NCBI RefSeq assembly: GCF_023703775.1
Contig: NZ_CP098514.1
Coordinates: forward strand, 2,825,998-2,889,997
Source: Haloplanus sp. GDY1
Lineage (GTDB): Archaea; Halobacteriota; Halobacteria; Halobacteriales; Haloferacaceae
DNA: 64,000 nucleotides
Reading direction: 5' to 3'
Part shown: positions 1-64,000 of the stretch, piece by piece
How the letters are laid out: the number at the start of each line of letters is the position of its first letter
Position numbering within the stretch: position 1 is the stretch's first letter
The notes under the pieces: model-generated
Databases searched by the model: none
The model's input: only the letters and a program-made list of their open reading frames with translations
What the model was told of the DNA's origin: nothing
Made by a program: the position numbers and the translations under genes

Positions 1-1
1 G

Positions 2-379
2 CCGGAACTCACCCGGGCCGACGGCCTCGCCCTCGACATCGAGAACGACGGCACCGGGTGGACGATGACCGTCTGGCTCCCGGACCGGGAGCGACTGGCG
101 CGGATCTGGGCGTTCGCGGAGGATCACGGCGTCGACGTCCGCCTGCGCCGGATCGCCGACGGGGTCGATGCGGTCGACGGCGCCGCCGACGCCGCGGCCG
201 ACCTCACCGCCGCACAGCGGGAGGCGCTGCTGACCGCACTCGACGCCGGCTACTTCGAGGAGCCCCGCGAGGTCACGCTGGGCGAGGTGGCGGCGGCCCT
301 CGACATCTCGCAACCGGCGGCCGGTGGCCTGCTCCGACGGGGGATCAAGCGGCTGCTGCTCGCGACGGTCGCCCGCTAG
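2..379 (+). CDS. bacterioopsin-activator-type HTH_10 regulator (3' end only)
   Basis: The reading frame is open from the first bases of the window, so the gene begins upstream and only the last 125 residues are seen. The C-terminal ~55 residues (LTAAQREALLTALDAGYF, then EVAAALDISQPAAGGLLRRG) have the layout of the HTH_10 DNA-binding domain of haloarchaeal Bat-like regulators. These usually carry PAS/GAF or other sensory domains at the N-terminus, which cannot be seen here. The role is inferred as transcription regulation by DNA binding. An internal ATG at 65 exists, but the in-frame residues before it continue the same protein character. The 3' end overlaps the convergent MscS gene by 4 bases. 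Confidence 0.85.
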   Translation, partial: PELTRADGLALDIENDGTGWTMTVWLPDRERLARIWAFAEDHGVDVRLRRIADGVDAVDGAADAAADLTAAQREALLTALDAGYFEEPREVTLGEVAAALDISQPAAGGLLRRGIKRLLLATVAR

Positions 380-1278
380 CCGTCGCCCTCGCCCGCGTCG
401 TCGACGTCGATCCGTCCCTGCAGTTCCCGCTTCGAGGCGGGGCTGATCGTGATGCCGGCGGCGTCAAGGCGGGCCTTCGCCTCGCGGGCGTAGGCGGACC
501 GGACGGCGAAGACGTCCTGTCGTCGCGGGTCCTCGATCCAGTAGTGGACGCGACAGACGACCGCGTCGCCGCCGAACTCGTCGACGTAGGCCTTCGGCGT
601 CGGCTCGGCGACGATGTCCTCGACGGCGGCCGTCGCCTCGGTGAGGGTGTCGAGGGCGTCGCTCACGTCCGCCTCGTACGCGACGCCGACGTGGTCGACG
701 ATGCGGCGGCGCTTCCGACCGTACGGGCGGGTGATCGCCTGTCCCGTGAGGACCGTATTGGGAACCGTGATGAGTTCGCCGTCCGGCGTCAGGACGCGGG
801 TCACCCGGAGGGTGATGGACTGGACGGTTCCCTCGCCGTCCGTCCACTCGATGTAGTTGCCGACGTTGAACTCGGGGTCGGCGACGAGGACGAGGCCGCT
901 GACGATGGAGCCGATGACCGTCTGGCCGGCCACCCCGATGGCGAGCGTCCCGGCGGCGATGACGAGCGCCGAGTCGCCGACCAGGTCGCCGTACCCCGCC
1001 GTCCCCGCGGCGACGAAGAAGGCGACCACGAGGACGACCAGGCGGACGTACCGCCTGACGGCCTCCCTGAGCGTCGGGTTGTTCCGGTTCCGACGGCGGA
1101 CGAACCGCGCCACGAGGGGTTCGACGACGAACCAGCCGACGAGGACGACGGCGACGAAGCCGGCCAGAAACCACGCCCCGCGGCGGAGGACGGGCCAGTA
1201 GTCGGTGAGTCCCTCCGGTCCGACGACGGGGGGTGGCGTGGTCGTCACCTGTGCGAGCGCCGGTGCGAGGACGTGCAT
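376..1278 (-). CDS. MscS-family mechanosensitive ion channel
   Basis: About 300 residues. A hydrophobic N-terminus is followed by TM helices around residues 35-55 and 75-100, then a Gly/Ala-rich pore-helix segment (about 110-130). The soluble beta-domain follows, with phrases typical of MscS such as DPEFNVGNYIEW and GELITVPNTVL. The family forms heptameric membrane channels that open under hypo-osmotic tension. I place the start at the ATG at 1278; a GTG 9 bases further upstream is possible. The C-terminus is short and acidic. It stands alone, convergent with the HTH gene and on the same strand as the downstream end of uppS. Confidence 0.9.
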   Translation of the reverse strand: MHVLAPALAQVTTTPPPVVGPEGLTDYWPVLRRGAWFLAGFVAVVLVGWFVVEPLVARFVRRRNRNNPTLREAVRRYVRLVVLVVAFFVAAGTAGYGDLVGDSALVIAAGTLAIGVAGQTVIGSIVSGLVLVADPEFNVGNYIEWTDGEGTVQSITLRVTRVLTPDGELITVPNTVLTGQAITRPYGRKRRRIVDHVGVAYEADVSDALDTLTEATAAVEDIVAEPTPKAYVDEFGGDAVVCRVHYWIEDPRRQDVFAVRSAYAREAKARLDAAGITISPASKRELQGRIDVDDAGEGDG

Positions 1279-1322
1279 ACGGGTCACTCACGCCTGGAGG
1301 GTACAAAGGTCCCTGCCGGGGC

Positions 1323-2249
1323 CTACTCGGCGGTGCGGTCCTGCCGGTCGAGTTCGGCCGCCAGTTGCTCGGCGCCGCCGCGGGGCAACTGCTCGCGGAG
1401 GCGACCGACGACGTCGCGGGTCTCGACCAGCGACGACCCCGCGACGGCCCGAACCAGCGCCACCGCCCGCTCGGTTCGGGTGTGTCGCCACGACGCCTCC
1501 CGGGACTCGTAGGTCCGGATCGCCCGAAGGAAGTCCACCTTCGAGAACTCGGGCCAGTAGGGCGCACAGAAGAAGACGGCCGCCTCGTTGCCGTTGGCGT
1601 GCCACGGGAGGAAGTTGCTCGTCCGCTCGGCGCCGCCCGTGCGCACGATCAGGTCGACGTCGCGGACGGGCCGGGCGTACAGCCGGCGGTCGATCTCCGC
1701 GACGTCGACGTCGGCGGGGTCGAGACGGCCGTCGGCCACCGCCTCCAGGGTGTCGCGGGCGGCGCCGAGCAGTTCCGCCCGCCCGCCGTACGCCACCGCG
1801 ACGTTCAACTGGAACCGGTCGTACGACTCCGTCCGGCGCTCGGCGTAGGCGACGGCGTCGCGGACCCGTTCGGGCAGGCGCTCCACCTCGCCGATGGCGC
1901 GGATGCACACCTCGTTCTCGTGGACGCCGTCGGCGTCGGCGAACTCCCGAAGCTTCGACTCGATGAGGTCGAACAGGTGTTCCCGCTCCTCCCGCGGCCG
2001 GTCGAAGTTCTCCGTCGAGAAGGCGTAGAGCGTGAGTTCCTCGACGCCGAGGTCGTGACACCACTCCAGCACCTGCTCGGTCGTTCGGGTGCCTTCGCGG
2101 TGGCCGGCGACCGTCTCGTCGCCGCGTTCGCGGGCGTATCGCCGGTTGCCGTCCATGATGATGGCGACGTGGTCGGGCCCGCCGTCGATGTCGCGACGGA
2201 GGAGTCGCTCGTAGGCGCCGTCGAGCCAATCGCGGACCCGCGAGTGCAT
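1323..2249 (-). CDS. uppS: cis-prenyltransferase (undecaprenyl diphosphate synthase family)
   Basis: About 308 residues. The family core is clear: HVAIIMDGNRRYARE near residue 40 (the catalytic Asp follows IM), ELTLYAFSTENFDRP, then LIVRTGGAERTSNFLPW and the C-terminal EFSKVDF segment. It condenses isopentenyl diphosphate units into long cis-polyprenyl diphosphates, which serve as lipid carriers for protein glycosylation and surface polysaccharides. The ATG at 2249 (MHSRVRDW) is preferred over one 48 bases upstream. An A/T-rich element (TCAAAAGA in the gene direction) lies about 27 bases before 2249, which fits a leaderless transcript, and the extra residues look non-conserved. Carrier lipid made here could feed the AglB-like and GT-C enzymes elsewhere in the window. 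Confidence 0.92.
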   Translation of the reverse strand: MHSRVRDWLDGAYERLLRRDIDGGPDHVAIIMDGNRRYARERGDETVAGHREGTRTTEQVLEWCHDLGVEELTLYAFSTENFDRPREEREHLFDLIESKLREFADADGVHENEVCIRAIGEVERLPERVRDAVAYAERRTESYDRFQLNVAVAYGGRAELLGAARDTLEAVADGRLDPADVDVAEIDRRLYARPVRDVDLIVRTGGAERTSNFLPWHANGNEAAVFFCAPYWPEFSKVDFLRAIRTYESREASWRHTRTERAVALVRAVAGSSLVETRDVVGRLREQLPRGGAEQLAAELDRQDRTAE

Positions 2250-2356
2250 GTGCGAGGTGTCGACCCCGACCGGTATGGGTCTTTTGACATGCGGCATCCG
2301 TCGCTCGCCCCTCGTCCCTGTCGCGCCTTCGCCCTCGGCGCCCTGGCGTCCGTCCC

Positions 2357-2421
2357 TCTCGCTCCCGCGCTCGCTCTCGCTCTCGCTCCCGCTCCCGTCC
2401 CCGTCCCCGTCCCCGTCCCCG
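2357..2421. repeat. pyrimidine-rich hexanucleotide repeat tract
   Basis: The intergenic DNA between the divergent uppS and cofH genes holds a strand-asymmetric run of near-identical hexamers, CGCTCT/CGCTCC passing into about four CGTCCC copies. All pyrimidine runs are on the plus strand. It lies upstream of the likely cofH promoter. Slippage-prone simple repeat; no coding value seen. Confidence 0.8.
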
Positions 2422-2447
2422 AATCCCGGTTCCGTGACGACAACCCC

Positions 2448-2455
2448 TATTAGCC
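2448..2455 (+). promoter_or_regulatory. TATA-like element of cofH
   Basis: CTATTAGC is centred about 26 bases before the cofH ATG, in otherwise GC-rich DNA. The spacing predicts transcription starting at or next to the start codon (leaderless). Confidence 0.45.
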
Positions 2456-2476
2456 TCGGGCGTCTGACCTCCGACG

Positions 2477-3844
2477 ATGAGCGACCCGTCCACCGCGGCG
2501 GTCGAGGGGTTCGAACACGTCCCCGAGACCGACCAGCACTTCGAGAACGCGCTGGCGAAGGCCCGGGACGGCCGCCGCCTCACCGTCGCCGACGGGGTGG
2601 AACTCCTGACGACCGGCACCGACCGATCGGGGATCGACCCCGTCCGGAAGGAGGCGGTCCTGGAGGCCGCGGACCGCCGGCGCGCCGACGTCGTCGGCGA
2701 CGACGTGACGTTCGTCGCCAACCTCAACAACAACGTCACGACGGCGTGTGACACCGGCTGTCGGTTCTGCAACTTCAAGGACCGCGCGTCGGCGTTCGAG
2801 GCCGACGCCCCCGACGACCACGGCGGCTTCACCAAGACGCCCGCGGAGTCCCGCGAGGCCGTCGCCGCGGCGGTCGAGCGGGGCATCTCCGAGGTGTGCT
2901 CGGTCAGCGGCCTCCACCCCGCCTTCGCGCTCGACGCCGACCACCGCGAACTGCTGGAGGCGGTCGAGAACCCCGAGCGCGTGAACTACCGCCCGCCCGA
3001 GGCCTACACCACGTCGCCGGGCACCTACGCCGAGCAGATCCGCGCCATGTCCGTCGACGGCGTCCACGTCCACTCGATGACGCCCGAGGAGGCCTACCAC
3101 GCCCGCCGCGGCACGGACTGGTCCTACGAGGCGGTCTACCGCCGCCTCCGCGAGGCGGGCCTCGACAGCGCGCCCGGCACCGCCGCGGAGATCCTCGTCG
3201 ACGAGGTGCGCGAGGTCATCTGCCCGGGGAAGATGGAGACGGGGGAGTGGATCGACGCGATGGAGGGGGCCATCGCCGCGGGGCTCCCCGTCACCGCGAC
3301 GATCATGTACGGCCACGTCGAGAACGAGATGCACCGCGTCATGCACCTGAAGCGGGTGCGCGACCTGCAGGACCGCACCGGCGGGATCACCGAGTTCGTC
3401 CCGCTCTCCTTCGTCCACCAGCGGACCCCGCTGTACGAGCGTGGGCTGGTCGACGGCGGCGCCACCGACGCCGAGGACGAACTCATGATCGCGGTCTCCC
3501 GGCTCTTCCTCGACAACGTCGAGAACGTCCAGACCTCGTGGGTGAAGTTCGGCGACGAGAAGTCGCTGAAGACGCTCTCCTGTGGCGCCAACGACTTCAT
3601 GGGGACGCTCCTCTCCGAGGAGATAACCAAGCGCGCCGGCGGCGACTACGGCGAGTTCCGGTCGGTCGCGGACTACGTCGACATGGTGACGGCGGTCGGC
3701 CGCCGGCCGGTCGAGCGCTCGACGGACTACGAGCGCCGGCGGCCCGTCGACCCGGACGACGACCCCCACGGCCCCCGTCTCGGCCCCCGGGCCGACGGGA
3801 CGCCGCTGCTCGACGGCTCCACCCCCACTCCGGCGGACGACTGA
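2477..3844 (+). CDS. cofH: 7,8-didemethyl-8-hydroxy-5-deazariboflavin synthase subunit CofH
   Basis: Radical SAM protein of 455 residues. The cluster motif C-x3-C-x2-C (ACDTGCRFCNF) is near residue 90, preceded by VTFVANLNNNVT, a CofH hallmark. CofH joins tyrosine-derived p-hydroxybenzyl to 5-amino-6-ribitylaminouracil, and CofG then closes the ring to give FO, the chromophore of coenzyme F420. The gene is convergent with cofG, with one small membrane gene between. The Pro/Asp-rich C-terminal ~35 residues look like a lineage-specific tail. High confidence from the motif, the length and the neighbouring cofG and cofC. Confidence 0.96.
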   Translation: MSDPSTAAVEGFEHVPETDQHFENALAKARDGRRLTVADGVELLTTGTDRSGIDPVRKEAVLEAADRRRADVVGDDVTFVANLNNNVTTACDTGCRFCNFKDRASAFEADAPDDHGGFTKTPAESREAVAAAVERGISEVCSVSGLHPAFALDADHRELLEAVENPERVNYRPPEAYTTSPGTYAEQIRAMSVDGVHVHSMTPEEAYHARRGTDWSYEAVYRRLREAGLDSAPGTAAEILVDEVREVICPGKMETGEWIDAMEGAIAAGLPVTATIMYGHVENEMHRVMHLKRVRDLQDRTGGITEFVPLSFVHQRTPLYERGLVDGGATDAEDELMIAVSRLFLDNVENVQTSWVKFGDEKSLKTLSCGANDFMGTLLSEEITKRAGGDYGEFRSVADYVDMVTAVGRRPVERSTDYERRRPVDPDDDPHGPRLGPRADGTPLLDGSTPTPADD

Positions 3845-3845
3845 C

Positions 3846-4400
3846 ATGATGGCGACGACCCACGCGGCCGTCGGCCTCCTCCTCGCCGTTCCCCTCACCG
3901 TCGTCGCGCCGGACCTGGCGCCGGTCGCCGCCCTCGCCGCGATGGCCGGCGGCGTCTTCCCGGACCTCGACCTGGTTGCCGGCGTCCACCGCAAGACGCT
4001 CCACTTCCCCGACTACTACTGGCTCGGCGCCCTCCCGGCCCTCGTCGCCGCCGCCCTCGCGCCCGGCGTCGCAACCGTCGCCGTCGCCTTCTTCCTCCTC
4101 TCGGCGGCCGTCCACTCCGTGAGCGACGCCTTCGGCGCGGGGACGGAACTCCGGCCGTGGGAGCGCACCTCCACGCAGGCCGTCTACCTCCACTCCCGGA
4201 GTCGGTGGCTCGCGCCGCGCTACTGGGTGCGCTACGACGGCGCGCCCGAGGACTACCTGCTCACCGTCGTCTGTCTCGCGCCCGGCCTGTTCGCCTTCGG
4301 CCCGACGGTCCGGCGCGTCGCCCTCGCGTTCATCGCCGTCGGCGGCGCCTACACCCTCGTCCGCAAGCGCCTGCCCGCGGTGGAGGAGCGGTTACTGTAG
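3846..4400 (+). CDS. YdjM-type membrane metal-dependent hydrolase-like protein
   Basis: 184 residues starting 2 bases after the cofH stop, so very likely co-transcribed. The N-terminal THAAVGLLLAVPLTVV, then GGVFPDLDLVAGVHRKTLHFP and HSVSDAFG, give the pattern of His/Asp residues between membrane helices seen in the YdjM/LexA-binding inner-membrane hydrolase family. Four to five hydrophobic segments place it in the membrane. The substrate is unknown. The 3' end overlaps the convergent cofG by 9 bases. Its place beside cofH does not by itself show a role in F420 synthesis. Confidence 0.82.
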   Translation: MMATTHAAVGLLLAVPLTVVAPDLAPVAALAAMAGGVFPDLDLVAGVHRKTLHFPDYYWLGALPALVAAALAPGVATVAVAFFLLSAAVHSVSDAFGAGTELRPWERTSTQAVYLHSRSRWLAPRYWVRYDGAPEDYLLTVVCLAPGLFAFGPTVRRVALAFIAVGGAYTLVRKRLPAVEERLL

Positions 4401-5519
4401 GGCGCGGTAGCGGCGGCCGGCGTCGTCGTCGGCCGCCAGGGCGTCACGGATCGCCGGCCGGAGCCACGTTCCGGGGGCGGCCTCGACCCCCGCCGGCCGG
4501 TGTGCCGACGGCAGGTACCGGCCGTGGGTCGGCAACCGCTCCCTGAGCGGCACCCCCGCGGCGTCCGCGAGGGCCTCCAGTTCCTCGACCGCCGGCCACG
4601 CGTGATCGGGATTGATGTAGTCGTCCGTCACCGGCGAGACGCCCCCCAGGTCGTCGACGCCGCAGTCGAGCAACTCGCGGGTCGGCGCGAGGTTCGGCGG
4701 CACCTGCACCGACACCGTCGCCGGCAGCGCGACCCGCGCCATCGCCACCGTCTCGCGCAACGTCCCGACGTCCGGGCGGTCGAAGTCCGAGCGCTCGTTG
4801 GGGACGACCGGCTGGACGATCACCTCCTGGACGTGGTCGTAGCGGTCGTGGAGGTCGGCTATCGCCAGCAGGCTCTCGGCCCGGTCGCGCCGCGACTCGC
4901 CGATGCCGACGAGGATGCCGGTCGTGAAGGGCACCGACGCCTCGCCGGCCGCCCGGATCGTCCCCAGTCGGCGCTCGGGGGTCTTCCGCCGGCTCCCCGC
5001 GTGGGCGCTCACGTCCGCCGTCGTCTCCAGCATCACGCCCATGCTGGCGTTGACCTCGGCCAGTCGGTCCAGTTCCTCGTAGCGAAGGTCGCCGGGGTTG
5101 CTGTGGGGGAGTAGCCCCTCCGAGAGCGCCATCTCGCAGGCGTCGTGGAGGTAGTCGAGGACGGTGTCGTACCCCCAGTCGTCGAGCCGGTCGTGAACCG
5201 CCGTGTACCGCTCGTCGGGCGCGTCACCGAACGTAAAGAGCGCCTCGGTGCAGCCGGCCGCGGCGCCGAAGCGGAGCTGCTCGCGGACCGTCTCGGGGCT
5301 CATCAGCGTCGCCTCGCCGGGGACGTCGTAGAAGGAACAGTAGGTGCAGGTGTACCGACAGGCCGTGGTGAGCGGGAGGAAGACGTTCCGGGCGAAGGTG
5401 AGTTCGGGCGCCGGGCCGACGTCCGCAGGGGTCACGCCGAGCAGGTCGTCGACCGCGCCGGCGTCGACCAGCGAGTCGGGATCGACACGCTCGTCGTCGG
5501 TTTCGGGTGCCCGCGACAT
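4392..5519 (-). CDS. cofG: 7,8-didemethyl-8-hydroxy-5-deazariboflavin synthase subunit CofG
   Basis: Radical SAM enzyme of about 375 residues. The motif TTACRYTCTYCSFYDVPGE (C-x3-C-x2-C) is near residue 55, and EALFTFGDAPDERY and PHSNPGDL are typical CofG phrases. It works with CofH to make FO for F420. The ATG at 5519 (MSRAPETDDE) is preferred to an in-frame start 27 bases upstream because the upstream codons look non-conserved. cofG is normally followed closely by cofC in haloarchaea; here about 6.8 kb of other genes separate them. Confidence 0.96.
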   Translation of the reverse strand: MSRAPETDDERVDPDSLVDAGAVDDLLGVTPADVGPAPELTFARNVFLPLTTACRYTCTYCSFYDVPGEATLMSPETVREQLRFGAAAGCTEALFTFGDAPDERYTAVHDRLDDWGYDTVLDYLHDACEMALSEGLLPHSNPGDLRYEELDRLAEVNASMGVMLETTADVSAHAGSRRKTPERRLGTIRAAGEASVPFTTGILVGIGESRRDRAESLLAIADLHDRYDHVQEVIVQPVVPNERSDFDRPDVGTLRETVAMARVALPATVSVQVPPNLAPTRELLDCGVDDLGGVSPVTDDYINPDHAWPAVEELEALADAAGVPLRERLPTHGRYLPSAHRPAGVEAAPGTWLRPAIRDALAADDDAGRRYRALQ

Positions 5520-5573
5520 GGCACCGAGTCCTCGCCCGACGGGCAAAAAGGTGTCACCTGCGGCGAGCCCGCG

Positions 5574-6068
5574 TCACCCGACGAACGCCAACCAGTCCCG
5601 GTCGGCGGTCGCCACGTCGACGTGTGAGTCGGCGTAGAGCCGGTCGAGGGAACGACACAGCGACTCGACGTCGTAGCTCCGCGACCCGTGGTACAGCGTG
5701 TGGTCCCGGGCCGACGTTTCGATGGTCAGCCGCGGCTTCGTGAGCAGCGACCCGGGCGTGAGCCGGATCGCCGTCATCTCGTCGGCGGGGACCTCGAAGC
5801 TCCGCTCGCCGTCGAGCAGCTGTGCCCGGGTGGCCGACCGGTACCGATCGCCAAGGTCGCGGGCGGCCCGGGCGCGGCCGTCGCGACGCAGCAGGAGCGA
5901 CTTGAACGACTCCTCGGCGAACACGGCGTACACCGTCCCGGGTTCGAAGAAGAGTTCGAACTGCTCGAACGTCCGGGGTGCGATGCGGTACCACTCGCTC
6001 ACCCACAGCCGGTCGTCGCCGTCCGGCGAGGAGACGACGGCCGGGGGATCGACGCTACTCCCCGTCAT
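5574..6068 (-). CDS. hypothetical protein downstream of the AtuA pair
   Basis: 164 residues, soluble, with no recognised domain. It has moderate Asp/Glu content, a WVSEWYRIAPRTFEQFELFF segment near residue 25 and no Cys motif or signal peptide. The start overlaps the end of the AtuA C-terminal-domain gene by 14 bases, so it is the last gene of the HMGR-atuA operon. Its function is unknown. Whether it belongs to the pathway or is the end of an inserted segment cannot be told from sequence. It ends about 55 bases from cofG. Confidence 0.72.
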   Translation of the reverse strand: MTGSSVDPPAVVSSPDGDDRLWVSEWYRIAPRTFEQFELFFEPGTVYAVFAEESFKSLLLRRDGRARAARDLGDRYRSATRAQLLDGERSFEVPADEMTAIRLTPGSLLTKPRLTIETSARDHTLYHGSRSYDVESLCRSLDRLYADSHVDVATADRDWLAFVG

Positions 6069-6432
6069 CGGGGGTCGAGAGCGGCGGGAGGGTCATCGTG
6101 AGTAGCGCCGCGCCGTAGGTCTTCCCCTGGGTGTCGTACCGGAGGCTGGTCTGGCCGCCCCCGTCGAGTCCCCGCTCACAGACGAAGTTGAACGCGCGGA
6201 CGTTGGGCATCGGATAGCGCCGAACCTCGCCCTCGACCAGGTCGCCGAAAAACGCCGCCACCCGCTCCGCGGTGAGTTGCTCGTCGAGGCGACGGTAGCC
6301 GTCGTCGGTCCACGCGACGACGCCGACGTTGAACCGGTCACCTTTGTCGCCCGAGCGGGCGTGTGCGAGTTCGTCGAGGCGGACGGCGCGATCCGGATCG
6401 CTCGACCCGCCCGTCGCCGCCGACTCAGTCAT
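6055..6432 (-). CDS. AtuA C-terminal-like domain protein (split AtuA subunit)
   Basis: 125 residues. The sequence RLDELAHARSGDKGDRFNVGVVAW matches the small ferredoxin-fold domain normally fused to the C-terminus of AtuA (acyclic terpene utilisation) proteins, and the conserved ARSGDKGD is intact. Here it is a separate gene overlapping the AtuA core gene by 8 bases, which points to translational coupling and a two-subunit complex. AtuA is genetically tied to citronellol/geraniol breakdown in Pseudomonas, but its reaction is not settled. Context suggests a role in branched acyl-CoA or isoprenoid metabolism. Confidence 0.85.
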   Translation of the reverse strand: MTESAATGGSSDPDRAVRLDELAHARSGDKGDRFNVGVVAWTDDGYRRLDEQLTAERVAAFFGDLVEGEVRRYPMPNVRAFNFVCERGLDGGGQTSLRYDTQGKTYGAALLTMTLPPLSTPDDGE

Positions 6433-7771
6433 ACACCGTCACCTCGGGGGTCGCCCAGCGCTTCGAGATCAGCGTCGGCCACGCGTCGACGATCCGCCGC
6501 GGCGACGGCCGTCCCTGGTCGGTCAGTCCCGCGACCGCGGGCGGCCCGGCGAGCGAGAGCGGGGCGAACTCCATCGCCAGCCGGCGCAGATCGCTCCGGG
6601 AGTCGCTCTTCGCCGCGAACCGGAGGAGGATCTCGTTGTAGGACTCCCGCGTCGGGGCGACCGGGCCGTGAGCCGCGTCGTGGCCGACGTAGTCGACGTG
6701 GGTGCGATCTATCGCCAGCCCGAGTTCGTCGATGCGCGATTCGAGGATCTCGGCGGCACGCCGCGCCTTCTCCAGCGCGTCCGGCCGGGAGTAGAGCAAC
6801 TTGCCCGCGAGCTTGAACCCGGCCGGGTAGTGGATCGTGACCTTGTACTCGTCCGTCGGTTCGGTGCCCGTCGCGCCGTCGATCGCCACCCGGTCCTCGC
6901 CCACCTGCGTCACCGCCGGGCTGGTGAAGTCCGCGACCACGTCCGGCGTGACGTAGGCCGTCGGGTCGCCGATCTCGTAGACGAGCTGCTCCGCCACCGT
7001 TCCCGTCGTCACTTTGCCGCCGGTGTCGGGCGGTTTCGTGACCGTAATCCGGCCGTTTCGGTCCACCTCCGCGATGGGGAAGCCCACGTCGTCGAACGAG
7101 ACGTCCCGCCACCCTCCCAGGTAGTTCCCGCCGGTCACCTGGGGTCCGCATTCGGTGAGGTGACCGGCGACCGTCCCGGCCGCGAGCAGGTCGTGATCGT
7201 CGCGCGTCCACCCGAACTCGTGAATCAGGGGACCGAGCGCGAGCGCCGGGTCCGCGACGCGGCCCGTGACGACCACGTCCGCCCCGTCGTCGAGGGCGTC
7301 CGCGATGGGGAACGCGCCCAGGTAGGCGACCGCCGCGCTGGCGGATTCGACCGCGTCGAACGGCTCGCCGGAGTCGATGTCGGCGAGGTCGTTTCCCGCG
7401 CGTTTGATCTCGGGAAGCCGGCCGAGGACGTCGTCGCCGGTGACGACCGCGACGCGGACGTCGACGCCGCGGTCGGCGGCGCGGTCCGTGACCGCGCGGG
7501 CACACGCCTGCGGATCGAGTCCGCCGGCGTTCGTGACGACCGACACGTCCCGGTCGGCGATGGTGTCGATGTGGTCGTCGACGACGAACTCGAGGAAGTC
7601 GGTCACGTAGCCCGGGCGGTCCGACCGTTCCAGACGCGCCAGGATGCCGATGGACACCTCGGCGAGATACTCGAGGGTGAGGTAGTCGACGGAGCCGTAC
7701 TCGAGGAGCCGTTCGGTGGCGTCCGGATAGTCCCCCCAGAACCCCGCGCCGTTCGCGATGTCGACGGTCAT
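6425..7771 (-). CDS. AtuA-family protein (acyclic terpene utilisation, DUF1446 core)
   Basis: 448 residues. The start IANGAGFWGDYPDATERLLEYG and the later DVVVTGRVADPALALGPLIHEF are typical of the AtuA/DUF1446 core. No membrane segment or signal is seen. Bacterial AtuA proteins are often about 600 residues because they include the C-terminal domain that is encoded separately here. The stop overlaps the start of that gene, and its own start overlaps the HMG-CoA reductase stop by 4 bases, so reductase, AtuA core, AtuA-C and the hypothetical gene form one operon. The family's enzymatic activity is unproven; acyl-CoA/isoprenoid catabolism is inferred. Confidence 0.88.
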   Translation of the reverse strand: MTVDIANGAGFWGDYPDATERLLEYGSVDYLTLEYLAEVSIGILARLERSDRPGYVTDFLEFVVDDHIDTIADRDVSVVTNAGGLDPQACARAVTDRAADRGVDVRVAVVTGDDVLGRLPEIKRAGNDLADIDSGEPFDAVESASAAVAYLGAFPIADALDDGADVVVTGRVADPALALGPLIHEFGWTRDDHDLLAAGTVAGHLTECGPQVTGGNYLGGWRDVSFDDVGFPIAEVDRNGRITVTKPPDTGGKVTTGTVAEQLVYEIGDPTAYVTPDVVADFTSPAVTQVGEDRVAIDGATGTEPTDEYKVTIHYPAGFKLAGKLLYSRPDALEKARRAAEILESRIDELGLAIDRTHVDYVGHDAAHGPVAPTRESYNEILLRFAAKSDSRSDLRRLAMEFAPLSLAGPPAVAGLTDQGRPSPRRIVDAWPTLISKRWATPEVTVYD

Positions 7772-9042
7772 TCCGAGAGTTCGTCGACGAGTTCGGTCGC
7801 GCGGTCCTCCCGGATCGCGTCCTCAGCGACCATGCGCTCGGCGATTTCGTCGACGAGGTGGCCCGGCGCGCCGGCCTGGATGGCGATGTTCTTGGCGTGC
7901 AGGCTCATGTGACCGTGCTGGATCCCCTCGCTCACGAGGGCGCGGAGGCCGGCCAGGTTCTGTGCGAGACCGACGGCCGCGAGGACGCCCGCGAACTCGT
8001 CGGCGGAGTCGACGTCGAGGATCTCCATCGCCGCCCCCGCCACCGGCTGTAACTGGGTCGCGCCCCCGACGGTGCCGATCTGGATCGGGAGTTCGATGCT
8101 GCAGACGAGGTCGCCGTCGGCGTCCACCTCGTAGTTCGAGAGGGGCGCGTAGCCGTCCCTGGCGGCGTAGGCGTGCGCGCCGGCCTCGATGGCACGCCAG
8201 TCGTTGAACGTCGCGGTGGTCACGGCGTCGATACCGTTCATGATGCCCTTGTTGTGGGTGGCGGCCCGGTAGGTGTCGCTCCGGGCGAAGGCCCCGGCGT
8301 CGACCATCCGGTCCCGGACCGTCGCACCGTCGAGTTCGCCGTCGTCCTCGGCCAGCGACTCGGGCGGGATCGTACACCGCGCCCGCGCGATGCGCCGGTC
8401 CGCGAGGTTCGAGAGGATGCGGAGTTCGACGTCGCCGCCGGTGAGCGACTCGATTTCGGGCGCGAGCGCCTCCGCCATCGTGTTGACGGCGTTGCCCCCC
8501 ATCGCGTCCTGTACGTTCACGACGAGGTGGGTGACGACCATCGGCCCGCGGTCCGTATCGAGGACGCGGGCGGTGACCTCCTCACAGCCGCCGCCGTGGT
8601 CGACCAGGACGGGATCCTGCTCGTTCGCCAGGTCGATCAGGTCGTCCTCGGCTTCGAGGACGCGCTGTTTCGCGGCGAACGGATCCGCGATATCGACCGC
8701 CTGGATCTGGGCGATCATGCGGGGGCCCGTGACCTGCGTCGTGAAGCCGCCCCGCTCGCGGGCCATCCGCGCGCCGTAGGACGCCGCCGCGACGACGCTC
8801 GTCTCCTCGACGGCCATCGGGACGAGCCGATCCTCGCCGTCGATGCGGAAGTTCGTCGCGACCGAGAGCGGGTACTCCAGCGTCCCGATCACGTTTTCGC
8901 TGATCGTGTCGGCGCGGACCGGATCGAGCCCTCGGCCGTCGAGTGCGGCGACCGCGTCGTCCGAGAGGTCCGCACGCTCCGCCACGATCTCTCGACGCGC
9001 GTCGATATCCTCCTTGTAGAAGCCGGGGATGCGTGAGTCCAT
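7768..9042 (-). CDS. mvaA: class II (degradative-type) hydroxymethylglutaryl-CoA reductase
   Basis: 424 residues, a full-length class II enzyme. Family landmarks: SENVIGTLEYPLSVATNF near 50, VEETSVVAAAS (Glu80, putative catalytic), DAMGGNAVNT around 179-188 in the dinucleotide-binding part, HNKGIMNG with Lys265, GIDAV with Asp272, and GHMSLHAKNIA with His378. Class II enzymes interconvert HMG-CoA and mevalonate. In Pseudomonas mevalonii they oxidise mevalonate for growth, though class II enzymes also serve biosynthesis in some lineages. Haloarchaea normally use a class I enzyme for lipid synthesis, so this is probably an extra enzyme. First gene of a four-gene operon; a strong TATA box 28 bases upstream predicts a leaderless mRNA. 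Confidence 0.93.
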   Translation of the reverse strand: MDSRIPGFYKEDIDARREIVAERADLSDDAVAALDGRGLDPVRADTISENVIGTLEYPLSVATNFRIDGEDRLVPMAVEETSVVAAASYGARMARERGGFTTQVTGPRMIAQIQAVDIADPFAAKQRVLEAEDDLIDLANEQDPVLVDHGGGCEEVTARVLDTDRGPMVVTHLVVNVQDAMGGNAVNTMAEALAPEIESLTGGDVELRILSNLADRRIARARCTIPPESLAEDDGELDGATVRDRMVDAGAFARSDTYRAATHNKGIMNGIDAVTTATFNDWRAIEAGAHAYAARDGYAPLSNYEVDADGDLVCSIELPIQIGTVGGATQLQPVAGAAMEILDVDSADEFAGVLAAVGLAQNLAGLRALVSEGIQHGHMSLHAKNIAIQAGAPGHLVDEIAERMVAEDAIREDRATELVDELSE

Positions 9043-9065
9043 TCGTCCCCGGTATTGAACGATCC

Positions 9066-9076
9066 TTATATAAAAT
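9066..9076 (-). promoter_or_regulatory. TATA box of the HMG-CoA reductase operon
   Basis: In gene direction the sequence reads ATTTTATATAAGG. It is the most A/T-rich stretch nearby and is centred about 28 bases before the ATG at 9042, the spacing expected of a leaderless archaeal transcript. Confidence 0.7.
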
Positions 9077-9189
9077 TACTGCAGGTCGGGCGTCCCGACG
9101 CGGTACGATGACTGTCGAGATCCGTCCGTGATCTCCCGGCGGTCCGGCCGGCAGGTAGAGTTTACTGTGTGGCGTCTCCTCGGTCGCGT

Positions 9190-10206
9190 ATGGGTGTAAC
9201 CGTCTCCGTCCCCGGGCGCATCGTCGTCGCCGGCGATCACTCCACGCTCCTGGGTGGCCCGCGCATCGCCGGCGCACTCGACGTGCGCCTCCGCGTTCGC
9301 GTCACCGAACGCGACGACGACACGATCATCGTTCGCGGTCCACTCGGACGGAAAGACACCACGCTCGGTTCGCTGTTCGACCCGGCCGACTCGACCGCCG
9401 TCCTGACTGTCAGTCGGTCCGGCCGCCGACTCCCCATCTACGCGCTCCTCCGACGGATCCTGGCGACGGTCGACCGCGACGGCCCCGACGAGTTCACGGG
9501 CTTTACCGTCGACATCGACGTCGACGAGGCGTTCCCGCTCGGCGTCGGTCTCGCGTCGTCGACGGCGCTGACCGTGGCGCTCACGGCCGCACTGACCGAG
9601 ACGTTCGGGGAGCGACAGTCGAACGAGCGCGTCGCCGACCTGGTCGCCGACTTCGAGGCCGACCTCTACGAGGACGCCGCCCCCATCGATCCGGCGGTCA
9701 TCGTCTCGGGCGGGCTGGTCTTCGGCGACTCGACCGTCACCGAGCGGACGACGGCCGACCTGCCGGTGCTCGTCGCCACCGCCGAGACCCGTCCCAGCAG
9801 GGCGGCGATCCGCAGCCAGGTCGAGCGCCGGCGCTCGATCACCGGGTCGCTCTACGACGACGTGCTGGCCGCGAGCGACGCGGCGACCGAGACGCTCTGG
9901 CGACACCTCCGGAACGGCGACCACGAGGCGACGCGGGAACTGATCACCTTCTACGGGGAGTTGCTCGACGCGCTCGGCTTTTCGAGCTGGCCGATGCCAC
10001 AGCTCCGGTCGACGGAACTCGTCCAGGGGGCCGACACGCTGGGCGTGAAACAGTCGGACTTCGGCGAGCGCGCGACTCTGGTCTCGTTCCCGACGCCGGG
10101 CGACGACACGGCCGAACTGGAACGGACGCTCGGCCGGACGGCGGGGAGAGTGGTTTCGACGGTGACAACTTCTCGGGGGCTCGTCTACGGCGACACGCCC
10201 GAGTGA
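9190..10206 (+). CDS. GHMP-kinase family protein, mevalonate-kinase-like
   Basis: About 338 residues. The N-terminal VPGRIVVAGDHSTLLGGP corresponds to the mevalonate kinase signature (PGK-x-LFGEHAVVYG). PLGVGLASSTAL (116-127) corresponds to the GHMP phosphate-binding loop P-x3-GLGSS, with Ala replacing Gly. A candidate catalytic Asp sits in APIDPAVIVSGG. I expect ATP-dependent phosphorylation of mevalonate or a related alcohol, or a decarboxylase-type relative. The ATG at 9190 is chosen because the GHMP signature begins directly after it; a TTTACTG element lies about 28 bases upstream. It is divergent from the class II HMG-CoA reductase, which supports a shared substrate. Probably a paralogue of the biosynthetic kinase. 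Confidence 0.82.
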   Translation: MGVTVSVPGRIVVAGDHSTLLGGPRIAGALDVRLRVRVTERDDDTIIVRGPLGRKDTTLGSLFDPADSTAVLTVSRSGRRLPIYALLRRILATVDRDGPDEFTGFTVDIDVDEAFPLGVGLASSTALTVALTAALTETFGERQSNERVADLVADFEADLYEDAAPIDPAVIVSGGLVFGDSTVTERTTADLPVLVATAETRPSRAAIRSQVERRRSITGSLYDDVLAASDAATETLWRHLRNGDHEATRELITFYGELLDALGFSSWPMPQLRSTELVQGADTLGVKQSDFGERATLVSFPTPGDDTAELERTLGRTAGRVVSTVTTSRGLVYGDTPE

Positions 10207-10330
10207 CCGCGCACGGCCGGCCGGCGCGACGACGCTTCCGACCGGTCGGCCGTCGGTGGGCGGTTCCGGCGCTATCCACGCCGAAACGTACTCTCTCCGA
10301 CATTTTCTGTCCCGATCTCTCAAGGGTAAT

Positions 10331-10338
10331 TTTATAAA
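10331..10338 (+). promoter_or_regulatory. TATA box of the symporter operon
   Basis: TTTATAAA lies about 28-30 bases before the ATG at 10365, in DNA that is otherwise GC-rich. It supports 10365 over an in-frame ATG at 10344, which falls too close to the box. Confidence 0.65.
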
Positions 10339-10364
10339 ATTAGATGATATTGTTGCCAGTTACC

Positions 10365-10832
10365 ATGTCGAAACGATGGAATCGTGACAGAACGGTGATT
10401 GGAGTGCTCGTGGTGTTGGTACTCATGTTAGCCGCGATGCTCGCAGGGGGATCGACGGGACAGATACTGTTTTCGTACGCGACGATAGCGCTCTTCGGGC
10501 TCTACATCCTGCTCGGGGTGGAGGGGTCGGCCGAGCGCTACTCGTACCGGCCGTTTCTCGCCGTCATCGGCGCTCTCACGGTCATTCTGGCGGTCGGGTT
10601 CGCCCTGCTGTGGAACTTCCACTTCGCGAACCCGTCGTACACGAATCCGGAGTACTGGCTCGGGTTCCCGCGGGCCACGTCCGTCCTCGTGTACTGGCTC
10701 TGGCTGCCGCCCGCGCTGGTGTTGATGTTCGCCTACCCGTACCTGTTCGAGACGTACATCTGGAGCGAGGCGGAGGCCGAGGAGTTCCGGCGGATGGACG
10801 GTCCCGAGGCGACCGACGGAGGTGAGCCGTAA
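10365..10832 (+). CDS. small membrane protein paired with the SSS symporter
   Basis: About 155 residues with four hydrophobic segments (roughly 12-32, 36-52, 65-85 and 108-130) and a charged, acidic C-terminus. I do not recognise a family. Its stop overlaps the start of the sodium:solute symporter by one base (TAATG), so the two are translated together. Short multi-helix proteins encoded just before SSS transporters are a recurring arrangement (DUF3311- and DUF4212-type partners), and an accessory role in transport is the natural inference. This one is longer than most such partners. Confidence 0.78.
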   Translation: MSKRWNRDRTVIGVLVVLVLMLAAMLAGGSTGQILFSYATIALFGLYILLGVEGSAERYSYRPFLAVIGALTVILAVGFALLWNFHFANPSYTNPEYWLGFPRATSVLVYWLWLPPALVLMFAYPYLFETYIWSEAEAEEFRRMDGPEATDGGEP

Positions 10833-12313
10833 TGGCGGCGGACCCGCTGATCACCGGCATCGTCGTCGTCTACCTGCTGATCGTGCTCGGCATCGGCATC
10901 TGGGGATACCGACAGACCGAGTCCACCGAGGACTTCCTCATCAGCGGGAAGCGCTTCGGCATCTGGGCGGTCGCGTTCTCGGCGTTCGCGTCGATCATGA
11001 GCGGGTTCGGCTTCATCGGCGGTCCGGGCCTCTTCTACAGCGGCGGCTACGCGTTCCTCTGGATCGCCATCGTCGCCCCCCTCGCGTTCCCGATTTCGTG
11101 GTTCGTCCTCGGGAAGAAGATGCGGCTCATGGCCGAAGTGGAGCGGATCCTGACCATCCCCGACGCCGCGGACGCGCGATACGACAGCGACGCGGTGCGC
11201 TTTTTCGTCGCGCTGTCGGTCCTGCTCGGCGTGATATCGTATCTGGCCGTCCAGCTCAAGGCGATGGGGTTCGTCCTCGCGGACATCCTCGGAACGAGCG
11301 AACTCGTCGCCGTCCTCCTGGCGACGGTCGTCATCGCGGCCTACACCATCGGCGGCGGCATGATCGCCGGCGTGTTCACCGACCTCGTGCAGGGCGGCAT
11401 CATGGTCGTCGGGAGCATCGTCGTCTTCTTCTACGCGCTGGATTACGGCGGCGGCTTCACGCAGATGAGTCAGGAACTCGCCAGCAACACCCCGGAGTTC
11501 GCCGGTGCCTTCGGCACCTTCCCGGTGATGCTCGCGCTGAGCTGGTATTTCCTGTTCACCATCGGGAACTCCGGCCAGCCCCACATGGCGCACAAACTGT
11601 ACATGATCCGCGACGTGAACCTGCTGAAGTGGGGCGCGCCCATCGCGGGGCTCTCCTACTTCCTCTCCTCGCTCATGATGCTCGGCATCGGCATCTCCGT
11701 GCGAGCGGGCGTCGAAACCGGCGCGCTCGACTCGCTCTCGAACCCCGACATGGCCGCGCCCTTCTTCCTCTCGAATTTCGTCTCGCCCGTCATCGCCGGC
11801 GTCGTCTTCGCCGCCGCCATCGGCGCGATCATGAGCACTAGCGACGCGTTCATCAACATCGGCGCCGCGAACCTCGCGCGCGACATCCCCGAGAGTCTGG
11901 GCTTCCAGTACGACTCCGACCGACAGGAACTCTGGGTGAACCGCCTCGGGAGCGCCGCGATCATCGTCATCTCCCTCTTCCTGGCTTACTACGTCCAGAT
12001 CCTCGTCGGCATCCTCGGCGTCGTCGGCTGGGCGCTGTTCGCGGCCCCCATCGTCCCGCTTCTCGGGATCGGTCTCAACTGGAGCGGCGCCACCCGGGAG
12101 GGCGCCCTCGCCGCCGTCGTCGTCTCCCTGGTCGTCAACCTCGGACTGGCCGTGAGCAGTTCGCTGTACGGCGTCTCGCTCCCGCACGGCGTCGTCGCCG
12201 GCGCCTTCTCGCTCGTCCTCTCCTCGATCACGCTGATCGCCGTGAGCCTCGTGACGAGTTCCTACTCCCGCGAGGAGATCGCCGACGAGATCCACAAGGT
12301 CGTCACGGCCTGA
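10832..12313 (+). CDS. sodium:solute symporter (SSS family)
   Basis: 493 residues with about 13 hydrophobic helices. The start YLLIVLGIGIWGYRQTESTEDF followed by ISGKRFGIW is the classic SSS opening. GSIVVFFYALDYGGG and AIGAIMSTSDAFIN (the conserved region after TM8) support the family. It should import an organic solute using the Na+ gradient. The substrate cannot be read from sequence. Because it shares a locus with a class II HMG-CoA reductase and a mevalonate-kinase-like gene, mevalonate or another small carboxylate is a fair hypothesis. Co-transcribed with the small membrane protein upstream. Confidence 0.92.
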   Translation: MAADPLITGIVVVYLLIVLGIGIWGYRQTESTEDFLISGKRFGIWAVAFSAFASIMSGFGFIGGPGLFYSGGYAFLWIAIVAPLAFPISWFVLGKKMRLMAEVERILTIPDAADARYDSDAVRFFVALSVLLGVISYLAVQLKAMGFVLADILGTSELVAVLLATVVIAAYTIGGGMIAGVFTDLVQGGIMVVGSIVVFFYALDYGGGFTQMSQELASNTPEFAGAFGTFPVMLALSWYFLFTIGNSGQPHMAHKLYMIRDVNLLKWGAPIAGLSYFLSSLMMLGIGISVRAGVETGALDSLSNPDMAAPFFLSNFVSPVIAGVVFAAAIGAIMSTSDAFINIGAANLARDIPESLGFQYDSDRQELWVNRLGSAAIIVISLFLAYYVQILVGILGVVGWALFAAPIVPLLGIGLNWSGATREGALAAVVVSLVVNLGLAVSSSLYGVSLPHGVVAGAFSLVLSSITLIAVSLVTSSYSREEIADEIHKVVTA

Positions 12314-12361
12314 CTCCGGCCGGGACACCCCGTTTCGCGGCGTCCCCCGTCGCCGACCGCG

Positions 12362-12976
12362 TCACGCCCGCCGCACCCCGACCCGCCCCTCGCCGGCGTC
12401 GAGTTCGAACCCCGCTTCCCGGAGCCACGCCGCCGCCTCGCCCTCGCCGTGGAGTAGCACTTCCACCAGGTCCGCGGGTTCGTCCACGTCGGTCGCCAGG
12501 CGCATCGAGTCGACGACCGACGCGGTGGCGCCGGCGTCGCGGGCCGCGCGCAGGTGGTCGCGGACGGAGACGCCGTGGAAGTCGGTTCGGAAGTCGGGGT
12601 GGGCGACGACGAGGGCGTTCGTCCCGCCGCCGCGGCCGGGGGCGACGACCACGTCGGACCCCTCCGCGGCGTCGACGAGGCGGTCGACCGCCGCCGGCGT
12701 GAGCAGCGCCAGGTCCGCGACGGCGACGCCGACCGGATCGGACCCCCCGAGCCGGGCGTTCACGGCCGCCGAGAGCGGTCGCTCGTCGACGGTCACCGGG
12801 GCATCGACCGACACGGACGCCGTCGCGACGACGTCGGGGTCGTGTCCGGCCGCTCCGAGCGCGTCGATGACGTCACGGAGCATCGCCCGCGCGAAGGCCG
12901 CCCGCTCGTCGGCGTCGAGAACCGGGTCGAGTCGCGTCTTGGGCCGCGTCGCCTCGAACGGGACGAGAAATCGCAT
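12362..12976 (-). CDS. cofC: 2-phospho-L-lactate guanylyltransferase CofC
   Basis: 204 residues. The N-terminal MRFLVPFEATRPKTRL nucleotide-binding segment and the later PGRGGGTNALVV and FHGVSVRDHL match CofC. It activates 2-phospholactate (or phosphoenolpyruvate) with GTP to give the guanylylated intermediate that CofD attaches to FO in F420 synthesis. Its start abuts the stop of the surface-anchored gene upstream, and that gene overlaps cetZ, so all three are probably one transcript. In haloarchaea cofC usually sits next to cofG, with the tubulin-like cetZ1 nearby; here cofG is about 6.8 kb away. Confidence 0.93.
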   Translation of the reverse strand: MRFLVPFEATRPKTRLDPVLDADERAAFARAMLRDVIDALGAAGHDPDVVATASVSVDAPVTVDERPLSAAVNARLGGSDPVGVAVADLALLTPAAVDRLVDAAEGSDVVVAPGRGGGTNALVVAHPDFRTDFHGVSVRDHLRAARDAGATASVVDSMRLATDVDEPADLVEVLLHGEGEAAAWLREAGFELDAGEGRVGVRRA

Positions 12977-13777
12977 TCAGCCGAGCGGGTCTTCGGGGCC
13001 CTGCTGGGAGCGCCAGTAGACCACGCCACCGACGATCAGGCCGACGAGGAGCAGCCCTCCGACGGCGTAGATGATCAGCTGCTGGGTCTGCTGGGACTGC
13101 TGGGCCTGGTTCGCCTGCTGTGTGGCCCGGTTGGCGAGGTTGGTCGCCACGTCGAAGCTCCCGTCGTTGTACGCGGCGACGGCGTCGTCGTAGTTGGCCC
13201 GTGCGTCGGAGGGGTTCGCCCCGGCGGAGCGCGCCTGCTCGATGGCGGTGCCCGCCTCCTCGATGGCGGTCCGGGCCGACGCGCTCGTCTCGGTGTAGTG
13301 GTGGGTCCGCCAGGCGTCGACGGTGCTGCTGGCTCCGCCCTGCTGGCCCCGCGTGAGCTCCATCAACAGGAACTCCTGGGGCGGGTCGTAGGTGTAGGAG
13401 TCCACCTCGGGGACCGTGCCGGTGATCCGGACCTCCACCTCGGCGGTCCCGTCGCTCGCGGCGACGTCCAGCCCGGAGAAGGACTGGCCGGTGGGTTCGA
13501 CCAGGTTCACCTGGGAGCCGGTCTGGTCGTAGAAGACGACCGTCCACGACACGTCGGTCAGTTCGGTCGCCCCCGAGAGCTGCCACTGCTCGCTCTGGGG
13601 GTTCTGATACAGCTCTTCGAGCGTGACCGTCGCCGAAATCTGCGTGCCGACCTGCGCCTCCTCGGGGACGTCCTCGCCAGTGACGGACACTGCCGCCGCC
13701 GGAACGGTCGCGGCGAGCAGCACGACCAGCGCGGCGAGGACGACCCTAGAAGAGCGATTCGAGTTCGTCCTCGTCAT
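12977..13777 (-). CDS. secreted, C-terminally membrane-anchored protein next to cetZ
   Basis: 266 residues. There is an N-terminal signal sequence (SSRVVLAALVVLLAATVPAA) and a beta-rich extracellular region to about residue 150. An Ala/Asp-rich helical stretch, a Gln-rich linker (about 213-228) and one TM helix (about 231-250) with a short cytoplasmic tail follow. The start overlaps the cetZ coding end by 32 bases, and the stop is immediately followed by cofC. No known domain is recognised. Its position between cetZ and cofC suggests a conserved haloarchaeal neighbourhood, but a role with the CetZ cytoskeleton is only a guess. Confidence 0.82.
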   Translation of the reverse strand: MTRTNSNRSSRVVLAALVVLLAATVPAAAVSVTGEDVPEEAQVGTQISATVTLEELYQNPQSEQWQLSGATELTDVSWTVVFYDQTGSQVNLVEPTGQSFSGLDVAASDGTAEVEVRITGTVPEVDSYTYDPPQEFLLMELTRGQQGGASSTVDAWRTHHYTETSASARTAIEEAGTAIEQARSAGANPSDARANYDDAVAAYNDGSFDVATNLANRATQQANQAQQSQQTQQLIIYAVGGLLLVGLIVGGVVYWRSQQGPEDPLG

Positions 13778-14936
13778 CTTCGACTAGATTCTGGAGATTG
13801 GCTTCGCTCTCTTCGCGGATTTCGCTGATGTTGTCTTGGGCCTCGATGGCGACCTGTTGCAGTTCCTTGATGCGGGGGACGTTCGTGACGCCGGACAGGA
13901 GGATGGCGGAGGCGACGAAGTCGCTGTCGTTGACGGGGTAGTCGCCGCCGCGGACCTCCATGCTCCCGGTCTGCTCTTCGAGCCACTTCCGCCCGCGCTC
14001 GATGCCCTTCCGGTTCAGGTAGGCGGAGGGTCCGGCCATCACGAGGAGGGCGCGCTCGGTGCCGTCGATTTCACAGGGGAGGGTCAACCGACCCAGGGCG
14101 GCCTTGCGGACGAGGCTCGTGATGCGGTTGGTGGTGTTGGCGGAGTCGAGTTGGTCCTCGATGGACTCGTCGTTGCCCGTGAGCTTCGAGAGGAGCCCGC
14201 CGGATTTCTTCTTCTGCGGTTCGACCGTCTCGGAGGCGTAGCCGACGGTCGAGACGCCGCCGCCGGAGAGGGTGTTGATGATCTCCGAACTGTCGACGAC
14301 GGATTCGGCGACCTCCTGACCCTCGCGGACCTCGCCCGCGCCGAACAGGATGCCGAACCGGCGGACGATCTCGTCGTTGATCTCGTCGTAGCCGCTCTGG
14401 ACCGACTCCCCCGTCTTCCGCCAGGCGTCGTTGTCGAAGACGAGGAGGTTGTCCACCTCGTTGACGAGCGTCTGGAACGAGCGGGCGGCGTTGAGCGTGT
14501 AGATGCCCCCCTCGTCGCTCCCGGGGAGGATGCCGAGCCCGTAGACGGGTTCGGTGTAGATGCGCTTGAGGTGCTTCGCGAGGACCGGCGCGCCGCCGCT
14601 CCCGGTGCCACCCCCGAGGCCGGCGACGACGAGGAAGGCGTCGACCTCGTGGACGGGGATGCCGTCGATGGCGCCCTGGATCTCGCCGATGTCCTCCTCG
14701 GCGATCTCCGCGCCGAGTTCGTTGTCAGCGCCCACGCCGTGTCCCTTCACGCGGGACTGGCCGATGAGCACGCGCTGCTCCTGTGGAATGTGTTCGAGCC
14801 CCATCAGGTCGGCCTTGGCAGTGTTGACGGCGACCGCCGCGCGGACGATTTCGCTCCCCGTCCGCTGATCGTACTCGAGGAACTTGTCGACGATCTTGCC
14901 CCCGGCCTGCCCGAAACCGATCATGGCCAGTTTCAT
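13746..14936 (-). CDS. cetZ1: CetZ tubulin/FtsZ-like GTPase, CetZ1-like
   Basis: 396 residues. The start MKLAMIGFGQAGGKIVDKF and the tubulin signature GLGGGTGSGGAP (107-117) mark the family; ILPGSDEGGIYTLNAARSF follows. The acidic C-terminus ends in DELESLF. CetZ1 in Haloferax controls cell shape and motility rather than septation. The chromosomal context (cofC next to it, cofG in the wider cluster) matches what I recall for the cetZ1 orthologue, so CetZ1 is favoured over other paralogues. A GAGGGG sequence 9-14 bases before the ATG could serve as a ribosome-binding site, and a TTTATG element lies further upstream. Confidence 0.93.
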   Translation of the reverse strand: MKLAMIGFGQAGGKIVDKFLEYDQRTGSEIVRAAVAVNTAKADLMGLEHIPQEQRVLIGQSRVKGHGVGADNELGAEIAEEDIGEIQGAIDGIPVHEVDAFLVVAGLGGGTGSGGAPVLAKHLKRIYTEPVYGLGILPGSDEGGIYTLNAARSFQTLVNEVDNLLVFDNDAWRKTGESVQSGYDEINDEIVRRFGILFGAGEVREGQEVAESVVDSSEIINTLSGGGVSTVGYASETVEPQKKKSGGLLSKLTGNDESIEDQLDSANTTNRITSLVRKAALGRLTLPCEIDGTERALLVMAGPSAYLNRKGIERGRKWLEEQTGSMEVRGGDYPVNDSDFVASAILLSGVTNVPRIKELQQVAIEAQDNISEIREESEANLQNLVEDDEDELESLF

Positions 14937-15095
14937 AGTTTCAGACCCCTCTTCATTGGCAAGAATCCAGGCGCAAAACGAACATAAACCTTGTGGGAGG
15001 GGGGACCCTCTGGGCGGTCGAACCGCCCCGCTAATCGCCCGGCGGCGTCCGCTCGCCTCCCGACTTCGCCCCGTCTGACGGACGTCCGCCGTCCG

Positions 15096-15983
15096 TCAGC
15101 GATCCGCGAGGTAGTCCCCGAGCGTTCGGAGGTCCCCTGCCGAGACGCCGAACGCCTCCACGTCGTTGTGCGCCGTCGTGTTGTCGAACTGGAGCGACCG
15201 GTACTGATCGGCCCCCATCGGCGCGCCGGGTAGCGATCCGAGCGCCGACAGCCCGACCCTGGCGAGGGCCATCGGCACCGGGATCACGGTCGTCGGTCGC
15301 CCCTCGCTCCCGTGGACCGTGCGCGCGACCTCCGCGAGGGTGAGTTTCTCGGGGCCGCCGATCTCGTAGACGCCGCCGTCGTAGGTGTCGTCCTCGAGGC
15401 CGGCCGCGAGCATGGGGACGAGGTCCTCGATCCAGATCGGCTGGAACCGAGTCTTCCCGCCGCCCGGCAGGGGCGTGAGGTACGGCGGCGCGAGTTTCTT
15501 GGTGAAGGGGACGAACTCGCCGCCGTCGCCGAAGATCACCGACGGCCGGAAGATGACGTAGCGCAGCGACGACGACTCGACGATCCCCTCCGCCGCGCCC
15601 TTGGCGCGGATGTACGCGGTCGGCCCGTCGGGATCGGCGCCGAGCGCGCTCATCTGGAGGATCTTCTCGACTCCCGTCTCCTCCGCGGCGTCGACGACGT
15701 TCTGGGTCCCCTGGCGGTGGACCCGGTCGTGCATCTCGTCGCCGCCAGAGGGCTTGAACAGCGGCGAGAGGGCGACCAGATTCACCACCGCGTCCATCCC
15801 CTCCATGGGTTCGACAAGCGAGTCGTAGGCGGTCACGTCGCCCATCGCCTTCTCGACGCCCCCGGGGAGGTCCCCCTCGCTCGGCTGTCGCGCGAGCGCC
15901 GTCACCGAGTGACCCCGGGATTTCAGCTCGCGGCACAGATGTCGCCCCACGAACCCCGTCCCGCCGGTTACCAGAATCTTCAT
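15096..15983 (-). CDS. NAD(P)-binding NDUFA9-like atypical SDR protein
   Basis: 295 residues. The N-terminal Rossmann motif [15 protein letters not shown] binds NAD(P). [26 protein letters not shown] matches the atypical short-chain dehydrogenase family that includes complex I subunit NDUFA9. The YIRAK segment replaces the classical YxxxK, and catalysis is unproven in the family. It is a single gene divergent from tmk. The intergenic DNA contains two perfect short palindromes, noted separately. Confidence 0.9.
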
Positions 15984-16023
15984 ACCCTATACATTTCCGC
16001 GAATCGACCTAAAGCTAACGCGC

Positions 16024-16038
16024 TGTGAATCGTTCACA
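16024..16038. promoter_or_regulatory. palindrome TGTGAA-TCG-TTCACA
   Basis: A perfect 6-base inverted repeat with a 3-base spacer, in the divergent intergenic region between the NDUFA9-like gene and tmk, about 40 bases before the former's ATG. The size and symmetry fit a dimeric repressor site. The regulator is unknown. Confidence 0.4.
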
Positions 16039-16073
16039 CGCCGGGGCTCGTCCGCAGGTCGGTCGGACCGAAG

Positions 16074-16088
16074 GAATATCAGATATTC
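16074..16088. promoter_or_regulatory. palindrome GAATATC-A-GATATTC
   Basis: A perfect 7-base inverted repeat around one central base, A/T-rich in a GC-rich region, 71 bases before the tmk ATG. It could be an operator overlapping an A/T-rich promoter element. No matching site was noticed elsewhere in the window. Confidence 0.45.
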
Positions 16089-16158
16089 AATAGTTCTGGC
16101 GACCGCCCGACCGGACGAGACCCCGACGGTTAACCCCCTTCCCCCGGTATCGTCGGGC

Positions 16159-16743
16159 ATGCTCATCACGCTCGAAGGGCTCGACGGGAGCGGCAAGACG
16201 ACGGCCTGGCGGGCGCTCCGCGACCGCTACCCCGACGCCGTGTTCACGCGCGAGCCCACCGACTCGTGGTACGGCGAGGCCGTCCGCCGCTCCGTCGAGG
16301 ACGACGACGCCGACCCGCTGGCGGAACTCTTCCTCTACATGGCCGACCACGCCGACCACCTCGCCCGGGTGGTGCGTCCCGCCCTCGCCGAGGGGTCGCT
16401 CGTCGTCTCGGACCGCTACTCGGACTCCCGGATCGCCTACCAGGCGGCGACGCTCGCGGACTCGCCCCTCGACGATCCCTTCGCGTACGTCCGCTCGATC
16501 CACGGGCCCGTCTCCCGACCACCCGATGCGACGCTCTATCTCGACGTCGACCCCGAAACCGCCGCCGAGCGAAGCGGGCGGACGGACAAGTTCGAGCGGG
16601 TGGCACACCTCCGGGCCGTCCGGGAGGGGTACGAGCGACTGCTCGACGCCGATCCGGAGCGGTTCGTCCGCATCGACGCGACGCGCCCGCAGGCCGCCGT
16701 CCTCGACGACGTGACGGCCGCGGTCGACCGCCTGCTGGACTAG
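16159..16743 (+). CDS. tmk: thymidylate kinase
   Basis: 194 residues. The P-loop [16 protein letters not shown] is at the N-terminus, with [11 protein letters not shown] and the DRY motif in [18 protein letters not shown]-like region with Arg/Asp ([13 protein letters not shown]) follows. It phosphorylates dTMP to dTDP with ATP. The start is the first ATG before the P-loop. It overlaps the convergent small membrane gene by 4 bases. Upstream lie two palindromes shared with the divergent oxidoreductase gene. Confidence 0.95.
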
Positions 16744-17060
16744 CGCCCCGTCGTCTCGGGGAGTTCGTACTCGTCCGGCGCGGGCACGTACAGCACGTCG
16801 ATGGTCACGCCGAGGGCCATCGGGATGGCGACCATCAGCCCGATGACGGCCCCGGTGCTCCCCAGGTCGACGCCGACGCCGAGGCTGAACGCGACGATGG
16901 TCGTGATCACGAGGACGAGGGGGACCAGGAGCGCGGTGTACACGACCGTCCCCCACCGGGTGTGCAGCTGAATCCGGAAAAAGCGGGTCATGACCGCCGC
17001 GGCCAGCGTGTTGGCCACGAAGACGACGGCCATCAGGCCGACATCCAGGAGGGTCGCCAT
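16740..17060 (-). CDS. small hypothetical membrane protein
   Basis: 106 residues with three predicted TM helices (about 6-24, 38-60 and 72-95) and a short polar C-terminus ([14 protein letters not shown]). No family is recognised. It is convergent with tmk, overlapping by 4 bases, and follows the 161-residue hypothetical gene with about 40 bases between them, so it may share that promoter. Confidence 0.75.
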
Positions 17061-17099
17061 GGTGGACGTGGGGGCTCGACCGGCTTTGGCCTGTCGCTT

Positions 17100-17585
17100 C
17101 TAGCCCTCGGCGCCCTGTCGGGCTCGGTCGATCAACCGCGCCACCGCACCCGTGTAGTCGTACCCCGGGACGATCCCCTGGACGTAGGTGCCCTCGACGT
17201 AGTTGACGACCGCGGCGGCGTCGTCGACGCCCCGCCGCTCGTCGATGTCGGTGAAGCTCACCTCGACGATCACCTCCGCGTCCGTCAGCCGAACCGTCGG
17301 CTCGAAGTCGTGATCGCCGCGGACGACCCCGTCGGCGTCCGCCACCCGGAGTTCGAACGTCTCCAGCCATCCCTCCTCGACCACCGCCGCCACGTCGCCC
17401 TCGACGGCCGCCGAGAGCGACGGCGCCCGAACCTCCACCTCGTAGTCGATCCGCCCCTCGCTCTCGGCCGCCCGCACGACCGCGTCGAAGGGCGTCGTCG
17501 TCGCCTCGAACCGTCCGTCCTCCGCCGCCTCGAACGCGTCGTGGTCGCGAAACGCCCGCGTCGCCCGTCCGGTTCCCTCTGTCAT
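17100..17585 (-). CDS. haloarchaeal conserved hypothetical protein (DUF5813-like)
   Basis: 161 residues from the ATG at 17585 (MTEGTGRATRAFRDHDAF). Upstream in-frame codons are Arg-rich and non-conserved, so this start is preferred. It is soluble, with alternating beta-type segments (IDYEVEVRAPSL, DFEPTVRLTDAEVIVEVSF) and a final region VEGTYVQGIVPGYDY. The overall pattern resembles a small haloarchaeal family of unknown function. No enzyme motif is seen. Confidence 0.78.
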   Translation of the reverse strand: MTEGTGRATRAFRDHDAFEAAEDGRFEATTTPFDAVVRAAESEGRIDYEVEVRAPSLSAAVEGDVAAVVEEGWLETFELRVADADGVVRGDHDFEPTVRLTDAEVIVEVSFTDIDERRGVDDAAAVVNYVEGTYVQGIVPGYDYTGAVARLIDRARQGAEG

Positions 17586-17675
17586 GGGTCGAGACAGGGC
17601 GTGAGCGGGGAAAAGTCCCTCGCGTCGTCGGTGCGGAGGCTTTCGGCCACCCCGACATCCTGCCGACGGCGGCAC

Positions 17676-18094
17676 GTTTAAGTTCCTTCCTCCGCTTGTG
17701 TCGTGTGACGCTTCGTCTGGAGGGCCGAAGCGTCAGCGGGGACCAATTCAGGGCGGCAAGCGACCGTACGGACCCCTCTTTCCCCGTACGCTCGCTTTTC
17801 GCTTTTGCACCTCGATATCCGAGCTACAGCCACCGAGCGGCCGCTCCGACGCCGAGCCGTGGCATCGCCTGTCCGCTCCACTCCGCGATTCGGCTCCCCT
17901 GACTCCCCCATTCGACTCCCCTGACTCCCCCATTCGACTCTCCTGGACACACTGCACGCTCCTCACGTTCGTTCGGCGGGAGTGCGAGGGAGGGGATTCG
18001 AACCACGGTCGTTGCGCTCGCTCCGCTCGCTGCACTCCCTGATTCGAATCCCCAGGACGCACTGCACGCTCCTCACGTTCGTTCGGAGCGGCAG
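17676..18094. repeat. tRNA-derived degenerate repeat array downstream of tRNA-Leu
   Basis: This 420-base stretch has no credible gene. Read on the minus strand, away from tRNA-Leu, it contains a 21-base copy of the tRNA 3' part (T arm and acceptor; plus-strand GCGAGGGAGGGGATTCGAACC at 17982-18002). Together with the preceding ~30 bases this forms a direct repeat: 17950-18002 matches 18060-18116 almost exactly. Further degenerate ATTCGA-plus-C-run units recur near 17895-17945 and 18041-18055. Such 3'-end copies are what serial integration at a tRNA gene leaves behind. No integrase gene is in the window. Confidence 0.7.
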
Positions 18095-18179
18095 TGCGAG
18101 GGAGGGGATTCGAACCCCCGAACTCCTACGAGAGCGGGTCTTAAGCCCGCCGCCTTTGGCCTGGCTCGGCCACCCTCGC
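18095..18179 (-). tRNA. tRNA-Leu (anticodon UAA)
   Basis: An 85-base gene with a 7-base acceptor stem GCGAGGG/CCCTCGC and discriminator A. The anticodon stem-loop reads GGGCTTAAGACCC in the gene direction (loop CTTAAGA, anticodon TAA). There is a long variable arm and the T arm GGGGGTTCGAATCCCC. The long variable arm and the anticodon both identify leucine. CCA is not encoded. A partial copy of its 3' end lies about 90 bases downstream. Confidence 0.96.
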
Positions 18180-18242
18180 CCGGGTTCCCGTTTCCCGCTT
18201 TGCCGCAAGTGGCTTTCGGTCGTCGGGGCGCCCCGACACCGC

Positions 18243-18758
18243 TCAGTCGCGGTGCTGGAACTCGACCGACGCCCCCAGAATCTCGGCGAGGGACTCCACC
18301 GTCTCCTGCAGTTCCGCGATCTGACGCTCCTGTCGGTCGAGTCGCTCGGCCATCCCCTCGACGGACGTCTCTAGGGCCGCCAGTTCACCCTCCAGATCCT
18401 CGGGGACGTCCTCCGACAGCGCCTCGATGGTGTCGAGTACCTCGTCCGCCTCCTCGGCCGAGACGAGGCCGTGTTCGGACGGGTTCGTGAGCATCCGCCG
18501 GTGGGAGAGGATCGCCTCCGAGACGCTCTCGCTCCCGTCGGGAAGCGTGATCGTCAGCGGTTCGACGTCGCCGCTCCCCGTCTCGATGGCCGAGTCGACG
18601 GCGTCGCTCCCGTCGTCAGCCGTCGCCTCGGCCGCCTCGTCGTCCGCGTCGACGAGGTTGGCCGTCGCCTCCTCGCTCGGGTCCGTGCCGTTCGACTCCG
18701 TCCGGTCGGCCTCCATGGGATTCGGGTCCATATCTCGGCTACCGGTCCCCGTGGTCAT
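18243..18758 (-). CDS. acidic coiled-coil hypothetical protein
   Basis: 171 residues. The first half is very acidic and low in complexity (Asp, Glu, Ala, Thr). The second half contains LTITLPDGSESVSEAILSHRRML and a heptad-like helix (about 120-165, AALETSVEGMAERLDRQERQ) predicted to be a coiled coil. There is no signal or TM segment. Alternative starts are the Met codons at 18731 and 18716. Function unknown; the coiled coil suggests self-association or a partner protein. Confidence 0.7.
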   Translation of the reverse strand: MTTGTGSRDMDPNPMEADRTESNGTDPSEEATANLVDADDEAAEATADDGSDAVDSAIETGSGDVEPLTITLPDGSESVSEAILSHRRMLTNPSEHGLVSAEEADEVLDTIEALSEDVPEDLEGELAALETSVEGMAERLDRQERQIAELQETVESLAEILGASVEFQHRD

Positions 18759-18818
18759 AAACCATCGTCAGACAGTAATTTCCTTTCTGATACGTCTGCG
18801 GCGGATTCTCGCCGCCCC

Positions 18819-19679
18819 TCACCCGTAGTGGTCCGCCTCGACCCGCCGGTCGAACGCCGTCGCGAGGCGGTCGGTCACCGGGCCGCCGCCGACGGCGACG
18901 CCGTCGACGGTCGCCACGGGCCGAACCTCCCACGTCGTGTTCGTCAGGAACGCCTCGTCGGCCTCGCGGACGGCGTCGACGCCGTACGCGCCCGTCTCGA
19001 CCGGCACGTCCAGGTCCGCCGCCAGGTCGAGGACGACCGCCCGGGTCACGCCCGGGAGGATCGGTCCCGACAGGGCGGGGGTCTTCAGGACGCCGTCGTC
19101 GACGAAGAAGACGTTGCTCGTCGCCCCCTCGGCCACGAACCCATCGGCGTCGCGGATCAGGGCCTCGTCGGCGTCGGTCCCGCGGATGTCCAGTCGTGCT
19201 AGGATTCCATCGAGGTAGTTGTGGGTCTTGGCGTCGGCCGGCATCGCCGACTCCGGGATCCGCCGCCGCTCGACCGTCCGCAGCGTCGCGGGACCGTCCC
19301 ACACGTCCTCCCCGCCGACGCCGCCGCGGGGGAGGGGCTTGACGACGACGACGACCGACGGATCGACCTCGGGGTCGGGCGTCAGCTTGCCGGGTTGGAC
19401 CCCCCGCGTCACGGAGACCCGGACGTAGGCGTCGTCGAGGCCGTTGGCGTCGAGCGTCTCCCGGAGCCGCTCCCGGAGGTCCGCGGGGACGGCCGCACCC
19501 ATCCCCAGGGTCTCGCAGGTGTCGACGAGTCGGTCGCGATGGGCCGCCCACTCGAAGACGTCGCCGCCGTAGGCCCGACACGTCTCGAAGCCGGCGTCGC
19601 CGTAGAGGAAGCCCCGGTCGTCGACCCGCACCGTCGCCTCCGTGGCGGGCACGAGGCGGCCGTTCACGTGGTACTGCAT
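18819..19679 (-). CDS. pabC: aminodeoxychorismate lyase-like PLP enzyme (class IV)
   Basis: 286 residues of fold-type IV PLP enzyme. The cofactor Lys is in DAKTHNYLDGILARL (near 155), and the phosphate-cup signature EGATSNVFFVDDG follows. Branched-chain and D-amino-acid aminotransferases share the fold, but the gene overlaps pabA by 16 bases at the end of a pabB-pabA-pabC operon. This favours conversion of 4-amino-4-deoxychorismate to p-aminobenzoate plus pyruvate, for folate or pterin cofactor synthesis. Confidence 0.88.
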   Translation of the reverse strand: MQYHVNGRLVPATEATVRVDDRGFLYGDAGFETCRAYGGDVFEWAAHRDRLVDTCETLGMGAAVPADLRERLRETLDANGLDDAYVRVSVTRGVQPGKLTPDPEVDPSVVVVVKPLPRGGVGGEDVWDGPATLRTVERRRIPESAMPADAKTHNYLDGILARLDIRGTDADEALIRDADGFVAEGATSNVFFVDDGVLKTPALSGPILPGVTRAVVLDLAADLDVPVETGAYGVDAVREADEAFLTNTTWEVRPVATVDGVAVGGGPVTDRLATAFDRRVEADHYG

Positions 19680-20245
19680 CGGTCCAGGAAGTTGCGGACG
19701 AGTCGCCGCCCGTCGTCGGTCAGGATACTCTCGGGGTGGAACTGCACGCCGACGTGGGGTTTCTCCCGGTGCCGGACGCCCATCACGACCCCGTCCTCGT
19801 CGTCGGTGTGGGCCGTCTCCTCCAACACCGGGGGGACGTCGTCCGGGTCGACGGCCAGCGAGTGGTACCGCCCCACCTCCATCCGGTCGGGGAGGCCGGC
19901 GAAGACCCCCTCGCCGTCGTGGTGGATCACGGAGCGCTTGCCGTGGACCACCTCGGGGGCGTGGCCGACCGACGCGCCGTGGACCGCACAGAGCGCCTGG
20001 TGGCCGAGACAGACGCCGAGCGTGGGATACTCGAGGTCGGCGAAGACGGGCATCGACACCCCCGCGTCCGCCGGGGTTCCGGGTCCGGGCGAGACGACGA
20101 TGGCGTCCGGATCGACCGCCCGGATCCCCGCGACGTCCACCGCGTCGTTCCGGCGGACGACCACCTCGTCGGCCGCCTCGCCGACGTACTGGACGAGGTT
20201 GTACGCGAAGGAGTCGTAGTTGTCGACGACGAGGACGCGGGTCAT
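19664..20245 (-). CDS. pabA: aminodeoxychorismate/anthranilate synthase glutamine amidotransferase subunit
   Basis: 193 residues, class I glutamine amidotransferase. The start [17 protein letters not shown], oxyanion strand [13 protein letters not shown], nucleophile Cys in [12 protein letters not shown], and the His-Glu pair in [11 protein letters not shown] complete the triad. It supplies ammonia to the PabB partner, whose gene overlaps its start by 4 bases. A TrpG role cannot be excluded from sequence alone, but the pabC neighbour supports p-aminobenzoate synthesis. Confidence 0.92.
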
Positions 20246-21690
20246 CTGGCGCTCGCCTCCACGTCCATCTCCGCGTCGTCGCCGAGGGCGGTGTCGACGG
20301 CCGTGATCAGCGCCCGCGCCTTCGCCAGCGTCTCGTCGTACTCGCGGTCCGGGACCGAGTCGTGGACGACGCCGCCGCCCACCCGCAGGTGGTACTCCTC
20401 GCCGTGACGGACCAGCGTTCGGATGATGATGTTGAGCGTCGCCCGGCCGTCGAAGCCAATGGCCGCCATGCTCCCCGTGTACGGCCCGCGGCGGTGGGTC
20501 TCCACCTCGTCGATGATCTCCATCGTCCGTGGCTTGGGCGCGCCCGTGATCGTCCCGCCCGGGAACAGGGCGCCGATGGCGTCACCGAGGTCGTACCCCT
20601 CGTGGAGACGGCCGGACACCGTCGAGACGAGGTGGAACACCTCCGAGTAGCGGTCGATCCGGCGGTACTCGTCGACGGTGACCGACCCGTACTCGCTCAC
20701 CTTCCCCAGGTCGTTTCGCTCCAGGTCGACCAGCATCGCGTGTTCCGCCCGCTCCTTCTCGTCGTTTCGGAGGTCGGCCTTCAGTCGGCGGTCGGCCGCC
20801 TCGTCCGCCCCTCGGGGACGGGTGCCCGCGATGGGCTCCGTCTCCAGTCGGTCGCCCGCCCGCTCCAGCAGGAGTTCGGGGCTCGCGCTCACCAGATCCA
20901 CGCCCGGGAACTCCACCAGCCCGGAGTACGGCGCCGGGTTCACCGTCCGGAGCGCCGCGAAGGCCTCGACCGGGTGGACCGCCGCGGGGGCGGTCAGGCG
21001 GTGGGAGACGTTCGCCTGGAACGTGTCGCCGTCGCGGATGTACTCCTTGACCCGCCGCACCCGGTCGCCGTAGGCCCCGCGGTCACACGAACTCTCGAAG
21101 GTGACCGGCCCCGTCGTCGGGGGGTCGCCGACCGACGGGTCGCCCGTCCGCGCCGCCTCGGCCAGGGCCGTCGCGCGCGCCAGACCGCGCTCGTAGGCGG
21201 CGTCGGGGTCGTCGCCGACCCGCGGCGTCGCGACGATCCGCAGCGTCGACTCGCCCGCCCGCCACGCGGCGAGGCAGGTGTACCGCGCCAGCTGGAGCCG
21301 CGGGAGCCCCCTGTCGTCGACGGTCGTCTCCGGCAGGTCCTCGATTTCGCGGACGGCGTCGTAGGAGAGCCACCCGAAAAAGCCGCCCGGATAGGGCACC
21401 TCGCAGTCCCCCCGGACCAGGGACTCCGTATCGACCAGTTCCGTGATGGCGTCGAGGACGCCCTCGCCGTCCACCTCGCGGACGAAGTCGGGATCGACGC
21501 CGAAGTAGCCCCACCCCGGCCGCCCGCCCGACGTCTCGAAGAACACCGAGGGGGCCTCGCGCCGCGCCCGCCGGTAGGCCTCGAACGGGTCGCGGTCGAT
21601 TCGCACCTCGACGGGCACGCGCGTCGACGGCGACGCGCCGTCGGCCGCCGCGCGGAACGCGTCGAGCGACGTTTCGATTCGCGGGCTCAC
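20242..21690 (-). CDS. pabB: aminodeoxychorismate synthase component I
   Basis: 482 residues of the chorismate-binding TrpE/PabB family. The C-terminal half carries [55 protein letters not shown] and [17 protein letters not shown], covering the active site. It makes 4-amino-4-deoxychorismate from chorismate with PabA-derived ammonia. The order pabB-pabA-pabC with overlaps of 4 and 16 bases marks a tight operon. TrpE is the alternative; a PabC-type lyase next door argues against it. Confidence 0.9.
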
Positions 21691-21750
21691 GGATCCGTCC
21701 TCCGGCCCGCACGCTCCGTCGGTCGGCCTGACCGCGTCGTCGCCGCCCGC

Positions 21751-22296
21751 TCAGCGGTCCACATCCACGGACTTCAGCGTCACGTCTTCGGCGGGCTGGT
21801 CGTTCGGTCCCGTCCGCACGGATCCGATGTCCTCGACGACGTCCATCCCGTCGATCACCTCGCCGAAGACGGCGTGGTCGCCGTCCAGGTGTGGCTGGGC
21901 GTCGAGCGTGATGAAGAACTGCGAGCCGTTGGTGTCCGGGCCACGGTTCGCCATCGAGAGGACGCCCGCGCCGTCGTGTCGGAGTTCGTCGTGGAACTCG
22001 TCGTCGAAGGTGTAGCCCGGGCCGCCCCGGCCGGTGCCGGTCGGGTCGCCACACTGGAGCATGAATCCCGAGATGATCCGGTGGAAGGGCACGTCGGTGT
22101 AGAGCGGGTCGGTCCGTTTCTCCCCGCTCTCTGGGTCCTCCCACGCGCCCGTGCCTGCCTCGACGGGGCTGTCCCAGTCGTCGGTGCCCTCGGCCAGGCC
22201 GACGAAGTTCTCGACCGTGTTCGGCGCCCGCTCCGCGAACAGCTCGACCGTGATGTCGCCGTGTGTCGTGTGCAGCGTCGCCGTCGGATTGCTCAT
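21751..22296 (-). CDS. cyclophilin-type peptidyl-prolyl cis-trans isomerase
   Basis: 181 residues forming one cyclophilin domain. [27 protein letters not shown] holds the catalytic Arg and neighbouring residues; [19 protein letters not shown] and [14 protein letters not shown] complete the active-site surface. There is an insertion of about 25 residues ([20 protein letters not shown]) early in the domain. No signal peptide, so it is a cytoplasmic protein-folding helper. Confidence 0.95.
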
Positions 22297-22354
22297 ACGT
22301 TCCCCTCGCGGTCCGGCGGGATAACGTTGCTGACCGCGACCGCGCTCGCCGCGC

Positions 22355-23383
22355 TCAGTCGTCGGTCGGCGTGGGCGTCGGGGTCGGCGTGGGCGTTGGC
22401 GTCGCCGTCGGGGTCGCCGTCGGCGTCGTCGACCGGTCGTCGTCGTCCCCGTTCTCGCCGTCCTCGTCGTCGCTCGACGGCCGGTGGTCGCCCCGGAGCA
22501 TGAACTCCGCGACGTAGGCGACGAACTGCTCGTTGTCGGCCACCCGGTACCGATCCCCGCGCAGGAAGGTCTTGTCGCCGAGCAACATCGCGTTGTTCGT
22601 CCGCACCGCGACCGGGTACGTACCGGTCACGTCGTCGCTGCCGGACTTGTGGGTGTTCGGCGCGCTCCGCAGGAGGACGGTCCCGTCGCTGACGGTGACC
22701 GCCGCGGCGGTGTACATCGTCGTCCGCTCGACGTCGTCCAGGTCCCCCTGTCCCGTCGGCCGCGCGACGATGTGTTTGAACGTGCCGTCGGCGTGTTCCT
22801 GGTTGTAGAGGTACTGCGTGTCGACGCTCATCCCGTACGGGGAGGCCAGCGTCGTCAGGCGACTCTCCTGGCTCTGGATGGTGGTGCCGAGGAGCCCGGT
22901 GCTGATGGCGGTTCGATCCGGTTCGCCGACCATCACCAGGTGACCGCCGTTCCCCGTGAACTGCCGCACGTCGTCGACGTCGCCCGGCATGTACTCCGAG
23001 CCGGGGTCGATCACGAGGAACGCGTCCGCACCCTCCAGCTGTGCCGCCAGGTTCCCGGACCCGTGGAACTCGACGTTGAACCCGTGTCGAATCAGCGCGT
23101 CGACCAGCGGTTCGATGTCCGCTCGCGTCACGCGGTTGGCGTGCCCGCGGTCGATGAGCACCGTCCCGTTCGTGGTGGCGTCGGGACCGGGGTTCGGGTC
23201 GACGGTCCCCGTCGCCGGCATGGTTTCGAGGGCGACGTCGTCGGGGTCGTACTCGGGGTTCTCGAGCGTCGCCTCGTCGTCGTCGCTCGGCGCGAGCAGC
23301 GTCGGCCCGACGGCCGCGACGCCGACCACGACGACCACCGTCAGGACGAGCGCCGCGAGGCGCTTGCCCGCCTCACGCCACAT
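22355..23383 (-). CDS. membrane-anchored DUF4350-like surface protein with Thr-Pro repeat tail
   Basis: 342 residues. One N-terminal TM helix (about 10-32) is followed by an extracellular domain resembling DUF4350 ([55 protein letters not shown]). A run of Asp/Glu and then a Thr-Pro dipeptide repeat end the chain. The start overlaps the end of the SppA-like gene by 11 bases, so they are co-transcribed and possibly act together at the membrane. The Thr-Pro tail is a likely O-glycosylated stalk, but it sits at the free C-terminus rather than before an anchor. Confidence 0.82.
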
Positions 23384-24389
23384 GCGTCCCTCCCACGGCG
23401 GCGGTCGGAACGGGCGTCCCGCTGTCGTCCGCCATCGGCACGTCCGGGGGGGTGCCCCCCGCGCCGCCGGACGCGTGGACCGTCTCGTCGCCGTCGTTCG
23501 AGACGTCGAGATACGTCGCCGGCACCATCAGGAAGACGGGCCCCGACGGGTCCTCGCCGTAGAGGTACTCCGCCGACACCATCGTCTTGTTCGGCGCCGT
23601 CGACGCGACGTAGTTCGACCGCGAGAGGAACCGCGCCGTGCCGTCCGGGCGCATCACCCGCACGTCGTAGCGGTCGAGCCCCGCCCGGTCGGCCGCGTGT
23701 TCGACCGCCGCCTGTCGGCCGCCGATGGCGTCGACGAGGCCCCGCTGGACCGCCTGGGTCCCGCTGTAGATGCGCGCCTGTTCGAGTTCCGTCCGGCTGA
23801 GGTTCAGCCGGTCACCACGCTGCTCGAAGATCGCCCCGATGAAGGCGTTCCCCAGGGATTCGAGGACGTAGTCGAACTCGCGGGCGTCGCCGCCGGTCAG
23901 CTTGTTCGGCCCCGTCGTCGCGATGAGGTCCGTCGGTTCGAGCTCCGTCGGTGCCGTCGCCAGCACCCCGACGCTCCCGACGGTCGACGCCGGTTTGGCG
24001 TAGATGCGGTCGCTCGGGGCGATGGTGTAGTACGCCCCGGAGGCCGCGGAGGCGTCGACGCTGGTCACGAGGGGCATCTCCGCCGCGGTCCGCTTGGACT
24101 GGAGGTACAACTCCTCGCTGGCGGCGGCGCCACCACCCCCGCTGTTCACGAGCAACACGACGGCCTTCACGTCCGGGTCGTTCCGGGCCTGCTGGAGCAT
24201 CGACGAGACGCCCGCCGAGGTCGACCCGTCGATGGTGCCCGAGATGGGGACGACCGCTACCGTGCCCTCCGTCGACGAGGCGTTCCACGCGACGGGAGCC
24301 AGTGCGAGTCCCACGACCACCCCGACCGCCACGAACAGCACGTACGACCGTGCGATCCGCGACAGGAGGGCTCGGATTCTACTCGCCAT
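23373..24389 (-). CDS. sppA: SppA-like S49 family membrane peptidase
   Basis: About 338 residues. One N-terminal TM helix (about 15-37) precedes GTVAVVPISGTIDG and VKAVVLLVNSGGGGAAASEEL. The SASGAYY segment carries the putative catalytic Ser, followed by YAKPASTVGSVGV, all hallmarks of S49 signal-peptide peptidases. These degrade leftover signal peptides or cleave membrane proteins. The start at 24389 (MASRIRALL) is preferred to one 21 bases upstream. The C-terminal ~70 residues are less conserved and low in complexity. It overlaps the DUF4350-like gene. Confidence 0.88.
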   Translation of the reverse strand: MASRIRALLSRIARSYVLFVAVGVVVGLALAPVAWNASSTEGTVAVVPISGTIDGSTSAGVSSMLQQARNDPDVKAVVLLVNSGGGGAAASEELYLQSKRTAAEMPLVTSVDASAASGAYYTIAPSDRIYAKPASTVGSVGVLATAPTELEPTDLIATTGPNKLTGGDAREFDYVLESLGNAFIGAIFEQRGDRLNLSRTELEQARIYSGTQAVQRGLVDAIGGRQAAVEHAADRAGLDRYDVRVMRPDGTARFLSRSNYVASTAPNKTMVSAEYLYGEDPSGPVFLMVPATYLDVSNDGDETVHASGGAGGTPPDVPMADDSGTPVPTAAVGGTHVA

Positions 24390-24413
24390 GCCTATGGGTT
24401 GGCATACCACTAC

Positions 24414-24419
24414 AAAAAA
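24414..24419 (-). terminator. oligo-T run after the PHP gene
   Basis: In the minus direction, six T residues (CGTTTTTTGTAG) begin 10 bases after the PHP gene stop. Archaeal RNA polymerase terminates readily at such T runs. The same A/T-rich stretch lies about 26 bases before the sppA ATG and may double as its TATA region. Confidence 0.45.
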
Positions 24420-24428
24420 CGTCGGTCG

Positions 24429-25199
24429 TCAGCGAACGGCGAGTTCGGCGAGCAACTGCGCGCCACGCATCACGCCGGCTCTGGCCGCCGCGCCGCCCTT
24501 GAGTGCGCCGGCCTTCGCGTAGTAGCCGCTCTTTCGCGCGGAGCCGATGGCGTAGTGTCGCGCCGACGTCGCGATGGGCTGGTGTCGGCCGCGCATCCGC
24601 GTCGCGCCCGTCCGCATCGCCGACAGCACCGCCTCGCCGTCGAGGGTCGCCCGGTCGACGTCCTCGACCACGAGTTCCGTGTAGGCCCGCCCCACGTGTG
24701 GCACCGAGTGGGCGTCGCTGGCGGCGAGGGCCGGATACCCGCGCTCCGCGGCGAACCGCCGCGCCCGCCGGTTTCGGAACCCCGTGAACAGCCACGAGTT
24801 GAACACCTCGACGGCGTCGCAGTCGACGAGGTGACGCCGCGGAATCCCGTGCCGGGACCGCTGGAACGGATGGGGGACGACCGCCACGCCGCCGTGATCG
24901 CGAACCCACGCGACCGTCTCGTCGAGCGGGGCGCGCCGGGGCGGCATCTCCGAGACGCCGATGGCGAGCAGGTGGCCCACCGCCGTCGACACCTCCACGC
25001 CGGGGATGCCGAGCAGTCCGTACTCGGGGGCGAGTTCCGCCGCCCGCAGCGACTCGTGGATCACGTCGTGATCGGTGACGACGATGCCGTCGAGCCCGAT
25101 TTCGGCCGCCTGCTCCAGGAGCAACTCGACGGGGTCGTGGCCGTCGTAGGAGGCCTCCGAGTGGACGTGCGGGTCGATCCGGATCGTCGTCTGGCTCAC
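24429..25199 (-). CDS. PHP-domain metal-dependent phosphoesterase
   Basis: 256 residues. The PHP fold is clear: IDPHVHSEASYDGHDP, GLDGIVVTDHDVIHE, GIPGVEVSTAVGHLLAIG, GGVAVVPHPFQRSRHG and ALAASDAHSVPHVG supply the metal-binding His/Asp/Glu set. The likely activity is hydrolysis of a phosphomonoester, nucleotide or short oligonucleotide. The C-terminal 60 residues are basic and Ala-rich. It stands alone, between the DapA-family gene and sppA on the same strand. Confidence 0.9.
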   Translation of the reverse strand: MSQTTIRIDPHVHSEASYDGHDPVELLLEQAAEIGLDGIVVTDHDVIHESLRAAELAPEYGLLGIPGVEVSTAVGHLLAIGVSEMPPRRAPLDETVAWVRDHGGVAVVPHPFQRSRHGIPRRHLVDCDAVEVFNSWLFTGFRNRRARRFAAERGYPALAASDAHSVPHVGRAYTELVVEDVDRATLDGEAVLSAMRTGATRMRGRHQPIATSARHYAIGSARKSGYYAKAGALKGGAAARAGVMRGAQLLAELAVR

Positions 25200-25236
25200 A
25201 CGTCCCGTTCGCCGGGACGAAGGATAAGCCTCGTGG

Positions 25237-26148
25237 CTACTCCGCGGCGACGCCGAGCGTGGCGTCGAGACGCTCGCGGACCTCCGCCACCTGCTCGTCG
25301 TCGAGTTCGACCAGCGGCGGTCGGACCGCGTCGTCGTCGATGACGTCCCGTTCGACCAGCGCCGCCTTCGTGGTCGAGGCGAAGCCGTACTCGACCGACG
25401 TGTTGAAGATGGGGCCGACGTGGTTCACCTGGAGTTCGCGGGCGCGCTCGCGGTCCCCCGACGCGGCCGCGTCGATGGCGTCGGCCATCAGCCCGGGGAG
25501 GACGTTCGCCACCGCGTTGATCCCGCCGGTGGCGCCCATCGACACGCCGGGGACGAGCTGGCTGTCGAAGCCCTGGAACAGGTGGAAGTCGTCACCGGTC
25601 CGCCGGATGACCTCGATGAAGTGGGTGAGGTCGCCGCTCGTGTCCTTCATCCCCGCGAGGTCGGGGTGGTCGGCGACCGCCTCGACCAGGTCGGCGTCGA
25701 TGGACTGCCCGACACAGGAGGGGATGTTGTAGAGGATCACCGGGAGGTCGGTCTCCGCGAGGACCGCACGGACGAACCGCTCGTTGCCGCCCGGCCCGTT
25801 CTCGCCGTGGAAGTACGGGAGGACGACGAGGACGGCGTCGGCGCCGCAGTCGGCCGCGACGTCGATCCGTTCCAGGGTGCCGGCGACGCTCGACGACGCG
25901 GCGCCCGGGAGGACGGGCGCGCCGTCCGCCGCCTCGACGCTCGCCGAGACGACCGTCTCGTACTCGTCGAGGGTGAGGCTGGCGAACTCTCCGGTCGTCC
26001 CACAGGGGACGACCCCGTCCGCGCCGTTCGACAGGACGAACTCGGTGAGGTCGGCCACCGCGTCCGCGTCCACCGATCCGTTCGCGAACGGTGTGACCGT
26101 CGGGACGAGTGTGGTGCCGTACTCCGAGTCTGCGGGTGCAGTCGGCAT
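25237..26148 (-). CDS. dapA: DapA-family (dihydrodipicolinate synthase/N-acetylneuraminate lyase) aldolase
   Basis: 303 residues. The TIM-barrel class I aldolase features are present: GTTGEFASLTLDEY, the Tyr of VILYNIPSCVGQ, and the Schiff-base Lys in LAGMKDTSGDLTHF. 4-Hydroxy-tetrahydrodipicolinate synthase (lysine pathway) is the default reading. Paralogues acting on keto-deoxy-sugars share every motif visible here, and no other lysine genes are in the window. Confidence is high for the family and moderate for the substrate. Confidence 0.88.
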   Translation of the reverse strand: MPTAPADSEYGTTLVPTVTPFANGSVDADAVADLTEFVLSNGADGVVPCGTTGEFASLTLDEYETVVSASVEAADGAPVLPGAASSSVAGTLERIDVAADCGADAVLVVLPYFHGENGPGGNERFVRAVLAETDLPVILYNIPSCVGQSIDADLVEAVADHPDLAGMKDTSGDLTHFIEVIRRTGDDFHLFQGFDSQLVPGVSMGATGGINAVANVLPGLMADAIDAAASGDRERARELQVNHVGPIFNTSVEYGFASTTKAALVERDVIDDDAVRPPLVELDDEQVAEVRERLDATLGVAAE

Positions 26149-26173
26149 GGCCGGGCGTTCGACGTGCGGCTAG

Positions 26174-28525
26174 TTAGGCGTTCCCCTGTGGGTCGGGGTC
26201 GGCCGTCCGCTCACCGAACAGCGGCGCCAGTCGCTCGGCCACGCCGTCGAGGACGATCAGCGTCGGCGGGAGCGTCGCCAGCGCCGCCACCAGCGTCAGG
26301 AAGATGACGCCCACGGTCAGGTAGCCGAAGTCCCCCAGGATGGGGAACGGCGAGAGCGTCAGCGCCGAGAAGCCGAACACCGTCGTCATGCCCGAGACGG
26401 AGATGGCTTTCCCCACGCGGGTCGCGGCCGTCTCGACGGCGTCGAGGTTGCTCACGCCCGACTGGGCCTTCTCCTCGTAGTATCGCTCCATCACGATGAT
26501 GGTGTACTCGGCGCCGATGCCGACGCTCATGGCGCCGAGCGAGGCGCCGAGCGGCGACACCGGAATCGACAGCGCCGCCATGTAGAGGTTCTGCCAGCCG
26601 ATGACGAACACCATCGGGACCAGCGGCGCCACCGCCTTCACCAGGTTCCGGTAGTACGCCAGCAGCAGGCCGAAGACGAACAGGACACCCAGCCCCGTCG
26701 TCACGTTCCGGCTCTCGATCTGTTCGACGACCGACGGCGGCGTGATGGCGGCGGTCCCCGTGAGGGTCACGTCGACGCCCGGCGGCGGGTTGCTGAACCG
26801 GATCGTCTCGCGGACGTTCGAGATGAACGACAGCGTCTCGCCGGTCGTCATGTCCTGGGCGCCGACGACCGTGATGTGGGCGACGCCGTCGTTGTAATAC
26901 TGGGCGCGCTCCCGTTCGGGCACGTCGGCGAGGACGCGCTCGACACCCGCCTGCGTCGCGGGTATCTCGCCGCCGTTGTGTTCGGCGACGAGCGACGCCG
27001 GCGTGTCCACGCCCCGTATCAGCGGTGCGCCGACGGCCACCTGCTCGAACTGCTCCATCCACTCCAACACCGCCGGATGGGTGAGGTCGCTCCCCGTGAC
27101 GAGCACGTCGTACTGGACCGCGGTCCCGCCGCCGGTCACGGCGCGGAACTGCTGGAGGTCGACGTACGCCGGCAGGTCCTGCGGGACGAACTCCTCGGTG
27201 TCCGCCATCGTCTCGAGGCCCTGCCCGGCCTGGAAGCCCGCGCCCATCAGGAGGAGGGCGACCAGCAGGACGACCCCGGGGTTGGCCGCGAGCGTCCGCG
27301 AGACGCGTCCGAGCGTCCGGCCGAGCAGGCCGACCCGCTCGTCGTCGGCGTCGGGATCGGGGCCGTCGACCCCGCGGTCACCCTCGTTCGTCGAGCCGTC
27401 GTCGTCGGCCGTCCCGTCGCCGCCGGGCGGGCCGTCGACCCCGCCGTCCGCGAGTTCGCGGAGTCCCAGTTCGCCGAGTCCCCGCCGCCGGAACCGCGCG
27501 TAGAGCGTCAGGATCGGGAGCAGGACGATGATCCCCGCGAGGAACGTGAGCAGGACGCCGAAGATGGAGGTCTGGGCGAACCAGACGAACGCGGGCGTCC
27601 CGAGGGTCGAGATCCAGGTCGCGCCGAAGCCGAGCGCGGCGGCGAGCATCGCGACGAACACCGGCGGCCCGATCCCCGAGAGCGCCCGCGGGAGCGCCTC
27701 CTCCGGCGGCGCCGACTCCAGTTCCTCCTCGTAGCGCTCGTGGAACTGGACGGAGTAGTCGATGCCCAGCCCGATCAGGATGGGGAAGACGGAACTCGTC
27801 AGCGTCGAGTTGGGGATGCCCGCGTAGCCGATGGCGCCGAAGGTGTAGAGCACCCCGGTGAACACCGCGACGATGGGGAGGAGCCGCAGCCGAACCCCCC
27901 GGAAGAGGAAAAAGAGGGCGACGATCATCAGCCCCACCGCCAGGCCGAGCAACTGGTTGGTGCTCTGGCCGATGAGCTCCGACAGCTGGGCCGAGAAGGC
28001 CGCCGAGCCGGTGACGATCACGTCGACGCCGGCGGGGAAGCGCGCCCACTCCTCGGCCGCGAGCGCCTCCGTGTAGATCGGCCGCTCCTCGGGCTGTGTG
28101 AGTCCGGGTTCGAACACCACCTGCACGAACGCGACGTCCGGGGTGCCGAGGACGCGCTCGATCTTCGCCTCGGAGCCGGGGATCCGGCCGTACTCGGCTC
28201 GAACGGGATCGGCCGGGCTGGAGACGTAGGCCACGTTCTCGACCGCCGACATCCGGTCGTCGAACCTGGCGATCGCCCTGAGCGTCGCCGGCTCGGTCGT
28301 CTCCCCCCGGAGCAACACCGAGATCGATCCGCGGTCGAACGAGTCGGTGAACGTCTCGAGGGTCGGGTTGTCGCCGGTGAACGCCTGGTCGCCCGTGACG
28401 CTCGTGATCTGTGCGGCGCCCCCGAAGGCGGCGAAGAGCAACACCAGCGCGACCAGCAGCGTGGCGGCCGGGTGGGCCTGGATCTCGTTGCCGACCCGAC
28501 GGAACAGTTCGCGGAGCGCGTGCAT
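26174..28525 (-). CDS. MMPL/RND-family exporter
   Basis: 783 residues. Two repeats each have an N-terminal TM helix, a large extracytoplasmic loop and five further TM helices (first block about 170-350, second about 590-770). GIGLGIDYSVQFHERYEEEL and GIGAEYTIIVMERYYEE are the paired TM4 segments expected of MMPL-type RND proteins, which use proton flow to move lipids or hydrophobic molecules. An Asp/Gly-rich cytoplasmic linker joins the halves. About 55 bases separate it from the upstream CARDB/NEW3-like gene, so they are likely co-transcribed and may form one export or envelope system. Confidence 0.92.
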   Translation of the reverse strand: MHALRELFRRVGNEIQAHPAATLLVALVLLFAAFGGAAQITSVTGDQAFTGDNPTLETFTDSFDRGSISVLLRGETTEPATLRAIARFDDRMSAVENVAYVSSPADPVRAEYGRIPGSEAKIERVLGTPDVAFVQVVFEPGLTQPEERPIYTEALAAEEWARFPAGVDVIVTGSAAFSAQLSELIGQSTNQLLGLAVGLMIVALFFLFRGVRLRLLPIVAVFTGVLYTFGAIGYAGIPNSTLTSSVFPILIGLGIDYSVQFHERYEEELESAPPEEALPRALSGIGPPVFVAMLAAALGFGATWISTLGTPAFVWFAQTSIFGVLLTFLAGIIVLLPILTLYARFRRRGLGELGLRELADGGVDGPPGGDGTADDDGSTNEGDRGVDGPDPDADDERVGLLGRTLGRVSRTLAANPGVVLLVALLLMGAGFQAGQGLETMADTEEFVPQDLPAYVDLQQFRAVTGGGTAVQYDVLVTGSDLTHPAVLEWMEQFEQVAVGAPLIRGVDTPASLVAEHNGGEIPATQAGVERVLADVPERERAQYYNDGVAHITVVGAQDMTTGETLSFISNVRETIRFSNPPPGVDVTLTGTAAITPPSVVEQIESRNVTTGLGVLFVFGLLLAYYRNLVKAVAPLVPMVFVIGWQNLYMAALSIPVSPLGASLGAMSVGIGAEYTIIVMERYYEEKAQSGVSNLDAVETAATRVGKAISVSGMTTVFGFSALTLSPFPILGDFGYLTVGVIFLTLVAALATLPPTLIVLDGVAERLAPLFGERTADPDPQGNA

Positions 28526-28580
28526 CAGTCCACCCCCGGCTGTCGACGGTGGCTCGCGCTCGCGACCGCCGACGGCTCGG

Positions 28581-30209
28581 TCATCGTCGCCGGTACCACA
28601 GGCCGCCGCCGATCACGAGGAGTAGGATCACGCCCGCCGCGATGGGCAGCACGGGCGGCCCACCCGAGGACTCCTCGACGCCGACGCCGATGGGCATCCC
28701 CTCGGTGAACTCCGTGTCGCCGTCCTGCTCGTCGTACCGGACCTCGATGGACGCGGCGTACTCCTTGGGGAGGGCGTCGCTCGTCGCGCTGATCCGGAAG
28801 GTGGCCGTCGCCGTCTCGCCGGGCTCCATCCGTCCCAGGAAGGCCCCGTCGTCGGAGGTGGAGAGCGGATCGCTCGTGAACAGCCGCGCGTTGGCCGCCG
28901 AGATGGGGCTGTCGCCGAGGTACTCCACGTCCGCGCTGAGCTGTGCCGTCCCGCCGGGGGTCACCGTCGTCGAGACGTTCGTCACCCTGAACGCGTCGCG
29001 CTCGGGCTCGATGGTCACCGTCTTCCGCAGCGGGTTCGCCGTCGTCAGCACGTCGCCGTCGGCGTTCTCGTACTCCACCGCGAACGCGAAGGAGTTCGTC
29101 CCGGGTTCGGCGTCGCCGGCGACGGCGGTGGTGAAGCTCACGGCCGCCGACTCGCCCGGATCGAGATCACCGACCGCCGTCTCGCCGTTCGTCGGCGTCA
29201 CCGTCTCGCTGCCGCTCATCCGGACCACGACGTTCCGGGCGACCGCGGGACCCGTGTTGACCACCTCGCCCGTGATCCGCGCCTCGGACTCGTCGACTCG
29301 GAAGCGCTCGGTCCGCAGGTTCTCGATGGCGAAGCTCCGCTCCGGCCGGACCCGCACTCCCGTCGTCAGCGTGTCCGACGCCGCCGCGATGTCGTTCTCG
29401 TCACGGTAGGAGACCACGGCGTCGACCGGGTAGGTCCCCGGCGAGAGGTCGTCGGTCGCGCCCACCTGCACCGACACCCGGCGCGTCTCGCCCGGGGCGA
29501 GCGACTCCACGAACACGCCGTTCGTCGGTGACGGGTTGGCCGGACTCCCGAAGTAGAGCCCCGACGCCTTCGACGTCAGTTGGACCGTCGCGTTCCGCGC
29601 CGTCTGTGCGCCGACGTTCTCGATGGTGAAGGAGAGCGACCCCGTGTCGCCCGCGAACAGTTCGTTCTCCCCTTCGGAGACGATCCCGAACTCGGAGCGC
29701 TCCTCGATGTGGATCGTCAGGTCGACCGTCCGCTCCTTGTCGAGCCAGACGTACTCGATCTCGGAGGGACCCGAACTGGTCTGGTCGAAGATCACCGCGC
29801 GGGCGTGTCGGTACGTGACCTCGACCGGGACGGTGTAGGTGCCCGGTTCGGCGTCGCCGATCTCCAGGTCGAAGCCGAACTCGGCGGCGCCGCCCGGCCC
29901 GAGACTCCCGGTCGTCACGGTGCCCGTGTTCACCTCGATGGGCGCGTCGATCCGCCGGTCGAGTACGTCCACCTGGACGCTCCGTGCGGTCTGTACCTGG
30001 TCCTCGAACCGGCCGACGCCTCCGTCGTCGATCTTCCCGTCGTTGGTGGCGACGACCGTGAGCCTGGCCTCCTCGTTCGCCCTGAACGTGTCGTCGGCGA
30101 CGCTGAAACTCAGCTCCGGGTTCCCGGTGACGACGGTCGACGCGACGGCGGGGACGACCGGCGCGACCAGCAACAGACCGACGACCGCCAGAACCGTGAT
30201 CCGCCTCAT
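28581..30209 (-). CDS. secreted CARDB/NEW3-like surface protein, partner of the RND exporter
   Basis: 542 residues. There is an N-terminal signal peptide (ITVLAVVGLLLVAPVVPAVA), then four to five repeated Ig-like beta domains with phrases such as GAQTARNATVQL, LAPGETRRVSVQV and GDLDPGESAAVSF. A C-terminal TM helix (about 520-538) with an RRR cap ends the chain. This COG1361/NEW3-CARDB pattern is common in archaeal envelope proteins encoded beside MMPL transporters. The domain probably sits outside the membrane and may help the exporter or the S-layer. GGTGG before the ATG could be a ribosome site. Confidence 0.85.
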   Translation of the reverse strand: MRRITVLAVVGLLLVAPVVPAVASTVVTGNPELSFSVADDTFRANEEARLTVVATNDGKIDDGGVGRFEDQVQTARSVQVDVLDRRIDAPIEVNTGTVTTGSLGPGGAAEFGFDLEIGDAEPGTYTVPVEVTYRHARAVIFDQTSSGPSEIEYVWLDKERTVDLTIHIEERSEFGIVSEGENELFAGDTGSLSFTIENVGAQTARNATVQLTSKASGLYFGSPANPSPTNGVFVESLAPGETRRVSVQVGATDDLSPGTYPVDAVVSYRDENDIAAASDTLTTGVRVRPERSFAIENLRTERFRVDESEARITGEVVNTGPAVARNVVVRMSGSETVTPTNGETAVGDLDPGESAAVSFTTAVAGDAEPGTNSFAFAVEYENADGDVLTTANPLRKTVTIEPERDAFRVTNVSTTVTPGGTAQLSADVEYLGDSPISAANARLFTSDPLSTSDDGAFLGRMEPGETATATFRISATSDALPKEYAASIEVRYDEQDGDTEFTEGMPIGVGVEESSGGPPVLPIAAGVILLLVIGGGLWYRRR

Positions 30210-30333
30210 GGTGCCACCTTCGGTCGGCCGATGATAACGATGACGATCCGAGGTATCAAACTCAAACGAAATTGAACGTTAGAACCGTTTTTCGCGGGGG
30301 ACCGCCGCCGTCGACCCGCTCCGTGCGTCTCGG

Positions 30334-31410
30334 TCAGTAGGAGAACCTGACCACTCGGTCAGCGTCGCCATCGACGAGTTTCAGCGACTCGTGATCGTTG
30401 TCCAGCACCGGGGTCGACGCTCCCCAGTAGACGTGTCCCTCCCGGTCCCGTCCCGCCCCGACGTGGAGGACGAGTTCCGTCCCCGGCCGAAGCTCCCGGC
30501 CGTCGAAGAAGAAGTAGGTGTGGCCGTCGCCGTCGACGAGATACCAGTTCGAGAGGTCGACCGTCTCCGGGCCGGTGTTCTCGATGACGACGTACTCCTC
30601 GGTCAGGGACGCGCCGTCGTCGCCGGGCGGGTTCGGGTGGACGGCGGCGATGCGGACGTTCGGGACGTTCGACTCGCGGAGGGGGCGGTCCGGCGCGACG
30701 ACCGAACACGACCAGAGGCCCCGGTCGGCGCTCCGGGCGGCCCGCTCGGCGTCCGCGTATCGGCCGCCCCTCGCCCGAGCGTGCCCCCGATCCACCATCC
30801 GCCGGTTGATCGACTGCCCGTCGACGGTCACGACGGCGGCGTCGACGCCGTCGGCCCGCTCGACGGGGTCGACGGTCACCGACGTCCCGACGAGGTCGGT
30901 CCGCAGCGACACCAGCGCCCGCCGTCCGTGGTCTGCGAGGCACGTCCGTCCCCGACTCCCCGTCAGCACGCCGTCGAACTGTCGGGGGTCGTCGCCGTCG
31001 ACGCCCGGCGCGTCGACGCCGGCCAGCCGGACCGTCCGCCGCGCCCCCGCGGCCGTTCGGTACGTGAGCCAGTCGCCCGCCGACGCGCCGACGACGGTGG
31101 CGGTCACCGTGTCGTTCGCCGCATCGGTCGTCGCGTCGGTCGCCGCCGCCGTTCGCGTCGCCGCCCGCTCCGCGTCGCCCGTCGCGGCGGCCGTCGCCGG
31201 CGACCGGTCGCCGACGGCCGTCGCCCCGTCGGCCGTCCGAGCGTCGGACCCCACCGGCCCCGCGCCCGCCAGGACGCCCCCGACGGCCAGCAGGGCCACC
31301 GCACCCACGAGCGCCGCGCGGTGGTCGACGGCGTCGACGCTGGCGAGGGCGTACGCGCCCCCCGCGAGGACGAGTGCGAGGCCGAGAGCGACCGCGGCGA
31401 GCGGGAGCAT
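30334..31410 (-). CDS. secreted/membrane thermonuclease-like plus lamin-tail domain protein
   Basis: 358 residues. Two N-terminal TM helices (about 4-24 and 33-52) are followed by an Ala/Thr-rich linker. A staphylococcal-nuclease-like domain (about 115-240: RRTVRLAGVDAP, INRRMVDRGHARARGG, SADRGLWSC) comes next, then a C-terminal lamin-tail domain (about 255-355: NVRIAAVHPNPPGDD, EEYVVIENTGPETVDLSNW). The two Arg positions expected of the nuclease site are visible, but the usual catalytic Glu after VDAP is not obvious, so activity is uncertain. It probably binds or degrades DNA outside the cell. Confidence 0.83.
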   Translation of the reverse strand: MLPLAAVALGLALVLAGGAYALASVDAVDHRAALVGAVALLAVGGVLAGAGPVGSDARTADGATAVGDRSPATAAATGDAERAATRTAAATDATTDAANDTVTATVVGASAGDWLTYRTAAGARRTVRLAGVDAPGVDGDDPRQFDGVLTGSRGRTCLADHGRRALVSLRTDLVGTSVTVDPVERADGVDAAVVTVDGQSINRRMVDRGHARARGGRYADAERAARSADRGLWSCSVVAPDRPLRESNVPNVRIAAVHPNPPGDDGASLTEEYVVIENTGPETVDLSNWYLVDGDGHTYFFFDGRELRPGTELVLHVGAGRDREGHVYWGASTPVLDNDHESLKLVDGDADRVVRFSY

Positions 31411-31440
31411 TGGACACCGAATCGGGGATGCCGAACCGAC

Positions 31441-33036
31441 TTAACTATTCGCCCGGACCTCGCCGCGCGCTTGCCCCACGACCCGGCCGTCGTCGACGAT
31501 CCGAACCGTGATCGACTGGCGCGTCTCGGCCGCCGGCAGGTCGAACGTCGCCGAGAGTCGCCGGTCGGCGTCGACCCGCGTGGACTGCCGGAAGAGGAAG
31601 CTGTTCGGCGCCGATCCGGAGACTTCGACCACCACCTCGGTGGTCGGGGCGAGCGTCGTCTCGACGCGGACGGTCCGCTCGCCGCTCGCGACGACGAAGG
31701 GGTCTTCGGGCGCCGGGTCGACGAGCGTCGCCCGCCGTTCGGTGATCGTCACGCTCGTGGCGGCGGCCCGGGTTTCGGTCCCCAGCGGACTCGCGCCCCA
31801 CCGGATCAGACCCACGGTGTAGCGCTCGCCCGCGGTCAGCCCGGTCGTGTTCACCAGCGCGTACAGGCGGTCGCCGTCGTAGTGGTACTCGACGGCCGCG
31901 AGCGGATCGACGACCGTCCGGTCGCCGTCGGCGGCCAGCCCCAGGTCGATCCCGTAGCCGAGGGTGCCGCGACCCGCCATCCCGTACACCACCCGTCCGT
32001 CGGTTTCGACCGTCTCGCCGACCGTCGCGCGCACCCCGTAGGTTCCCGCCTCACCGGGGTTCGTCGCGCGGTACCGCAGGAGCAGCGTCTCGTTCGCCGC
32101 CATCGTCGCCTCGGTGTCGAGGCGGAGCGTGAGCGAGCGCTCCGTGGCGTCGACGCCGGCTATCGCGGGCCGGAGGTCGGTCTCGACGATGCCGTCGCCG
32201 TCCCGGTCGACGCCGAGGTGACGCACGCGCTCGGCGTCGAAGCGCTCCAGGGACTGGGGCGCGGTGTCGCCGTACTCGACGGTGATCGAGTCGGGCGTGA
32301 CCGTCCGGTCGGCGTCGACGCTGACGGTGTGGGTCGTCGACGCCCCGGGCGTGCTGTCGGTCGGGTACACGAGGTTCTCGCCGGGTGGCTGCGTCGACGA
32401 GAGGACGCCGCCCAGGCCGCTGGCGTTGACCGCGACGACCGCGTGATCACCGGTCGCGACCCGTCCCGTCTCGAACCGTGGCGTCCCGGGCACCGCGCTC
32501 GCCGCGCCCGGTTCGAGGCGGTCGCGCGGGACCGTCGCCGCCGTCGCCGAGCCGATCCGTCCCGGGTTCACGACGAGCGACGCGGACGTGCTGTCGCCCC
32601 CCGCCACGGCGACGAGGTTGTATCGGCCCGTCGGCAGCGGGCCGGCGAGGCGGTCCGTTCGCCGCCTGACCGACGTGAGGCGGTCGCCCGACTCGACGGC
32701 GTACGCCGCCGATTCGTCGGCCGTCCAGCCGGCCTGGAAGGTGTCGAGCGTCACCGTGACGTGGCCGTCGTCGTTCGCGTCGACGGCCCGGATCCGGGCG
32801 TCGTAGTTCCCGTCCGGCGCCCGCACCATGAGCGTCACCCGATCCCGGTCGCCGACCTGCATCGACAGTCGGGCGAGGTCGCCGCGCTGCTCGGTCGTGA
32901 CGGCGCTCTCGAACTGGAGGTCGTCGGCGTCCTGTGCCGTGACCACGCCCCCGACTCCCGATGTGAGCAGGAGAACGACGACCGCCAGGGTGATCCGGCG
33001 GCTGTGCCGCCTTCGTGGTTGCGACTGCCTCCCCAT
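31441..33036 (-). CDS. secreted beta-domain surface protein
   Basis: 531 residues. A basic N-terminus and hydrophobic core (ITLAVVVLLLTSGVGGVVTA) form a signal peptide. The rest is Thr/Val/Asp-rich with repeated beta segments, resembling BGTF-type haloarchaeal surface proteins (GDLARLSMQVGDRDRVTLMV, ITVRIVDDGRVVG). No C-terminal anchor is seen, so it may be released or held by the S-layer. An ATACTTAG element lies about 28 bases before the ATG, consistent with a leaderless transcript. Function unknown. Confidence 0.78.
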   Translation of the reverse strand: MGRQSQPRRRHSRRITLAVVVLLLTSGVGGVVTAQDADDLQFESAVTTEQRGDLARLSMQVGDRDRVTLMVRAPDGNYDARIRAVDANDDGHVTVTLDTFQAGWTADESAAYAVESGDRLTSVRRRTDRLAGPLPTGRYNLVAVAGGDSTSASLVVNPGRIGSATAATVPRDRLEPGAASAVPGTPRFETGRVATGDHAVVAVNASGLGGVLSSTQPPGENLVYPTDSTPGASTTHTVSVDADRTVTPDSITVEYGDTAPQSLERFDAERVRHLGVDRDGDGIVETDLRPAIAGVDATERSLTLRLDTEATMAANETLLLRYRATNPGEAGTYGVRATVGETVETDGRVVYGMAGRGTLGYGIDLGLAADGDRTVVDPLAAVEYHYDGDRLYALVNTTGLTAGERYTVGLIRWGASPLGTETRAAATSVTITERRATLVDPAPEDPFVVASGERTVRVETTLAPTTEVVVEVSGSAPNSFLFRQSTRVDADRRLSATFDLPAAETRQSITVRIVDDGRVVGQARGEVRANS

Positions 33037-33078
33037 CGTGGAACTGTACCCCGCTGCCGGCTAAGTATCTTGTGGGGA

Positions 33079-33669
33079 TTACAGGTAGCGAACCCGCCGA
33101 ACGGAGAGTTCGAGGTCGAACCGTTCGACCGCGGTCGAGTTCTCCGCCCGGCCGTCGCGCTCGAACCGCGTCTCGCCGCGAACCCGGTCGGTTTCGTCGG
33201 GCTGGAGCCCCTCCCGTGCCTCGTCGCTTCCCTCGTCGCCACCGGGGTCGAACACGAACCGAGGGTAGGCGGTGGCGACGACGCGGGAGAGCTCCTCGTG
33301 GTCGTATCGGACGTCGACCCGGAACTCGACGTCCCTGACCGTCCGGCGGCCGACGTTCTCCACGTCGAACCGGTAGGTCACGAGCGCGAACTTCTCCAGT
33401 TGGCTCCGGTCGACGGTCAGCAGGCGGTTTCGCACCTCGATGCGGTCGCTCGGGAGCGGCGCGGCGGTCGCGGTGGGCCTCGCCGTCGGCGCGGGTCGGT
33501 CCGTCGGCGCGGGCCGCGCCGTCGGCGTCGCCGTGGCCGTCGAGTCGGCGCCGGCCGTCGGCGTCGTCGTCTCCGGTTCGATGAACAGCCCCGAACAGCC
33601 GGCCAGCGACGCCAGCAACCCGACCCCCGCGCCGAGGAGCGTGCGCCGTCCGACACGGTCGTCGACCAT
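33079..33669 (-). CDS. Tat-type lipoprotein with Thr/Pro linker
   Basis: About 196 residues. The N-terminus GRRTLLGAGVGLLASLAGCSG combines a twin-Arg start with a lipobox (LAGC), so the mature protein should be lipid-anchored on the outer face. A low-complexity Thr/Pro/Ala linker (about 30-75) precedes a beta domain (ALVTYRFDVENVGRRTVRDV). The ATG at 33669 is preferred over 33681 because a GGTTTAATTC element lies 28 bases before it. Function unknown; it belongs to a run of envelope genes. Confidence 0.78.
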   Translation of the reverse strand: MVDDRVGRRTLLGAGVGLLASLAGCSGLFIEPETTTPTAGADSTATATPTARPAPTDRPAPTARPTATAAPLPSDRIEVRNRLLTVDRSQLEKFALVTYRFDVENVGRRTVRDVEFRVDVRYDHEELSRVVATAYPRFVFDPGGDEGSDEAREGLQPDETDRVRGETRFERDGRAENSTAVERFDLELSVRRVRYL

Positions 33670-33759
33670 CGGGGCGGACATCGGTGCCGACCGAATTAAA
33701 CCCCTTGGGGTGCGGTCGGTCGGTGAAACGCTTTTCGTCGCCGGCGCCTACGTCGAGGT

Positions 33760-34446
33760 ATGAGTTACGAGGCGGTCCTGTTCGACAACGACGGCGTCCT
33801 CGTGGAACCGATGGGGAAGTCGGTCCTCCGGCGAGCCACGTGGGAGGCCTTCGACGCCCTCGGCGTCCCCGACCCGGACCCGGACGACGTGGACCGACTC
33901 GCCATCGGCGTCACGCCCGACGTCCTCTCGACGGTGTGTGCGCGCTACGACCTCGACCCTGAGCGGTTCTGGCGCGCCCGCGACTACCACTCCTCGCACG
34001 CCCAGCGGGCGGAACTCCGTGCCGGGCGTGCCACCCTCTACGACGACTTCGACGCCGTCCGCGAAATCGACGCGCCTCGCGGCATCGTCAGTTCGAACCA
34101 GCAGGACACCGTCGAGTTCATGCACGACTTCTTCGCCACCCGCGACCTCTTCCGGACGGCCTACGGCCGCGCCCCGACGATCCGGAGCCTGGACCGCAAG
34201 AAACCCGAACCCTACTACCTCCGCCGGGCGCTCGCCGACCTGGACGTCGAGTCGGCGCTCTTCGTCGGCGACAGCGAGTCCGACGTGCTCGCGGCGCGGG
34301 CCGCCGGCCTGGACGCCGCCTTCCTCCGTCGCCCCCACCGCGAGTCGTACGACCTCTCGGTCAGCCCCACCTACGAACTCGACGGCCTGACCGATCTGCT
34401 GGACGTCGACGGCGTGCCGACGCGCGAGGCCACGGTGAGCGACTGA
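33760..34446 (+). CDS. HAD-superfamily hydrolase
   Basis: 228 residues. Motif I is [10 protein letters not shown] (nucleophile Asp9 and Asp11), motif II GIVSSN, motif III Lys in RKKPEPYYL, and motif [14 protein letters not shown]. The cap insertion lies after motif I, as in phosphoglycolate-phosphatase-like enzymes. It should hydrolyse a small phosphomonoester; the substrate is not identifiable. It is divergent from the lipoprotein gene and followed 67 bases later by msrB. Confidence 0.9.
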
Positions 34447-34513
34447 CGACGCCAACGGGAGCGCCGACGACGCGCGCCGCCGAGGCTATGGGCGTGGAAC
34501 GCCTACCGCCCCC

Positions 34514-34924
34514 ATGAGCGAGAACGAGTCCGACCGATCCCTGGCCGACCTCTCCGACGAGGAGTGGCGCGAGCGACTGACCGACGAGGAGTATCACATC
34601 CTGCGCGAACGCGGCACCGAACCCAAGTTCAGCGGCGACCACCTCGACCGGACGGCCGACGGCACCTACACCTGCGCCGGCTGTGGGGCGGTCCTGTTCG
34701 ACGCCGACACCAAGTTCGGCTCGGGAACGGGGTGGCCGAGTTTCTACGACGCCGTCGAGGGCGCCGTGGAACTGGAGACGGACACCCGTCACGGCATGAC
34801 CCGGACCGAGGTGCTGTGTTCGCGGTGTGGCGGCCACCTCGGTCACGTCTTCGAGGACGGCCCCGATCCGACCGGCGAGCGCTACTGCATCAACTCCGTC
34901 GCCCTCGACTTCGACCCCGATTAA
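34514..34924 (+). CDS. msrB: peptide-methionine (R)-S-oxide reductase
   Basis: 136 residues. The MsrB fold is evident: two zinc CxxC pairs ([24 protein letters not shown]), [15 protein letters not shown], and the catalytic Cys in [12 protein letters not shown] near the C-terminus. It repairs methionine-R-sulfoxide in proteins. The 3' end overlaps the convergent universal stress gene by 4 bases. Confidence 0.95.
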
Positions 34925-35355
34925 CCCTGTCCGGCGATGTTGACGGTGAGTACGGGGGCGTCGGACACCGTCACGACCTTCTGGGAGACGCTGCCGAGCA
35001 TGTTCTGCTGGTAGTCGGCGCCGTGGGTCCCCATGACGACGAGGTCGATCCCCGCCTCGTCGGCGTAGGCGAGCACCTGGTCGGCGGGGTCGCCCTTGCG
35101 GATCTCCGTCCGGACGGTGAGCCCTTCGCCTTCGAGTTGTCCCGCCACGGACGTGGTGGCGGCCTCGCCCTCCGCCCGCAGTTCGTCCACCACGTCGGCC
35201 TTCATGCCGTCCTGCAGCGTCAGGAACGAGCGGTCGTCGATCACGTAGAGCACGTGTACGGTGGCGTCGCGTCCCGACGCGATGTCGGCGGCGTGGTCGA
35301 CCACCGCGTCCATCGACTCGCTCCCGTCCGTCGGCACCAGGATGTCCTCGTACAT
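34921..35355 (-). CDS. universal stress protein (UspA family)
   Basis: About 144 residues from the ATG at 35355 ([15 protein letters not shown]). The family ATP-binding pattern G-x2-G-x9-G-(S/T) is present ([21 protein letters not shown]), so it is probably an ATP-binding Usp. The ATG 33 bases upstream would add a basic tail that the family lacks. It is convergent with msrB. Confidence 0.92.
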
Positions 35356-35412
35356 CGGTACCGGTCGATTCCGTGCGTACACTCTCACCCTTTTCGGTTC
35401 CGCGCTCGATGC

Positions 35413-35661
35413 TCAGTGGGTCAACAGCAGCAACCGCTCGGCCGTCCGCGCGAGACAGAACGGGGCGTCGGGCGGGTTGCCGAAGGTGACCCGGTCGTCC
35501 GCCGAGACGAACAGGCGGCCGAACTCCCGGCCACAGGCCGGACACTCCAGCCCCGACCGATTCTCCAGGTACATCGACGACCCGTCCTGTGTGTGGAGCT
35601 TCAGGCCCGCTCGGTAGTCGTGGACGTCGAACCCGTCGGACAGGTCGAGGCGGTCGGCCAT
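35413..35661 (-). CDS. small conserved hypothetical protein with a CPxCG motif
   Basis: 82 residues from the ATG at 35661. SGLECPACGREFGRLFVS contains one CxxC; a further Cys occurs in APFCLARTAERLL. This is too few for a complete four-Cys zinc site unless another residue contributes. The wider sequence (DLSDGFDVHDYRAGLKLH) recalls a haloarchaeal family sometimes labelled as flagella-cluster protein, which I would not transfer as a function. Confidence 0.72.
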   Translation of the reverse strand: MADRLDLSDGFDVHDYRAGLKLHTQDGSSMYLENRSGLECPACGREFGRLFVSADDRVTFGNPPDAPFCLARTAERLLLLTH

Positions 35662-35700
35662 GTGTGCCGTGCCCGGCCGCCCCGGCAAAGACGTTTCGGC

Positions 35701-36414
35701 CTACTCGACCGTGTTCCGCAGCGTTCCGACGCCCTCGTAGGTGATCGACACCGTGTCGCCGCGTTCGAGCAGGCCGGGGTTGGCCGGACTGCCGAAGGAG
35801 ATCACGTCGCCCGGGCGGAAGGTGTACCGCTCCGAGAGGAAGGCGACCACCTCCTCGGGGTGGAAGATCATCTCGTCGGTCGTCGCCGACTGCCGTTGCT
35901 CGCCCGAGACGACCGTCTCCATCGCCATCCCGTCGAGGTCGACGTCGGTCTCGATCCACGGGCCGAGCGGCGCCGACCCGTCGAAGGCCTTGCGGGCCGT
36001 CCGGCGGTCCTGATCGTACGCGTCCAGGTCGTTCAGGACGGTGTAGCCGCGGAGCGCGTCGTCGACCGCCTCGACCGAGAGGTCGCGACACCGCTCGTCG
36101 ATCACGGCCGCGAGTTCGCCCGCGTAGGTGAACGAACTCACCCAGTCGGGATACCGGATCGGCCGGTCGGGCGGGTGCAGCGAGTGGGGCGGCTTGACGA
36201 ACCAGTCCGGGCGGTCGGGGAGGTCGCCCTCGCCCATCTGGTCGATCTTCGCGCCGAAGTTTCGGCCGGTACAGAAGATGGCGTCGGGATCACACGGGGC
36301 CATCAGGTGCGCGTCCTCGCCGACGACGTACGCCTCGCCGTCCGCGTGGACGACGCCGTCGTCGTACTCGCCGGTGAGCGGTCCCTCGGGGGTGGCGATG
36401 CGTGCCAGTCGCAT
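35701..36414 (-). CDS. fumarylacetoacetate hydrolase family protein
   Basis: 237 residues. The core FAH fold is indicated by IFCTGRNFGAKIDQMG, TYAGELAAVIDERCRDL with its metal-binding Glu, GYTVLNDLDAYDQDR and GDVISFGSPANPGLL. Members hydrolyse or decarboxylate acyl pyruvates and related beta-dicarbonyls, for example in aromatic breakdown or as oxaloacetate decarboxylase. The substrate cannot be told, and no aromatic-degradation genes are adjacent. It ends close to the next gene's start on the same strand. Confidence 0.9.
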   Translation of the reverse strand: MRLARIATPEGPLTGEYDDGVVHADGEAYVVGEDAHLMAPCDPDAIFCTGRNFGAKIDQMGEGDLPDRPDWFVKPPHSLHPPDRPIRYPDWVSSFTYAGELAAVIDERCRDLSVEAVDDALRGYTVLNDLDAYDQDRRTARKAFDGSAPLGPWIETDVDLDGMAMETVVSGEQRQSATTDEMIFHPEEVVAFLSERYTFRPGDVISFGSPANPGLLERGDTVSITYEGVGTLRNTVE

Positions 36415-36452
36415 GGGCCGACGACGGCGGCCGGCGGGCTATGGGTTTCGCT

Positions 36453-37064
36453 TCAGGCCAGCTGTGCGAACGCGAGCGTCCCGCTGATGTTCTCGATGTA
36501 CGCCTCGACGACCTGCCCCTCCTTCGCGCCGGGCACGAAGATGGTGTACTTGCCGCGCTCGGCGACGCCGTCGCCCTTCCGTCCCGTGCCGGTGATCTTG
36601 AACTGGTAGGTCTCGCCCTCCTCCAGCGTGGCCTGGCTGGCGTCGGAGCTCTGCTTCGGCCGCTTCGCGACCGGTCGGAACGCCCCGCAGGCCGTACACC
36701 GGAGCATGTCGACGCCGTCCTCGCGAACGAGGTTGGTGTCCGGTAGGCCACACTCCGAACACGTGACGTACTCGGTGACGTAGGCGTCGATGGCGGCGTC
36801 GAACTCCTCGGCGGAGAAGGAGCCGTTGTACCGGGCACGGTCGCCGTCGAACTGGCCGTTGGTCCCGAGTTCCCGCTGGATCGACCGGTGGAGGTGTTCC
36901 GGGTCGCGGTCCAGCGCCTCCGCGATGTCGCCGAGGTTCGTCAGTCGGGTGAAGGCGCCGTCGGTCTGGCCGACCGGATCCGGCACCTGCAGGCGGTCGC
37001 CCGCCTCGCGCGTTCGCTCCGGCAGCGTGTCGTAGGCGCGGTCGAGGGCAGAATCGTAGTTCAT
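36453..37064 (-). CDS. translation initiation factor aIF2-beta with TRAM domain
   Basis: 203 residues from the ATG at 37064 (MNYDSALDRAYDTLPE). The aIF2-beta/eIF5 core spans about 1-140, with the zinc ribbon CSECGLPDTNLVREDG...CTAC near 105-130. A TRAM RNA-binding domain (YQFKITGTGRKGDGVAERG) fills the C-terminus, a fusion found in haloarchaeal paralogues. The core subunit takes part in initiator-tRNA delivery. Haloarchaea often carry more than one aIF2-beta-like gene, so this may be the TRAM-type paralogue rather than the essential one. Confidence 0.9.
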   Translation of the reverse strand: MNYDSALDRAYDTLPERTREAGDRLQVPDPVGQTDGAFTRLTNLGDIAEALDRDPEHLHRSIQRELGTNGQFDGDRARYNGSFSAEEFDAAIDAYVTEYVTCSECGLPDTNLVREDGVDMLRCTACGAFRPVAKRPKQSSDASQATLEEGETYQFKITGTGRKGDGVAERGKYTIFVPGAKEGQVVEAYIENISGTLAFAQLA

Positions 37065-37110
37065 GGCCTCGAAAGGGTCTCGCGTCCTAAATCCGTTCCG
37101 TGAGCCGCGC

Positions 37111-39144
37111 TCACACGCCCCCATCGGAGCCGACGGTCACCGTCGCGCCGCGTCGCACCGCCCGCTCGGTCACCCGGACCACCCGCCCGCCCACCTCGTA
37201 GTGCCCGGGATGGGGGACGGTGACGGCGAACGCGCCGTCGTCGCCCGTCACGGCCACCCGCCGGAAGTCGAGGGTGCCGTGGGGGAGCGCCACCGTCGTC
37301 CCGACGACGACGCGCTCCCCCGGCGGCCCCCGGCCCCTGATGGTCGCCCCGGACACGAGTTCGAAGACGGAGACGAACCCGTCGGGGCTCGTGTAGACGG
37401 CGCGGTAGTGGCCGACGCCGTCGAAGCCGTCCGCGGCGCTCCCGAGGTGGTGGTGGAGGCGTCGGTAGTTCCGCGGCCCGCTCGACACCAGTCCCTCGGG
37501 CGCCGACTCGTAGGCCGGCACCGTGCGCACGACGAGGAAGCCGACGCGGTCGGCGAGTCGGGCGTGCCACGACGACAGCCGACCGGTGGTGAGGAGGGGT
37601 GCGTACGTCTCCGCCGCGAAGGACGCCGACAGCCCCCGCCCGTTCACGAAGTAGTTGAACATCCGATTGCGCCCCTCCTCGCTCAGGACGTAGTTCGCGG
37701 GGTAGTCGAGCCCCCGGCGCCGTGCGTACCCCTCGATCCACCGCGCGGCGCGGTAGAGCCGCGGGTCGACGGTCATCTCCCCGACGACGAGTCGCGCGAA
37801 GTGGACGCCGGGGGCGTAGGCCGCGAGCGCGACGCCGCCGAGCAGGAGCGCGCGCCGCCGGTCCGGGGACTCCACCCGCGTCTCGGTCGCTCCGGTCCCG
37901 GACCCGACGACGCCGACGTATCCGAGGAGGGCGACCAGCCCCGCCCCCGACAGGACGGCGAGCGGCACCGCGAACTCGCCGGCGAAGCGCCGGTGGTCCG
38001 CGGCGAGGGCACCGAACACCAGCGCGTAGGCGGTCACGAAGCTCCAGCCGGCCTCCCCATTCCACAGCCCCCGCGCCGCGGCGGGGAGCGCCGCGACCGC
38101 GACGAAGGGGGCGTAGCCGAGCAGGATCAGCGGGCCGAGCGCGGGGCCGAACGTCCCGAACAGCCCCGCCATCTCCCAGGTGCCGGCGCGTCCGAGGAAC
38201 GCCGCGCCCGTGACCGCCTCGGCGCGCAAGGCGGGCGCCCCGTACCACAGCGCCGCGCCCGCGACGCCGAGGCCGACCGCGCCGCCGGCCGCGTAGGTCG
38301 CCCGGGGGCGCGCCGTCCGCCCCGCCGCCCCGGCCAGCGCCGTCGCGCCCGCGGCGCCGAGACACAGGAGCGCGGGCGCGGCGACGACGGGCGCGGACCC
38401 CCACCCGAGACCGGCGTGGACCGCGGCCGCGAGGGCGGCCGCGACGCCGAACCCGGCGGCGACCGGCCGCAGTCGCGACGGGGCGTCGGCCGGCCGCCGG
38501 AGCGGGAGGCCGGCGACGCCGACGGCCGCGGGGAGGAGCAGCAAGGGACCGGCCTCCCAGGCGAGTACCTGTCCCGCGGCCGCGACGCCGAGGGCGGCGG
38601 TCAGGAGCCGCCGCTCCCGCCCCGACGCCGTCGGCAGCGAGACGAGACAGCACAGCGTCAGCGCCACCCAGAGGTAATCGAAGGCGTGGTGGTCGCCGGC
38701 GCCGAGCGACGTCCGCCAGGCGTGGACCGGCACCGTCGCCAGCCACAGCACCGCGGCGAGGCCGACGCGCGGGTCGTCGGTCACCCGGGTCGCCGTCGCG
38801 TGGACGAGCCAGCCCGAGAGGACGGTTGCCACGAGCGGGTAGACCGCGAGGGCGACACCGCTCGATCCGACGAGGGCCGCGGCCGCGGCCAGCGTCGCCA
38901 CGAACAGCGGTTCGCCAACCCGCGCCCGCGGCGGCAACGCCGACGCGGCGACCGTCCGGTCCACGAGCGTCCGGTAGAAGTAGGGGTCGTTCGACAGCAG
39001 GGCCACGCCGTCCGGGTGGATCACCGCCGGGAGCGAGAGCAGGCGAACCGCGACGAGGGCCACCAGAGCCCCGAGGAGCAACCCCCGCCGTCCGTCGGAC
39101 GGCGGGCGAACGCGCGACCGGTCCGCGTCCCCGCCGTCGGTCAC
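37111..39144 (-). CDS. STT3/AglB-like membrane oligosaccharyltransferase paralogue
   Basis: About 677 residues from a GTG at 39144; another GTG at 39153 is possible and no ATG fits. About 11-13 TM helices fill the first ~430 residues. The first external loop has LLSNDPYFYRTLVD, the DPYFY-type acidic motif of STT3/AglB, and a second acidic site SLGAGDHHAFDYLWVAL. The C-terminal soluble part contains DYPANYVLSEEGRNRMFNYF and a final beta domain. I do not see a clear WWDYG motif, which true AglB carries. It probably transfers or handles lipid-linked glycans at the outer face. Downstream of the LeuA-family gene on the same strand. Confidence 0.83.
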   Translation of the reverse strand: MTDGGDADRSRVRPPSDGRRGLLLGALVALVAVRLLSLPAVIHPDGVALLSNDPYFYRTLVDRTVAASALPPRARVGEPLFVATLAAAAALVGSSGVALAVYPLVATVLSGWLVHATATRVTDDPRVGLAAVLWLATVPVHAWRTSLGAGDHHAFDYLWVALTLCCLVSLPTASGRERRLLTAALGVAAAGQVLAWEAGPLLLLPAAVGVAGLPLRRPADAPSRLRPVAAGFGVAAALAAAVHAGLGWGSAPVVAAPALLCLGAAGATALAGAAGRTARPRATYAAGGAVGLGVAGAALWYGAPALRAEAVTGAAFLGRAGTWEMAGLFGTFGPALGPLILLGYAPFVAVAALPAAARGLWNGEAGWSFVTAYALVFGALAADHRRFAGEFAVPLAVLSGAGLVALLGYVGVVGSGTGATETRVESPDRRRALLLGGVALAAYAPGVHFARLVVGEMTVDPRLYRAARWIEGYARRRGLDYPANYVLSEEGRNRMFNYFVNGRGLSASFAAETYAPLLTTGRLSSWHARLADRVGFLVVRTVPAYESAPEGLVSSGPRNYRRLHHHLGSAADGFDGVGHYRAVYTSPDGFVSVFELVSGATIRGRGPPGERVVVGTTVALPHGTLDFRRVAVTGDDGAFAVTVPHPGHYEVGGRVVRVTERAVRRGATVTVGSDGGV

Positions 39145-39248
39145 GCCGGTCACCGGCCCCCGGGTCCGCCGCGCGCTCGGCCGCCGCCCCGAACAACGTA
39201 CATTCCATTGACACGACGGCGCGAACCGCCAAAACGCTGTCGTGGCGG

Positions 39249-40340
39249 TCAGAACCGCTCCTCGACCAGCGCCGTCGCGGCGTCGGCGTCCATCGGCCCG
39301 CGCTCGGCCAGCAGGTCGAGCAGGCGCGCCACGCGCTCGTCGGTCGGGTCGACGTCCGCCCGCTCGAGGAGTGCGCGGGCGCTCCCGCGACCGCTCCCCG
39401 GCCCGAAGACGAGGCGTCGCTCCCCGCCGAACGCCGCGGGGTCGAACGGCTCGAAGGTGGCCGGATCCCGGAGCATCGCGGCGGTGTGGATGCCCGACTC
39501 GTGGGTCGTCACCGCCTCGCCCAGGACCGGCGTCCGTGGATCGACCGACTCGCCGAGGGCGTCGAGGACCGCCCGACACGCCGGGATCAGTGCCGACCGG
39601 TCGACGGCGAAGTCGCCCGCGCCGTCGACGGCGTCCGCGACGACCACCCGCTCGAGCGCCGCGTTGCCGGCCCGTTCGCCGAGGGCGGCGACGCTCACGT
39701 CCGCCGTCGTCGCCCCCGCCGCCGTCGCCGCCAGCGTGTTCGCCGCCGCCATTCCCAGGTCGTCGTGGAAGTGGACGCCGAGTCGGTCGCCGTCGACGCC
39801 GCGCTCCCGGAGGTCGGCCACGACGTCGCGGACCCGGTCCGGCGTCCGCGCGCCCACCGTGTCCGCCACCGTGACCGTGGGCACCGACGGGAACGACGCG
39901 AACGCGTCGGCGAGGTGGGTGAGGTCGGTTCGGAACCCGTCGACGAGGGTGAGGTGGACGCGGGCGCCCCCCTCGCGGGCGCGGTCCAGCGCCTCGCCCG
40001 CCATCGACAGCGCCTCCGCGCGGGAGGTCCCGAGGACGCCGTCGAGCTGTCGATCCGACGTCGGCACGAACACCTCGACGACGTCCACCCCGGCGTCGAG
40101 GGCGGCCTCGACGTCCTCGGGTCTGGCGCGGGCGATGCCCACGACGTCCGCCTCGACGTCGGCGGCGAGGCGACGGATCGCCCGCCGGTCCGTCCCGCCG
40201 ACGGCGGGAAAGCCCGCCTGAATCGCGTCCACGCCCAGTCGGTCGAGCGCCCGCCCCGCGCTCACTCGGTCCTCGACGTCGTACTCCCGCCCCGGCATCT
40301 GTGCCCCCTCCCGAATCGTCACGTCGCGGAGCGCCGGCAT
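39249..40340 (-). CDS. LeuA/homocitrate-synthase family enzyme
   Basis: 363 residues, a DRE-TIM metallolyase. The opening ALRDVTIREGAQMPGREYDV corresponds to the TLRDGEQ motif, but Asp is replaced by Glu (REGAQ). GVHFHDDLGMAAANTLAA supplies the metal-binding His residues and GEAVTTHESGIHTAAML follows. It lacks the C-terminal LeuA regulatory domain, so it resembles NifV/homocitrate synthase or an HMG-CoA-lyase relative that joins or splits acyl-CoA and keto acids. The ATG overlaps the stop of the CoA-transferase gene (ATGA), suggesting that CoA-transferase supplies or uses its acyl-CoA. Substrate unknown. Confidence 0.85.
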   Translation of the reverse strand: MPALRDVTIREGAQMPGREYDVEDRVSAGRALDRLGVDAIQAGFPAVGGTDRRAIRRLAADVEADVVGIARARPEDVEAALDAGVDVVEVFVPTSDRQLDGVLGTSRAEALSMAGEALDRAREGGARVHLTLVDGFRTDLTHLADAFASFPSVPTVTVADTVGARTPDRVRDVVADLRERGVDGDRLGVHFHDDLGMAAANTLAATAAGATTADVSVAALGERAGNAALERVVVADAVDGAGDFAVDRSALIPACRAVLDALGESVDPRTPVLGEAVTTHESGIHTAAMLRDPATFEPFDPAAFGGERRLVFGPGSGRGSARALLERADVDPTDERVARLLDLLAERGPMDADAATALVEERF

Positions 40341-41662
40341 CAGATCACGCCCGCCTCGCGGAGTCGGTCGTACTCGTCCTCGTCGAGGCCGAGTTCGTCG
40401 AGATACACCTCGTCGTTGTGCTGGCCGTGACGCGGCCCGGCGTGGTCGACGGCCCCCGGCGTGCGCGAGAACTTGGGGACCGGCGCTGGCGTCTTCAGCC
40501 GACCCAGTTCGGGGTCCGCCACCTCCACGACGTCCCCGCGGGCCCGGTACTGGTCGTCCTCGAAGATGTCGGCCATGTCGTAGACGGGGCCGACGATGGC
40601 GTCGGCCGCCTCCATCGTCTCGATGGCCTCCTCGGTCGGGCGCTCGCGGGTCCAGGCCTCGATCACCGCGTCCAGTTCGTCGGCGTGGTCGACCCGGGCC
40701 TCGTTGGTGGCGAAGCGCGGGTCGTCGATCAGGTCCGGCCGGTCGATTGCCTCGGCGACGTTCTCGAAGATGGACTGGGACGACGCCGAGAGCGTCAGGT
40801 GGCCGTCGGCCGTCTCGTAGACGTTCCGCGGCGCCGCGTTGGGGTGGTGGTTGCCGATGCGCTCGCGCGTCTCGCCGAGGCGGTCGTAGGCCTCCACCTC
40901 CGAGAGGAAGAGCCGAAAGAGGGGCTCGTAGAGGCTGACGTCGATCACCTGTCCCTCGCCGCTTCCCCCGCGTCCGACGTCGCGTTCGAAGACGGCGAAC
41001 ATCGCGGCCTGGACGGCGAAGGTCGCGGCGGTGAGGTCCGCGAGGCTGATCGGCGGCAGGAGCGGCTTGCTGTCCGGGAAGCCGTTGACGTGTGCCCAGT
41101 TCGTGATGCCCTCCGCGACGGTGCCGAAGCCCGGCTTGTCCGCCCGCGGCCCCGTCTGTCCGTACCCCGACTGGCGGATCACGATCAACCCCGGGTTCTC
41201 CTCGTGGAGGCGCTCCGGCCCCAGTCCCCACCGCTCCAGCGTCCCGGGCCGGAAGTTCTCGACGAGGACGTCGGCGTCCTCGATCAGGTCCAGCAACAGC
41301 GCACTCCCCTCCGCGGTGCTCAGGTCGAGCGTCACGCAGCGCTTGTTCCGGCCGATGGACTTCCACCACAGCGACACCGGCCCCTCCGAGGAGCGTGGCT
41401 CCTCGCTGTCTTCCGAGGAGCGTGGCTCCTCGCTGTCTTCCGAGGAGCGTGGCTCCTCGCTGTCTTCCGAGGAGCGTGGCTCCTCGCTCTCGTCGAATGG
41501 CGGCCACTCCCGGAGCGGGTCGGCCTTCTCGGGGTGTTCGACGTTGACCACGTCGGCGCCGAAGTCGGCGAGTTGCGTCGTGGCGAACCCCCCGGCGATC
41601 ATGTCCGAGCAGTCGACGACCCGCAGGCCGTCGAGCGGTCCCTGCCGTTCGCGTGCGGTCAT
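40340..41662 (-). CDS. CaiB/BaiF family III CoA-transferase with an in-frame repeat insertion
   Basis: About 440 residues from the ATG at 41662. Family features include GPLDGLRVVDCSDMIAGGF, QLADFGADVVNVEHPE, WWKSIGRNKRCVTLDLS and the Asp-containing GLIVIRQSGYGQTGPRADKPG. It moves CoA between carboxylic acids. Between VNVEHPEKADPLREW and GPVSLWWKS, where family members have a short loop, four copies of a 9-residue unit (SEEPRSSED type) are inserted. The reading frame is kept, so the protein is probably still made. It overlaps the LeuA-family gene start by one TGA/ATG pair. Confidence 0.88.
   Translation of the reverse strand: MTARERQGPLDGLRVVDCSDMIAGGFATTQLADFGADVVNVEHPEKADPLREWPPFDESEEPRSSEDSEEPRSSEDSEEPRSSEDSEEPRSSEGPVSLWWKSIGRNKRCVTLDLSTAEGSALLLDLIEDADVLVENFRPGTLERWGLGPERLHEENPGLIVIRQSGYGQTGPRADKPGFGTVAEGITNWAHVNGFPDSKPLLPPISLADLTAATFAVQAAMFAVFERDVGRGGSGEGQVIDVSLYEPLFRLFLSEVEAYDRLGETRERIGNHHPNAAPRNVYETADGHLTLSASSQSIFENVAEAIDRPDLIDDPRFATNEARVDHADELDAVIEAWTRERPTEEAIETMEAADAIVGPVYDMADIFEDDQYRARGDVVEVADPELGRLKTPAPVPKFSRTPGAVDHAGPRHGQHNDEVYLDELGLDEDEYDRLREAGVI
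41385..41491. repeat. 27-base tandem palindromic repeat inside the CoA-transferase gene
   Basis: Nearly four tandem copies of a 27-base unit (starts at 41385, 41412, 41439 and 41466). Each contains a perfect hairpin, GAGGAGC-GTG-GCTCCTC. Unit length is a multiple of three, so copy-number change keeps the frame. Copies are almost identical, implying recent expansion. Confidence 0.9.
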
Positions 41663-41711
41663 GACCGCTCGGTACGACCGGGGGTCCGAAAAGGTCCCGG
41701 GACGGCCGGCA

Positions 41712-41718
41712 GTATATG
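41712..41718 (+). promoter_or_regulatory. TATA-like element of the UbiA/lycopene-cyclase gene
   Basis: GTATATG is centred 30 bases before the ATG at 41745, within the short divergent intergenic region. The spacing supports a leaderless or near-leaderless mRNA. Confidence 0.5.
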
Positions 41719-41744
41719 GTGATGTGGCACATACCCACGGTGCC

Positions 41745-42905
41745 ATGGCCATCGCCCGGCACGGCTCCGGCCCGCGAGCGACCCTCGACGCCGTCGTCTC
41801 GCAGATCCACCCCGTCTTCATGGCCCCGCCGCTCGCCGCCTCGGGGTTCGGGGCCGTCCTCGGCGGGGTCGGGTCGCCGGAACTGGCCGTCCTCCACCTC
41901 GGCGTCGCCTTCGCCGCCCTCTACACCGCCCACGTCAAGGACGGACTCGTCGACTTCCACCGCCGCGGCGAGGACGACGACCACCCGCTGACCCGGCGTG
42001 GCTGCCACCTCGCGCTCGCCGGATCGACGGCGCTGTTTTTCGCCGGCTGCATCGCCCTCGCGCTCCTCGTCGACCCCCTCGCGGCCCTCCTCGCCCTGCC
42101 GGGCTGGGTGGTCGCCGTCCTCCACGCGCCACAGTTGGACACCACCCCCCTCGGCGCGACGCTCGGCTATCCCGTCGGCATCGGCGTCGCCCTCCTCGGC
42201 GGCTACTACGTCCAGACCCGCACCCTCTCGACGGCCGCCGTCGCCTTCGCCGCCGTCTTCGTGACCGTCCTCGCGGGGATCAAGGTCGTCGACGACGCCA
42301 CCGACTACGACTACGACCGCTCGGTCGAGAAGCGAACCGTGGCCGTCGTCCTCGGCCGCGAGGGCGCCCGCCGCGTCGCCGGCGCGCTGATGGGCGCGGG
42401 CATGGTCGCCGTCCTCGCGCTGTCGGCCACCGGCGTCGTTCCCCGCGGATCGGCGCTGGCCGTCCTCCCGTTCGTCGCCGTCGCCCTGATCGCCCGTCGG
42501 GCGGATCCCGAAACCGCGACGATGCTGCTCGTGCGCGCCTCCTACCTCTTTTTCGCCATGCTGGTCGTCGCCGTGTGGTTCCGGCCGCTCGCCGGCCTCC
42601 GGCTCCCCGACGTCACCGCCCTCGGTCCCTACACCTACCTCGCGACCGAGGTGCTGTGGGGGGTCGTCGCCGTCGCGCTGGTCGTCCGTGCCGACGCCGT
42701 GTGGGCCGCCGCGCGGACCGTCGCCGCCTGCTATCCGTTCGCGTACGTCTGGGACTGGTACACCCTGTCGGTCGGCGTGTTCTCGATTCCGATGCGGACC
42801 GGAATCGACCTGCTCGGAATCCCGCTGGAGGAGCACCTGTTCATGCTCGTGGTGCCGACGATGGTCGTCGGCGTCCACGAGACGCTGCGCGAGTTGGACG
42901 ACTAG
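41745..42905 (+). CDS. UbiA prenyltransferase fused to a lycopene-cyclase-type domain
   Basis: 386 residues from the ATG at 41745. The N-terminal two-thirds is a UbiA-like membrane domain with about seven helices: LYTAHVKDGLVDFHRRGEDD in the first polar loop and GIKVVDDATDYDYDRSVEKR in the second, in place of the usual NDxxDxxxD and DxxxD motifs. The last ~95 residues (YTYLATEVLWGVVAVALV, VWDWYTLSVGVFSIP, GIPLEEHLFMLVVPT) match one half of a CrtYcd/CarR-type lycopene cyclase, including the PLEE motif. A role in C40/C50 carotenoid or quinone/lipid prenylation is expected. Only one of two cyclase half-domains is present. Confidence 0.87.
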   Translation: MAIARHGSGPRATLDAVVSQIHPVFMAPPLAASGFGAVLGGVGSPELAVLHLGVAFAALYTAHVKDGLVDFHRRGEDDDHPLTRRGCHLALAGSTALFFAGCIALALLVDPLAALLALPGWVVAVLHAPQLDTTPLGATLGYPVGIGVALLGGYYVQTRTLSTAAVAFAAVFVTVLAGIKVVDDATDYDYDRSVEKRTVAVVLGREGARRVAGALMGAGMVAVLALSATGVVPRGSALAVLPFVAVALIARRADPETATMLLVRASYLFFAMLVVAVWFRPLAGLRLPDVTALGPYTYLATEVLWGVVAVALVVRADAVWAAARTVAACYPFAYVWDWYTLSVGVFSIPMRTGIDLLGIPLEEHLFMLVVPTMVVGVHETLRELDD

Positions 42906-43039
42906 TCGCGCGTCGTGTCGGGCTACAGCACCGAACCGGCTCCCCCCGTCGCCGACCCGTCGAAACGGGTGTCCGGTGAGCGGTTTCGGCACACGGCGTC
43001 CACCCCCCGATGGCCTCCGGAGTCCGCACGCGAACTCGA

Positions 43040-43327
43040 TCAGCCGTCGCCGGTTCCCGACCGCCACGTTTTCACGGCCTGTTTGCCGAACACCCACGTG
43101 GTTGCGACCCCGACGATAGTGATGTACACGCCTACTACGGCCGGATTTATGTTCGCGAACGCAAAGCCCCAGGTTTCGGATCCGCTGAGACCGACGTAGA
43201 ATATGAGCGATCCCAACAGCAGCCACGCGAGGCCGTCGTCCGTGATACTGAACCGTCTGAACTTCTGCCTGAGGATGCCTTCCCCGCTCGGGTCGTCGCC
43301 CCTAGTTCGATCGGCTTCGTCTGACAT
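43040..43327 (-). CDS. small hypothetical membrane protein
   Basis: 95 residues from the ATG at 43327 (MSDEADRTRGDDPSGEG). A polar N-terminus is followed by two TM helices (about 33-51 and 57-78) and a short basic end. No family is recognised. A TTAATAATT element centred 27 bases before the ATG supports this start and a leaderless mRNA. Confidence 0.7.
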   Translation of the reverse strand: MSDEADRTRGDDPSGEGILRQKFRRFSITDDGLAWLLLGSLIFYVGLSGSETWGFAFANINPAVVGVYITIVGVATTWVFGKQAVKTWRSGTGDG

Positions 43328-43348
43328 GTTTTTCCATTGCATACGACG

Positions 43349-43359
43349 AATTATTAACT
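43349..43359 (-). promoter_or_regulatory. TATA box of the small membrane protein gene
   Basis: In gene direction AGTTAATAATTCG, an unusually A/T-rich stretch 27 bases before the ATG at 43327. Confidence 0.6.
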
Positions 43360-43479
43360 AGCGGGAACATGTCGGCCGCGTTCGTCGACCGTTCCGGGGT
43401 CCGCCGTTGTCCGGATCGCTCCGATGCCGCCTCGCGTTGCACCCGAGGATCACCTCCTCCGTCCGCGGGTCGCCCCCGC

Positions 43480-43550
43480 GCGACCGCTCGTCGCAACCGC
43501 TGGAGCAACGCATGGTTGCTCGCGTCGCGCCGGGACCCGTCGCCGCGTCC
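43480..43550. repeat. degenerate copy of the ilvD 3' end and terminator region
   Basis: The 43343-43601 interval holds no gene. Within it, GCGACCGCTCGTCGCAA, then GCTGGAGCAA, then GTCGCGCCGGGACCCGTCGC recur in the same order as at 44557-44680, with point changes and deletions. The second locus covers the ilvD stop and the DNA after it. The two copies flank the 43602-44438 lipoprotein gene as direct repeats. Confidence 0.6.
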
Positions 43551-43601
43551 CCGTCGAGGGATGAGCGGCGTCGCCGGGACGAACGGGCGACGCCCGTCGG
43601 G

Positions 43602-44438
43602 TCAGTCCGCTCCGACGACGCGCACCCGTCCCTCCCGACTCCCGCCAGTCCAGACCAACTCGTAGGTGACGTCGGGGTCGCCGTCGCCGACGGACTCGGA
43701 CAGCGACTCCTCGACGAGCGTGAGTTCCTCCCCACCGACCGTCCACGATTCGGAGTCGCCGGGCGCCACCCGACGGGAGACGACCGTGACGGGGCGATGC
43801 GGCAGCCACCCCGTCGCGTTGATCGCACCGACGAATCGACCGGCGTGCTCGCCCTCGTTGCGGACGGTGACCTCGAACGTCGAGCGACCGTCGAGGGGGA
43901 CGGTCTCCGGAACGGTCCACCCCGTCATCGAGAGCGGCGGCGACGCCGCGGCCAGTCGCGCCCGCAGGGTCTCGTCCGGTCGCCACTCCCCGCCCGGCCA
44001 GACGAGGGCGGCGTCGCCCGCGTCGCCGGTCGCGGGCAACTCGAAGGCGACCCAGCCGGCCCCGTTCTCGGCGGCGTACTGGTCGCCTCCCTCGGACTGG
44101 CGCGCCGGGATGCGGTCCCACGTCCTCGGCGCGTACTCGGTCCCGTCGAACCGAAAGGAAAGCGCCGACCGCGAGGGCGCCGTCCCGGAGGCCACGGACA
44201 CGGCCAGCACGAGGTACTGGCGGTCGCCCCCCGAGACCAACTCGTAGTGATCGGTGTCCAGTTCGACGAGTGCCGGCCCGAGCGCGTCGAGTTCGACCGC
44301 CAACTCCGCGTCGGACGCCGTCGGGGTCGGCGTCGCCGTGGTCCCGCCCGTCGGCGCGTCGCTCTCTCGCCTCGAGGAACAGCCGGCGAGTCCGGCGAGT
44401 CCGGACCCACAGAGGGCGAGCACTGCTCGTCGATGCAT
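43602..44438 (-). CDS. lipoprotein of unknown function
   Basis: 278 residues from the ATG at 44438. MHRRAVLALCGSGLAGLAGCSS has a lipobox (LAGC) and adjacent Arg residues, so a lipid-anchored exported protein. A Thr/Pro linker follows. The mature part has two beta regions (VELDTDHYELVSGGDRQYLV; STFEVTVRNEGEHAGRFVGA) similar to CARDB-like adhesion modules. Function unknown. It is flanked by two copies of an ilvD-tail-like sequence, which may record a past duplication or insertion. Confidence 0.75.
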   Translation of the reverse strand: MHRRAVLALCGSGLAGLAGCSSRRESDAPTGGTTATPTPTASDAELAVELDALGPALVELDTDHYELVSGGDRQYLVLAVSVASGTAPSRSALSFRFDGTEYAPRTWDRIPARQSEGGDQYAAENGAGWVAFELPATGDAGDAALVWPGGEWRPDETLRARLAAASPPLSMTGWTVPETVPLDGRSTFEVTVRNEGEHAGRFVGAINATGWLPHRPVTVVSRRVAPGDSESWTVGGEELTLVEESLSESVGDGDPDVTYELVWTGGSREGRVRVVGAD

Positions 44439-44574
44439 GTCGCCTCCTCGCTCCCGGCGCCGTGTATGCTTTGGGTCGCCCGCTGTCACACCCCCGCCGA
44501 TTCGACGCGTCGTCGCCGCCGAGGGTGGGACGACCCCGAGGTCGCTCCCGTGGGTCGCGACCGCTCGTCGCAAA

Positions 44575-44630
44575 AGCTGGAGCAAAAGCTGGAGCAAAAC
44601 GCCCTGCTGGCTCGCTGCGCTCGCCAGCAG
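44575..44630 (-). terminator. hairpin plus repeated T-runs after ilvD
   Basis: In the minus direction, beginning 14 bases after the ilvD stop, an 8-base stem CTGCTGGC/GCCAGCAG is followed by three successive short T-runs (GTTTTGC, GCTTTTGC, GCTTTTGC) within tandem 12-base units. This is a good intrinsic-terminator candidate for ilvD. Confidence 0.65.
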
Positions 44631-44643
44631 TCCTCTCCCCGCC

Positions 44644-46398
44644 TCACTCCCGCTTCGCGCCGGGATCCGTCACCGCGCCGTTGGACGCGGAGTCGAACAT
44701 CGCGCCGTACTTCGCGAGGACGCCCGCGGTGTAGTTCGGTTCGGGGTCGTGATCCGCCAGGCGCTCCTCGATCTCCTCGTCGGTCAGGTCCACGGAGAGT
44801 TCGAGGTCGTCGACGTCGATGGTCACCACGTCGCCGTCCTCGAGGGCGGCGATTGGGCCGCCGACGAACGCCTCGGGGGCGACGTGTCCGATCGAGAACC
44901 CGCGGGTCGCGCCGGAGAACCGCCCGTCGGTGAAGAGCGCGACGTCCTCGGCGTGGCCCTGGCCGGCGACGGCGGAGGTGACGCCGAGCATCTCGCGCAT
45001 GCCGGGGCCGCCGCGCGGCCCCTCGTTCCGAATGCAGATGACGTCGCCGGACTCGACGTGGCCCTCCTGGACGTACTCCATGGCGTTCTCCTCGACGTCG
45101 AAGACCCGAACCGGCCCCTCGTGGTGGAGGTGGTCCTCGCCGGTGATCTTGATGACCGCGCCCCCGGGGGCGAGGTTGCCGGTGAGGATGCGGATGGCGC
45201 CGCGCTCGTGGATCGGGTCGTCGACGGTGTGCAGGAAGTCGGCGTCCAGTTCGGAGACGGCGGGCGGGTCGTAGCGTTCGACCGCCTCGGCGATGGTCTC
45301 ACCCGTCACGGTGAGCGCGTCGCCGTGGAGCAGGTCGGCCTCCAGCAGTTCCCGCAGGACGACCGGCACGCCGCCGACCTCGTGGAGGTCGTTCATCACC
45401 CGCTCGCCGCCGGGCTGGAGGTTGGCGATCTTGGGCGTCCGGGCGCTGATGCGGTTGAAGTCCTCGATGTCGAGGTCGACGCCGGCCTCGGCCGCCATCG
45501 CCAGCAGGTGGAGGACGGCGTTGGTCGACCCGCCGACGGCGACCTGGAGCGCGATGGCGTTCTCGAAGGACTCCTGCGAGAGGAAATCGGAGGGCTTGCG
45601 GCGCTCCTCGATCACGTCGACGACGAGTTCGCCCGTCTCGCGGGCCACCTCGTAGCGGGCCTCGTCCTCGGCGGGCGGGGAGGCGGAGCCGAGCGGCGAG
45701 AACCCGATGGCCTCGCTGATCGACGCCATCGTGTTGGCGGTGAACATCCCGCCGCACGATCCGGCGCCGGGGCAAGCGCTCCGTTCGAGGTCGTCGAGTT
45801 CCTCGTCGGTCATGTCGCCCTCGGCGACGGCGCCGACGCCCTCGAAGACGTTCTGGATGGTGACCTCGCGGCCGTCGTGTTCGCCGGGCATGATCGACCC
45901 GCCGTAGAGGAACACGGAGGGCAGATCGGTCCGGATGGCGGCCATCATCATCCCGGGCATGTTCTTGTCACACCCGCCGATGGTGACGAGGGCGTCCATG
46001 CGCTCCCCGAAGGAGACGAGTTCGACCGAGTCCGCGATCACCTCGCGGGAGATCAGCGAGGACTTCATCCCCTCGGTCCCCATCGAGATGGCGTCGGAGA
46101 TGGTGATGGTGCCGAACTCGATGGGCATGCCACCCGCCTCGTCGATGCCGTCGATGGTCGCCTCGGCCACCTCGTCGAGGTGGACGTTACACGGCGTCAC
46201 GTCCGCCGCGGGGTTGGGGACGCCCACCATCGGCGATTCGAGGTCCTCGTCGTCGAAGCCCATCGCGCGAAACATCGACCGGTGAGGGGCGCGGTCCCGC
46301 CCCTCGGTCACCTCGCTGCTGCGGAGGTCGGGATCCTTGCTTCCGGCGTAGGGTTCCTCCGACTCGGACTCCGCTCGCTCCGGTTCCTGTTGACTCAT
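44644..46398 (-). CDS. ilvD: dihydroxy-acid dehydratase
   Basis: 584 residues, full length. Fe-S cluster and substrate motifs are present: [32 protein letters not shown] and [19 protein letters not shown] carry the three cluster cysteines. Later motifs [18 protein letters not shown] and [13 protein letters not shown] complete the domain. It dehydrates dihydroxy acids to the 2-keto acid precursors of valine, isoleucine and leucine. There is a charged N-terminal extension of about 40 residues. It is a single-gene unit followed by a hairpin/T-run terminator. Confidence 0.96.
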
Positions 46399-46447
46399 GT
46401 CTCGTCTCTACTCTCTCGGGGTGTTAAAACCCTGCCGACGGGTCCGG

Positions 46448-47113
46448 TCACGCCTCGTCCCGACTCGCCAGCCCCGACAGGTGGCCCGCCTCGGGGACGA
46501 CGACCTCCTCGGCGCCGAGCGTCGCGGCGTTCTCGCTGCCCGGCAGACAGAACACCGGCGTCCCGTCGACGACGCCGGCGACGGCCCGCGTCCCCACGAC
46601 CTTCGTCCCGATCTCGTCGTAGGAGAGCCGCCGGAACAGTTCGCCGAACCCGGGGAGGCGCTTCTCGAACAGCGGTTCGGCCGCCTCGACGGTCACGTCG
46701 TCGGGCGTCACGCCCGTCCCGCCCGTGCTGACGACGACGTCGACGTCGCCCCGGCCCGCGAGGTTCTTCAGCGAGGCCTGCACGCGGTCGTAGTCGTCCC
46801 CGACGAGTTCCCGGGTGACGACGCCGTGGCCCGCGTCCTCGAACGCGGCGGCGATGGCGTCGCCCGCCGGGTCGTCGTCGAGGGTCCGCGAGGTGGAGAC
46901 CGTCAGGACCGCGGCGCCGAGGGTCTCGACGTCGTGGTGGTGATGCTCGTGGTCGTGACCCTCGTCGTCGTGATCGTGGTCGTGATCCCCGTCGTCGTGA
47001 TGCTCGTGGTCGTGATCCCCGTCGTCGTGATGCTCGTGGTCGTGATTCCCGTCGTCGTGATGCTCGTGGTCGTGATCCCCGTCGTCGTGATCGTGGTCGT
47101 GATCGTCGGCCAT
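46448..47113 (-). CDS. moaB: MoaB/MogA-type molybdenum cofactor protein with His-Asp repeat N-terminus
   Basis: 221 residues from the ATG at 47113. Residues 1 to about 60 are almost entirely His, Asp, Glu and Gly, built from tandem 10-residue units such as [10 protein letters not shown]. The rest is a complete MoaB/MogA domain: [55 protein letters not shown] and [10 protein letters not shown]. It should adenylylate molybdopterin before metal insertion. The His-rich tail probably binds divalent metal (Zn, Ni, Cu) and looks recently expanded. Divergent from a small zinc-finger gene. Confidence 0.9.
46981..47100. repeat. 30-base tandem repeat encoding the His-Asp units of MoaB
   Basis: At least three near-perfect 30-base copies (starts at 46981, 47011 and 47041; one C-to-T change) and a partial fourth, flanked by more degenerate GTGGTCGTGAT-type units to about 46933 and 47105. 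In-frame with the moaB gene on the minus strand. Confidence 0.9.
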
Positions 47114-47206
47114 ACGCGGGCGTTCGGGAGCCGTCCACAAAAGCCGTCCCCGATCCGTCCGGTCGGGCGAGTAACACCTTTGGAACCGCGCGCCGTAGTC
47201 GCGCGT

Positions 47207-47365
47207 ATGGTCGACGACCCCACCACCGCGACCCGCGTCACGTGTTACGAGTGTGGCTTCGCGGCGCCGGCCGGGAGCGACGAGTGGGAGACCGCGACCC
47301 ACCCGTCGCTGGGGGTACTCACTCGCTGTCCCGAGTGTGGCAGCACGAACACGACCGGCGGCTGA
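47207..47365 (+). CDS. small zinc-finger protein (two CPxCG-type knuckles)
   Basis: 52 residues from the ATG at 47207. VTCYECGFAAPAGSDEW and LTRCPECGSTNTTGG provide two CxxCG knuckles 34 residues apart, the layout of the small single-domain zinc-ribbon proteins that are abundant in haloarchaea. Coding quality and both motifs make it real despite its size. It ends 45 bases before the dehydrogenase gene. Likely a regulatory or protein-interaction adaptor; target unknown. Confidence 0.78.
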   Translation: MVDDPTTATRVTCYECGFAAPAGSDEWETATHPSLGVLTRCPECGSTNTTGG

Positions 47366-47410
47366 CCCCCGAACCACAGCGTTTTGTCGGTCGCCGTGAT
47401 TCCATCCGAT

Positions 47411-48451
47411 ATGCAAGCGGTCCACTTCACGGAACACGGCGATCCCGACGTGATCGAGTACGGCGAGGTCCCCGACCCCGAGGTCGGCCGGGACGAGGTG
47501 CGCGTGGACGTGAAGGCCGGCGCGCTCAACCACCTCGACGTGTGGACCCGGCGGGGACTGCCGGGGATCGACCTCGAGTTCCCGCACGTCCCCGGAAGCG
47601 ACGCCGCGGGCGTCGTCCGGGAGGTCGGCCCGGACGTGACCAGGTTCGACCCCGGCGACCGCGTGACCGTCACCGCGGGCGTCGCCTGCGGCGACTGCGA
47701 GTTCTGCCGCCGCGGCGACCCCTCGATGTGCGTCTCCTTTCACATCCTCGGCGAACACGTCCCCGGCGTCCACGCCGAGGAGATCGCCGTCCCCGAGGAC
47801 AACCTCGTGCCCGTCCCCGAGGGCGTCGACTGGACGGTCGCGGGGTCGGCCTCGCTCGTCTTCGGCACCGCGTGGCGGATGCTGGTCGACCGCGCCGACC
47901 TCGGCCCCGGCGAGTCCGTCCTCGTCCTCGGCGCCTCGGGCGGCGTCGGCCACGCCGCCGTGGGGATCGCCGACTACCTCGGCGCCGAGGTGATCGCCAC
48001 CGCCAGCAGCGACGCGAAACTCGCGGCCGCGGCCGACCTCGGCGCGGATCACACCGTCGACTACACCGCCACGGACTTCCCCAGCGAGGTGCGGGCACTG
48101 ACCGACGGGCGCGGGGTCGACGTCGTCGTCGACCACGTCGGCGCCGAGACGTGGCGCGACTCGCTGAAGAGCCTCGCGAAGGGCGGCCGACTGGTCACCT
48201 GCGGCGCCACGACCGGCCCCAACCCCGAGACGGACATCAACCGCATCTTCTGGAACCAACTGGAGGTGATCGGGTCGACGATGGCGACGCCCGGGCAGGT
48301 CGACGACGCCCTCGAACTCGTCTGGGAGGGGGCCTTCGAACCCCGGATCCGCGAGGTGGTGCCCATGAGCGAGGCCGCCCGCGCCCACGAACTCCTGGAG
48401 AACCGCGAGGGGTTCGGCAAGGTCGTGGTCGTCCCGGACAGTGAGTACTGA
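47411..48451 (+). CDS. MDR-superfamily zinc-binding dehydrogenase/quinone oxidoreductase
   Basis: 346 residues from the ATG at 47411 (MQAVHFTEHGDPDVIEY). GALNHLDVWTRRGLPG, VPGSDAAGVVREVGPDV, the structural zinc lobe ACGDCEFCRRGDPSMC, and the nucleotide-binding VLVLGASGGVGHAAV mark a medium-chain dehydrogenase. The usual catalytic-zinc Cys near residue 38 is Asn-His here, as in related quinone-oxidoreductase-like forms. The substrate is unknown. The small membrane protein gene overlaps its end. Confidence 0.9.
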   Translation: MQAVHFTEHGDPDVIEYGEVPDPEVGRDEVRVDVKAGALNHLDVWTRRGLPGIDLEFPHVPGSDAAGVVREVGPDVTRFDPGDRVTVTAGVACGDCEFCRRGDPSMCVSFHILGEHVPGVHAEEIAVPEDNLVPVPEGVDWTVAGSASLVFGTAWRMLVDRADLGPGESVLVLGASGGVGHAAVGIADYLGAEVIATASSDAKLAAAADLGADHTVDYTATDFPSEVRALTDGRGVDVVVDHVGAETWRDSLKSLAKGGRLVTCGATTGPNPETDINRIFWNQLEVIGSTMATPGQVDDALELVWEGAFEPRIREVVPMSEAARAHELLENREGFGKVVVVPDSEY

Positions 48452-48740
48452 CGGTGACGGCGACGGCGACGCCGTCGTCGATCCGGACGGCGACGGACGC
48501 GTGCGACGACGCGGGAGCGGCCGCCCCGACGACGAACCCGCCGACCTCGGCTGGGCTGGGTGGGTGCTGATCGCGGCCGTCGTCGTCGCCGTCCTCGTGA
48601 TCCCCGCGGCGGTCTACCTCTGGCCGGCCGGCGGGAGCGTCCTCGGCGCCCACTACCGGACGGCCATGCTCGTTCTCCCCATGATCCCGGCGGTCGTCCT
48701 CGGGTTCGTCGCCGTCTGGTCGATGAAGGACCGACGCTGA
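48441..48740 (+). CDS. small membrane protein after the dehydrogenase
   Basis: 99 residues from a GTG at 48441, overlapping the dehydrogenase stop by 11 bases. An acidic, Gly-rich N-terminus (about 1-35) is followed by two TM helices (about 38-62 and 73-92) ending in SMKDRR. No family assigned with confidence. The overlap suggests co-translation with the dehydrogenase. Confidence 0.72.
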   Translation: MSTDGDGDGDAVVDPDGDGRVRRRGSGRPDDEPADLGWAGWVLIAAVVVAVLVIPAAVYLWPAGGSVLGAHYRTAMLVLPMIPAVVLGFVAVWSMKDRR

Positions 48741-48754
48741 GCGGGCGGTTCGTG

Positions 48755-48778
48755 ATAAGTCCTGCCGACAAGACTTAT
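48755..48778. promoter_or_regulatory. inverted repeat ATAAGTC-N10-GACTTAT
   Basis: A perfect 7-base inverted repeat with a 10-base spacer, one arm overlapping the ACTTATG element about 35 bases before the ATG at 48811. It could be an operator for the downstream gene, or a weak terminator hairpin for the upstream one. Confidence 0.4.
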
Positions 48779-48810
48779 GCCGTGTCGTGTGGTACCGTGT
48801 ACCGAACCGC

Positions 48811-49167
48811 ATGTTCGAAGAGTTCTCCGCCGGCTACTACCTCGGACGGCTGTACGTCCAGCCCCACGACGGCGAGCACGCCGTCATCCACCGGACGGAC
48901 CACGAACGGATGAACGAACGCCTCTACGCCACGGGCGAGGGCGTCGAACGCCTCGACGCACCGCTCGTGATGAAACTGGACGGCCGCCACTTCCCGGTGG
49001 TCGGCGAGGAGGGCGTCCCCTCCGGCACGCTCGGCCTCCCCCCGAGCGTCACCAACACCGACCTCCCGGACCGGTGCGAGGTGTTCCTGGCCAAACCCGA
49101 CCGCGCCGCCGAACTCCTGCGCTATTCGGGGTACGACCCCGGCGGCGTGGCGGACGAGGCCGTCTGA
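48811..49167 (+). CDS. haloarchaeal conserved hypothetical protein (DUF5802-like)
   Basis: 118 residues from the ATG at 48811 (MFEEFSAGYYLGRLYV). An in-frame ATG 24 bases upstream is less likely. It contains YVQPHDGEHAVIHRTDHERMNERLY and ends FLAKPDRAAELLRYSGYDPGG. The pattern recalls a small soluble protein widespread in haloarchaea. No catalytic motif or signal. It precedes the Vms1-like gene by about 40 bases, on the same strand. Confidence 0.8.
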   Translation: MFEEFSAGYYLGRLYVQPHDGEHAVIHRTDHERMNERLYATGEGVERLDAPLVMKLDGRHFPVVGEEGVPSGTLGLPPSVTNTDLPDRCEVFLAKPDRAAELLRYSGYDPGGVADEAV

Positions 49168-49206
49168 GCCGCAGAGTAGAAGGCCCCCGCGCTCGCTCGT
49201 GTGTCC

Positions 49207-50097
49207 ATGCTCGACTCGTTGCTCGGGCGGGCCGAACTGAAGGCGCGCATCGAGGAACTCGAAGAGGAAAAGCGGCACCTCGAACGTCGACTCGACGCCG
49301 AGAGCGACCGCCGCGCCGACGCCGTGACCGCCCGACAGGAGGCCGAGGAGCGCGTGAATCGCCTCGAGGACCGGGTCGCGGACCTGGAGGGACGGCTCGA
49401 CGACGGCGACGCCGACGCGGGCGCCACCCTCGCCCCGCGCGGGACGACCGACCTCCGCGGCGACAGACTGGACGAGGTACTCGCCCGCCTCCGGAGCGTC
49501 GAGACCGGGTCGGAGGGCGCGCTGACCGCGATGGTCGGCGAGTCGGTCCCCGACGCCGTCGCCGACGCCCTCGGCGACCGGGCCCCCCTCGTCGACCGCG
49601 CCGCCCCCTGTCTCGTCTGTACCGACGACGCGGGCCTCGTGAGCGTCGCCCTCGCCCCGCCGCTCGCGCCCGCACCCTTCGTCGAGTGGGGCGACGGCTT
49701 CCGCCTCGATTCCGACTGGTTCCACCCCCCGGACGGCCTCACCGTCGCGCTGGTGCGTTCGGACCTGTTCGCGGTCGGGCGCTACGACGGCGGCGCCCTC
49801 GTGGACGTGGAGACGGTCGAGACGGACGTGCAGGGCAGCCACTCCAAGGGGGGCTTCTCGCAGGCGCGGTTCGAGCGCCGCCGCGACGAACAGGTCGCCG
49901 CCCACCTCGAGGACTGCCGGGACGCCCTCGACGCCCGGGACCCGGACTCGCTCGTCCTCCTCGGCGAGCGGACCGTCCTCGACGACCTGGATCGCGAGGC
50001 CAGCGCCGTCGCGGCCGTGGACGCGACCGGCGAGCCCGAGGCGGCCCTCCACGACGCCGTCGACGACTTCTTCACGACTCGGCTGACGCTGCTGTAG
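49207..50097 (+). CDS. Vms1/ANKZF1-like peptidyl-tRNA hydrolase
   Basis: 296 residues. The N-terminal ~70 residues form a coiled coil (ELKARIEELEEEKRHLERRL). The C-terminal part carries SHSKGGFSQARFERRRDEQ, the Gly/Gln-containing signature of the eRF1-like Vms1/ANKZF1 family, followed by a domain ending DALDARDPDSLVLLGE. These proteins free nascent chains from stalled large ribosomal subunits. The ATG at 49207 is chosen; a GTG 6 bases upstream is possible. The 3' end overlaps the convergent glycosyltransferase gene by 26 bases. Confidence 0.87.
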   Translation: MLDSLLGRAELKARIEELEEEKRHLERRLDAESDRRADAVTARQEAEERVNRLEDRVADLEGRLDDGDADAGATLAPRGTTDLRGDRLDEVLARLRSVETGSEGALTAMVGESVPDAVADALGDRAPLVDRAAPCLVCTDDAGLVSVALAPPLAPAPFVEWGDGFRLDSDWFHPPDGLTVALVRSDLFAVGRYDGGALVDVETVETDVQGSHSKGGFSQARFERRRDEQVAAHLEDCRDALDARDPDSLVLLGERTVLDDLDREASAVAAVDATGEPEAALHDAVDDFFTTRLTLL

Positions 50098-52153
50098 CCC
50101 TCCCGCTCGCTTCCGTCTCGAGGCTCACGCCGAGGACGTAGTCGCCGTCCGGGCCGACGTACGTCCCCTCCCGCCCGCAGTCGGTGGCGTCCACACAGAT
50201 CCGCGCCTCGGGCGGCCAGATCACCCGGACGCCGTCGCCGGTTCGCTCGACGCTCGCGGTCTGTCGGTAGGTGACGGTCCGTCCCTGCGGCTCCACGAAC
50301 GTGACCAAGAGGGTCACCTCGGTGATCCCCGCGGGGAGCCGCGCGGCCCCGGCGTCGCCGTGGCTCGTCACCGCCACGCCGTCGGCGCCGACCGTCCAGT
50401 CGACGGTGACGGGTCCGTCGACTCGGCCCACCTCGTACCGGACGGTCTCCGCCTCGGTGACGACGCTCGCCCGCGCCCGGGTGGCCTGCGCGGGCACGCC
50501 GAGGGTCGTCGTCGCCGTCACGCGCGCGCCGCGCTCGACCGACAGCGGGGTGAGCACGGGGTCGACCGACGTCTCCGCGCCGGTCCACTCCCCACGATAC
50601 GTGAACCGATAGGGGCGCCGGTCGCCCGTCGCGTCGAGGGCGTGGAACCGCTCCACGTCGCCCTCGTTGATGACGTACACCGCGTCGCCGCCGAACCCGG
50701 GGTCGTTGCGGAGGTACTGGAACGGGTGGTTGAGCCAGTCGCCGTACGGATCGGGCAGGAAGACGACGGCGTTCTCCAGCGACCGCTGCTCGAACGGTTC
50801 GTACGTCGCGGCGAGGTTCTCGGTTCGGAGGCGGTTCTCGTCGTACGGCTCGGCGACGGCGCCGGCGCCAGCCACGCCGACCACGCCGACGCCAGCGAGG
50901 AGGGCGACGGCGAGGACGGCCCGCCGCTGTTGCCCGTCGAGTCGGCCGGTCGCCGCCCGGAGGCGCCGCCAGCAGACGAGCGCTCCCGCGGCGCCGAACG
51001 CCGAGAGCGGGAGGAGGAGGTCGAAGTGGTAGTACGGGCCGAGCAGGCCGATCAGGCCGCTGTTCAGCCCGTTGAGCGTCCCCCAGAAGTAGGCGTTGCC
51101 GAGGACGACGCTGGGCACGAGGCCGGCGACGACGACGCGGAGGGCGGGCGCCGACAGGGTGGGATCCGCGATCACCTCGCGGTCGGTCGGGAGGTCGGCG
51201 AGGCCGACGAGGGCGAGGATGGTGCCAACCGGCCCGGCGACGGTCCACTCCGCGGTCAGCGTCCCCAGGAGCCTGGCGGTCGTCTCGGCGGCGAGCGCCG
51301 GCGTGTACGTCCGTTCGTACCCCAGCAGTTCGTGGTGACCGAAGCCGATGCCGTCGTCCGGCCCGAACGCCTTGTAGGGAAAGAGAAGCGGGTCGCCGGT
51401 CACCACGGCGTTGTACGCGAGGGCGAGGCCGACGCCGGTCAGTCCGAGGCCGGCGACGGCGAGCAGGCGGGTGAGCGTCGGCCGGAACCGGTCCGACCCC
51501 CGCGTCCACCACAGCGACCCGAGCGCGTGGGCGACGAACGGCGCCGCGAAGAGGACGGCGGTGTAGGGGCGGGCGAAGAAGGCGAGGCCGATGGCCGCGC
51601 CGGCGACGGCGCCCCACCGCGGCGAGTCGCGGCGCATCGTCCGGACGTACGCGAGCGCGAAGGCGAGGTTGCACAGCGTCGTCGGGGCGTAGGGGAGGAA
51701 GACGGCGGAGATGAAGAGATACAGGGGGGTGCCGATCAGGGCGAGGACGGCGAGCAGTCCGGTTCGGCGGTCGAAGGCGGCGACCGCGAGTGCGTACACG
51801 AGCCCGGCGTTGCCGGCGGCGACGAGGCCGAGCGCGAGGTTCGCGTCGCCGAGTACCTTCCCGACCGCGAACACGCCCGCGGCGACGGGTGCGTACTTCG
51901 GGTAGTAGCGGAGGTCGGCGCCGGCGGTGTCGGCCACGAAGAACCAGGGCCGCACCAGCGCGTCGAGTTCGCCCGGATAGAGGAAGAGCTGTCCCTCCAG
52001 CAGCATCGCGGCCTGCGTGAGGTAGACGGCCTCGTCGTCGTTGACGGAGTGGTACGGAAAGAGATCGATCGCCAGCCAGTAGACGACGAGGCCACAGAGG
52101 GCGACGAGGACGGTTGCCAGGAGTCGGTCGCGTCGGGGCCGCGTGACCGACAC
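50072..52153 (-). CDS. GT-C membrane glycosyltransferase, GT39-like (paralogue 1)
   Basis: About 693 residues from a GTG at 52153 that overlaps the ABC ATPase stop (TAGTG). About 12 TM helices fill the first 430 residues. The first external loop holds FPYHSVNDDEAVYLTQ with an Asp-Glu pair typical of polyprenyl-phosphate-sugar-dependent GT-C enzymes. A conserved external segment PDPYGDWLNHPFQYLRNDPG follows, then a beta-rich C-terminal domain. It is a clear paralogue of the 55996-58011 gene. It should add sugars to lipid- or protein-linked glycans at the outer face. Last gene of the iron locus. Confidence 0.85.
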   Translation of the reverse strand: MSVTRPRRDRLLATVLVALCGLVVYWLAIDLFPYHSVNDDEAVYLTQAAMLLEGQLFLYPGELDALVRPWFFVADTAGADLRYYPKYAPVAAGVFAVGKVLGDANLALGLVAAGNAGLVYALAVAAFDRRTGLLAVLALIGTPLYLFISAVFLPYAPTTLCNLAFALAYVRTMRRDSPRWGAVAGAAIGLAFFARPYTAVLFAAPFVAHALGSLWWTRGSDRFRPTLTRLLAVAGLGLTGVGLALAYNAVVTGDPLLFPYKAFGPDDGIGFGHHELLGYERTYTPALAAETTARLLGTLTAEWTVAGPVGTILALVGLADLPTDREVIADPTLSAPALRVVVAGLVPSVVLGNAYFWGTLNGLNSGLIGLLGPYYHFDLLLPLSAFGAAGALVCWRRLRAATGRLDGQQRRAVLAVALLAGVGVVGVAGAGAVAEPYDENRLRTENLAATYEPFEQRSLENAVVFLPDPYGDWLNHPFQYLRNDPGFGGDAVYVINEGDVERFHALDATGDRRPYRFTYRGEWTGAETSVDPVLTPLSVERGARVTATTTLGVPAQATRARASVVTEAETVRYEVGRVDGPVTVDWTVGADGVAVTSHGDAGAARLPAGITEVTLLVTFVEPQGRTVTYRQTASVERTGDGVRVIWPPEARICVDATDCGREGTYVGPDGDYVLGVSLETEASGRATAASAES

Positions 52154-53295
52154 TATTCGGCCGCGTCGTCGGGTCGCTGGTCGCTCGGGAACCACGCGAG
52201 GTCGTGATCGGCGTCGAGTTCGATCCGGACCGAGCAGTCGAGCGGGATGGTCTCGTCGTGGTTGTGCATACACTGGACGGTCGTGTCGTCGTCGAGGCGA
52301 ACCTCGTAGAGGATGGTCGGTCCGAGGTAGCGCCGCGAGACGACGCGGCCGTCGCCCTCGCCGTCGGTGGGCACGGCTCGGATGTCGTCCGGCCTGACGA
52401 GCACGTCGATGCGGGTTCGGTCGTACGTGCTCGCCAGCCCGTTGATCTGGTCGCGCGGGATCGGACCGAGCCCCGTCGTCACCTCGCCGCCGTGGACGTA
52501 GCCGGGGAGGAAGCTCGCGTGCCCGAGGAAGCCGGCGACGAAGCGGGATGTGGGCTGCTGGAACACCTGCTCGGGGTCGCCGACCTGTTCGATCCGCCCG
52601 TCGTTCATGACGGCCACGCGGTCGGAGATGGACAGTGCCTCCTCCTGGTCGTGCGTGACGGAGACGGCGGTCACGCCCGTCTCTTTGATGATGCGTCGGA
52701 CCTCCTCGCGCATCTCGACCCGCAGATCCACGTCGAGGTTCGAGAACGGCTCGTCGAGCAGGAGCACGTCCGGTTCGGGCGCCAGCGAGCGGGCGAGCGC
52801 CACCCGCTGTTGCTGGCCGCCGGAGAGTTCGTCGGGGTAGGAGTCGCGCTGGGCCTCCAGCCCCACGAGGTCGAGCAGTTCGTCGATCCGCGCCTCGCGG
52901 GCGCCGTCGTCCCAGTCGTCGATGCCGAACGCGACGTTCTCGGCGGTGGTGAGATGCGGGAAGAGCGCGAACTCCTGAAAGACGACGCCCACGCCGCGGC
53001 TCTCGGGGTCGACGAATCGGTCGGGGCCCGAGACGGTCGTCCCGTCGAGCGCGACTTCGCCCACGTTCGGGCGTTCGAGCCCCGCGATGAGGCGGAGCGT
53101 CGTCGTCTTGCCACAGCCGCTTGGGCCGAGCAGGGTGAGGATCTCGCCGTCGTGGACCGAGAGCGACAGCTCCTCGATGACCCGCTCGGACCCGTAGGAC
53201 TTCGAGACGTCGTCCAGTTCGAGGACCGGCGTTCCGTTCTCGTCCAGCGGCCGATCCGTCGTCTCCTCCGTCGCGTGTATCGTGCTATTTGACAT
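52153..53295 (-). CDS. Fe(III)-type ABC transporter ATP-binding protein
   Basis: 380 residues. Walker A LLGPSGCGKTTTLRLIAGLE, signature LSGGQQQRVALARSL, Walker B DVLLLDEPFSNLD and switch His in SVTHDQEEAL are all intact. A C-terminal TOBE region (about 250-370) places it in the FbpC/PotA group. The likely partners are the binding protein and permease encoded 5-7 kb away at 58091-60910, because no other permease is near. The start overlaps the end of a possible 76-residue gene by 11 bases; the stop overlaps the GT-C start. Confidence 0.9.
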   Translation of the reverse strand: MSNSTIHATEETTDRPLDENGTPVLELDDVSKSYGSERVIEELSLSVHDGEILTLLGPSGCGKTTTLRLIAGLERPNVGEVALDGTTVSGPDRFVDPESRGVGVVFQEFALFPHLTTAENVAFGIDDWDDGAREARIDELLDLVGLEAQRDSYPDELSGGQQQRVALARSLAPEPDVLLLDEPFSNLDVDLRVEMREEVRRIIKETGVTAVSVTHDQEEALSISDRVAVMNDGRIEQVGDPEQVFQQPTSRFVAGFLGHASFLPGYVHGGEVTTGLGPIPRDQINGLASTYDRTRIDVLVRPDDIRAVPTDGEGDGRVVSRRYLGPTILYEVRLDDDTTVQCMHNHDETIPLDCSVRIELDADHDLAWFPSDQRPDDAAE

Positions 53296-53515
53296 CGTAT
53301 CCCTCCTGTGAGAGGCTGACCGGCGTCGAGAACGCGGGGACGCCGTGGGGAACGGTCGCCGCCACGTGGCCGTAGCCGTCCGCCGCCGCCCGGACGTGGG
53401 CGACGAGCGCGGCTCGGAGCAGCCACACCAGCGGCGGTCGGATGGCGTCGACGGGCCCGCTCGCTACCGTCGTCGGGCGCGGTCGGTCGTCGATGGTGGG
53501 GTGGTCGGTGGCCAT
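53285..53515 (-). CDS. possible small protein before the ABC ATPase
   Basis: 76 residues (MATDHPTIDDRPRPTTVASG at the start, ending VSLSQEGYDVK). A mid region RPPLVWLLRAALVAHVRAAADGYG is moderately hydrophobic. The stop overlaps the ATPase start by 11 bases, as in translationally coupled genes, and the composition is less Arg-rich than the frame upstream of the ATG. No family recognised. The 266 bases between it and the dehydrogenase stop hold no other gene or iron-box copy that I can see. Confidence 0.4.
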   Translation of the reverse strand: MATDHPTIDDRPRPTTVASGPVDAIRPPLVWLLRAALVAHVRAAADGYGHVAATVPHGVPAFSTPVSLSQEGYDVK

Positions 53516-53781
53516 GGGGTCTCGGAGCGTTCCGACGTTCCTGGGTGGGATCGTCCCTTCCGGAGTCGTCCGTCGAGTGACGTGTAGATCCTCGGGTGGG
53601 TTCAATTCATCGATCGTCGGCAGGACGGGTGATCCGATCCTCGGATCCGGCGGACGCCCCCCGCGGGTGGGTTTCGAAGGCGACGCGCTCGTCCCGAGTC
53701 CGCGGCGGGTCGGACCGCCGGGTCGACGGCCCGATCGGCGCACGCACCGCCGGCGCGTCCGGGATCGACGGGGCGGAGACA

Positions 53782-55422
53782 TCACAGCACCTCGTCGACG
53801 TGATCCGCCACCTTGAGCGCGAGGGCTGCGATCGTGAGGGTGGGATTCATCGCGCCGCCGGTGACGAAGACGCTACTCCCGGCGATCCAGAGGTTGTCGA
53901 GGTCGTGGGTTCGCATCCGGGGCGAGACGACGCTCTCGTCGGGATCCGTCCCCATCCGTGTGGTCCCCATGTGGTGGAAGGCGGGACCGGTCGCCTCGGG
54001 GCCGACCTGCCACGTGATCTCGACGCCCAGTTCGGACAGGATCGCCTCCTGAATCTCGTTTGCGCGCCGGAGCGACCGCTCGGTCGCCTCGTCGATCCCC
54101 CAGTTGATCTCGGGGACGGGGTTCCCGTGATCGTCCGTCGTCGACGGATCCAGGCCGACGTAGTTCCCCTTTCGGGGACGTTGGCCGACGAGGCCGCCCA
54201 TCGCGATGCTGTTCCCGTAGCCGTCACGGAGCGACGCGAGGAGGTCGTCGCCGAACTCCTCGCTCCCGAGCGCCATCTCGACCGGCGACGGGCCGGCGTA
54301 GTTGAAGAACTCCAGTTTGAGCGGCGTGAACGCGGCCCGGTCGCCCTCGGCCCGCGGGATTCCCTCCTCGGTGCCCTCGGTCGGATCGTCGTAGAACTGG
54401 TGGGTTTCGCTCGTGAGAAACCCGACGTGGTTCTGGCGGGTCCGCTCGTCGACGACGCCGCCGGTGCCCGCGAACAGGTGGTCCATGAGGTACTTGCCGA
54501 CGAGTCCGCTGGAGTTGGCGAGGCCGTCCGGGTAGGCGTCAGACGTCGAGAGCAGGAGCAGCCGCGGCGTCTCGACGCCGCCGCAGGCCACGACGAACTG
54601 GCGTGCCGTCTGTCGGTGGGTCTCGCCGTCGGGCGTGGCGTACACCGCCGCCTCGACCGTCTCCCCCGCTCTGTCGTGTTCGAGACGCTGGACCGGAACC
54701 CGATCCAGAATTCGCGCCCCCGCCTCCCTCGCGTCGTCGACGGTGCGGGTCGCGTCGTACTTCGCGCCGGACGGACAGACCGGCTTGCACGTCCCGTAGC
54801 CGACACATTGTGACTCCCCGTCGTACGGTTCCGAGTTGCGAGCGTTCGGGACCGAGTGCATGGCGACGCCGAGCCGTTCGCACGCGTCGGCGAAGATGGA
54901 GTCGCTGTACGACGGCGGGAACGCGGGCATGGGATGTGGTCGCTCGCGTGGCGGTGCGAAGGGGTTGTCCGACGCACCCGCGACGCCGAGGGCCTCCTCC
55001 GCGCGGGCGTAGTAGGGTCGGAGGTCCTCGTAGTCGATCGGCCAGTCGGACGCGACGCCGTACCGCGACCGCGTTTCGAAATCCCCCTCGTGGAGGCGCA
55101 TCACCATCCCCTGCCAGTGGAGCGTCGTGCCACCCACACCCTTGACGCGCGCCCGGTTGAGCGGATAGAACCGCTCGCCCGTCGAGGAGTACGCGTCCCG
55201 TTCGCCGCCCATGTTCCAGACCGACAGCGGGCCGTGAGCCGGGCGGATCGCCCGCTCCATCCGTTCGAGCCGTTCGTCGGCGTCGAACCGCTCGCCGGCC
55301 TCCAGCACGACGACGTCGTGCCCGCGCTCGGCGAGCGTGTGTGCGACCAGTGCCCCCGCCGGCCCGGCGCCGACGACGCAGACGTCGACCCGCTCGGAGG
55401 GCGTCCGATCGCGGTCCGCCAT
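53782..55422 (-). CDS. GMC/FAD sugar dehydrogenase large subunit with 3Fe-4S signature
   Basis: 546 residues from the ATG at 55422, overlapping the subunit 3 stop (ATGA). The FAD motif VVGAGPAGALVAHTLAERG is near residue 17. VKGVGGTTLHWQGMVMRL and a C-terminal HHMGTTRMGTD with MNPTLTIAALALKVAD carry the GMC active site. Cys206, Cys212 and Cys216 (C-x5-C-x3-C in SQCVGYGTCKPVCPSG) match the spacing of the 3Fe-4S cysteines of bacterial FAD glucose dehydrogenase. It should oxidise an aldose or sugar acid, probably exported with its Tat-bearing partner. No cytochrome subunit is adjacent. Confidence 0.88.
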   Translation of the reverse strand: MADRDRTPSERVDVCVVGAGPAGALVAHTLAERGHDVVVLEAGERFDADERLERMERAIRPAHGPLSVWNMGGERDAYSSTGERFYPLNRARVKGVGGTTLHWQGMVMRLHEGDFETRSRYGVASDWPIDYEDLRPYYARAEEALGVAGASDNPFAPPRERPHPMPAFPPSYSDSIFADACERLGVAMHSVPNARNSEPYDGESQCVGYGTCKPVCPSGAKYDATRTVDDAREAGARILDRVPVQRLEHDRAGETVEAAVYATPDGETHRQTARQFVVACGGVETPRLLLLSTSDAYPDGLANSSGLVGKYLMDHLFAGTGGVVDERTRQNHVGFLTSETHQFYDDPTEGTEEGIPRAEGDRAAFTPLKLEFFNYAGPSPVEMALGSEEFGDDLLASLRDGYGNSIAMGGLVGQRPRKGNYVGLDPSTTDDHGNPVPEINWGIDEATERSLRRANEIQEAILSELGVEITWQVGPEATGPAFHHMGTTRMGTDPDESVVSPRMRTHDLDNLWIAGSSVFVTGGAMNPTLTIAALALKVADHVDEVL

Positions 55423-55970
55423 CACGGCTGTGGCCCCCGCTGGTAACTTGCGAGCCCGCCGGGGTGTCCCTGCGGGTTCTCTATGCCGACCAGCTCGCCG
55501 CCGGTCGGGGACGCGTACAGGGCGAACAGCAGTTCGTTGACGACGTAGTAGCGAACCCGTTCGACGTCGGACCCCTCCGGGTCGGGGTCGGTGGTGTCGA
55601 CGTTCATCCGTCGGAGCGCCTCCTCGCGATCCGACCGATCGAGAGCCGCGAACCCCTCGCCGTACCACGCCTCCGCGTACTCGTCGAGATACCCGGTCGC
55701 GTCCACGACACCCGCCACGTGGCCCGGCTCGTCCTCGGCCCGCCCCCGAACGTATCGGCCGACGAACGCGTCGACGTTCTCGACCGCCGACGGATAGAGA
55801 ACCTCCGCGGCGGCGACCAGCGTCGCCAGCTCGTCGTCGGTGACGGGCCGGTCGGCGTCGTCGCCCGACCCGCCCCGCTCGTCGTCCGACGACCGAAGGA
55901 CCGCACCACCGCCCACGGCGACGCCGGCGGCCGCCAGCGCCGCGAGCGCATCGCGTCGAGTCAATCTCAT
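55422..55970 (-). CDS. gluconate 2-dehydrogenase subunit 3 family protein with Tat signal
   Basis: 182 residues. The N-terminus MRLTRRDALAALAAAGVAVG is a twin-Arg signal. The mature part (DDELATLVAAAEVLYP, VDAFVGRYVRGRAEDEPGH, WYGEGFAALDRSDREEALRR) matches the small subunit of gluconate/glucose dehydrogenases. In bacteria this subunit carries the catalytic subunit through the Tat system. The TTTAGG-type operator sits 9-24 bases before its ATG, so this pair is likely iron-controlled. Confidence 0.87.
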   Translation of the reverse strand: MRLTRRDALAALAAAGVAVGGGAVLRSSDDERGGSGDDADRPVTDDELATLVAAAEVLYPSAVENVDAFVGRYVRGRAEDEPGHVAGVVDATGYLDEYAEAWYGEGFAALDRSDREEALRRMNVDTTDPDPEGSDVERVRYYVVNELLFALYASPTGGELVGIENPQGHPGGLASYQRGPQP

Positions 55971-55978
55971 TGGCGTGG

Positions 55979-55994
55979 ATTAGGTCAACCTAAA
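55979..55994. promoter_or_regulatory. iron-box-like operator, copy 1 (ATTAGG-TCAA-CCTAAA)
   Basis: A 16-base inverted repeat matching TTTAGG-N4-CCTAAA with one changed end base. It begins 9 bases before the ATG at 55970 and lies 2 bases after the GT-C stop. The half-sites TTAGG/CCTAA are those of DtxR/IdeR-family metal repressors. Confidence 0.7.
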
Positions 55995-55995
55995 C

Positions 55996-58011
55996 TTAGG
56001 GGTTGGGTTCGCCGGCGACCAGTTCGCTCCGGACGAAGACGCCGTCGGGGGCCGACGACGGAATGTACGCTGCCGCGCCGCCACAGGCGCGGGCGTTGCG
56101 ACAGCGCTCGATTCTGGGCGTGAGCGCACGGACGGTCCCGTCGGCGGCCTCCACGGGGAGGTCGAGTCGGTACGCGAACCCGCCGCCGGGTCCGTAGTCG
56201 ACGAACACGGTCAGTCGAACGTCGTCCCGACCGTCGACCGCGACGGTTTCGTTCTCCACCGGACGGACGTCGCCCGCGACGTGGATCCGTCCGTCCTCGA
56301 TCGAGAGGTTCACGGCGAGGCTGTCGGTGACGTTCGGCGCGACGTAGTAGACGCTGCCCTCGTCGGTCGCGATGCGAGCCGTGACGCCGATCGCCCCGTC
56401 GGGGATGCCGACGGCGGTATCGAGGCGAACGCTCCCCCCGGAGACGTCACGGACTCGCTGCAGGCGAGCGTCCTCCGGCGATCCCGCGTACGGCGCCCAG
56501 CCCCCGCGATAGACGTAGCGGTACGCGCGTCGGTCGGGGAACTCGTCCACCACTGCGAAGGGTTCGTCGTCGATGGCGTAGACGGTGCGGCCGTCGAACC
56601 CGGGGTCGTTTCGCAGCGGTTGGAACGGGTGGTTGAGCCAGTCGCCGTAGGGGTCCGGCAGGAGGACCAGGGAGTTCCGCGGCGGGCCCGCCTCGAACGG
56701 TTCGTACACGTCCTCGTAGGTGTCGGTCGCCTCCATGTTCTCCGCGATCCGCTCGTCGAGGTCGTTCGCCGTGACCGATCCGACCGCCCCCGCACTCACG
56801 ACCAGGACGAGGACGAACGCCGTGCGGGCCAGCCGCCGATCCACCCGCTCGTCGAGAGCGCGATGGAGCAGACGGCCACCCCAGAGTATCCCCGCGGCCG
56901 CGAACGCCGCCGTCGGCAGGAGCAGATCGAAGTGATAGTACGGGCCGAACGCCGACACGAGACCGTCCCCGGCCCTGTCGATGTCGCCCAGGATGTTGAA
57001 GTTCCCCCAGAAGTAGACGTTACCGGCGACGATCGAGACGAACAGCCCGCCGATCACCCCCTCACGGGCCGAGGGGCGGCGGTGAACCGTGCGGGCGATC
57101 CCGAGGACCGCGAGTGCGGCTCCCAGCGCCCCCCCGGCGATCCACTCCGTGAAGAAGAGTTCGACGACTTTGCCGTTCGCTCGCATCGCCAGCTCCGGGG
57201 TGTAGTGGATCTCGTGTGCGAGGATCTCCCGGTGACCGAAGCCCAGCCCGTCGCGCGGGGCGAACGCCTCGTACGGGAACAGCCACGCCGACCCCGTTAC
57301 GAGGGCGTTGTATCCGAGCGTCGTTCCGACGCCGGCCAGTCCGAGCGCCGCGACGATGGCCTGCCGCTCCAGCGCCCCCTGCCAGTCCCGGTAGAGTGAC
57401 CACAGTGCGTGACAGACGAACGGCGCCGCGAACAGGACGGCCGTGTAGGGGCGGGCGAAGAAGGCGAGTCCCACGGCCGTGCCGGCGACGGCAGCCCACC
57501 GACGGTCGCCGGTTCGGTCGGCGCGGAGATAGCCGTACGCGAACCCGAGGTTCAGGAGCGTCGTCGGTGCGTACGGGAGGAACACCGACGAGTCGACGAG
57601 AAAGAGCGGCGACGCGAGGACGAACCCGCCGGCCACCAGCCCGGTCGGCCGGTCGAAGACCTCGTCGACGACCGCGACGACGAGCGCGAGATTGGCTGCC
57701 GCGATCCCGACGAGCGCCAACCGGTACCCGCCGACCAGCCGACCCAGCGCGAACATCGCGGCGGGGACCGGCGTGTATTTCGGATACAGTCGGTCGCCGT
57801 TCTCGACGAAGAACCAGGGCCTGAAGGCGCCCTCCAGGGGCGGCCGGAGGTTCAACTGCCCCTCGAGGAGCATCGCGGCCTGCTGGAGGTACACCCCCTC
57901 GTCGTGATTCAGCGAATGGTACGGGAACACCTGCGTGGAGACGATCCACACGGCCGCCGCACCGGCGAGGGCGACTGCCGCGGCGGCGAGGGTGTAGGTC
58001 CGACGGCGCAT
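55996..58011 (-). CDS. GT-C membrane glycosyltransferase, GT39-like (paralogue 2)
   Basis: 671 residues with the same plan as the 50072-52153 gene: FPYHSLNHDEGVYLQQ in the first loop, about 12 TM helices to residue ~400, PDPYGDWLNHPFQPLRNDPG, and a beta-rich C-terminal part (about 450-671) ending VRSELVAGEPNP. The two proteins are clearly related along their whole length. It lies 79 bases after the permease gene and directly before the dehydrogenase pair, so it is embedded in the iron locus. A polyprenyl-phosphate sugar donor and surface glycan acceptor are inferred. Confidence 0.86.
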   Translation of the reverse strand: MRRRTYTLAAAAVALAGAAAVWIVSTQVFPYHSLNHDEGVYLQQAAMLLEGQLNLRPPLEGAFRPWFFVENGDRLYPKYTPVPAAMFALGRLVGGYRLALVGIAAANLALVVAVVDEVFDRPTGLVAGGFVLASPLFLVDSSVFLPYAPTTLLNLGFAYGYLRADRTGDRRWAAVAGTAVGLAFFARPYTAVLFAAPFVCHALWSLYRDWQGALERQAIVAALGLAGVGTTLGYNALVTGSAWLFPYEAFAPRDGLGFGHREILAHEIHYTPELAMRANGKVVELFFTEWIAGGALGAALAVLGIARTVHRRPSAREGVIGGLFVSIVAGNVYFWGNFNILGDIDRAGDGLVSAFGPYYHFDLLLPTAAFAAAGILWGGRLLHRALDERVDRRLARTAFVLVLVVSAGAVGSVTANDLDERIAENMEATDTYEDVYEPFEAGPPRNSLVLLPDPYGDWLNHPFQPLRNDPGFDGRTVYAIDDEPFAVVDEFPDRRAYRYVYRGGWAPYAGSPEDARLQRVRDVSGGSVRLDTAVGIPDGAIGVTARIATDEGSVYYVAPNVTDSLAVNLSIEDGRIHVAGDVRPVENETVAVDGRDDVRLTVFVDYGPGGGFAYRLDLPVEAADGTVRALTPRIERCRNARACGGAAAYIPSSAPDGVFVRSELVAGEPNP

Positions 58012-58090
58012 CTCAGTCCCCCGCGACCCCCGTCTCGGGGCCGTGATCGAGCGTCGCCTGCCGTCGTGTCGTGGCGTCGGTCATCGTGCG

Positions 58091-59719
58091 TTACTGGTCG
58101 GACTTCCGACCACCCTCCTGTGCCAGGATGACCGCCATCGAGAGCCCGGACACGACGACCAACACGAGCGCCGGCACGGCCGCCTGCCCGTACAGCCCCG
58201 CCTCCTGCACGCGCCAGATGTAGGTGACGAGCGTGTCGAACCGGAGCGGACGGAGGATGAGGGTCGCCGGTAGCTCCTTCATGGTCGTGAGGAAGACCAG
58301 CGCCGCCCCGGTCGCGATTCCCGGCAGGACCAGCGGCAACGTTATCGACCGGAAGGCGGCCAGCCGCGACCGGCCGAGCGTGCGCGCCGCTTCGACCAGC
58401 CCGCGGTCAACCTGCATGCGTGACGTCCGTATCGGCCCGATGGCCTGTGGCATGAACCGGACGACGTAGGCGAACACGAGCAGCGGGATCGTCTTGTACA
58501 GCGCCGGGACCACGTCGAGGCTGAAGCTCACGAGCGCGATCGCGAGGACGATCCCCGGGGTGGCATAGCCCACGTACGGTGCCCGGTCCGCGACGGTCGC
58601 GACGACGGACTCGGAGACCGCCGACCGGAGCGCGATCGGGAGCGCGACGAGGATCGCCCCACCGGCCGCGAGCAGCGACACGTACACCGAGTTCCACCCG
58701 TAGGACCACGAGAACGACATGGAGCCGGTCGCGTATCCGGGGCCGGTTCGCAGGAACCACATCCCGAAGATGCCGATCGGGAGCAGGATGGCCACGGCAC
58801 CGATTCCTGCCGGTAGCAGCGTCGCCGGGTACCGCCAGCGACCGAGGTCGAGGGTCGTCGCGCCCCGGTTCCCGCGGCTCTCGTAGGCACCCGACTCGTC
58901 GATGCCGATTCTGGACTCGATGGCCAGGATCACCGCCGTGACGGCGAAGAGCTGGAGCGACAGGAGCGCCGCGTAGTCCCGCATGAACGCGTTGTATCGG
59001 GCGTAGATGAACTGCGTGAACACTTCCACGCGCATGATGTTCGGGGTGCCGAAGTCGGAGAGCGTATAGAGAGCAACCAGCAGCGCGCCGGCGGTGATCC
59101 CCGGCGTGATCTGCGGGAGCGTGATGCGCTTGAACGCCTCCCATCGCCCGGCGTTGAGCGTGCGGGCCGCCTCGACGAGCGAGGCGTCAAGCGACAGGAG
59201 GGACGCTCGCGTCGTCAGAAAGACGTAGGGATACGTGTAGAGCGTGAGGACGACCGCGGCGCCGACGAATCCGTACACCGTCGGCAGCTTCGGCACGCCC
59301 AGTGGCGCCAGCGCGTTCGTGAGTGCCCCCCGCGGACCGAACGCCGAGACGGCGGCGAAGGCACCGAGATAGCTCGGAATGGCCAGCGGGAGCGCGATGA
59401 CGACGGTCCAGAACCGCTGTAGCGGGAGCTTGGCCTGTACCGTGAGGACGGCGAGCGGAACGCCGACCACGACGCTCGCTCCGGTTACGACGGCGACCAG
59501 CGCGACGGTCCGCACCAGGACCCGCATCGTGGTCGGCGCGACCGTGAGGTCGATGGCTCGTGACCCGAGAGTGAACACGTCGACGACGAGCCATCCGAGC
59601 GGGAGGACGAGAGTGGCGGAGACGGCGGCCGCGAGCAGGGTCAGCCCCGTCCCTATCGACGTCGCTTCGTCCGCCGTGACACGCGAACCGAACGACGTGA
59701 CCCACTCCCGGACCCGCAT
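58091..59719 (-). CDS. Fe(III)-type ABC transporter permease (FbpB-like, fused halves)
   Basis: 542 residues with about 12 TM helices in two homologous halves. Each half has an ABC-permease loop: VEAARTLNAGRWEAFKRITLP near 190 and VEAARTLGRSRLAAFRSITLP near 445 (EAA-type motifs). This fused layout is typical of FbpB-type ferric and related importers. The start is 3 bases after the binding-protein stop, so they form one operon. The matching ATPase is the separated gene at 52153-53295. Confidence 0.92.
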   Translation of the reverse strand: MRVREWVTSFGSRVTADEATSIGTGLTLLAAAVSATLVLPLGWLVVDVFTLGSRAIDLTVAPTTMRVLVRTVALVAVVTGASVVVGVPLAVLTVQAKLPLQRFWTVVIALPLAIPSYLGAFAAVSAFGPRGALTNALAPLGVPKLPTVYGFVGAAVVLTLYTYPYVFLTTRASLLSLDASLVEAARTLNAGRWEAFKRITLPQITPGITAGALLVALYTLSDFGTPNIMRVEVFTQFIYARYNAFMRDYAALLSLQLFAVTAVILAIESRIGIDESGAYESRGNRGATTLDLGRWRYPATLLPAGIGAVAILLPIGIFGMWFLRTGPGYATGSMSFSWSYGWNSVYVSLLAAGGAILVALPIALRSAVSESVVATVADRAPYVGYATPGIVLAIALVSFSLDVVPALYKTIPLLVFAYVVRFMPQAIGPIRTSRMQVDRGLVEAARTLGRSRLAAFRSITLPLVLPGIATGAALVFLTTMKELPATLILRPLRFDTLVTYIWRVQEAGLYGQAAVPALVLVVVSGLSMAVILAQEGGRKSDQ

Positions 59720-59722
59720 CGG

Positions 59723-60910
59723 TCACCCGAGTACGTCAGCCTCTCGCATGAGTTCGAGCGTCGGTTCGAGGTCCGACAGCTCCGAGAGGTCGATGTTCGG
59801 CGGATTCAGCTGATCGACCGTGGGCAGATCGCCCGGCGGTGCCACGCCGGAGATCATCGGATACGCGAAGCTGACGGTCGTGAAGAACTCCTGTGCCTCC
59901 GAGGAGAGCAGGTGGCGAACGAAGTTGTTGACCAGTTCGCCTTTCTCCGTCCCCTCGATTCGCAGTGCTCCGGCGACGTTGACGAGTGCCCCGGCGTCGT
60001 TTTCGGTGAACGCGAGGCCCAGGGGCGCGTCGGGGCGGCTGTTCTTGACGCGAAGGGCGTAGTAGTGGTTGGCGAAGCCCGCGGTGAGCGCACCGTCGGC
60101 GACCTGACTGGAGATGACGAACTCGTTCGGGTACTGCTCCGTTCCCGCCTCGCGCATCGAGACGAGCCACTCCCGGGCGGCGTCCTCGCCCCGGAGGAGT
60201 CGCATCGCGGTCACGAACGATTTGAAGGCCCCGTACGTCGGCGCCCAGCCCATCGTTCCGCGGAGCGCGTCCGTGTTCGGAATCTCCCGAACCTTGTTCG
60301 GGACGTCGCCCTCGCTCAGCTGCTCGGTGTTGTACGGGATGCTCCGTGCTCGCCCCGCGACGCCGACCCACGCGTTGTCCTCGCCCCGGAAGCCGCTCGG
60401 GACGGGCTCGACGACCTCGTCCGGGAGCGGTTCGTACGCGTCGTTGTCGGCAACGAACCCCAGCGAACTCGCGTCGATGGACCAGAAGACGTCGGCCTGC
60501 GGCGCTCCGGCCTCTACCTCCTCGACGACGGTCTGGGCCAGCGACGACGAGGAGGCGCTGCTGGCGAAGACCTGGAACTCGGGGTAGATCTCCTGCAGCA
60601 TCTCGACGAACTCGTAGTAGATGCCGCCCTCTCCGCCGCCGATGTAGAGGTTCAGCGACCCGGACAGGTTCGGAAGCTCCTCGATCGAGGTCCCTCCGGG
60701 GGCGGACCGGCCCTCGACGAGCGCGCCCGAGCCCCGGAACGCGCTCAGCGCCGGAATCTCGACGTTCCCCGAGCCGTTCGTTCCTTCGGTTCCATCGCCA
60801 CCGCCACCGCCACCTCCCAAGAGGCCCGAACAGCCGGCCAGACCGGCCGTCGAGCCAGCTGCGAGTGTTCCCAGCACCTGTCGTCGACTGAGGCGGGTGT
60901 CTCGCTCCAT
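59723..60910 (-). CDS. Fe(III)-binding lipoprotein of the ABC importer (FbpA-like)
   Basis: 395 residues. SRRQVLGTLAAGSTAGLAGCSG combines a twin-Arg start with a lipobox, so it is exported and lipid-anchored. A Gly-rich linker precedes the binding domain. SGSLNLYIGGGEGGIYYEFVE opens it, VFWSIDASSLG follows, and NHYYALRVKNSRPDAPLG contains the adjacent Tyr pair that binds ferric iron in FbpA/FutA proteins. A TATA box and a TTTAGG operator sit directly before the ATG, predicting iron-repressed, leaderless expression. First gene of the ABC operon. Confidence 0.92.
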   Translation of the reverse strand: MERDTRLSRRQVLGTLAAGSTAGLAGCSGLLGGGGGGGDGTEGTNGSGNVEIPALSAFRGSGALVEGRSAPGGTSIEELPNLSGSLNLYIGGGEGGIYYEFVEMLQEIYPEFQVFASSASSSSLAQTVVEEVEAGAPQADVFWSIDASSLGFVADNDAYEPLPDEVVEPVPSGFRGEDNAWVGVAGRARSIPYNTEQLSEGDVPNKVREIPNTDALRGTMGWAPTYGAFKSFVTAMRLLRGEDAAREWLVSMREAGTEQYPNEFVISSQVADGALTAGFANHYYALRVKNSRPDAPLGLAFTENDAGALVNVAGALRIEGTEKGELVNNFVRHLLSSEAQEFFTTVSFAYPMISGVAPPGDLPTVDQLNPPNIDLSELSDLEPTLELMREADVLG

Positions 60911-60914
60911 ATGA

Positions 60915-60930
60915 TTTAGGCCACCCTAAA
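60915..60930. promoter_or_regulatory. iron-box-like operator, copy 2 (TTTAGG-CCAC-CCTAAA)
   Basis: A perfect 6-4-6 inverted repeat that begins 5 bases before the FbpA-like ATG and ends just short of its TATA element (CAAATATAAG at about 60936-60944). A repressor bound here would cover the transcription start. Confidence 0.8.
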
Positions 60931-60935
60931 ACCAC

Positions 60936-60944
60936 TTATATTTG
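60936..60944 (-). promoter_or_regulatory. TATA box of the iron ABC operon
   Basis: AAATATAAG in gene direction, centred about 30 bases before the ATG at 60910 and directly upstream of operator copy 2. Confidence 0.65.
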
Positions 60945-61038
60945 CCGATTCGAAGACTCAGCGGCCAGTTCGCGGGGTTCGTCGGCCAACGCGAGATATT
61001 TCCGTCGGAGCGGGGCGGCGACGCTCGCGTGACTGCGC

Positions 61039-62193
61039 TCAGTCGTCCGCGGGGACCGGCCGTTCGATGGACCGCAGTTCGTCGAGGCAGTCCAGCCAGT
61101 CGTGCATGTGCTCTCCCACGTAGGCGAGGAACTCGCCGTTGCGGTAGTCGGCCTCCGCCTCCATCAGGGCGTCGGCCATCGCCGCGAAGGCCGTCGCGTA
61201 GGTCACCTCGCCGTCCGGGTCGGCGTCGTCGACCAGTTTCCACAGGTGTTCGTTGAGTTCCAGTCCCGCCACCTCGTTGTGCAGGTCGTCGAAGGTGGAG
61301 CGGGGCGCCTTGTCGTGTCGACAGAGCGGGTCGCCCGTGAGGATCTCCTTCCCCAGCAGGTCCGCCGCTCGCTTGAGGAACACGCCGCTCCAGATGTCGT
61401 CGAACCGGCCGACCGACCACTCGTTGTCGTCCATCGGCAGCTGGTAGAACGCGGGGATCACCTCCCGGCGGAAGGCGAGGTTCATCGAGCAGACGGTGAG
61501 GTACTGGCCGGGTTCGGCGACGAAGTCCGGGCCGAAGTCCGCCGCGTCGAGACGCGTCTCGGCCTGTCCCTGCAGGTCGCCGTCCATCAGGATGCGGACC
61601 GCGTCGAGGTCGGGCACGTTCGTCCAGAGGCCCTGCGAGGCGATCACGCTGTCGACGTGTGTCGTCCCCGTCTCCACCGTCTCGTCCATCGCCGCGTAGG
61701 GGTACCCTCGGGGGTAGAGGCCGTGGTCCTCGGCGCCGTGATAGAGGACGTTCACCCAGTTCTCGTCCGAGCGCACCGACTCCACGTCCCGGTCGGCGTG
61801 CAGGTTCCGGAGGTGCGTCCCGAAGAAGTCGACGTCCTCGTGGGGCCGGGTGTCGTCGTCGATGAAGACGCCGTAGGGGTGGTCGTGCGCCCAGAGGTAG
61901 AGCAGCCCGAAACTCGTCTGTGCGTGGCTCTTGGCGGGGATCAGGTGGCCGTACTCGCCGACCCCGTGGTCCTCCAGCCACGCCTCGCGCCGACTCCCGT
62001 CGAACACCTCGCCCGAGACGCCCAGGTCGTCGAGCATCGACTCCATCTCCCCCGTCGGGCAGTGGTCCTCGGTCACCAGCACGAACTCCAGCCGGTCCGT
62101 GTCGACCCCGTGGCGCTCGGCGTTGTCGACGTAGGATCGCACGCATTCGTACTCCCTGATCGTCGGGACGATGACGCAGATGTCCTCGCTCAT
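61039..62193 (-). CDS. reversibly glycosylated protein (UDP-arabinopyranose mutase, GT75) homologue
   Basis: 384 residues from the ATG at 62193. IVPTIREYECVRSYVD opens a GT-A-like fold and FIDDDTRPHEDVDFFG supplies the DDD metal/nucleotide site. RGYPY, SQGLWTNVPDLDA, CSMNLAFRREVIPAF and GRFDDIWSG match, in order, the conserved blocks I recall from plant RGP proteins. RGPs interconvert UDP-arabinopyranose and UDP-arabinofuranose; some members bind other UDP sugars. It is soluble and cytoplasmic. An iron-box operator and a TATA-like element precede the gene, tying it to the iron locus downstream. Confidence 0.85.
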   Translation of the reverse strand: MSEDICVIVPTIREYECVRSYVDNAERHGVDTDRLEFVLVTEDHCPTGEMESMLDDLGVSGEVFDGSRREAWLEDHGVGEYGHLIPAKSHAQTSFGLLYLWAHDHPYGVFIDDDTRPHEDVDFFGTHLRNLHADRDVESVRSDENWVNVLYHGAEDHGLYPRGYPYAAMDETVETGTTHVDSVIASQGLWTNVPDLDAVRILMDGDLQGQAETRLDAADFGPDFVAEPGQYLTVCSMNLAFRREVIPAFYQLPMDDNEWSVGRFDDIWSGVFLKRAADLLGKEILTGDPLCRHDKAPRSTFDDLHNEVAGLELNEHLWKLVDDADPDGEVTYATAFAAMADALMEAEADYRNGEFLAYVGEHMHDWLDCLDELRSIERPVPADD

Positions 62194-62205
62194 TGCCCGC
62201 TTTTC

Positions 62206-62221
62206 TTTAGGCCCACCTAAA
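62206..62221. promoter_or_regulatory. iron-box-like operator, copy 3 (TTTAGG-CCCA-CCTAAA)
   Basis: A perfect 6-4-6 inverted repeat 13-28 bases before the RGP-like ATG at 62193, overlapping the ATATTT element that is the best TATA candidate. Blocking by a bound repressor is expected. It also lies about 25 bases before the divergent TATA-like element on the ppk1 side. Confidence 0.8.
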
Positions 62222-62244
62222 ATATCTGTCGTTCCGTGCCGACG

Positions 62245-62252
62245 ATATATAC
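62245..62252 (+). promoter_or_regulatory. TATA-like element on the ppk1 side
   Basis: ATATATAC stands out in the divergent intergenic region. If used for ppk1 it would give an untranslated leader of about 80 bases, unusual next to the mostly leaderless genes here. Confidence 0.4.
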
Positions 62253-62358
62253 TTCTCGATAGGTGTTCGTAGGGGACATACCAACCGCTTTGTGCCGCTG
62301 TCGCCACCCTCCCACCGACTCGCTCGCCGACGGCGGCGACGTCGCCGACACCACACCC

Positions 62359-64000
62359 ATGCCCGGACCCGACGACACCGACGGCCCCGACCTCGACGAC
62401 GCCGAGTTCTACCTGAACCGGGAACTGAGCCACCTGGAGTTCCAGAAGCGCGTCCTCCACGAGGCGCTCGACGACCGGACGCCGCTCCTCGAGCGGGTGC
62501 GCTTTCTCGGCCTCTTCACCAAGAACCTCGACGAGTTCTTCATGAAGCGCGTCGGGGGGTTGAAACAGCAGATCGACGCGGGCGTCACCGACCCGACGGT
62601 CGACGGCCGGACCCCCCGCGAGCAGTGGGCCGAGATCCTCGAGACGACCGGTCCCATGTTCGGCCGCCAGACCGACTGCTACCGCGACGTGGTTCGGCCC
62701 GCCCTCGCCGAGGCGGGGATCGAGATCGTCGACCACGAGGACCTGACCGACGCGGAGCGCGACCGGATGCAGGACTACTTCGAGGAGTCCGTGTTGCCGA
62801 CGCTGACGCCGCTGGCGTTCGACCCGGCCCACCCCTTCCCCTTCATCTCCAACCTCAGCCTCTCGCTCGGCGTCTACGTCCGGCACGACCCCGGCGAGGA
62901 CCCGATCTTCACCCGCGTGAAGGTCCCGCAGAACCGCCCGCGACTCGTCCCCCTCGATGAGGGGTCGCGCTACGTCCTCCTCGAGGACCTCATCCGAGCG
63001 CATCTCGACTTGCTGATGCCCAACGTCGAGGTCGTCGACACCGCCCTGTTTCGCATCACGCGCAACGCCGAGGTCCGACACAACCAGGAGGTCGCCGAGG
63101 ACCTGATCGAGGCCATCGAGGAGGTGATCGAACAGCGGCGCTTCGCCACCGCCGTCCGCCTGGAGATCGGCGACGACGCCCCCGAGGAGATGGTCGACCT
63201 CCTGCGCGAGCAACTCGACCTCTGCCCGGAGGAGGTGGTCCACCGCTCCGGACCCCTCGACTACCGGGACTTCATGACGCTCTCGGACCTCGATCGCCCC
63301 GACCTGAAACGCGAGCCCTGGTCGCCGCTCCCCCATCCCCGGTTCGCCGAGGGGCCGGCCGGCGAGGTGACCGTCCAGGGGAGCGACCTCTTCGACGAGA
63401 TCGCCCGCGACGACGTCCTCCTCCATCACCCGTATCACTCCTTCGAGGGGACGGTCCAGCGCTTCCTCGACGCCGCCGCCAACGACCCCGACGTGTTGGC
63501 GATCAAGGCCGCCATCTACCGCACGGCGAGTGACTCGCAGGTGATCCAGCGGCTGATCGACGCCGCCGACAACGGCAAGCAGGTGGCGGTGATGGTCGAA
63601 CTCAAGGCCCGCTTCGACGAGCAGAACAACCTCCAGTGGGTGCGCAAACTGGAGGAGAACGGCATCCACGTCGCTTACGGCACGGTCGGGCTGAAGACCC
63701 ACACCAAGACCGCGCTGGTCGTCCGCGAGGAGGCGGACGGCGTGAAACTCTACTCCCACGTCGCCACGGGTAACTACCACTCCGAGACGGCGAAGGGGTA
63801 CGTCGACCTCGGCCTGTTGACCGCCGACCGCGACGTCGGGCAGGACCTCGTGACGGTGTTCAACTTCTTCACCGGCCCCTCGCTGGACGAGGAGTTCCGC
63901 AAACTGCTCGTCGCGCCCGTCACGATGCGAAAGCGGTTCACGGAACTGATCCGCCGGGAGGCCGACCACGCCCGCGCCGGCCGCCCCGCCCGCATCGTCG
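62359..64000 (+). CDS. ppk1: polyphosphate kinase PPK1 (5' part; runs off the window)
   Basis: 547 codons are visible and the frame is still open at the window end; full PPK1 is about 700 residues or more. The N-terminal domain begins FYLNRELSHLEFQKRVL, with FTKNLDEFFMKRVGG next. LTPLAFDPAHPFPFISNLS and VLLHHPYHSFEGTVQRFLDAA follow. AIKAAIYRTASDSQVIQ, the phosphate-binding VELKARFDEQNNLQW and the catalytic region YGTVGLKTHTKTALVV (His after KT) show an active enzyme. It makes polyphosphate from ATP. Start chosen at the first ATG before the conserved domain. Divergent from the RGP-like gene. Confidence 0.94.
   Translation, partial: MPGPDDTDGPDLDDAEFYLNRELSHLEFQKRVLHEALDDRTPLLERVRFLGLFTKNLDEFFMKRVGGLKQQIDAGVTDPTVDGRTPREQWAEILETTGPMFGRQTDCYRDVVRPALAEAGIEIVDHEDLTDAERDRMQDYFEESVLPTLTPLAFDPAHPFPFISNLSLSLGVYVRHDPGEDPIFTRVKVPQNRPRLVPLDEGSRYVLLEDLIRAHLDLLMPNVEVVDTALFRITRNAEVRHNQEVAEDLIEAIEEVIEQRRFATAVRLEIGDDAPEEMVDLLREQLDLCPEEVVHRSGPLDYRDFMTLSDLDRPDLKREPWSPLPHPRFAEGPAGEVTVQGSDLFDEIARDDVLLHHPYHSFEGTVQRFLDAAANDPDVLAIKAAIYRTASDSQVIQRLIDAADNGKQVAVMVELKARFDEQNNLQWVRKLEENGIHVAYGTVGLKTHTKTALVVREEADGVKLYSHVATGNYHSETAKGYVDLGLLTADRDVGQDLVTVFNFFTGPSLDEEFRKLLVAPVTMRKRFTELIRREADHARAGRPARIV

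Follow-up and report, generated by a model that had tools for sequence, protein, structure and literature searches.

A movable seven-gene block between cofG and cofC of Haloplanus sp. GDY1 as a candidate unit for mevalonate catabolism

Mevalonate catabolism of the Pseudomonas mevalonii type consists of an HMG-CoA reductase (HMGR) encoded by mvaA, an HMG-CoA lyase encoded by mvaB and a transporter. The known substrates of HMGR are HMG-CoA and mevalonate, and the aspartate D146 of the P. mevalonii enzyme is linked to the use of NAD(H). HMG-CoA shares the group HOOC-CH2-C(OH)(R)- with citramalate and 3-hydroxy-3-isohexenylglutaryl-CoA. Among the open-access papers listed in literature searches on mevalonate catabolism, none reported it in archaea. 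A stretch of 64,000 nucleotides from Haloplanus sp. GDY1 (the window) was analyzed, in which seven genes spanning 6.7 kb (5574-12313) occupy the interval between cofG and cofC (table 1). Based on the anatomy of the locus, the presence of a second HMGR, the conserved linkage of the genes, the missing classical lyase and the homology of AtuA, the best-supported reading, held with moderate confidence, is that the seven genes form a movable catabolic block for mevalonate.

The gene list of a preliminary description of this DNA (a class II HMGR, a split AtuA pair, a mevalonate-kinase-like protein and a Na+ symporter with a small partner) was borne out by Pfam and NCBIfam, and is extended here by U164, a fourth operon gene that was absent from it. 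The four genes on the minus strand are arranged in the order HMGR, AtuA, AtuA ferredoxin-like subunit and U164 and overlap by 4, 8, and 14 nt, and therefore make up one operon. Facing this operon on the plus strand are the kinase-like gene and, downstream of it, the genes for a small membrane protein (TM162) and a sodium/solute symporter (SSS). U164 is without a family in the Pfam and NCBIfam searches, its structural model (pLDDT 80) has weak matches to PH-like folds, and one guess is that it may act as an accessory protein.

Table 1. Features of the cofG-cofC interval and its flanks, in window coordinates.
Feature	Coordinates	Strand	Support and remarks
cofG (flanking gene)	4392-5546		Pfam/NCBIfam
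U164, 164-aa protein, last gene of the HMGR operon	5574..6068	-	Without Pfam/NCBIfam family; kept in 5/5 blocks
AtuA ferredoxin-like small subunit	6055..6432	-	PF23544 1.1e-28
AtuA, predicted large subunit of HMG-CoA lyase	6425..7771	-	PF07287 7.3e-136; homology to citramalate lyase subunit A
Class II HMG-CoA reductase, first operon gene, predicted NAD-linked	7768..9042	-	PF00368 1.4e-106; TIGR00532 427.6 bits
TATA-like box, HMGR operon	9066..9075	-	TTTTATAWAA; one-base variant in congener G393
Mevalonate-kinase-like GHMP protein	9190..10206 (longest ORF from 9169)	+	PF00288 4.9e-10; mevalonate kinase models below cut-off
TATA-like box upstream of the small membrane protein	10330..10339	+	TTTTATAAAA, identical in congener G393
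Small membrane protein TM162, symporter partner	10365..10832 (longest ORF from 10344)	+	Without family; adjoins SSS in 5/5 blocks
Na+/solute symporter (SSS), predicted mevalonate importer	10832..12313	+	PF00474 9.2e-49; PutP/PanF models below cut-off; 5/5 blocks
cofC (flanking gene)	12362-12976		Pfam/NCBIfam
CetZ-like (flanking gene)	13746-14936		Pfam/NCBIfam

Like the P. mevalonii system, the block combines a related class II HMGR that carries the catalytic and NAD-linked residues with a transporter linked to it and a predicted lyase reaction, and its HMGR is additional to a biosynthetic route (a class I HMGR and a locus for mevalonate kinase, MVK, and isopentenyl phosphate kinase, IPK, in this genome). 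It differs in that the AtuA pair stands in place of an mvaB-type lyase (PF00682 family), which is absent from the block and not found above cut-off in the genome, in the use of an SSS symporter where P. mevalonii-type systems use TctA or TRAP transporters, and in an archaeal host that also makes mevalonate by a class I HMGR. With citramalate lyase subunit A (CmlA; 9erq, 9evf) the block shares a homologous large subunit and the predicted cleavage of a tertiary hydroxyacid with release of acetate, but the predicted substrate of its AtuA is HMG-CoA and the linkage is to HMGR, not to glutamate/methylaspartate metabolism. The AtuA system of terpene breakdown shares with the block the two Pfam families (AtuA and ferredoxin-like domain) and a predicted type of substrate (3-hydroxy-3-alkylglutaryl-CoA), but the AtuA listed for Thauera is a single protein of 615 amino acids (PMC4847356), whereas the block encodes the two parts by separate genes and contains no terpene genes. 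Finally, the haloarchaeal mevalonate pathway (class I HMGR, MVK, and IPK) has the metabolites mevalonate and HMG-CoA and a mevalonate kinase homolog in common with the block, but the biosynthetic genes are located elsewhere (L153 and L154), whereas the block is patchy in its distribution, movable and equipped with a predicted lyase. Among 78 class II HMGR loci outside the haloarchaea, TctA is encoded nearby in 11, TRAP in 7, and HMG-CoA lyase in 8, counts that are lower bounds (the loci include many short ones and others that probably serve biosynthesis); AtuA was found near none of the 78 (blastp, E 1e-4). By analogy, these loci follow the same logic as the block with different parts.

The neighborhood of cofC was compared within the genus (twelve genomes, eleven of them congeners). 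The cofG gene directly adjoins cofC in nine of the 11 congeners, which confirms within the genus the compact neighborhood named in the preliminary description and speaks, at the same level, against an ancestral origin of the wide spacing. Aligned with the window, the cofG-cofC site of the congener G393 (L151) matches as far as 5549 and then from 12345 onward (approximately 87% at the nucleotide level) with nothing between, and both the nucleotide and the junction alignments place these two window positions next to each other, with cofG adjoining cofC. The same genome carries the block at another place in its chromosome (L152), where window 5588-12314 is aligned (82%) and the same seven genes are present in the same order. 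An empty site together with a block elsewhere shows that the 6.7 kb are a discrete extra block, a single unit that has occupied two chromosomal places. The seven genes are a movable block, and an island in the sense that the same unit is found elsewhere and that a relative has the empty site. Inspection of the block ends and junctions by eye revealed no mobility genes or clear repeats. A foreign origin based on composition was considered and rejected, the GC content of the block (0.683) being no outlier relative to the window (0.706, sd 0.027 per kb).

In the other two congeners (G396 and G199) cofC is located in a different neighborhood, with cofG missing from the approximately 33-35 kb that were read beyond cofC. 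A role of the cofG-cofC site as an insertion hot spot was discarded, a rearrangement being as likely as a second insertion in these genomes. The region that replaces cofG beside cofC (L149/L229 in G396, L150/L230 in G199) contains genes that were named by eye as a molybdopterin-type oxidoreductase, a PQQ-like protein, NMT1-type ABC proteins and sarcosine/dimethylglycine-type oxidases.

AT-rich boxes are located approximately 25-35 nt upstream of the HMGR and small-membrane-protein starts, a spacing that suggests leaderless transcripts. The predicted starts of such transcripts are 9042, 9190, and 10365. The pattern TTTTATAWAA has three matches at two places in the window, both of which are these boxes (mean of the shuffles 0). 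The starts at 9190 and 10365 agree better with the promoter boxes and with G393 than the longest open reading frames do.

Within the order, class II HMGR was found in 18 out of 392 genomes (10 out of 95 genera) and AtuA in 12 out of 392. Four genomes contain both (0.55 expected, hypergeometric P = 0.0012, not corrected for relatedness) and the two genes are adjacent in each of them. Together with the block of G393 this gives five blocks, distributed over three families; U164, the AtuA pair, HMGR and the TM162-SSS pair are common to all five. The kinase-like gene is present in two of the five (this genome, G000, and G393) and in no other sampled genome, and the related blocks that lack it belong to one further congener and two other families. 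Each of the 14 AtuA loci examined has the small-subunit gene next to AtuA.

The closest PDB relatives of the block HMGR are 6dio (6e-132) and the P. mevalonii enzyme 1qax (2e-126), with class I enzymes at approximately 1e-5, and all four catalytic residues of the P. mevalonii enzyme (E83, K267, D283, and H381) are identical in the block enzyme. In the phylogenetic tree the haloarchaeal class II HMGRs group together (100/100), with the block HMGRs and the f12-family HMGRs sharing one subclade. These two groups keep an aspartate at the position of D146, where the other haloarchaeal subclade has a glycine; aspartate at this position goes with NAD(H) use (PMC12292504). A class I HMGR is present in this genome (C1:1875873-1876991) and in the other four block genomes, and an ordinary mevalonate kinase gene adjoins an isopentenyl phosphate kinase gene elsewhere in the genome (both named from their sequences and a family-model match). 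The class I HMGR and separate mevalonate kinase that the preliminary description had asked for are thus both there, which removes its reservation that a sole HMGR would have to be biosynthetic.

The mevalonate-kinase-like protein scores below the cut-offs of the MVK models (NF003036, 95.7 vs. 403 bits; TIGR00549, 83.2 vs. 163 bits), and the canonical MVK of the genome is likewise below the NF003036 cut-off (271 bits). The glycine-rich GHMP motif 3 (TGAGGGG) is lost from the protein, reading SDFGERA in this genome and SDFGKRA in G393, and the other motifs read PGR for PGK, GDH for GEH, and ASS for GSS; an aspartate that aligns with one in the canonical MVK is kept. The proteins of the two species are 73% identical and have the degraded motif state in common, which would fit a retained role other than that of a kinase, with a mevalonate sensor as one guess. 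Salvage by the kinase-like protein is unlikely because the glycine-rich motif is lost and the protein is present in only two out of five blocks. Of the two fates proposed earlier for imported mevalonate, local phosphorylation into lipids is therefore unsupported, motif 3 being lost in both copies, three blocks having no such gene and an ordinary MVK-IPK locus existing elsewhere. The catabolic fate is supported by context: a class II HMGR beside a class I HMGR, the NAD(H)-linked aspartate, a transporter in five out of five blocks and an AtuA pair homologous to a tertiary-hydroxyacid lyase.

AtuA and its partner carry the domains that characterize the AtuA/CmlA family (the AtuA domain PF07287 and the ferredoxin-like subunit PF23544, both above cut-off). 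A profile from the AtuA alignment matched CmlA (9erq) with an E value of 3.7e-11 over approximately 330 positions, and the structural model of AtuA (pLDDT 86) matched 9evf in Foldseek (E 1.8e-24, TM 0.76) and in a second comparison (VIA; Z 32.2 and rmsd 3.7 with 414 residues aligned, next entry Z 10). The name of 9erq is "Acyclic terpene utilization AtuA family protein" and the title of 9evf "Citramalate lyase - ADP - pyruvate complex". AtuA is a distant homolog of citramalate lyase subunit A, a tertiary-hydroxyacid lyase; no sequence relative of the ferredoxin-like subunit was found in the PDB. The presence of ADP and pyruvate in 9evf may, by analogy, leave room for a nucleotide role in AtuA. 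The two proteins are only 16-17% identical, so AtuA could act on a different tertiary hydroxyacid or on the CoA ester of one. No HMG-CoA lyase above the NF004283 cut-off was found in this genome or in the other four block genomes (best match in this genome 75.5 bits, cut-off 246). The check for this enzyme had been proposed in the preliminary description, and its negative outcome makes AtuA the candidate lyase.

In the predicted pathway, mevalonate would be imported by the SSS symporter together with TM162, and the class II HMGR would oxidize mevalonate + CoA + 2 NAD+ to HMG-CoA. The AtuA/AtuA-ferredoxin pair would take the place of HMG-CoA lyase; its cleavage of HMG-CoA would most likely fall between C3 and C4 and give acetate and acetoacetyl-CoA, from which a thiolase would then produce acetyl-CoA. 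Uptake, the direction of the oxidation, the lyase activity, its product and the regulation are predictions alike. The full proposal, that archaea which make their lipids from mevalonate also degrade it with a two-subunit AtuA/Cml-type enzyme, a second kind of HMG-CoA lyase that is non-homologous to the first and forms acetate and acetoacetyl-CoA, is put forward tentatively as a serious possibility.

A class II HMGR alone is no proof of catabolism since it is the only HMGR found in five haloarchaea (G039, G012, G185, G161, and G058; L107, L108, L110, L113, and L114; the G185 genome is 72% complete), and the earlier premise that a class II reductase implies mevalonate use was too strong. Neither the "degradative" label of TIGR00532, which is also given to both of the sole-copy class II enzymes that were tested, nor D146, which is also kept in the sole-HMGR genomes G039, G012, and G185, was accepted as proof of direction. 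The five sole-copy genomes imply a replacement of class I HMGR in two families. They have no AtuA nearby and lend some weight to a biosynthetic or backup enzyme that supplies lipid synthesis with mevalonate of its own making or passes imported mevalonate on to it, with an unrelated role for the AtuA pair. This explanation is very doubtful in view of the class I HMGR retained in all five block genomes, the ordinary MVK-IPK locus, a local kinase-like protein that has lost motif 3 and occurs in only two out of five blocks, and the translational overlap of HMGR and AtuA, which occur together in three families.

It is improbable that the block degrades another compound, for example a different branched hydroxyacid or an acyl-CoA derived from a terpenoid, in whose breakdown HMG-CoA would arise as an intermediate or by-product and be handled by the class II HMGR: the block contains no acyl-CoA dehydrogenase, carboxylase or hydratase genes, and its conserved first operon gene encodes HMGR, whose known substrates are HMG-CoA and mevalonate, although the substrate of the symporter is a prediction and other haloarchaeal AtuA pairs are found in different catabolic contexts. 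The remaining explanation keeps the catabolic block and changes the cut, the AtuA pair acting like the classical HMG-CoA lyase to produce acetyl-CoA and acetoacetate, the latter to be activated by an acetoacetyl-CoA-synthetase-like ligase. Such ligase-like proteins are encoded in this genome (380 bits, cut-off 521), so acetoacetate may be the product and the direction of the cut is not fixed; the distance between AtuA and CmlA is likewise too great to fix it. The classical cut is nevertheless unlikely, as acetate is a product of the reactions named for AtuA relatives (titles of 9erq and 9evf; PMC4847356) and a PF01144 CoA-transferase is absent from four out of five block genomes (G000, G199, G097, and G323), in line with a product other than acetoacetate.

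If the block does serve mevalonate catabolism, archaea can feed on the compound from which their own membrane lipids are built, and the question arises how degradation is kept apart from synthesis (the class I reductase vs. the NAD-linked class II reductase). For the poorly characterized AtuA family this would mean a substrate that is simple and can be tested, and for HMG-CoA lyases a second kind, whose acetoacetyl-CoA product needs no reactivation. The block resembles a complete kit for the uptake and breakdown of mevalonate, with a predicted splitting enzyme unlike that known in bacteria.

More distant AtuA pairs were observed in other haloarchaeal surroundings. In the haloarchaeon G374 (L219:1078-11946) the pair is accompanied by genes for acyl-CoA dehydrogenases, a carboxylase, an enoyl-CoA hydratase, an acyl-CoA ligase and a CoA-transferase, an Atu/Liu-like gene set that would, by analogy, work along the lines of the bacterial pathways of that name. 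At four further loci (L224, L226, L227, and L228) distant AtuA pairs are located near genes that were named by eye as enolase-superfamily, thiamine-pyrophosphate-enzyme-like and thiolase-like. The AtuA family probably has other substrates in haloarchaea too.

Follow-up and report, generated by a model that had tools for sequence, protein, structure and literature searches.

The minus-strand operon at 50072-62193 of a 64,000-nt stretch of Haloplanus sp. GDY1 DNA (GCF_023703775.1, contig NZ_CP098514.1, 2,825,998-2,889,997, forward strand; hereafter the window) is probably part of a haloarchaeal regulon of the DtxR type, probably iron-sensing, which works as one system. Judged from sequence, its predicted importer, RGP homologue, GT-C enzymes and GMC dehydrogenase with Tat subunit, together with a dolichyl-phosphate hexose transferase (GT2), are connected by a shared operator, linkage or distribution, and it is highly probable that they form a single metal-repressed functional system. 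On this basis, a modified surface sugar may help haloarchaea to capture scarce iron. If true, metal control would be tied to archaeal surface glycosylation, and a task would be given to widespread families without an assigned role, namely the DUF7846 GT-C enzymes, the haloarchaeal RGP proteins and the haloarchaeal Gluconate_2-dh3/GMC pairs. Our literature search found no paper on this gene combination, and some members may have been listed earlier (e.g. Leyn and Rodionov 2015). The features are as follows.

62207-62220, no strand assigned: operator 1, TTAGGCCCACCTAA, exact match, lying 13 bp upstream of the start codon of RGP
61039-62193, minus: RGP / GT75 NDP-pyranose-furanose mutase homologue, 384 aa (Pfam RGP, MtdL structures)
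60916-60929, no strand assigned: operator 2, exact match, ahead of the binding-protein gene
59723-60910, minus: predicted FbpA-like Fe(III)-binding lipoprotein (PDB ferric-binding proteins, 1.5e-46)
58091-59719, minus: FbpB-like permease with two BPD_transp_1 domains (Pfam 3.9e-23, two stretches)
55996-58011, minus: GT-C glycosyltransferase 1 with C-terminal DUF7846 (Pfam and fold of predicted model)
55980-55993, no strand assigned: operator 3, exact match, ahead of subunit 3
55422-55970, minus: Tat-signal small subunit, Gluconate_2-dh3 (Pfam 2.9e-8)
53782-55422, minus: GMC FAD dehydrogenase, 546 aa, C-x5-C-x3-C (FAD-GDH, 4.3e-86)
53285-53785, minus: small ORF, scar of replaced native permease/binding-protein genes (blastn to L128)
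52153-53295, minus: ABC ATPase with TOBE_2 domain (Pfam 5.7e-36)
50072-52153, minus: GT-C glycosyltransferase 2, DUF7846, native copy, GTG start (Pfam 2.3e-44)

Genes of the operon

The preliminary description had counted nine consecutive minus-strand genes, one of them doubtful. Eight are intact, with families and coordinates confirmed, including all the families that it named (RGP, FbpA, FbpB, GT-C, subunit 3, GMC and ATPase), while the ninth, ORF 53285-53785, is a scar. This ORF has no Pfam match, and the stretch 53401-53623 matches the native permease/binding-protein junction of the same-genus locus L128 (blastn, 74.7% over 245 columns, 5e-36), about 1.3 kb of which is missing from the window; the ORF is therefore ruled out as a gene. 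Beyond the operon, the plus-strand ORF 48777-50141 has no Pfam match either.

The first gene encodes an RGP protein (Pfam RGP 2.6e-15, 56.9 bits against a gathering score of 23.8), the best solved matches of which are 7yua/7xpr (4.3e-21), 7XPR being MtdL, a GT75 NDP-pyranose mutase (PMC9937993). The metal-site residues DDD 112-114 and R162, which aligns to the reactive Arg159 of MtdL, are invariant in 20 homologues. The MtdL substrate residue Gln229 is not kept, Met237 taking its place in all 20, and plant RGP members also have Met at that position. We regard the protein as a pyranose-furanose mutase homologue, with activity predicted from its family, and the furanosyl part of the preliminary interpretation holds at the level of the enzyme family (RGP/GT75 membership). 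Halobacterium glycans and glycolipids contain galactofuranose, and Haloferax volcanii has an RGP-family match.

The FbpA-like lipoprotein has a ferric-iron-binding protein as its best solved match (1.5e-46), and its tyrosine pair is conserved, with NHYY in 38/38 ORFs and in 19/19 aligned and Y283 and Y284 invariant. The two-domain permease and the ATPase both lie in the window operon. A thiamine or aminoethylphosphonate importer was rejected on NCBIfam scores far under cut-off, in contrast to the strong ferric-binding matches. The importer is of the FbpABC type, with Fe(III) transport predicted. FbpA-like proteins occur in 186/194 genomes (E <= 1e-40), and their genes are also found without RGP, in some such cases with no operator close by (L150, L151); the glycan arm is thus dispensable for import. 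Energy-dependent iron uptake has been measured in Halobacterium, and PMC11349517 states that the gene responsible has not been identified.

The two GT-C enzymes have a C-terminal DUF7846 in common, and the second is 75% identical to its copy in L128. The predicted model of the first (pLDDT 86) has a GT-C fold, with ArnT matched at 3.8e-7 (VIA-align Z 24.2), and it resembles ArnT, OST and ALG12 with Z 24-27 and rmsd 4.6-5.5 over about 400-450 residues. Among solved structures, matches came from the fold search, and none from a sequence profile of the GT-C family. Acidic residues D37 and E38 of the predicted first outer loop are invariant in 30 homologues. Elsewhere in the same genome, outside the window, lies a dolichyl-phosphate hexose transferase (GT2, NF041391; 404 bits against a cut-off of 375), and the flippase-family protein belongs to PF03706. 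The AglR/AglS and mycobacterial decaprenyl-phosphoarabinose/Emb pathways are comparable lipid-phosphate-sugar routes.

The GMC protein is best matched by FAD glucose dehydrogenase (4.3e-86, residues 9-544) with the Cys triad aligned; the Cys motif is present in 78/80 and H[HQ]MG in 80/80 of the GMC ORFs. Its refined start codon overlaps the stop codon of subunit 3, which has a weak Tat-signal match over its cut-off, and the twin-arginine is found in 37/38 ORFs of this subunit. Since Pfam gave no cytochrome c subunit among the genes of the window operon, the predicted pair is not classed, at the scope of the operon, as a member of a complete FAD-GDH complex.

Shared operator and probable regulon members

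The three operator-like palindromes seen earlier before three of the genes were borne out, all being exact TTAGGN4CCTAA (55980, 60916 and 62207). Only exact palindromes are striking, because a window search allowing 2 mismatches gives 6 sites against 2.27 expected. Exact sites number 14 in the whole genome, where the backward-read control gives 1, and 80 related GMC loci hold 184 matches against 1 and 0 for controls, which rules out chance palindromes; in a few genomes the count is not above control (G014 4 vs 9, G029 4/4, G093 1/1, G139 3/3). The operator lies ahead of RGP, in the same position class, in 75/81 RGP loci (80/81 with <=1 mismatch), within 250 bp upstream of the FbpA-like gene in 67/81 loci with that gene, and upstream of subunit 3 in 59 of the 70 GMC loci holding it, the latter two counts being of exact sites. 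Directly upstream of the GT2 gene it occurs in only 31/77 loci, which was counted against the best explanation. Neighbour clustering was done by label propagation, which loses members, and the GT2, flippase and epimerase counts taken from this clustering are lower bounds.

The window operator is identical to the 14-bp site that PMC8464063 proposes as the consensus for a single IdeR/DtxR dimer. Haloarchaeal regulators of this type include Idr1, Idr2, SirR and TroR, and Leyn and Rodionov 2015 described a 'ferR' regulon signal in haloarchaea (cited through PMC11349517 and PMC6978704). The window genome has two PF02742 (DtxR family) matches over cut-off. DtxR relatives are also able to sense manganese. 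This operator is also found ahead of binding proteins of the siderophore type in Halobacterium salinarum and Haloarcula vallismortis, 7/9 of the operator-linked lipoproteins tested in these two being over the Peripla_BP_2 cut-off, and in H. salinarum it also stands ahead of a diaminobutyrate (dat) transaminase and SufC. Among the 11 sites of the window genome outside the window, at most a few precede a gene of obvious iron use, an HbpS-like gene being the thin iron-gene evidence there. H. salinarum DSM 3754, which serves as a genetic model, carries the regulon as well, and this makes the importer, the glycan and the dehydrogenase accessible to deletion analysis.

Both the window genome and Hrc. 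vallismortis have a plastocyanin-domain DUF5059 lipoprotein right behind the operator, and H. salinarum likewise has a DUF5059 lipoprotein. These lipoproteins favor an alternative, which we consider unlikely, in which the GMC enzyme would pass electrons from a surface or environmental sugar via its Fe-S cluster, directly or via the blue-copper lipoprotein, to Fe(III) and so free iron by reduction; the Cys triad being kept in an operon without cytochrome also agrees with it. However, the importer belongs to a type that binds Fe(III), the copper protein is tied to GMC by the operator alone, and the distribution of GMC, which follows that of RGP, would be left unexplained.

In the iron-starvation proteome of Sailer 2024 (PMC11349517), the table of proteins changed at least 10-fold includes the UPF0104 protein HVO_1859 (+11.6) and the GalE-family epimerase HVO_0655 (+12.7), while neither RGP nor GMC nor the FbpA-like protein appears there; the siderophore protein IucC was down, against simple expectation. 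At family level, UPF0104 proteins and GalE epimerases also occur in part of the RGP/GMC loci.

Linkage, distribution and proposed function

Conserved linkage of the glycosyltransferase and dehydrogenase genes with the importer, on which the preliminary description had depended, was examined in related genomes, and linkage, shared operator and near-perfect co-occurrence were found. The 80 GMC loci were hand-chosen from the GMC match list (best matches plus spread) and are not a random sample; of the 81 RGP loci, 42 came from the GMC-locus set and 39 were chosen from the RGP match list. The FbpA-like gene is next after RGP in 79 of the 80 loci having both, a GT-C gene is present in 81/81 RGP loci, and RGP is found in 56 of 63 named loci. 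RGP and GT2 occur in the same 154/194 genomes. Of these 194, 151 have GMC together with RGP, 1 has GMC only, 3 have RGP only and 39 have neither. The p-values calculated for this take no account of phylogeny, against which the pattern within genera is a better safeguard: seven genera have species with both genes as well as species with neither, while in each of two genera (g8, g37) one species is without GMC only. The spread across haloarchaeal genomes rules out a strain-specific locus. At phylum level, RGP was found in 40/294 genomes (E <= 1e-40), all 40 falling in the classes own, same family or same order. The locus of the GMC enzyme and that of its Tat subunit complement each other, subunit 3 lying inside the RGP operon in 10/10 genomes whose GMC locus is without it and in 0/14 whose GMC locus holds it.

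In the window genome, sequence comparison indicates that the ancestral subunit 3-GMC-operator set was lost and that a divergent copy lies inside the iron operon, which is xenologous replacement. The window operon is a mosaic, and genes therefore do get inserted, which would fit unrelated neighbors sharing the region and operator by accident; operator, linkage, co-occurrence and complementary subunit placement contradict this reading, and we give it hardly any credence.

The explanation that we find best overall, and about which we are evenly divided, is a metal-repressed system in which a surface sugar is oxidised to an Fe(III) ligand feeding the importer. When iron is scarce, the repressor would leave the TTAGGN4CCTAA sites, RGP would make an NDP-furanose, the GT2 enzyme would move the sugar to dolichyl phosphate, the flippase would turn it outward, and the GT-C enzyme would attach it to a glycan, protein or lipid of the cell surface. 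The GMC enzyme, escorted out by subunit 3, would oxidise the surface sugar, and the resulting acid or keto group would hold Fe(III) near the membrane for the FbpA-like lipoprotein. Against it we count that FbpA-like genes occur in genomes without RGP, that two genomes keep the glycan genes with neither importer nor operator, that the operator directly precedes GT2 in a minority of loci and is at control level in a few genomes, that few obvious iron genes follow the sites outside the window, that the operon has no cytochrome subunit, and that DtxR relatives can respond to manganese. Among the parts of this reading, action of GMC on the product of the glycan pathway is somewhat favored, and Fe(III) holding and delivery as the purpose falls a little short of an even chance. 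In its most specific form, a surface-tethered 'glycan siderophore', old within the class and under one DtxR-type operator, with a dolichol-delivered, probably furanosyl sugar oxidised in place by the Tat-exported Fe-S GMC enzyme and loading FbpABC, the proposal is tentative and rather less likely than not. In the preliminary interpretation, iron starvation induced extracellular sugar oxidation, or a furanosyl-rich surface glycan, which helped to hold or deliver ferric iron. This is supported in part: the linkage, the co-occurrence and the DtxR-type operator ahead of iron genes in two named haloarchaea stand, as does furanose at family level, and an oxidised sugar may serve to bind Fe(III) or to bring it to the importer.

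Of the RGP loci, two (L146, L221) lack importer and operator alike, and their genomes, which have no GMC match, keep RGP, GT-C and GT2. Because the glycan genes persist there, the glycan appears to have a use of its own, as would be expected if iron starvation led to a remodelled S-layer or altered glycolipids that serve protection or permeability, with GMC a co-regulated respiratory sugar dehydrogenase and neither involved in iron capture. Nevertheless, these genomes lack all three of operator, importer and GMC, and RGP adjoins the importer gene in 79/80 loci, which makes remodelling an improbable account. A further alternative separates the glycan pathway altogether, with GMC oxidising diffusible sugars to aldonic or keto-aldonic acids, which would act as weak Fe(III) chelators. 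The nearest solved GMC relatives oxidise free glucose or fructose, and in iron-limited Pseudomonas putida 48.8% of the glucose carbon was lost in the form of gluconate, which the authors interpret as overflow (PMC4767421), but free sugar oxidation does not predict the presence of RGP in 151/152 GMC genomes, and we regard it as quite improbable.

Comparison with known systems

Like the FbpABC/SfuABC ferric importers, the set has a two-domain permease, a TOBE ATPase and a binding protein of the Fe(III) type that carries the Tyr pair; unlike them, the window operon is headed by a nucleotide-sugar mutase homologue and ended by GT-C enzymes, and the haloarchaeal operon often carries an exported dehydrogenase. 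With the GT75 mutases (plant RGP/UAM, bacterial MtdL) the RGP protein shares a Pfam RGP match over cut-off, the DDD motif and the reactive Arg, and it differs by Met in place of MtdL Gln229 and by its DtxR-type operator. In comparison with the bacterial FAD-GDH/FDH complexes, the full-length catalytic homologue, the Cys triad and the Tat-type small subunit are the same, whereas the haloarchaeal set has no cytochrome c in the operon, a metal-type operator and a distribution tied to RGP. AglD-type pathways carry out dolichyl-phosphate-sugar glycosylation (PMC5898192) and have in common with the set a GT2 equivalog over cut-off, a PF03706 protein and the GT-C fold, the haloarchaeal set differing in that it is under operator control and is coupled both to an importer and to an exported dehydrogenase. 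Finally, the IdeR/DtxR iron regulons share the 14-bp consensus (PMC8464063) and siderophore-type genes under the operator, to which the haloarchaeal regulon described here adds glycan and dehydrogenase members.

The window operon and its hybrid make-up

The window occupies G000:C1:2825998-2889997 (contig C1 of the GDY1 genome) within a 3.44-Mb haloarchaeal genome, and the genes which the preliminary description had named on its minus strand are real: the RGP/GT75 mutase homologue, the FbpA-like binding lipoprotein, the FbpB-like permease, two DUF7846 GT-C proteins, the Gluconate_2-dh3 small subunit (subunit 3), the GMC dehydrogenase and the ABC ATPase. The small open reading frame already held to be doubtful is instead a scar, as seen by alignment to the corresponding operon in another genome of the genus (L128), where the order is RGP, binding protein, permease, ATPase and GT-C. 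Window positions 52000-53409 align to that operon at 83.8%, reaching the 3' end of its permease, and positions 53401-53623 align at 74.7% to its permease/binding-protein junction, with 1.3 kb of L128 absent in between, which makes the operon of the window a hybrid. Judged by sequence comparison, its native part comprises RGP, the ATPase and the second GT-C, and its divergent block the binding protein, permease, GT-C, subunit 3 and GMC. RGP is 86–91% identical to the window copy in three same-genus genomes of the sample, while the binding protein is only 47–59% identical in those genomes versus 81% in G185, which likewise has two GT-C genes.

The divergent block, there consisting of binding protein, permease, GT-C and subunit 3, also stands in the RGP operons of G185 (L130), Halomicroarcula rubra (L178) and Haloarcula salina (L179), where the importer is 82–87% identical and a second, native-type GT-C is retained. 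From this arrangement, the block seems to move between lineages. A polyphosphate kinase gene on the plus strand (62359-63999) is divergent from the operon, its start lying some 140 bp away from the operator of RGP, and positions 38001-40000 hold the window's extremes of G+C (0.779) and AT skew (0.238).

Operator, gene linkage and the dehydrogenase

The three palindromes noted earlier, at 55980, 60916 and 62207, each match TTAGGN4CCTAA exactly, and this 14-bp site is the consensus proposed in PMC8464063 for one IdeR/DtxR dimer. The window genome has 14 exact sites versus one match to the backward-read control; in 80 GMC loci (1.55 Mb; best matches plus a spread), the operator occurs 184 times, and two control patterns give 1 and 0 matches. 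In a few genomes it is no more frequent than the control. Within the 80 loci it lies upstream of RGP in 41/42, of the binding protein in 32/43 and of subunit 3 in 59/70. Among 81 RGP loci (those within the GMC loci plus 39 further ones), the exact operator precedes RGP in 75, and in 80 if one mismatch is allowed.

The expected linkage in related genomes was borne out, the binding protein directly following RGP in 79 of the 80 loci with both, and GT-C being present in 81/81. The locus without the operator before RGP (L146) has RGP, GT-C and the dolichyl-phosphate hexose transferase GT2, lacks the importer, and belongs to a genome without a GMC match; Halocatena marina (L221) resembles it in its RGP, GT-C and GT2 and in lacking a GMC match, and the exact operator was not found in its 22-kb locus. 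Counting against a single system, FbpA-like proteins occur in 186/194 genomes, some without RGP; of five loci of this kind, one (L149) has the operator near by, two have it farther away and two lack it.

The GMC protein (E ≤ 1e-60) is found in 152/194 haloarchaeal genomes and RGP in 154/194. Both occur in 151 and neither in 39, as the suggested co-occurrence search revealed; GMC stands without RGP in one genome (G104) and RGP without GMC in three (G157, G183, G191), and seven genera include some species that have both genes and others that have neither. In 42/80 loci GMC is accompanied by RGP, binding protein, permease and subunit 3. Where a GMC locus lacks subunit 3 (10/80), that gene lies inside the RGP operon in 10/10 of those genomes, and of the 14 genomes compared that have subunit 3 next to a solo GMC, 14/14 lack it at the RGP locus. 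At the window genome's ancestral solo locus (compare same-genus L110), GMC, subunit 3 and operator have been lost, and 2.5 kb not aligning to L110 (L157:2152-4640) stands in their place; the sole GMC match is the copy in the window operon, which fits one function kept as a single copy. The GMC dehydrogenase is thus predicted to be part of the same system as RGP. A cytochrome partner gene was not found among the window operon genes.

The signal of the regulon

Two DtxR-family genes of the window genome score above cut-off. Operator sites number 12 in H. salinarum DSM 3754 and 16 in Hrc. vallismortis, and of nine lipoproteins tested behind them, seven exceed the siderophore-type Peripla_BP_2 cut-off, one falls just below and one has no match. 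In H. salinarum, sites also precede diaminobutyrate transaminase, SufC, the RGP operon and the GMC gene. Elsewhere in the window genome, 11 further sites are found beside GT2, a DUF5059-plastocyanin lipoprotein, an HbpS-like haem-related gene, an Fe-S protein, a PAS kinase and others. Judged by these genes, the regulon's signal is likely to be iron; manganese is a possible alternative.

DUF5059 lipoproteins begin 5–8 bp behind the operator in 3/3 genomes examined, and are candidates for the regulon's extracytoplasmic electron carrier:

L118:12217-14694, window genome, with a plastocyanin-type copper domain
L277:2098-4563, Hrc. vallismortis, with a plastocyanin-type copper domain
L273:1907-4000, H. 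salinarum

A PAS-histidine-kinase-type gene stands 0–1 bp behind the operator in the window genome (L118:4050-5285) and Hrc. vallismortis (L269:1068-2288). Two ferritin-like genes of the window genome (L117:2184-2756, L121:2101-2646) are each less than 1.4 kb from an operator, not directly behind it.

The glycan arm and a possible mechanism

Neighbour clustering of the 80 GMC loci revealed the recurrent GT2 gene, which scores above the NCBIfam cut-off as a dolichyl-phosphate hexose transferase and is present in the same 154 of 194 genomes that carry RGP, and in 71/81 RGP loci. The operator is directly upstream of it in 31/77 loci only; the window genome's copy, at about 0.965 Mb on the window's contig, has one 33 bp upstream. 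A PF03706 flippase-family gene occurs in at least 21/80 GMC loci and a GalE-like epimerase in at least 16/80, and GT-C protein 1 is modelled with a GT-C fold across residues 1–522 (mean pLDDT 86). Together, GT2, the PF03706 protein and the GT-C fold make plausible a pathway in which an NDP-furanose would be made first, carried as a dolichyl-phosphate sugar, flipped outward and transferred at the outer face.

Such a surface-linked sugar might then be oxidised outside the cell by the GMC dehydrogenase and hold Fe(III) for the importer. We favour this reading tentatively, because GMC tracks RGP in distribution, pairs with a Tat subunit, and has its operator, and often its operon too, in common with an Fe(III)-type importer. 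With the same genes in view, ferric reduction and surface remodelling both appear unlikely, to an equal degree, and free sugar acids are less probable still. In the literature searched, a scope outside which the 2015 regulon paper (Leyn and Rodionov) falls, the arm of glycan and dehydrogenase genes is unnamed; every component is a member of a known family, and a haloarchaeal iron regulon is already known.
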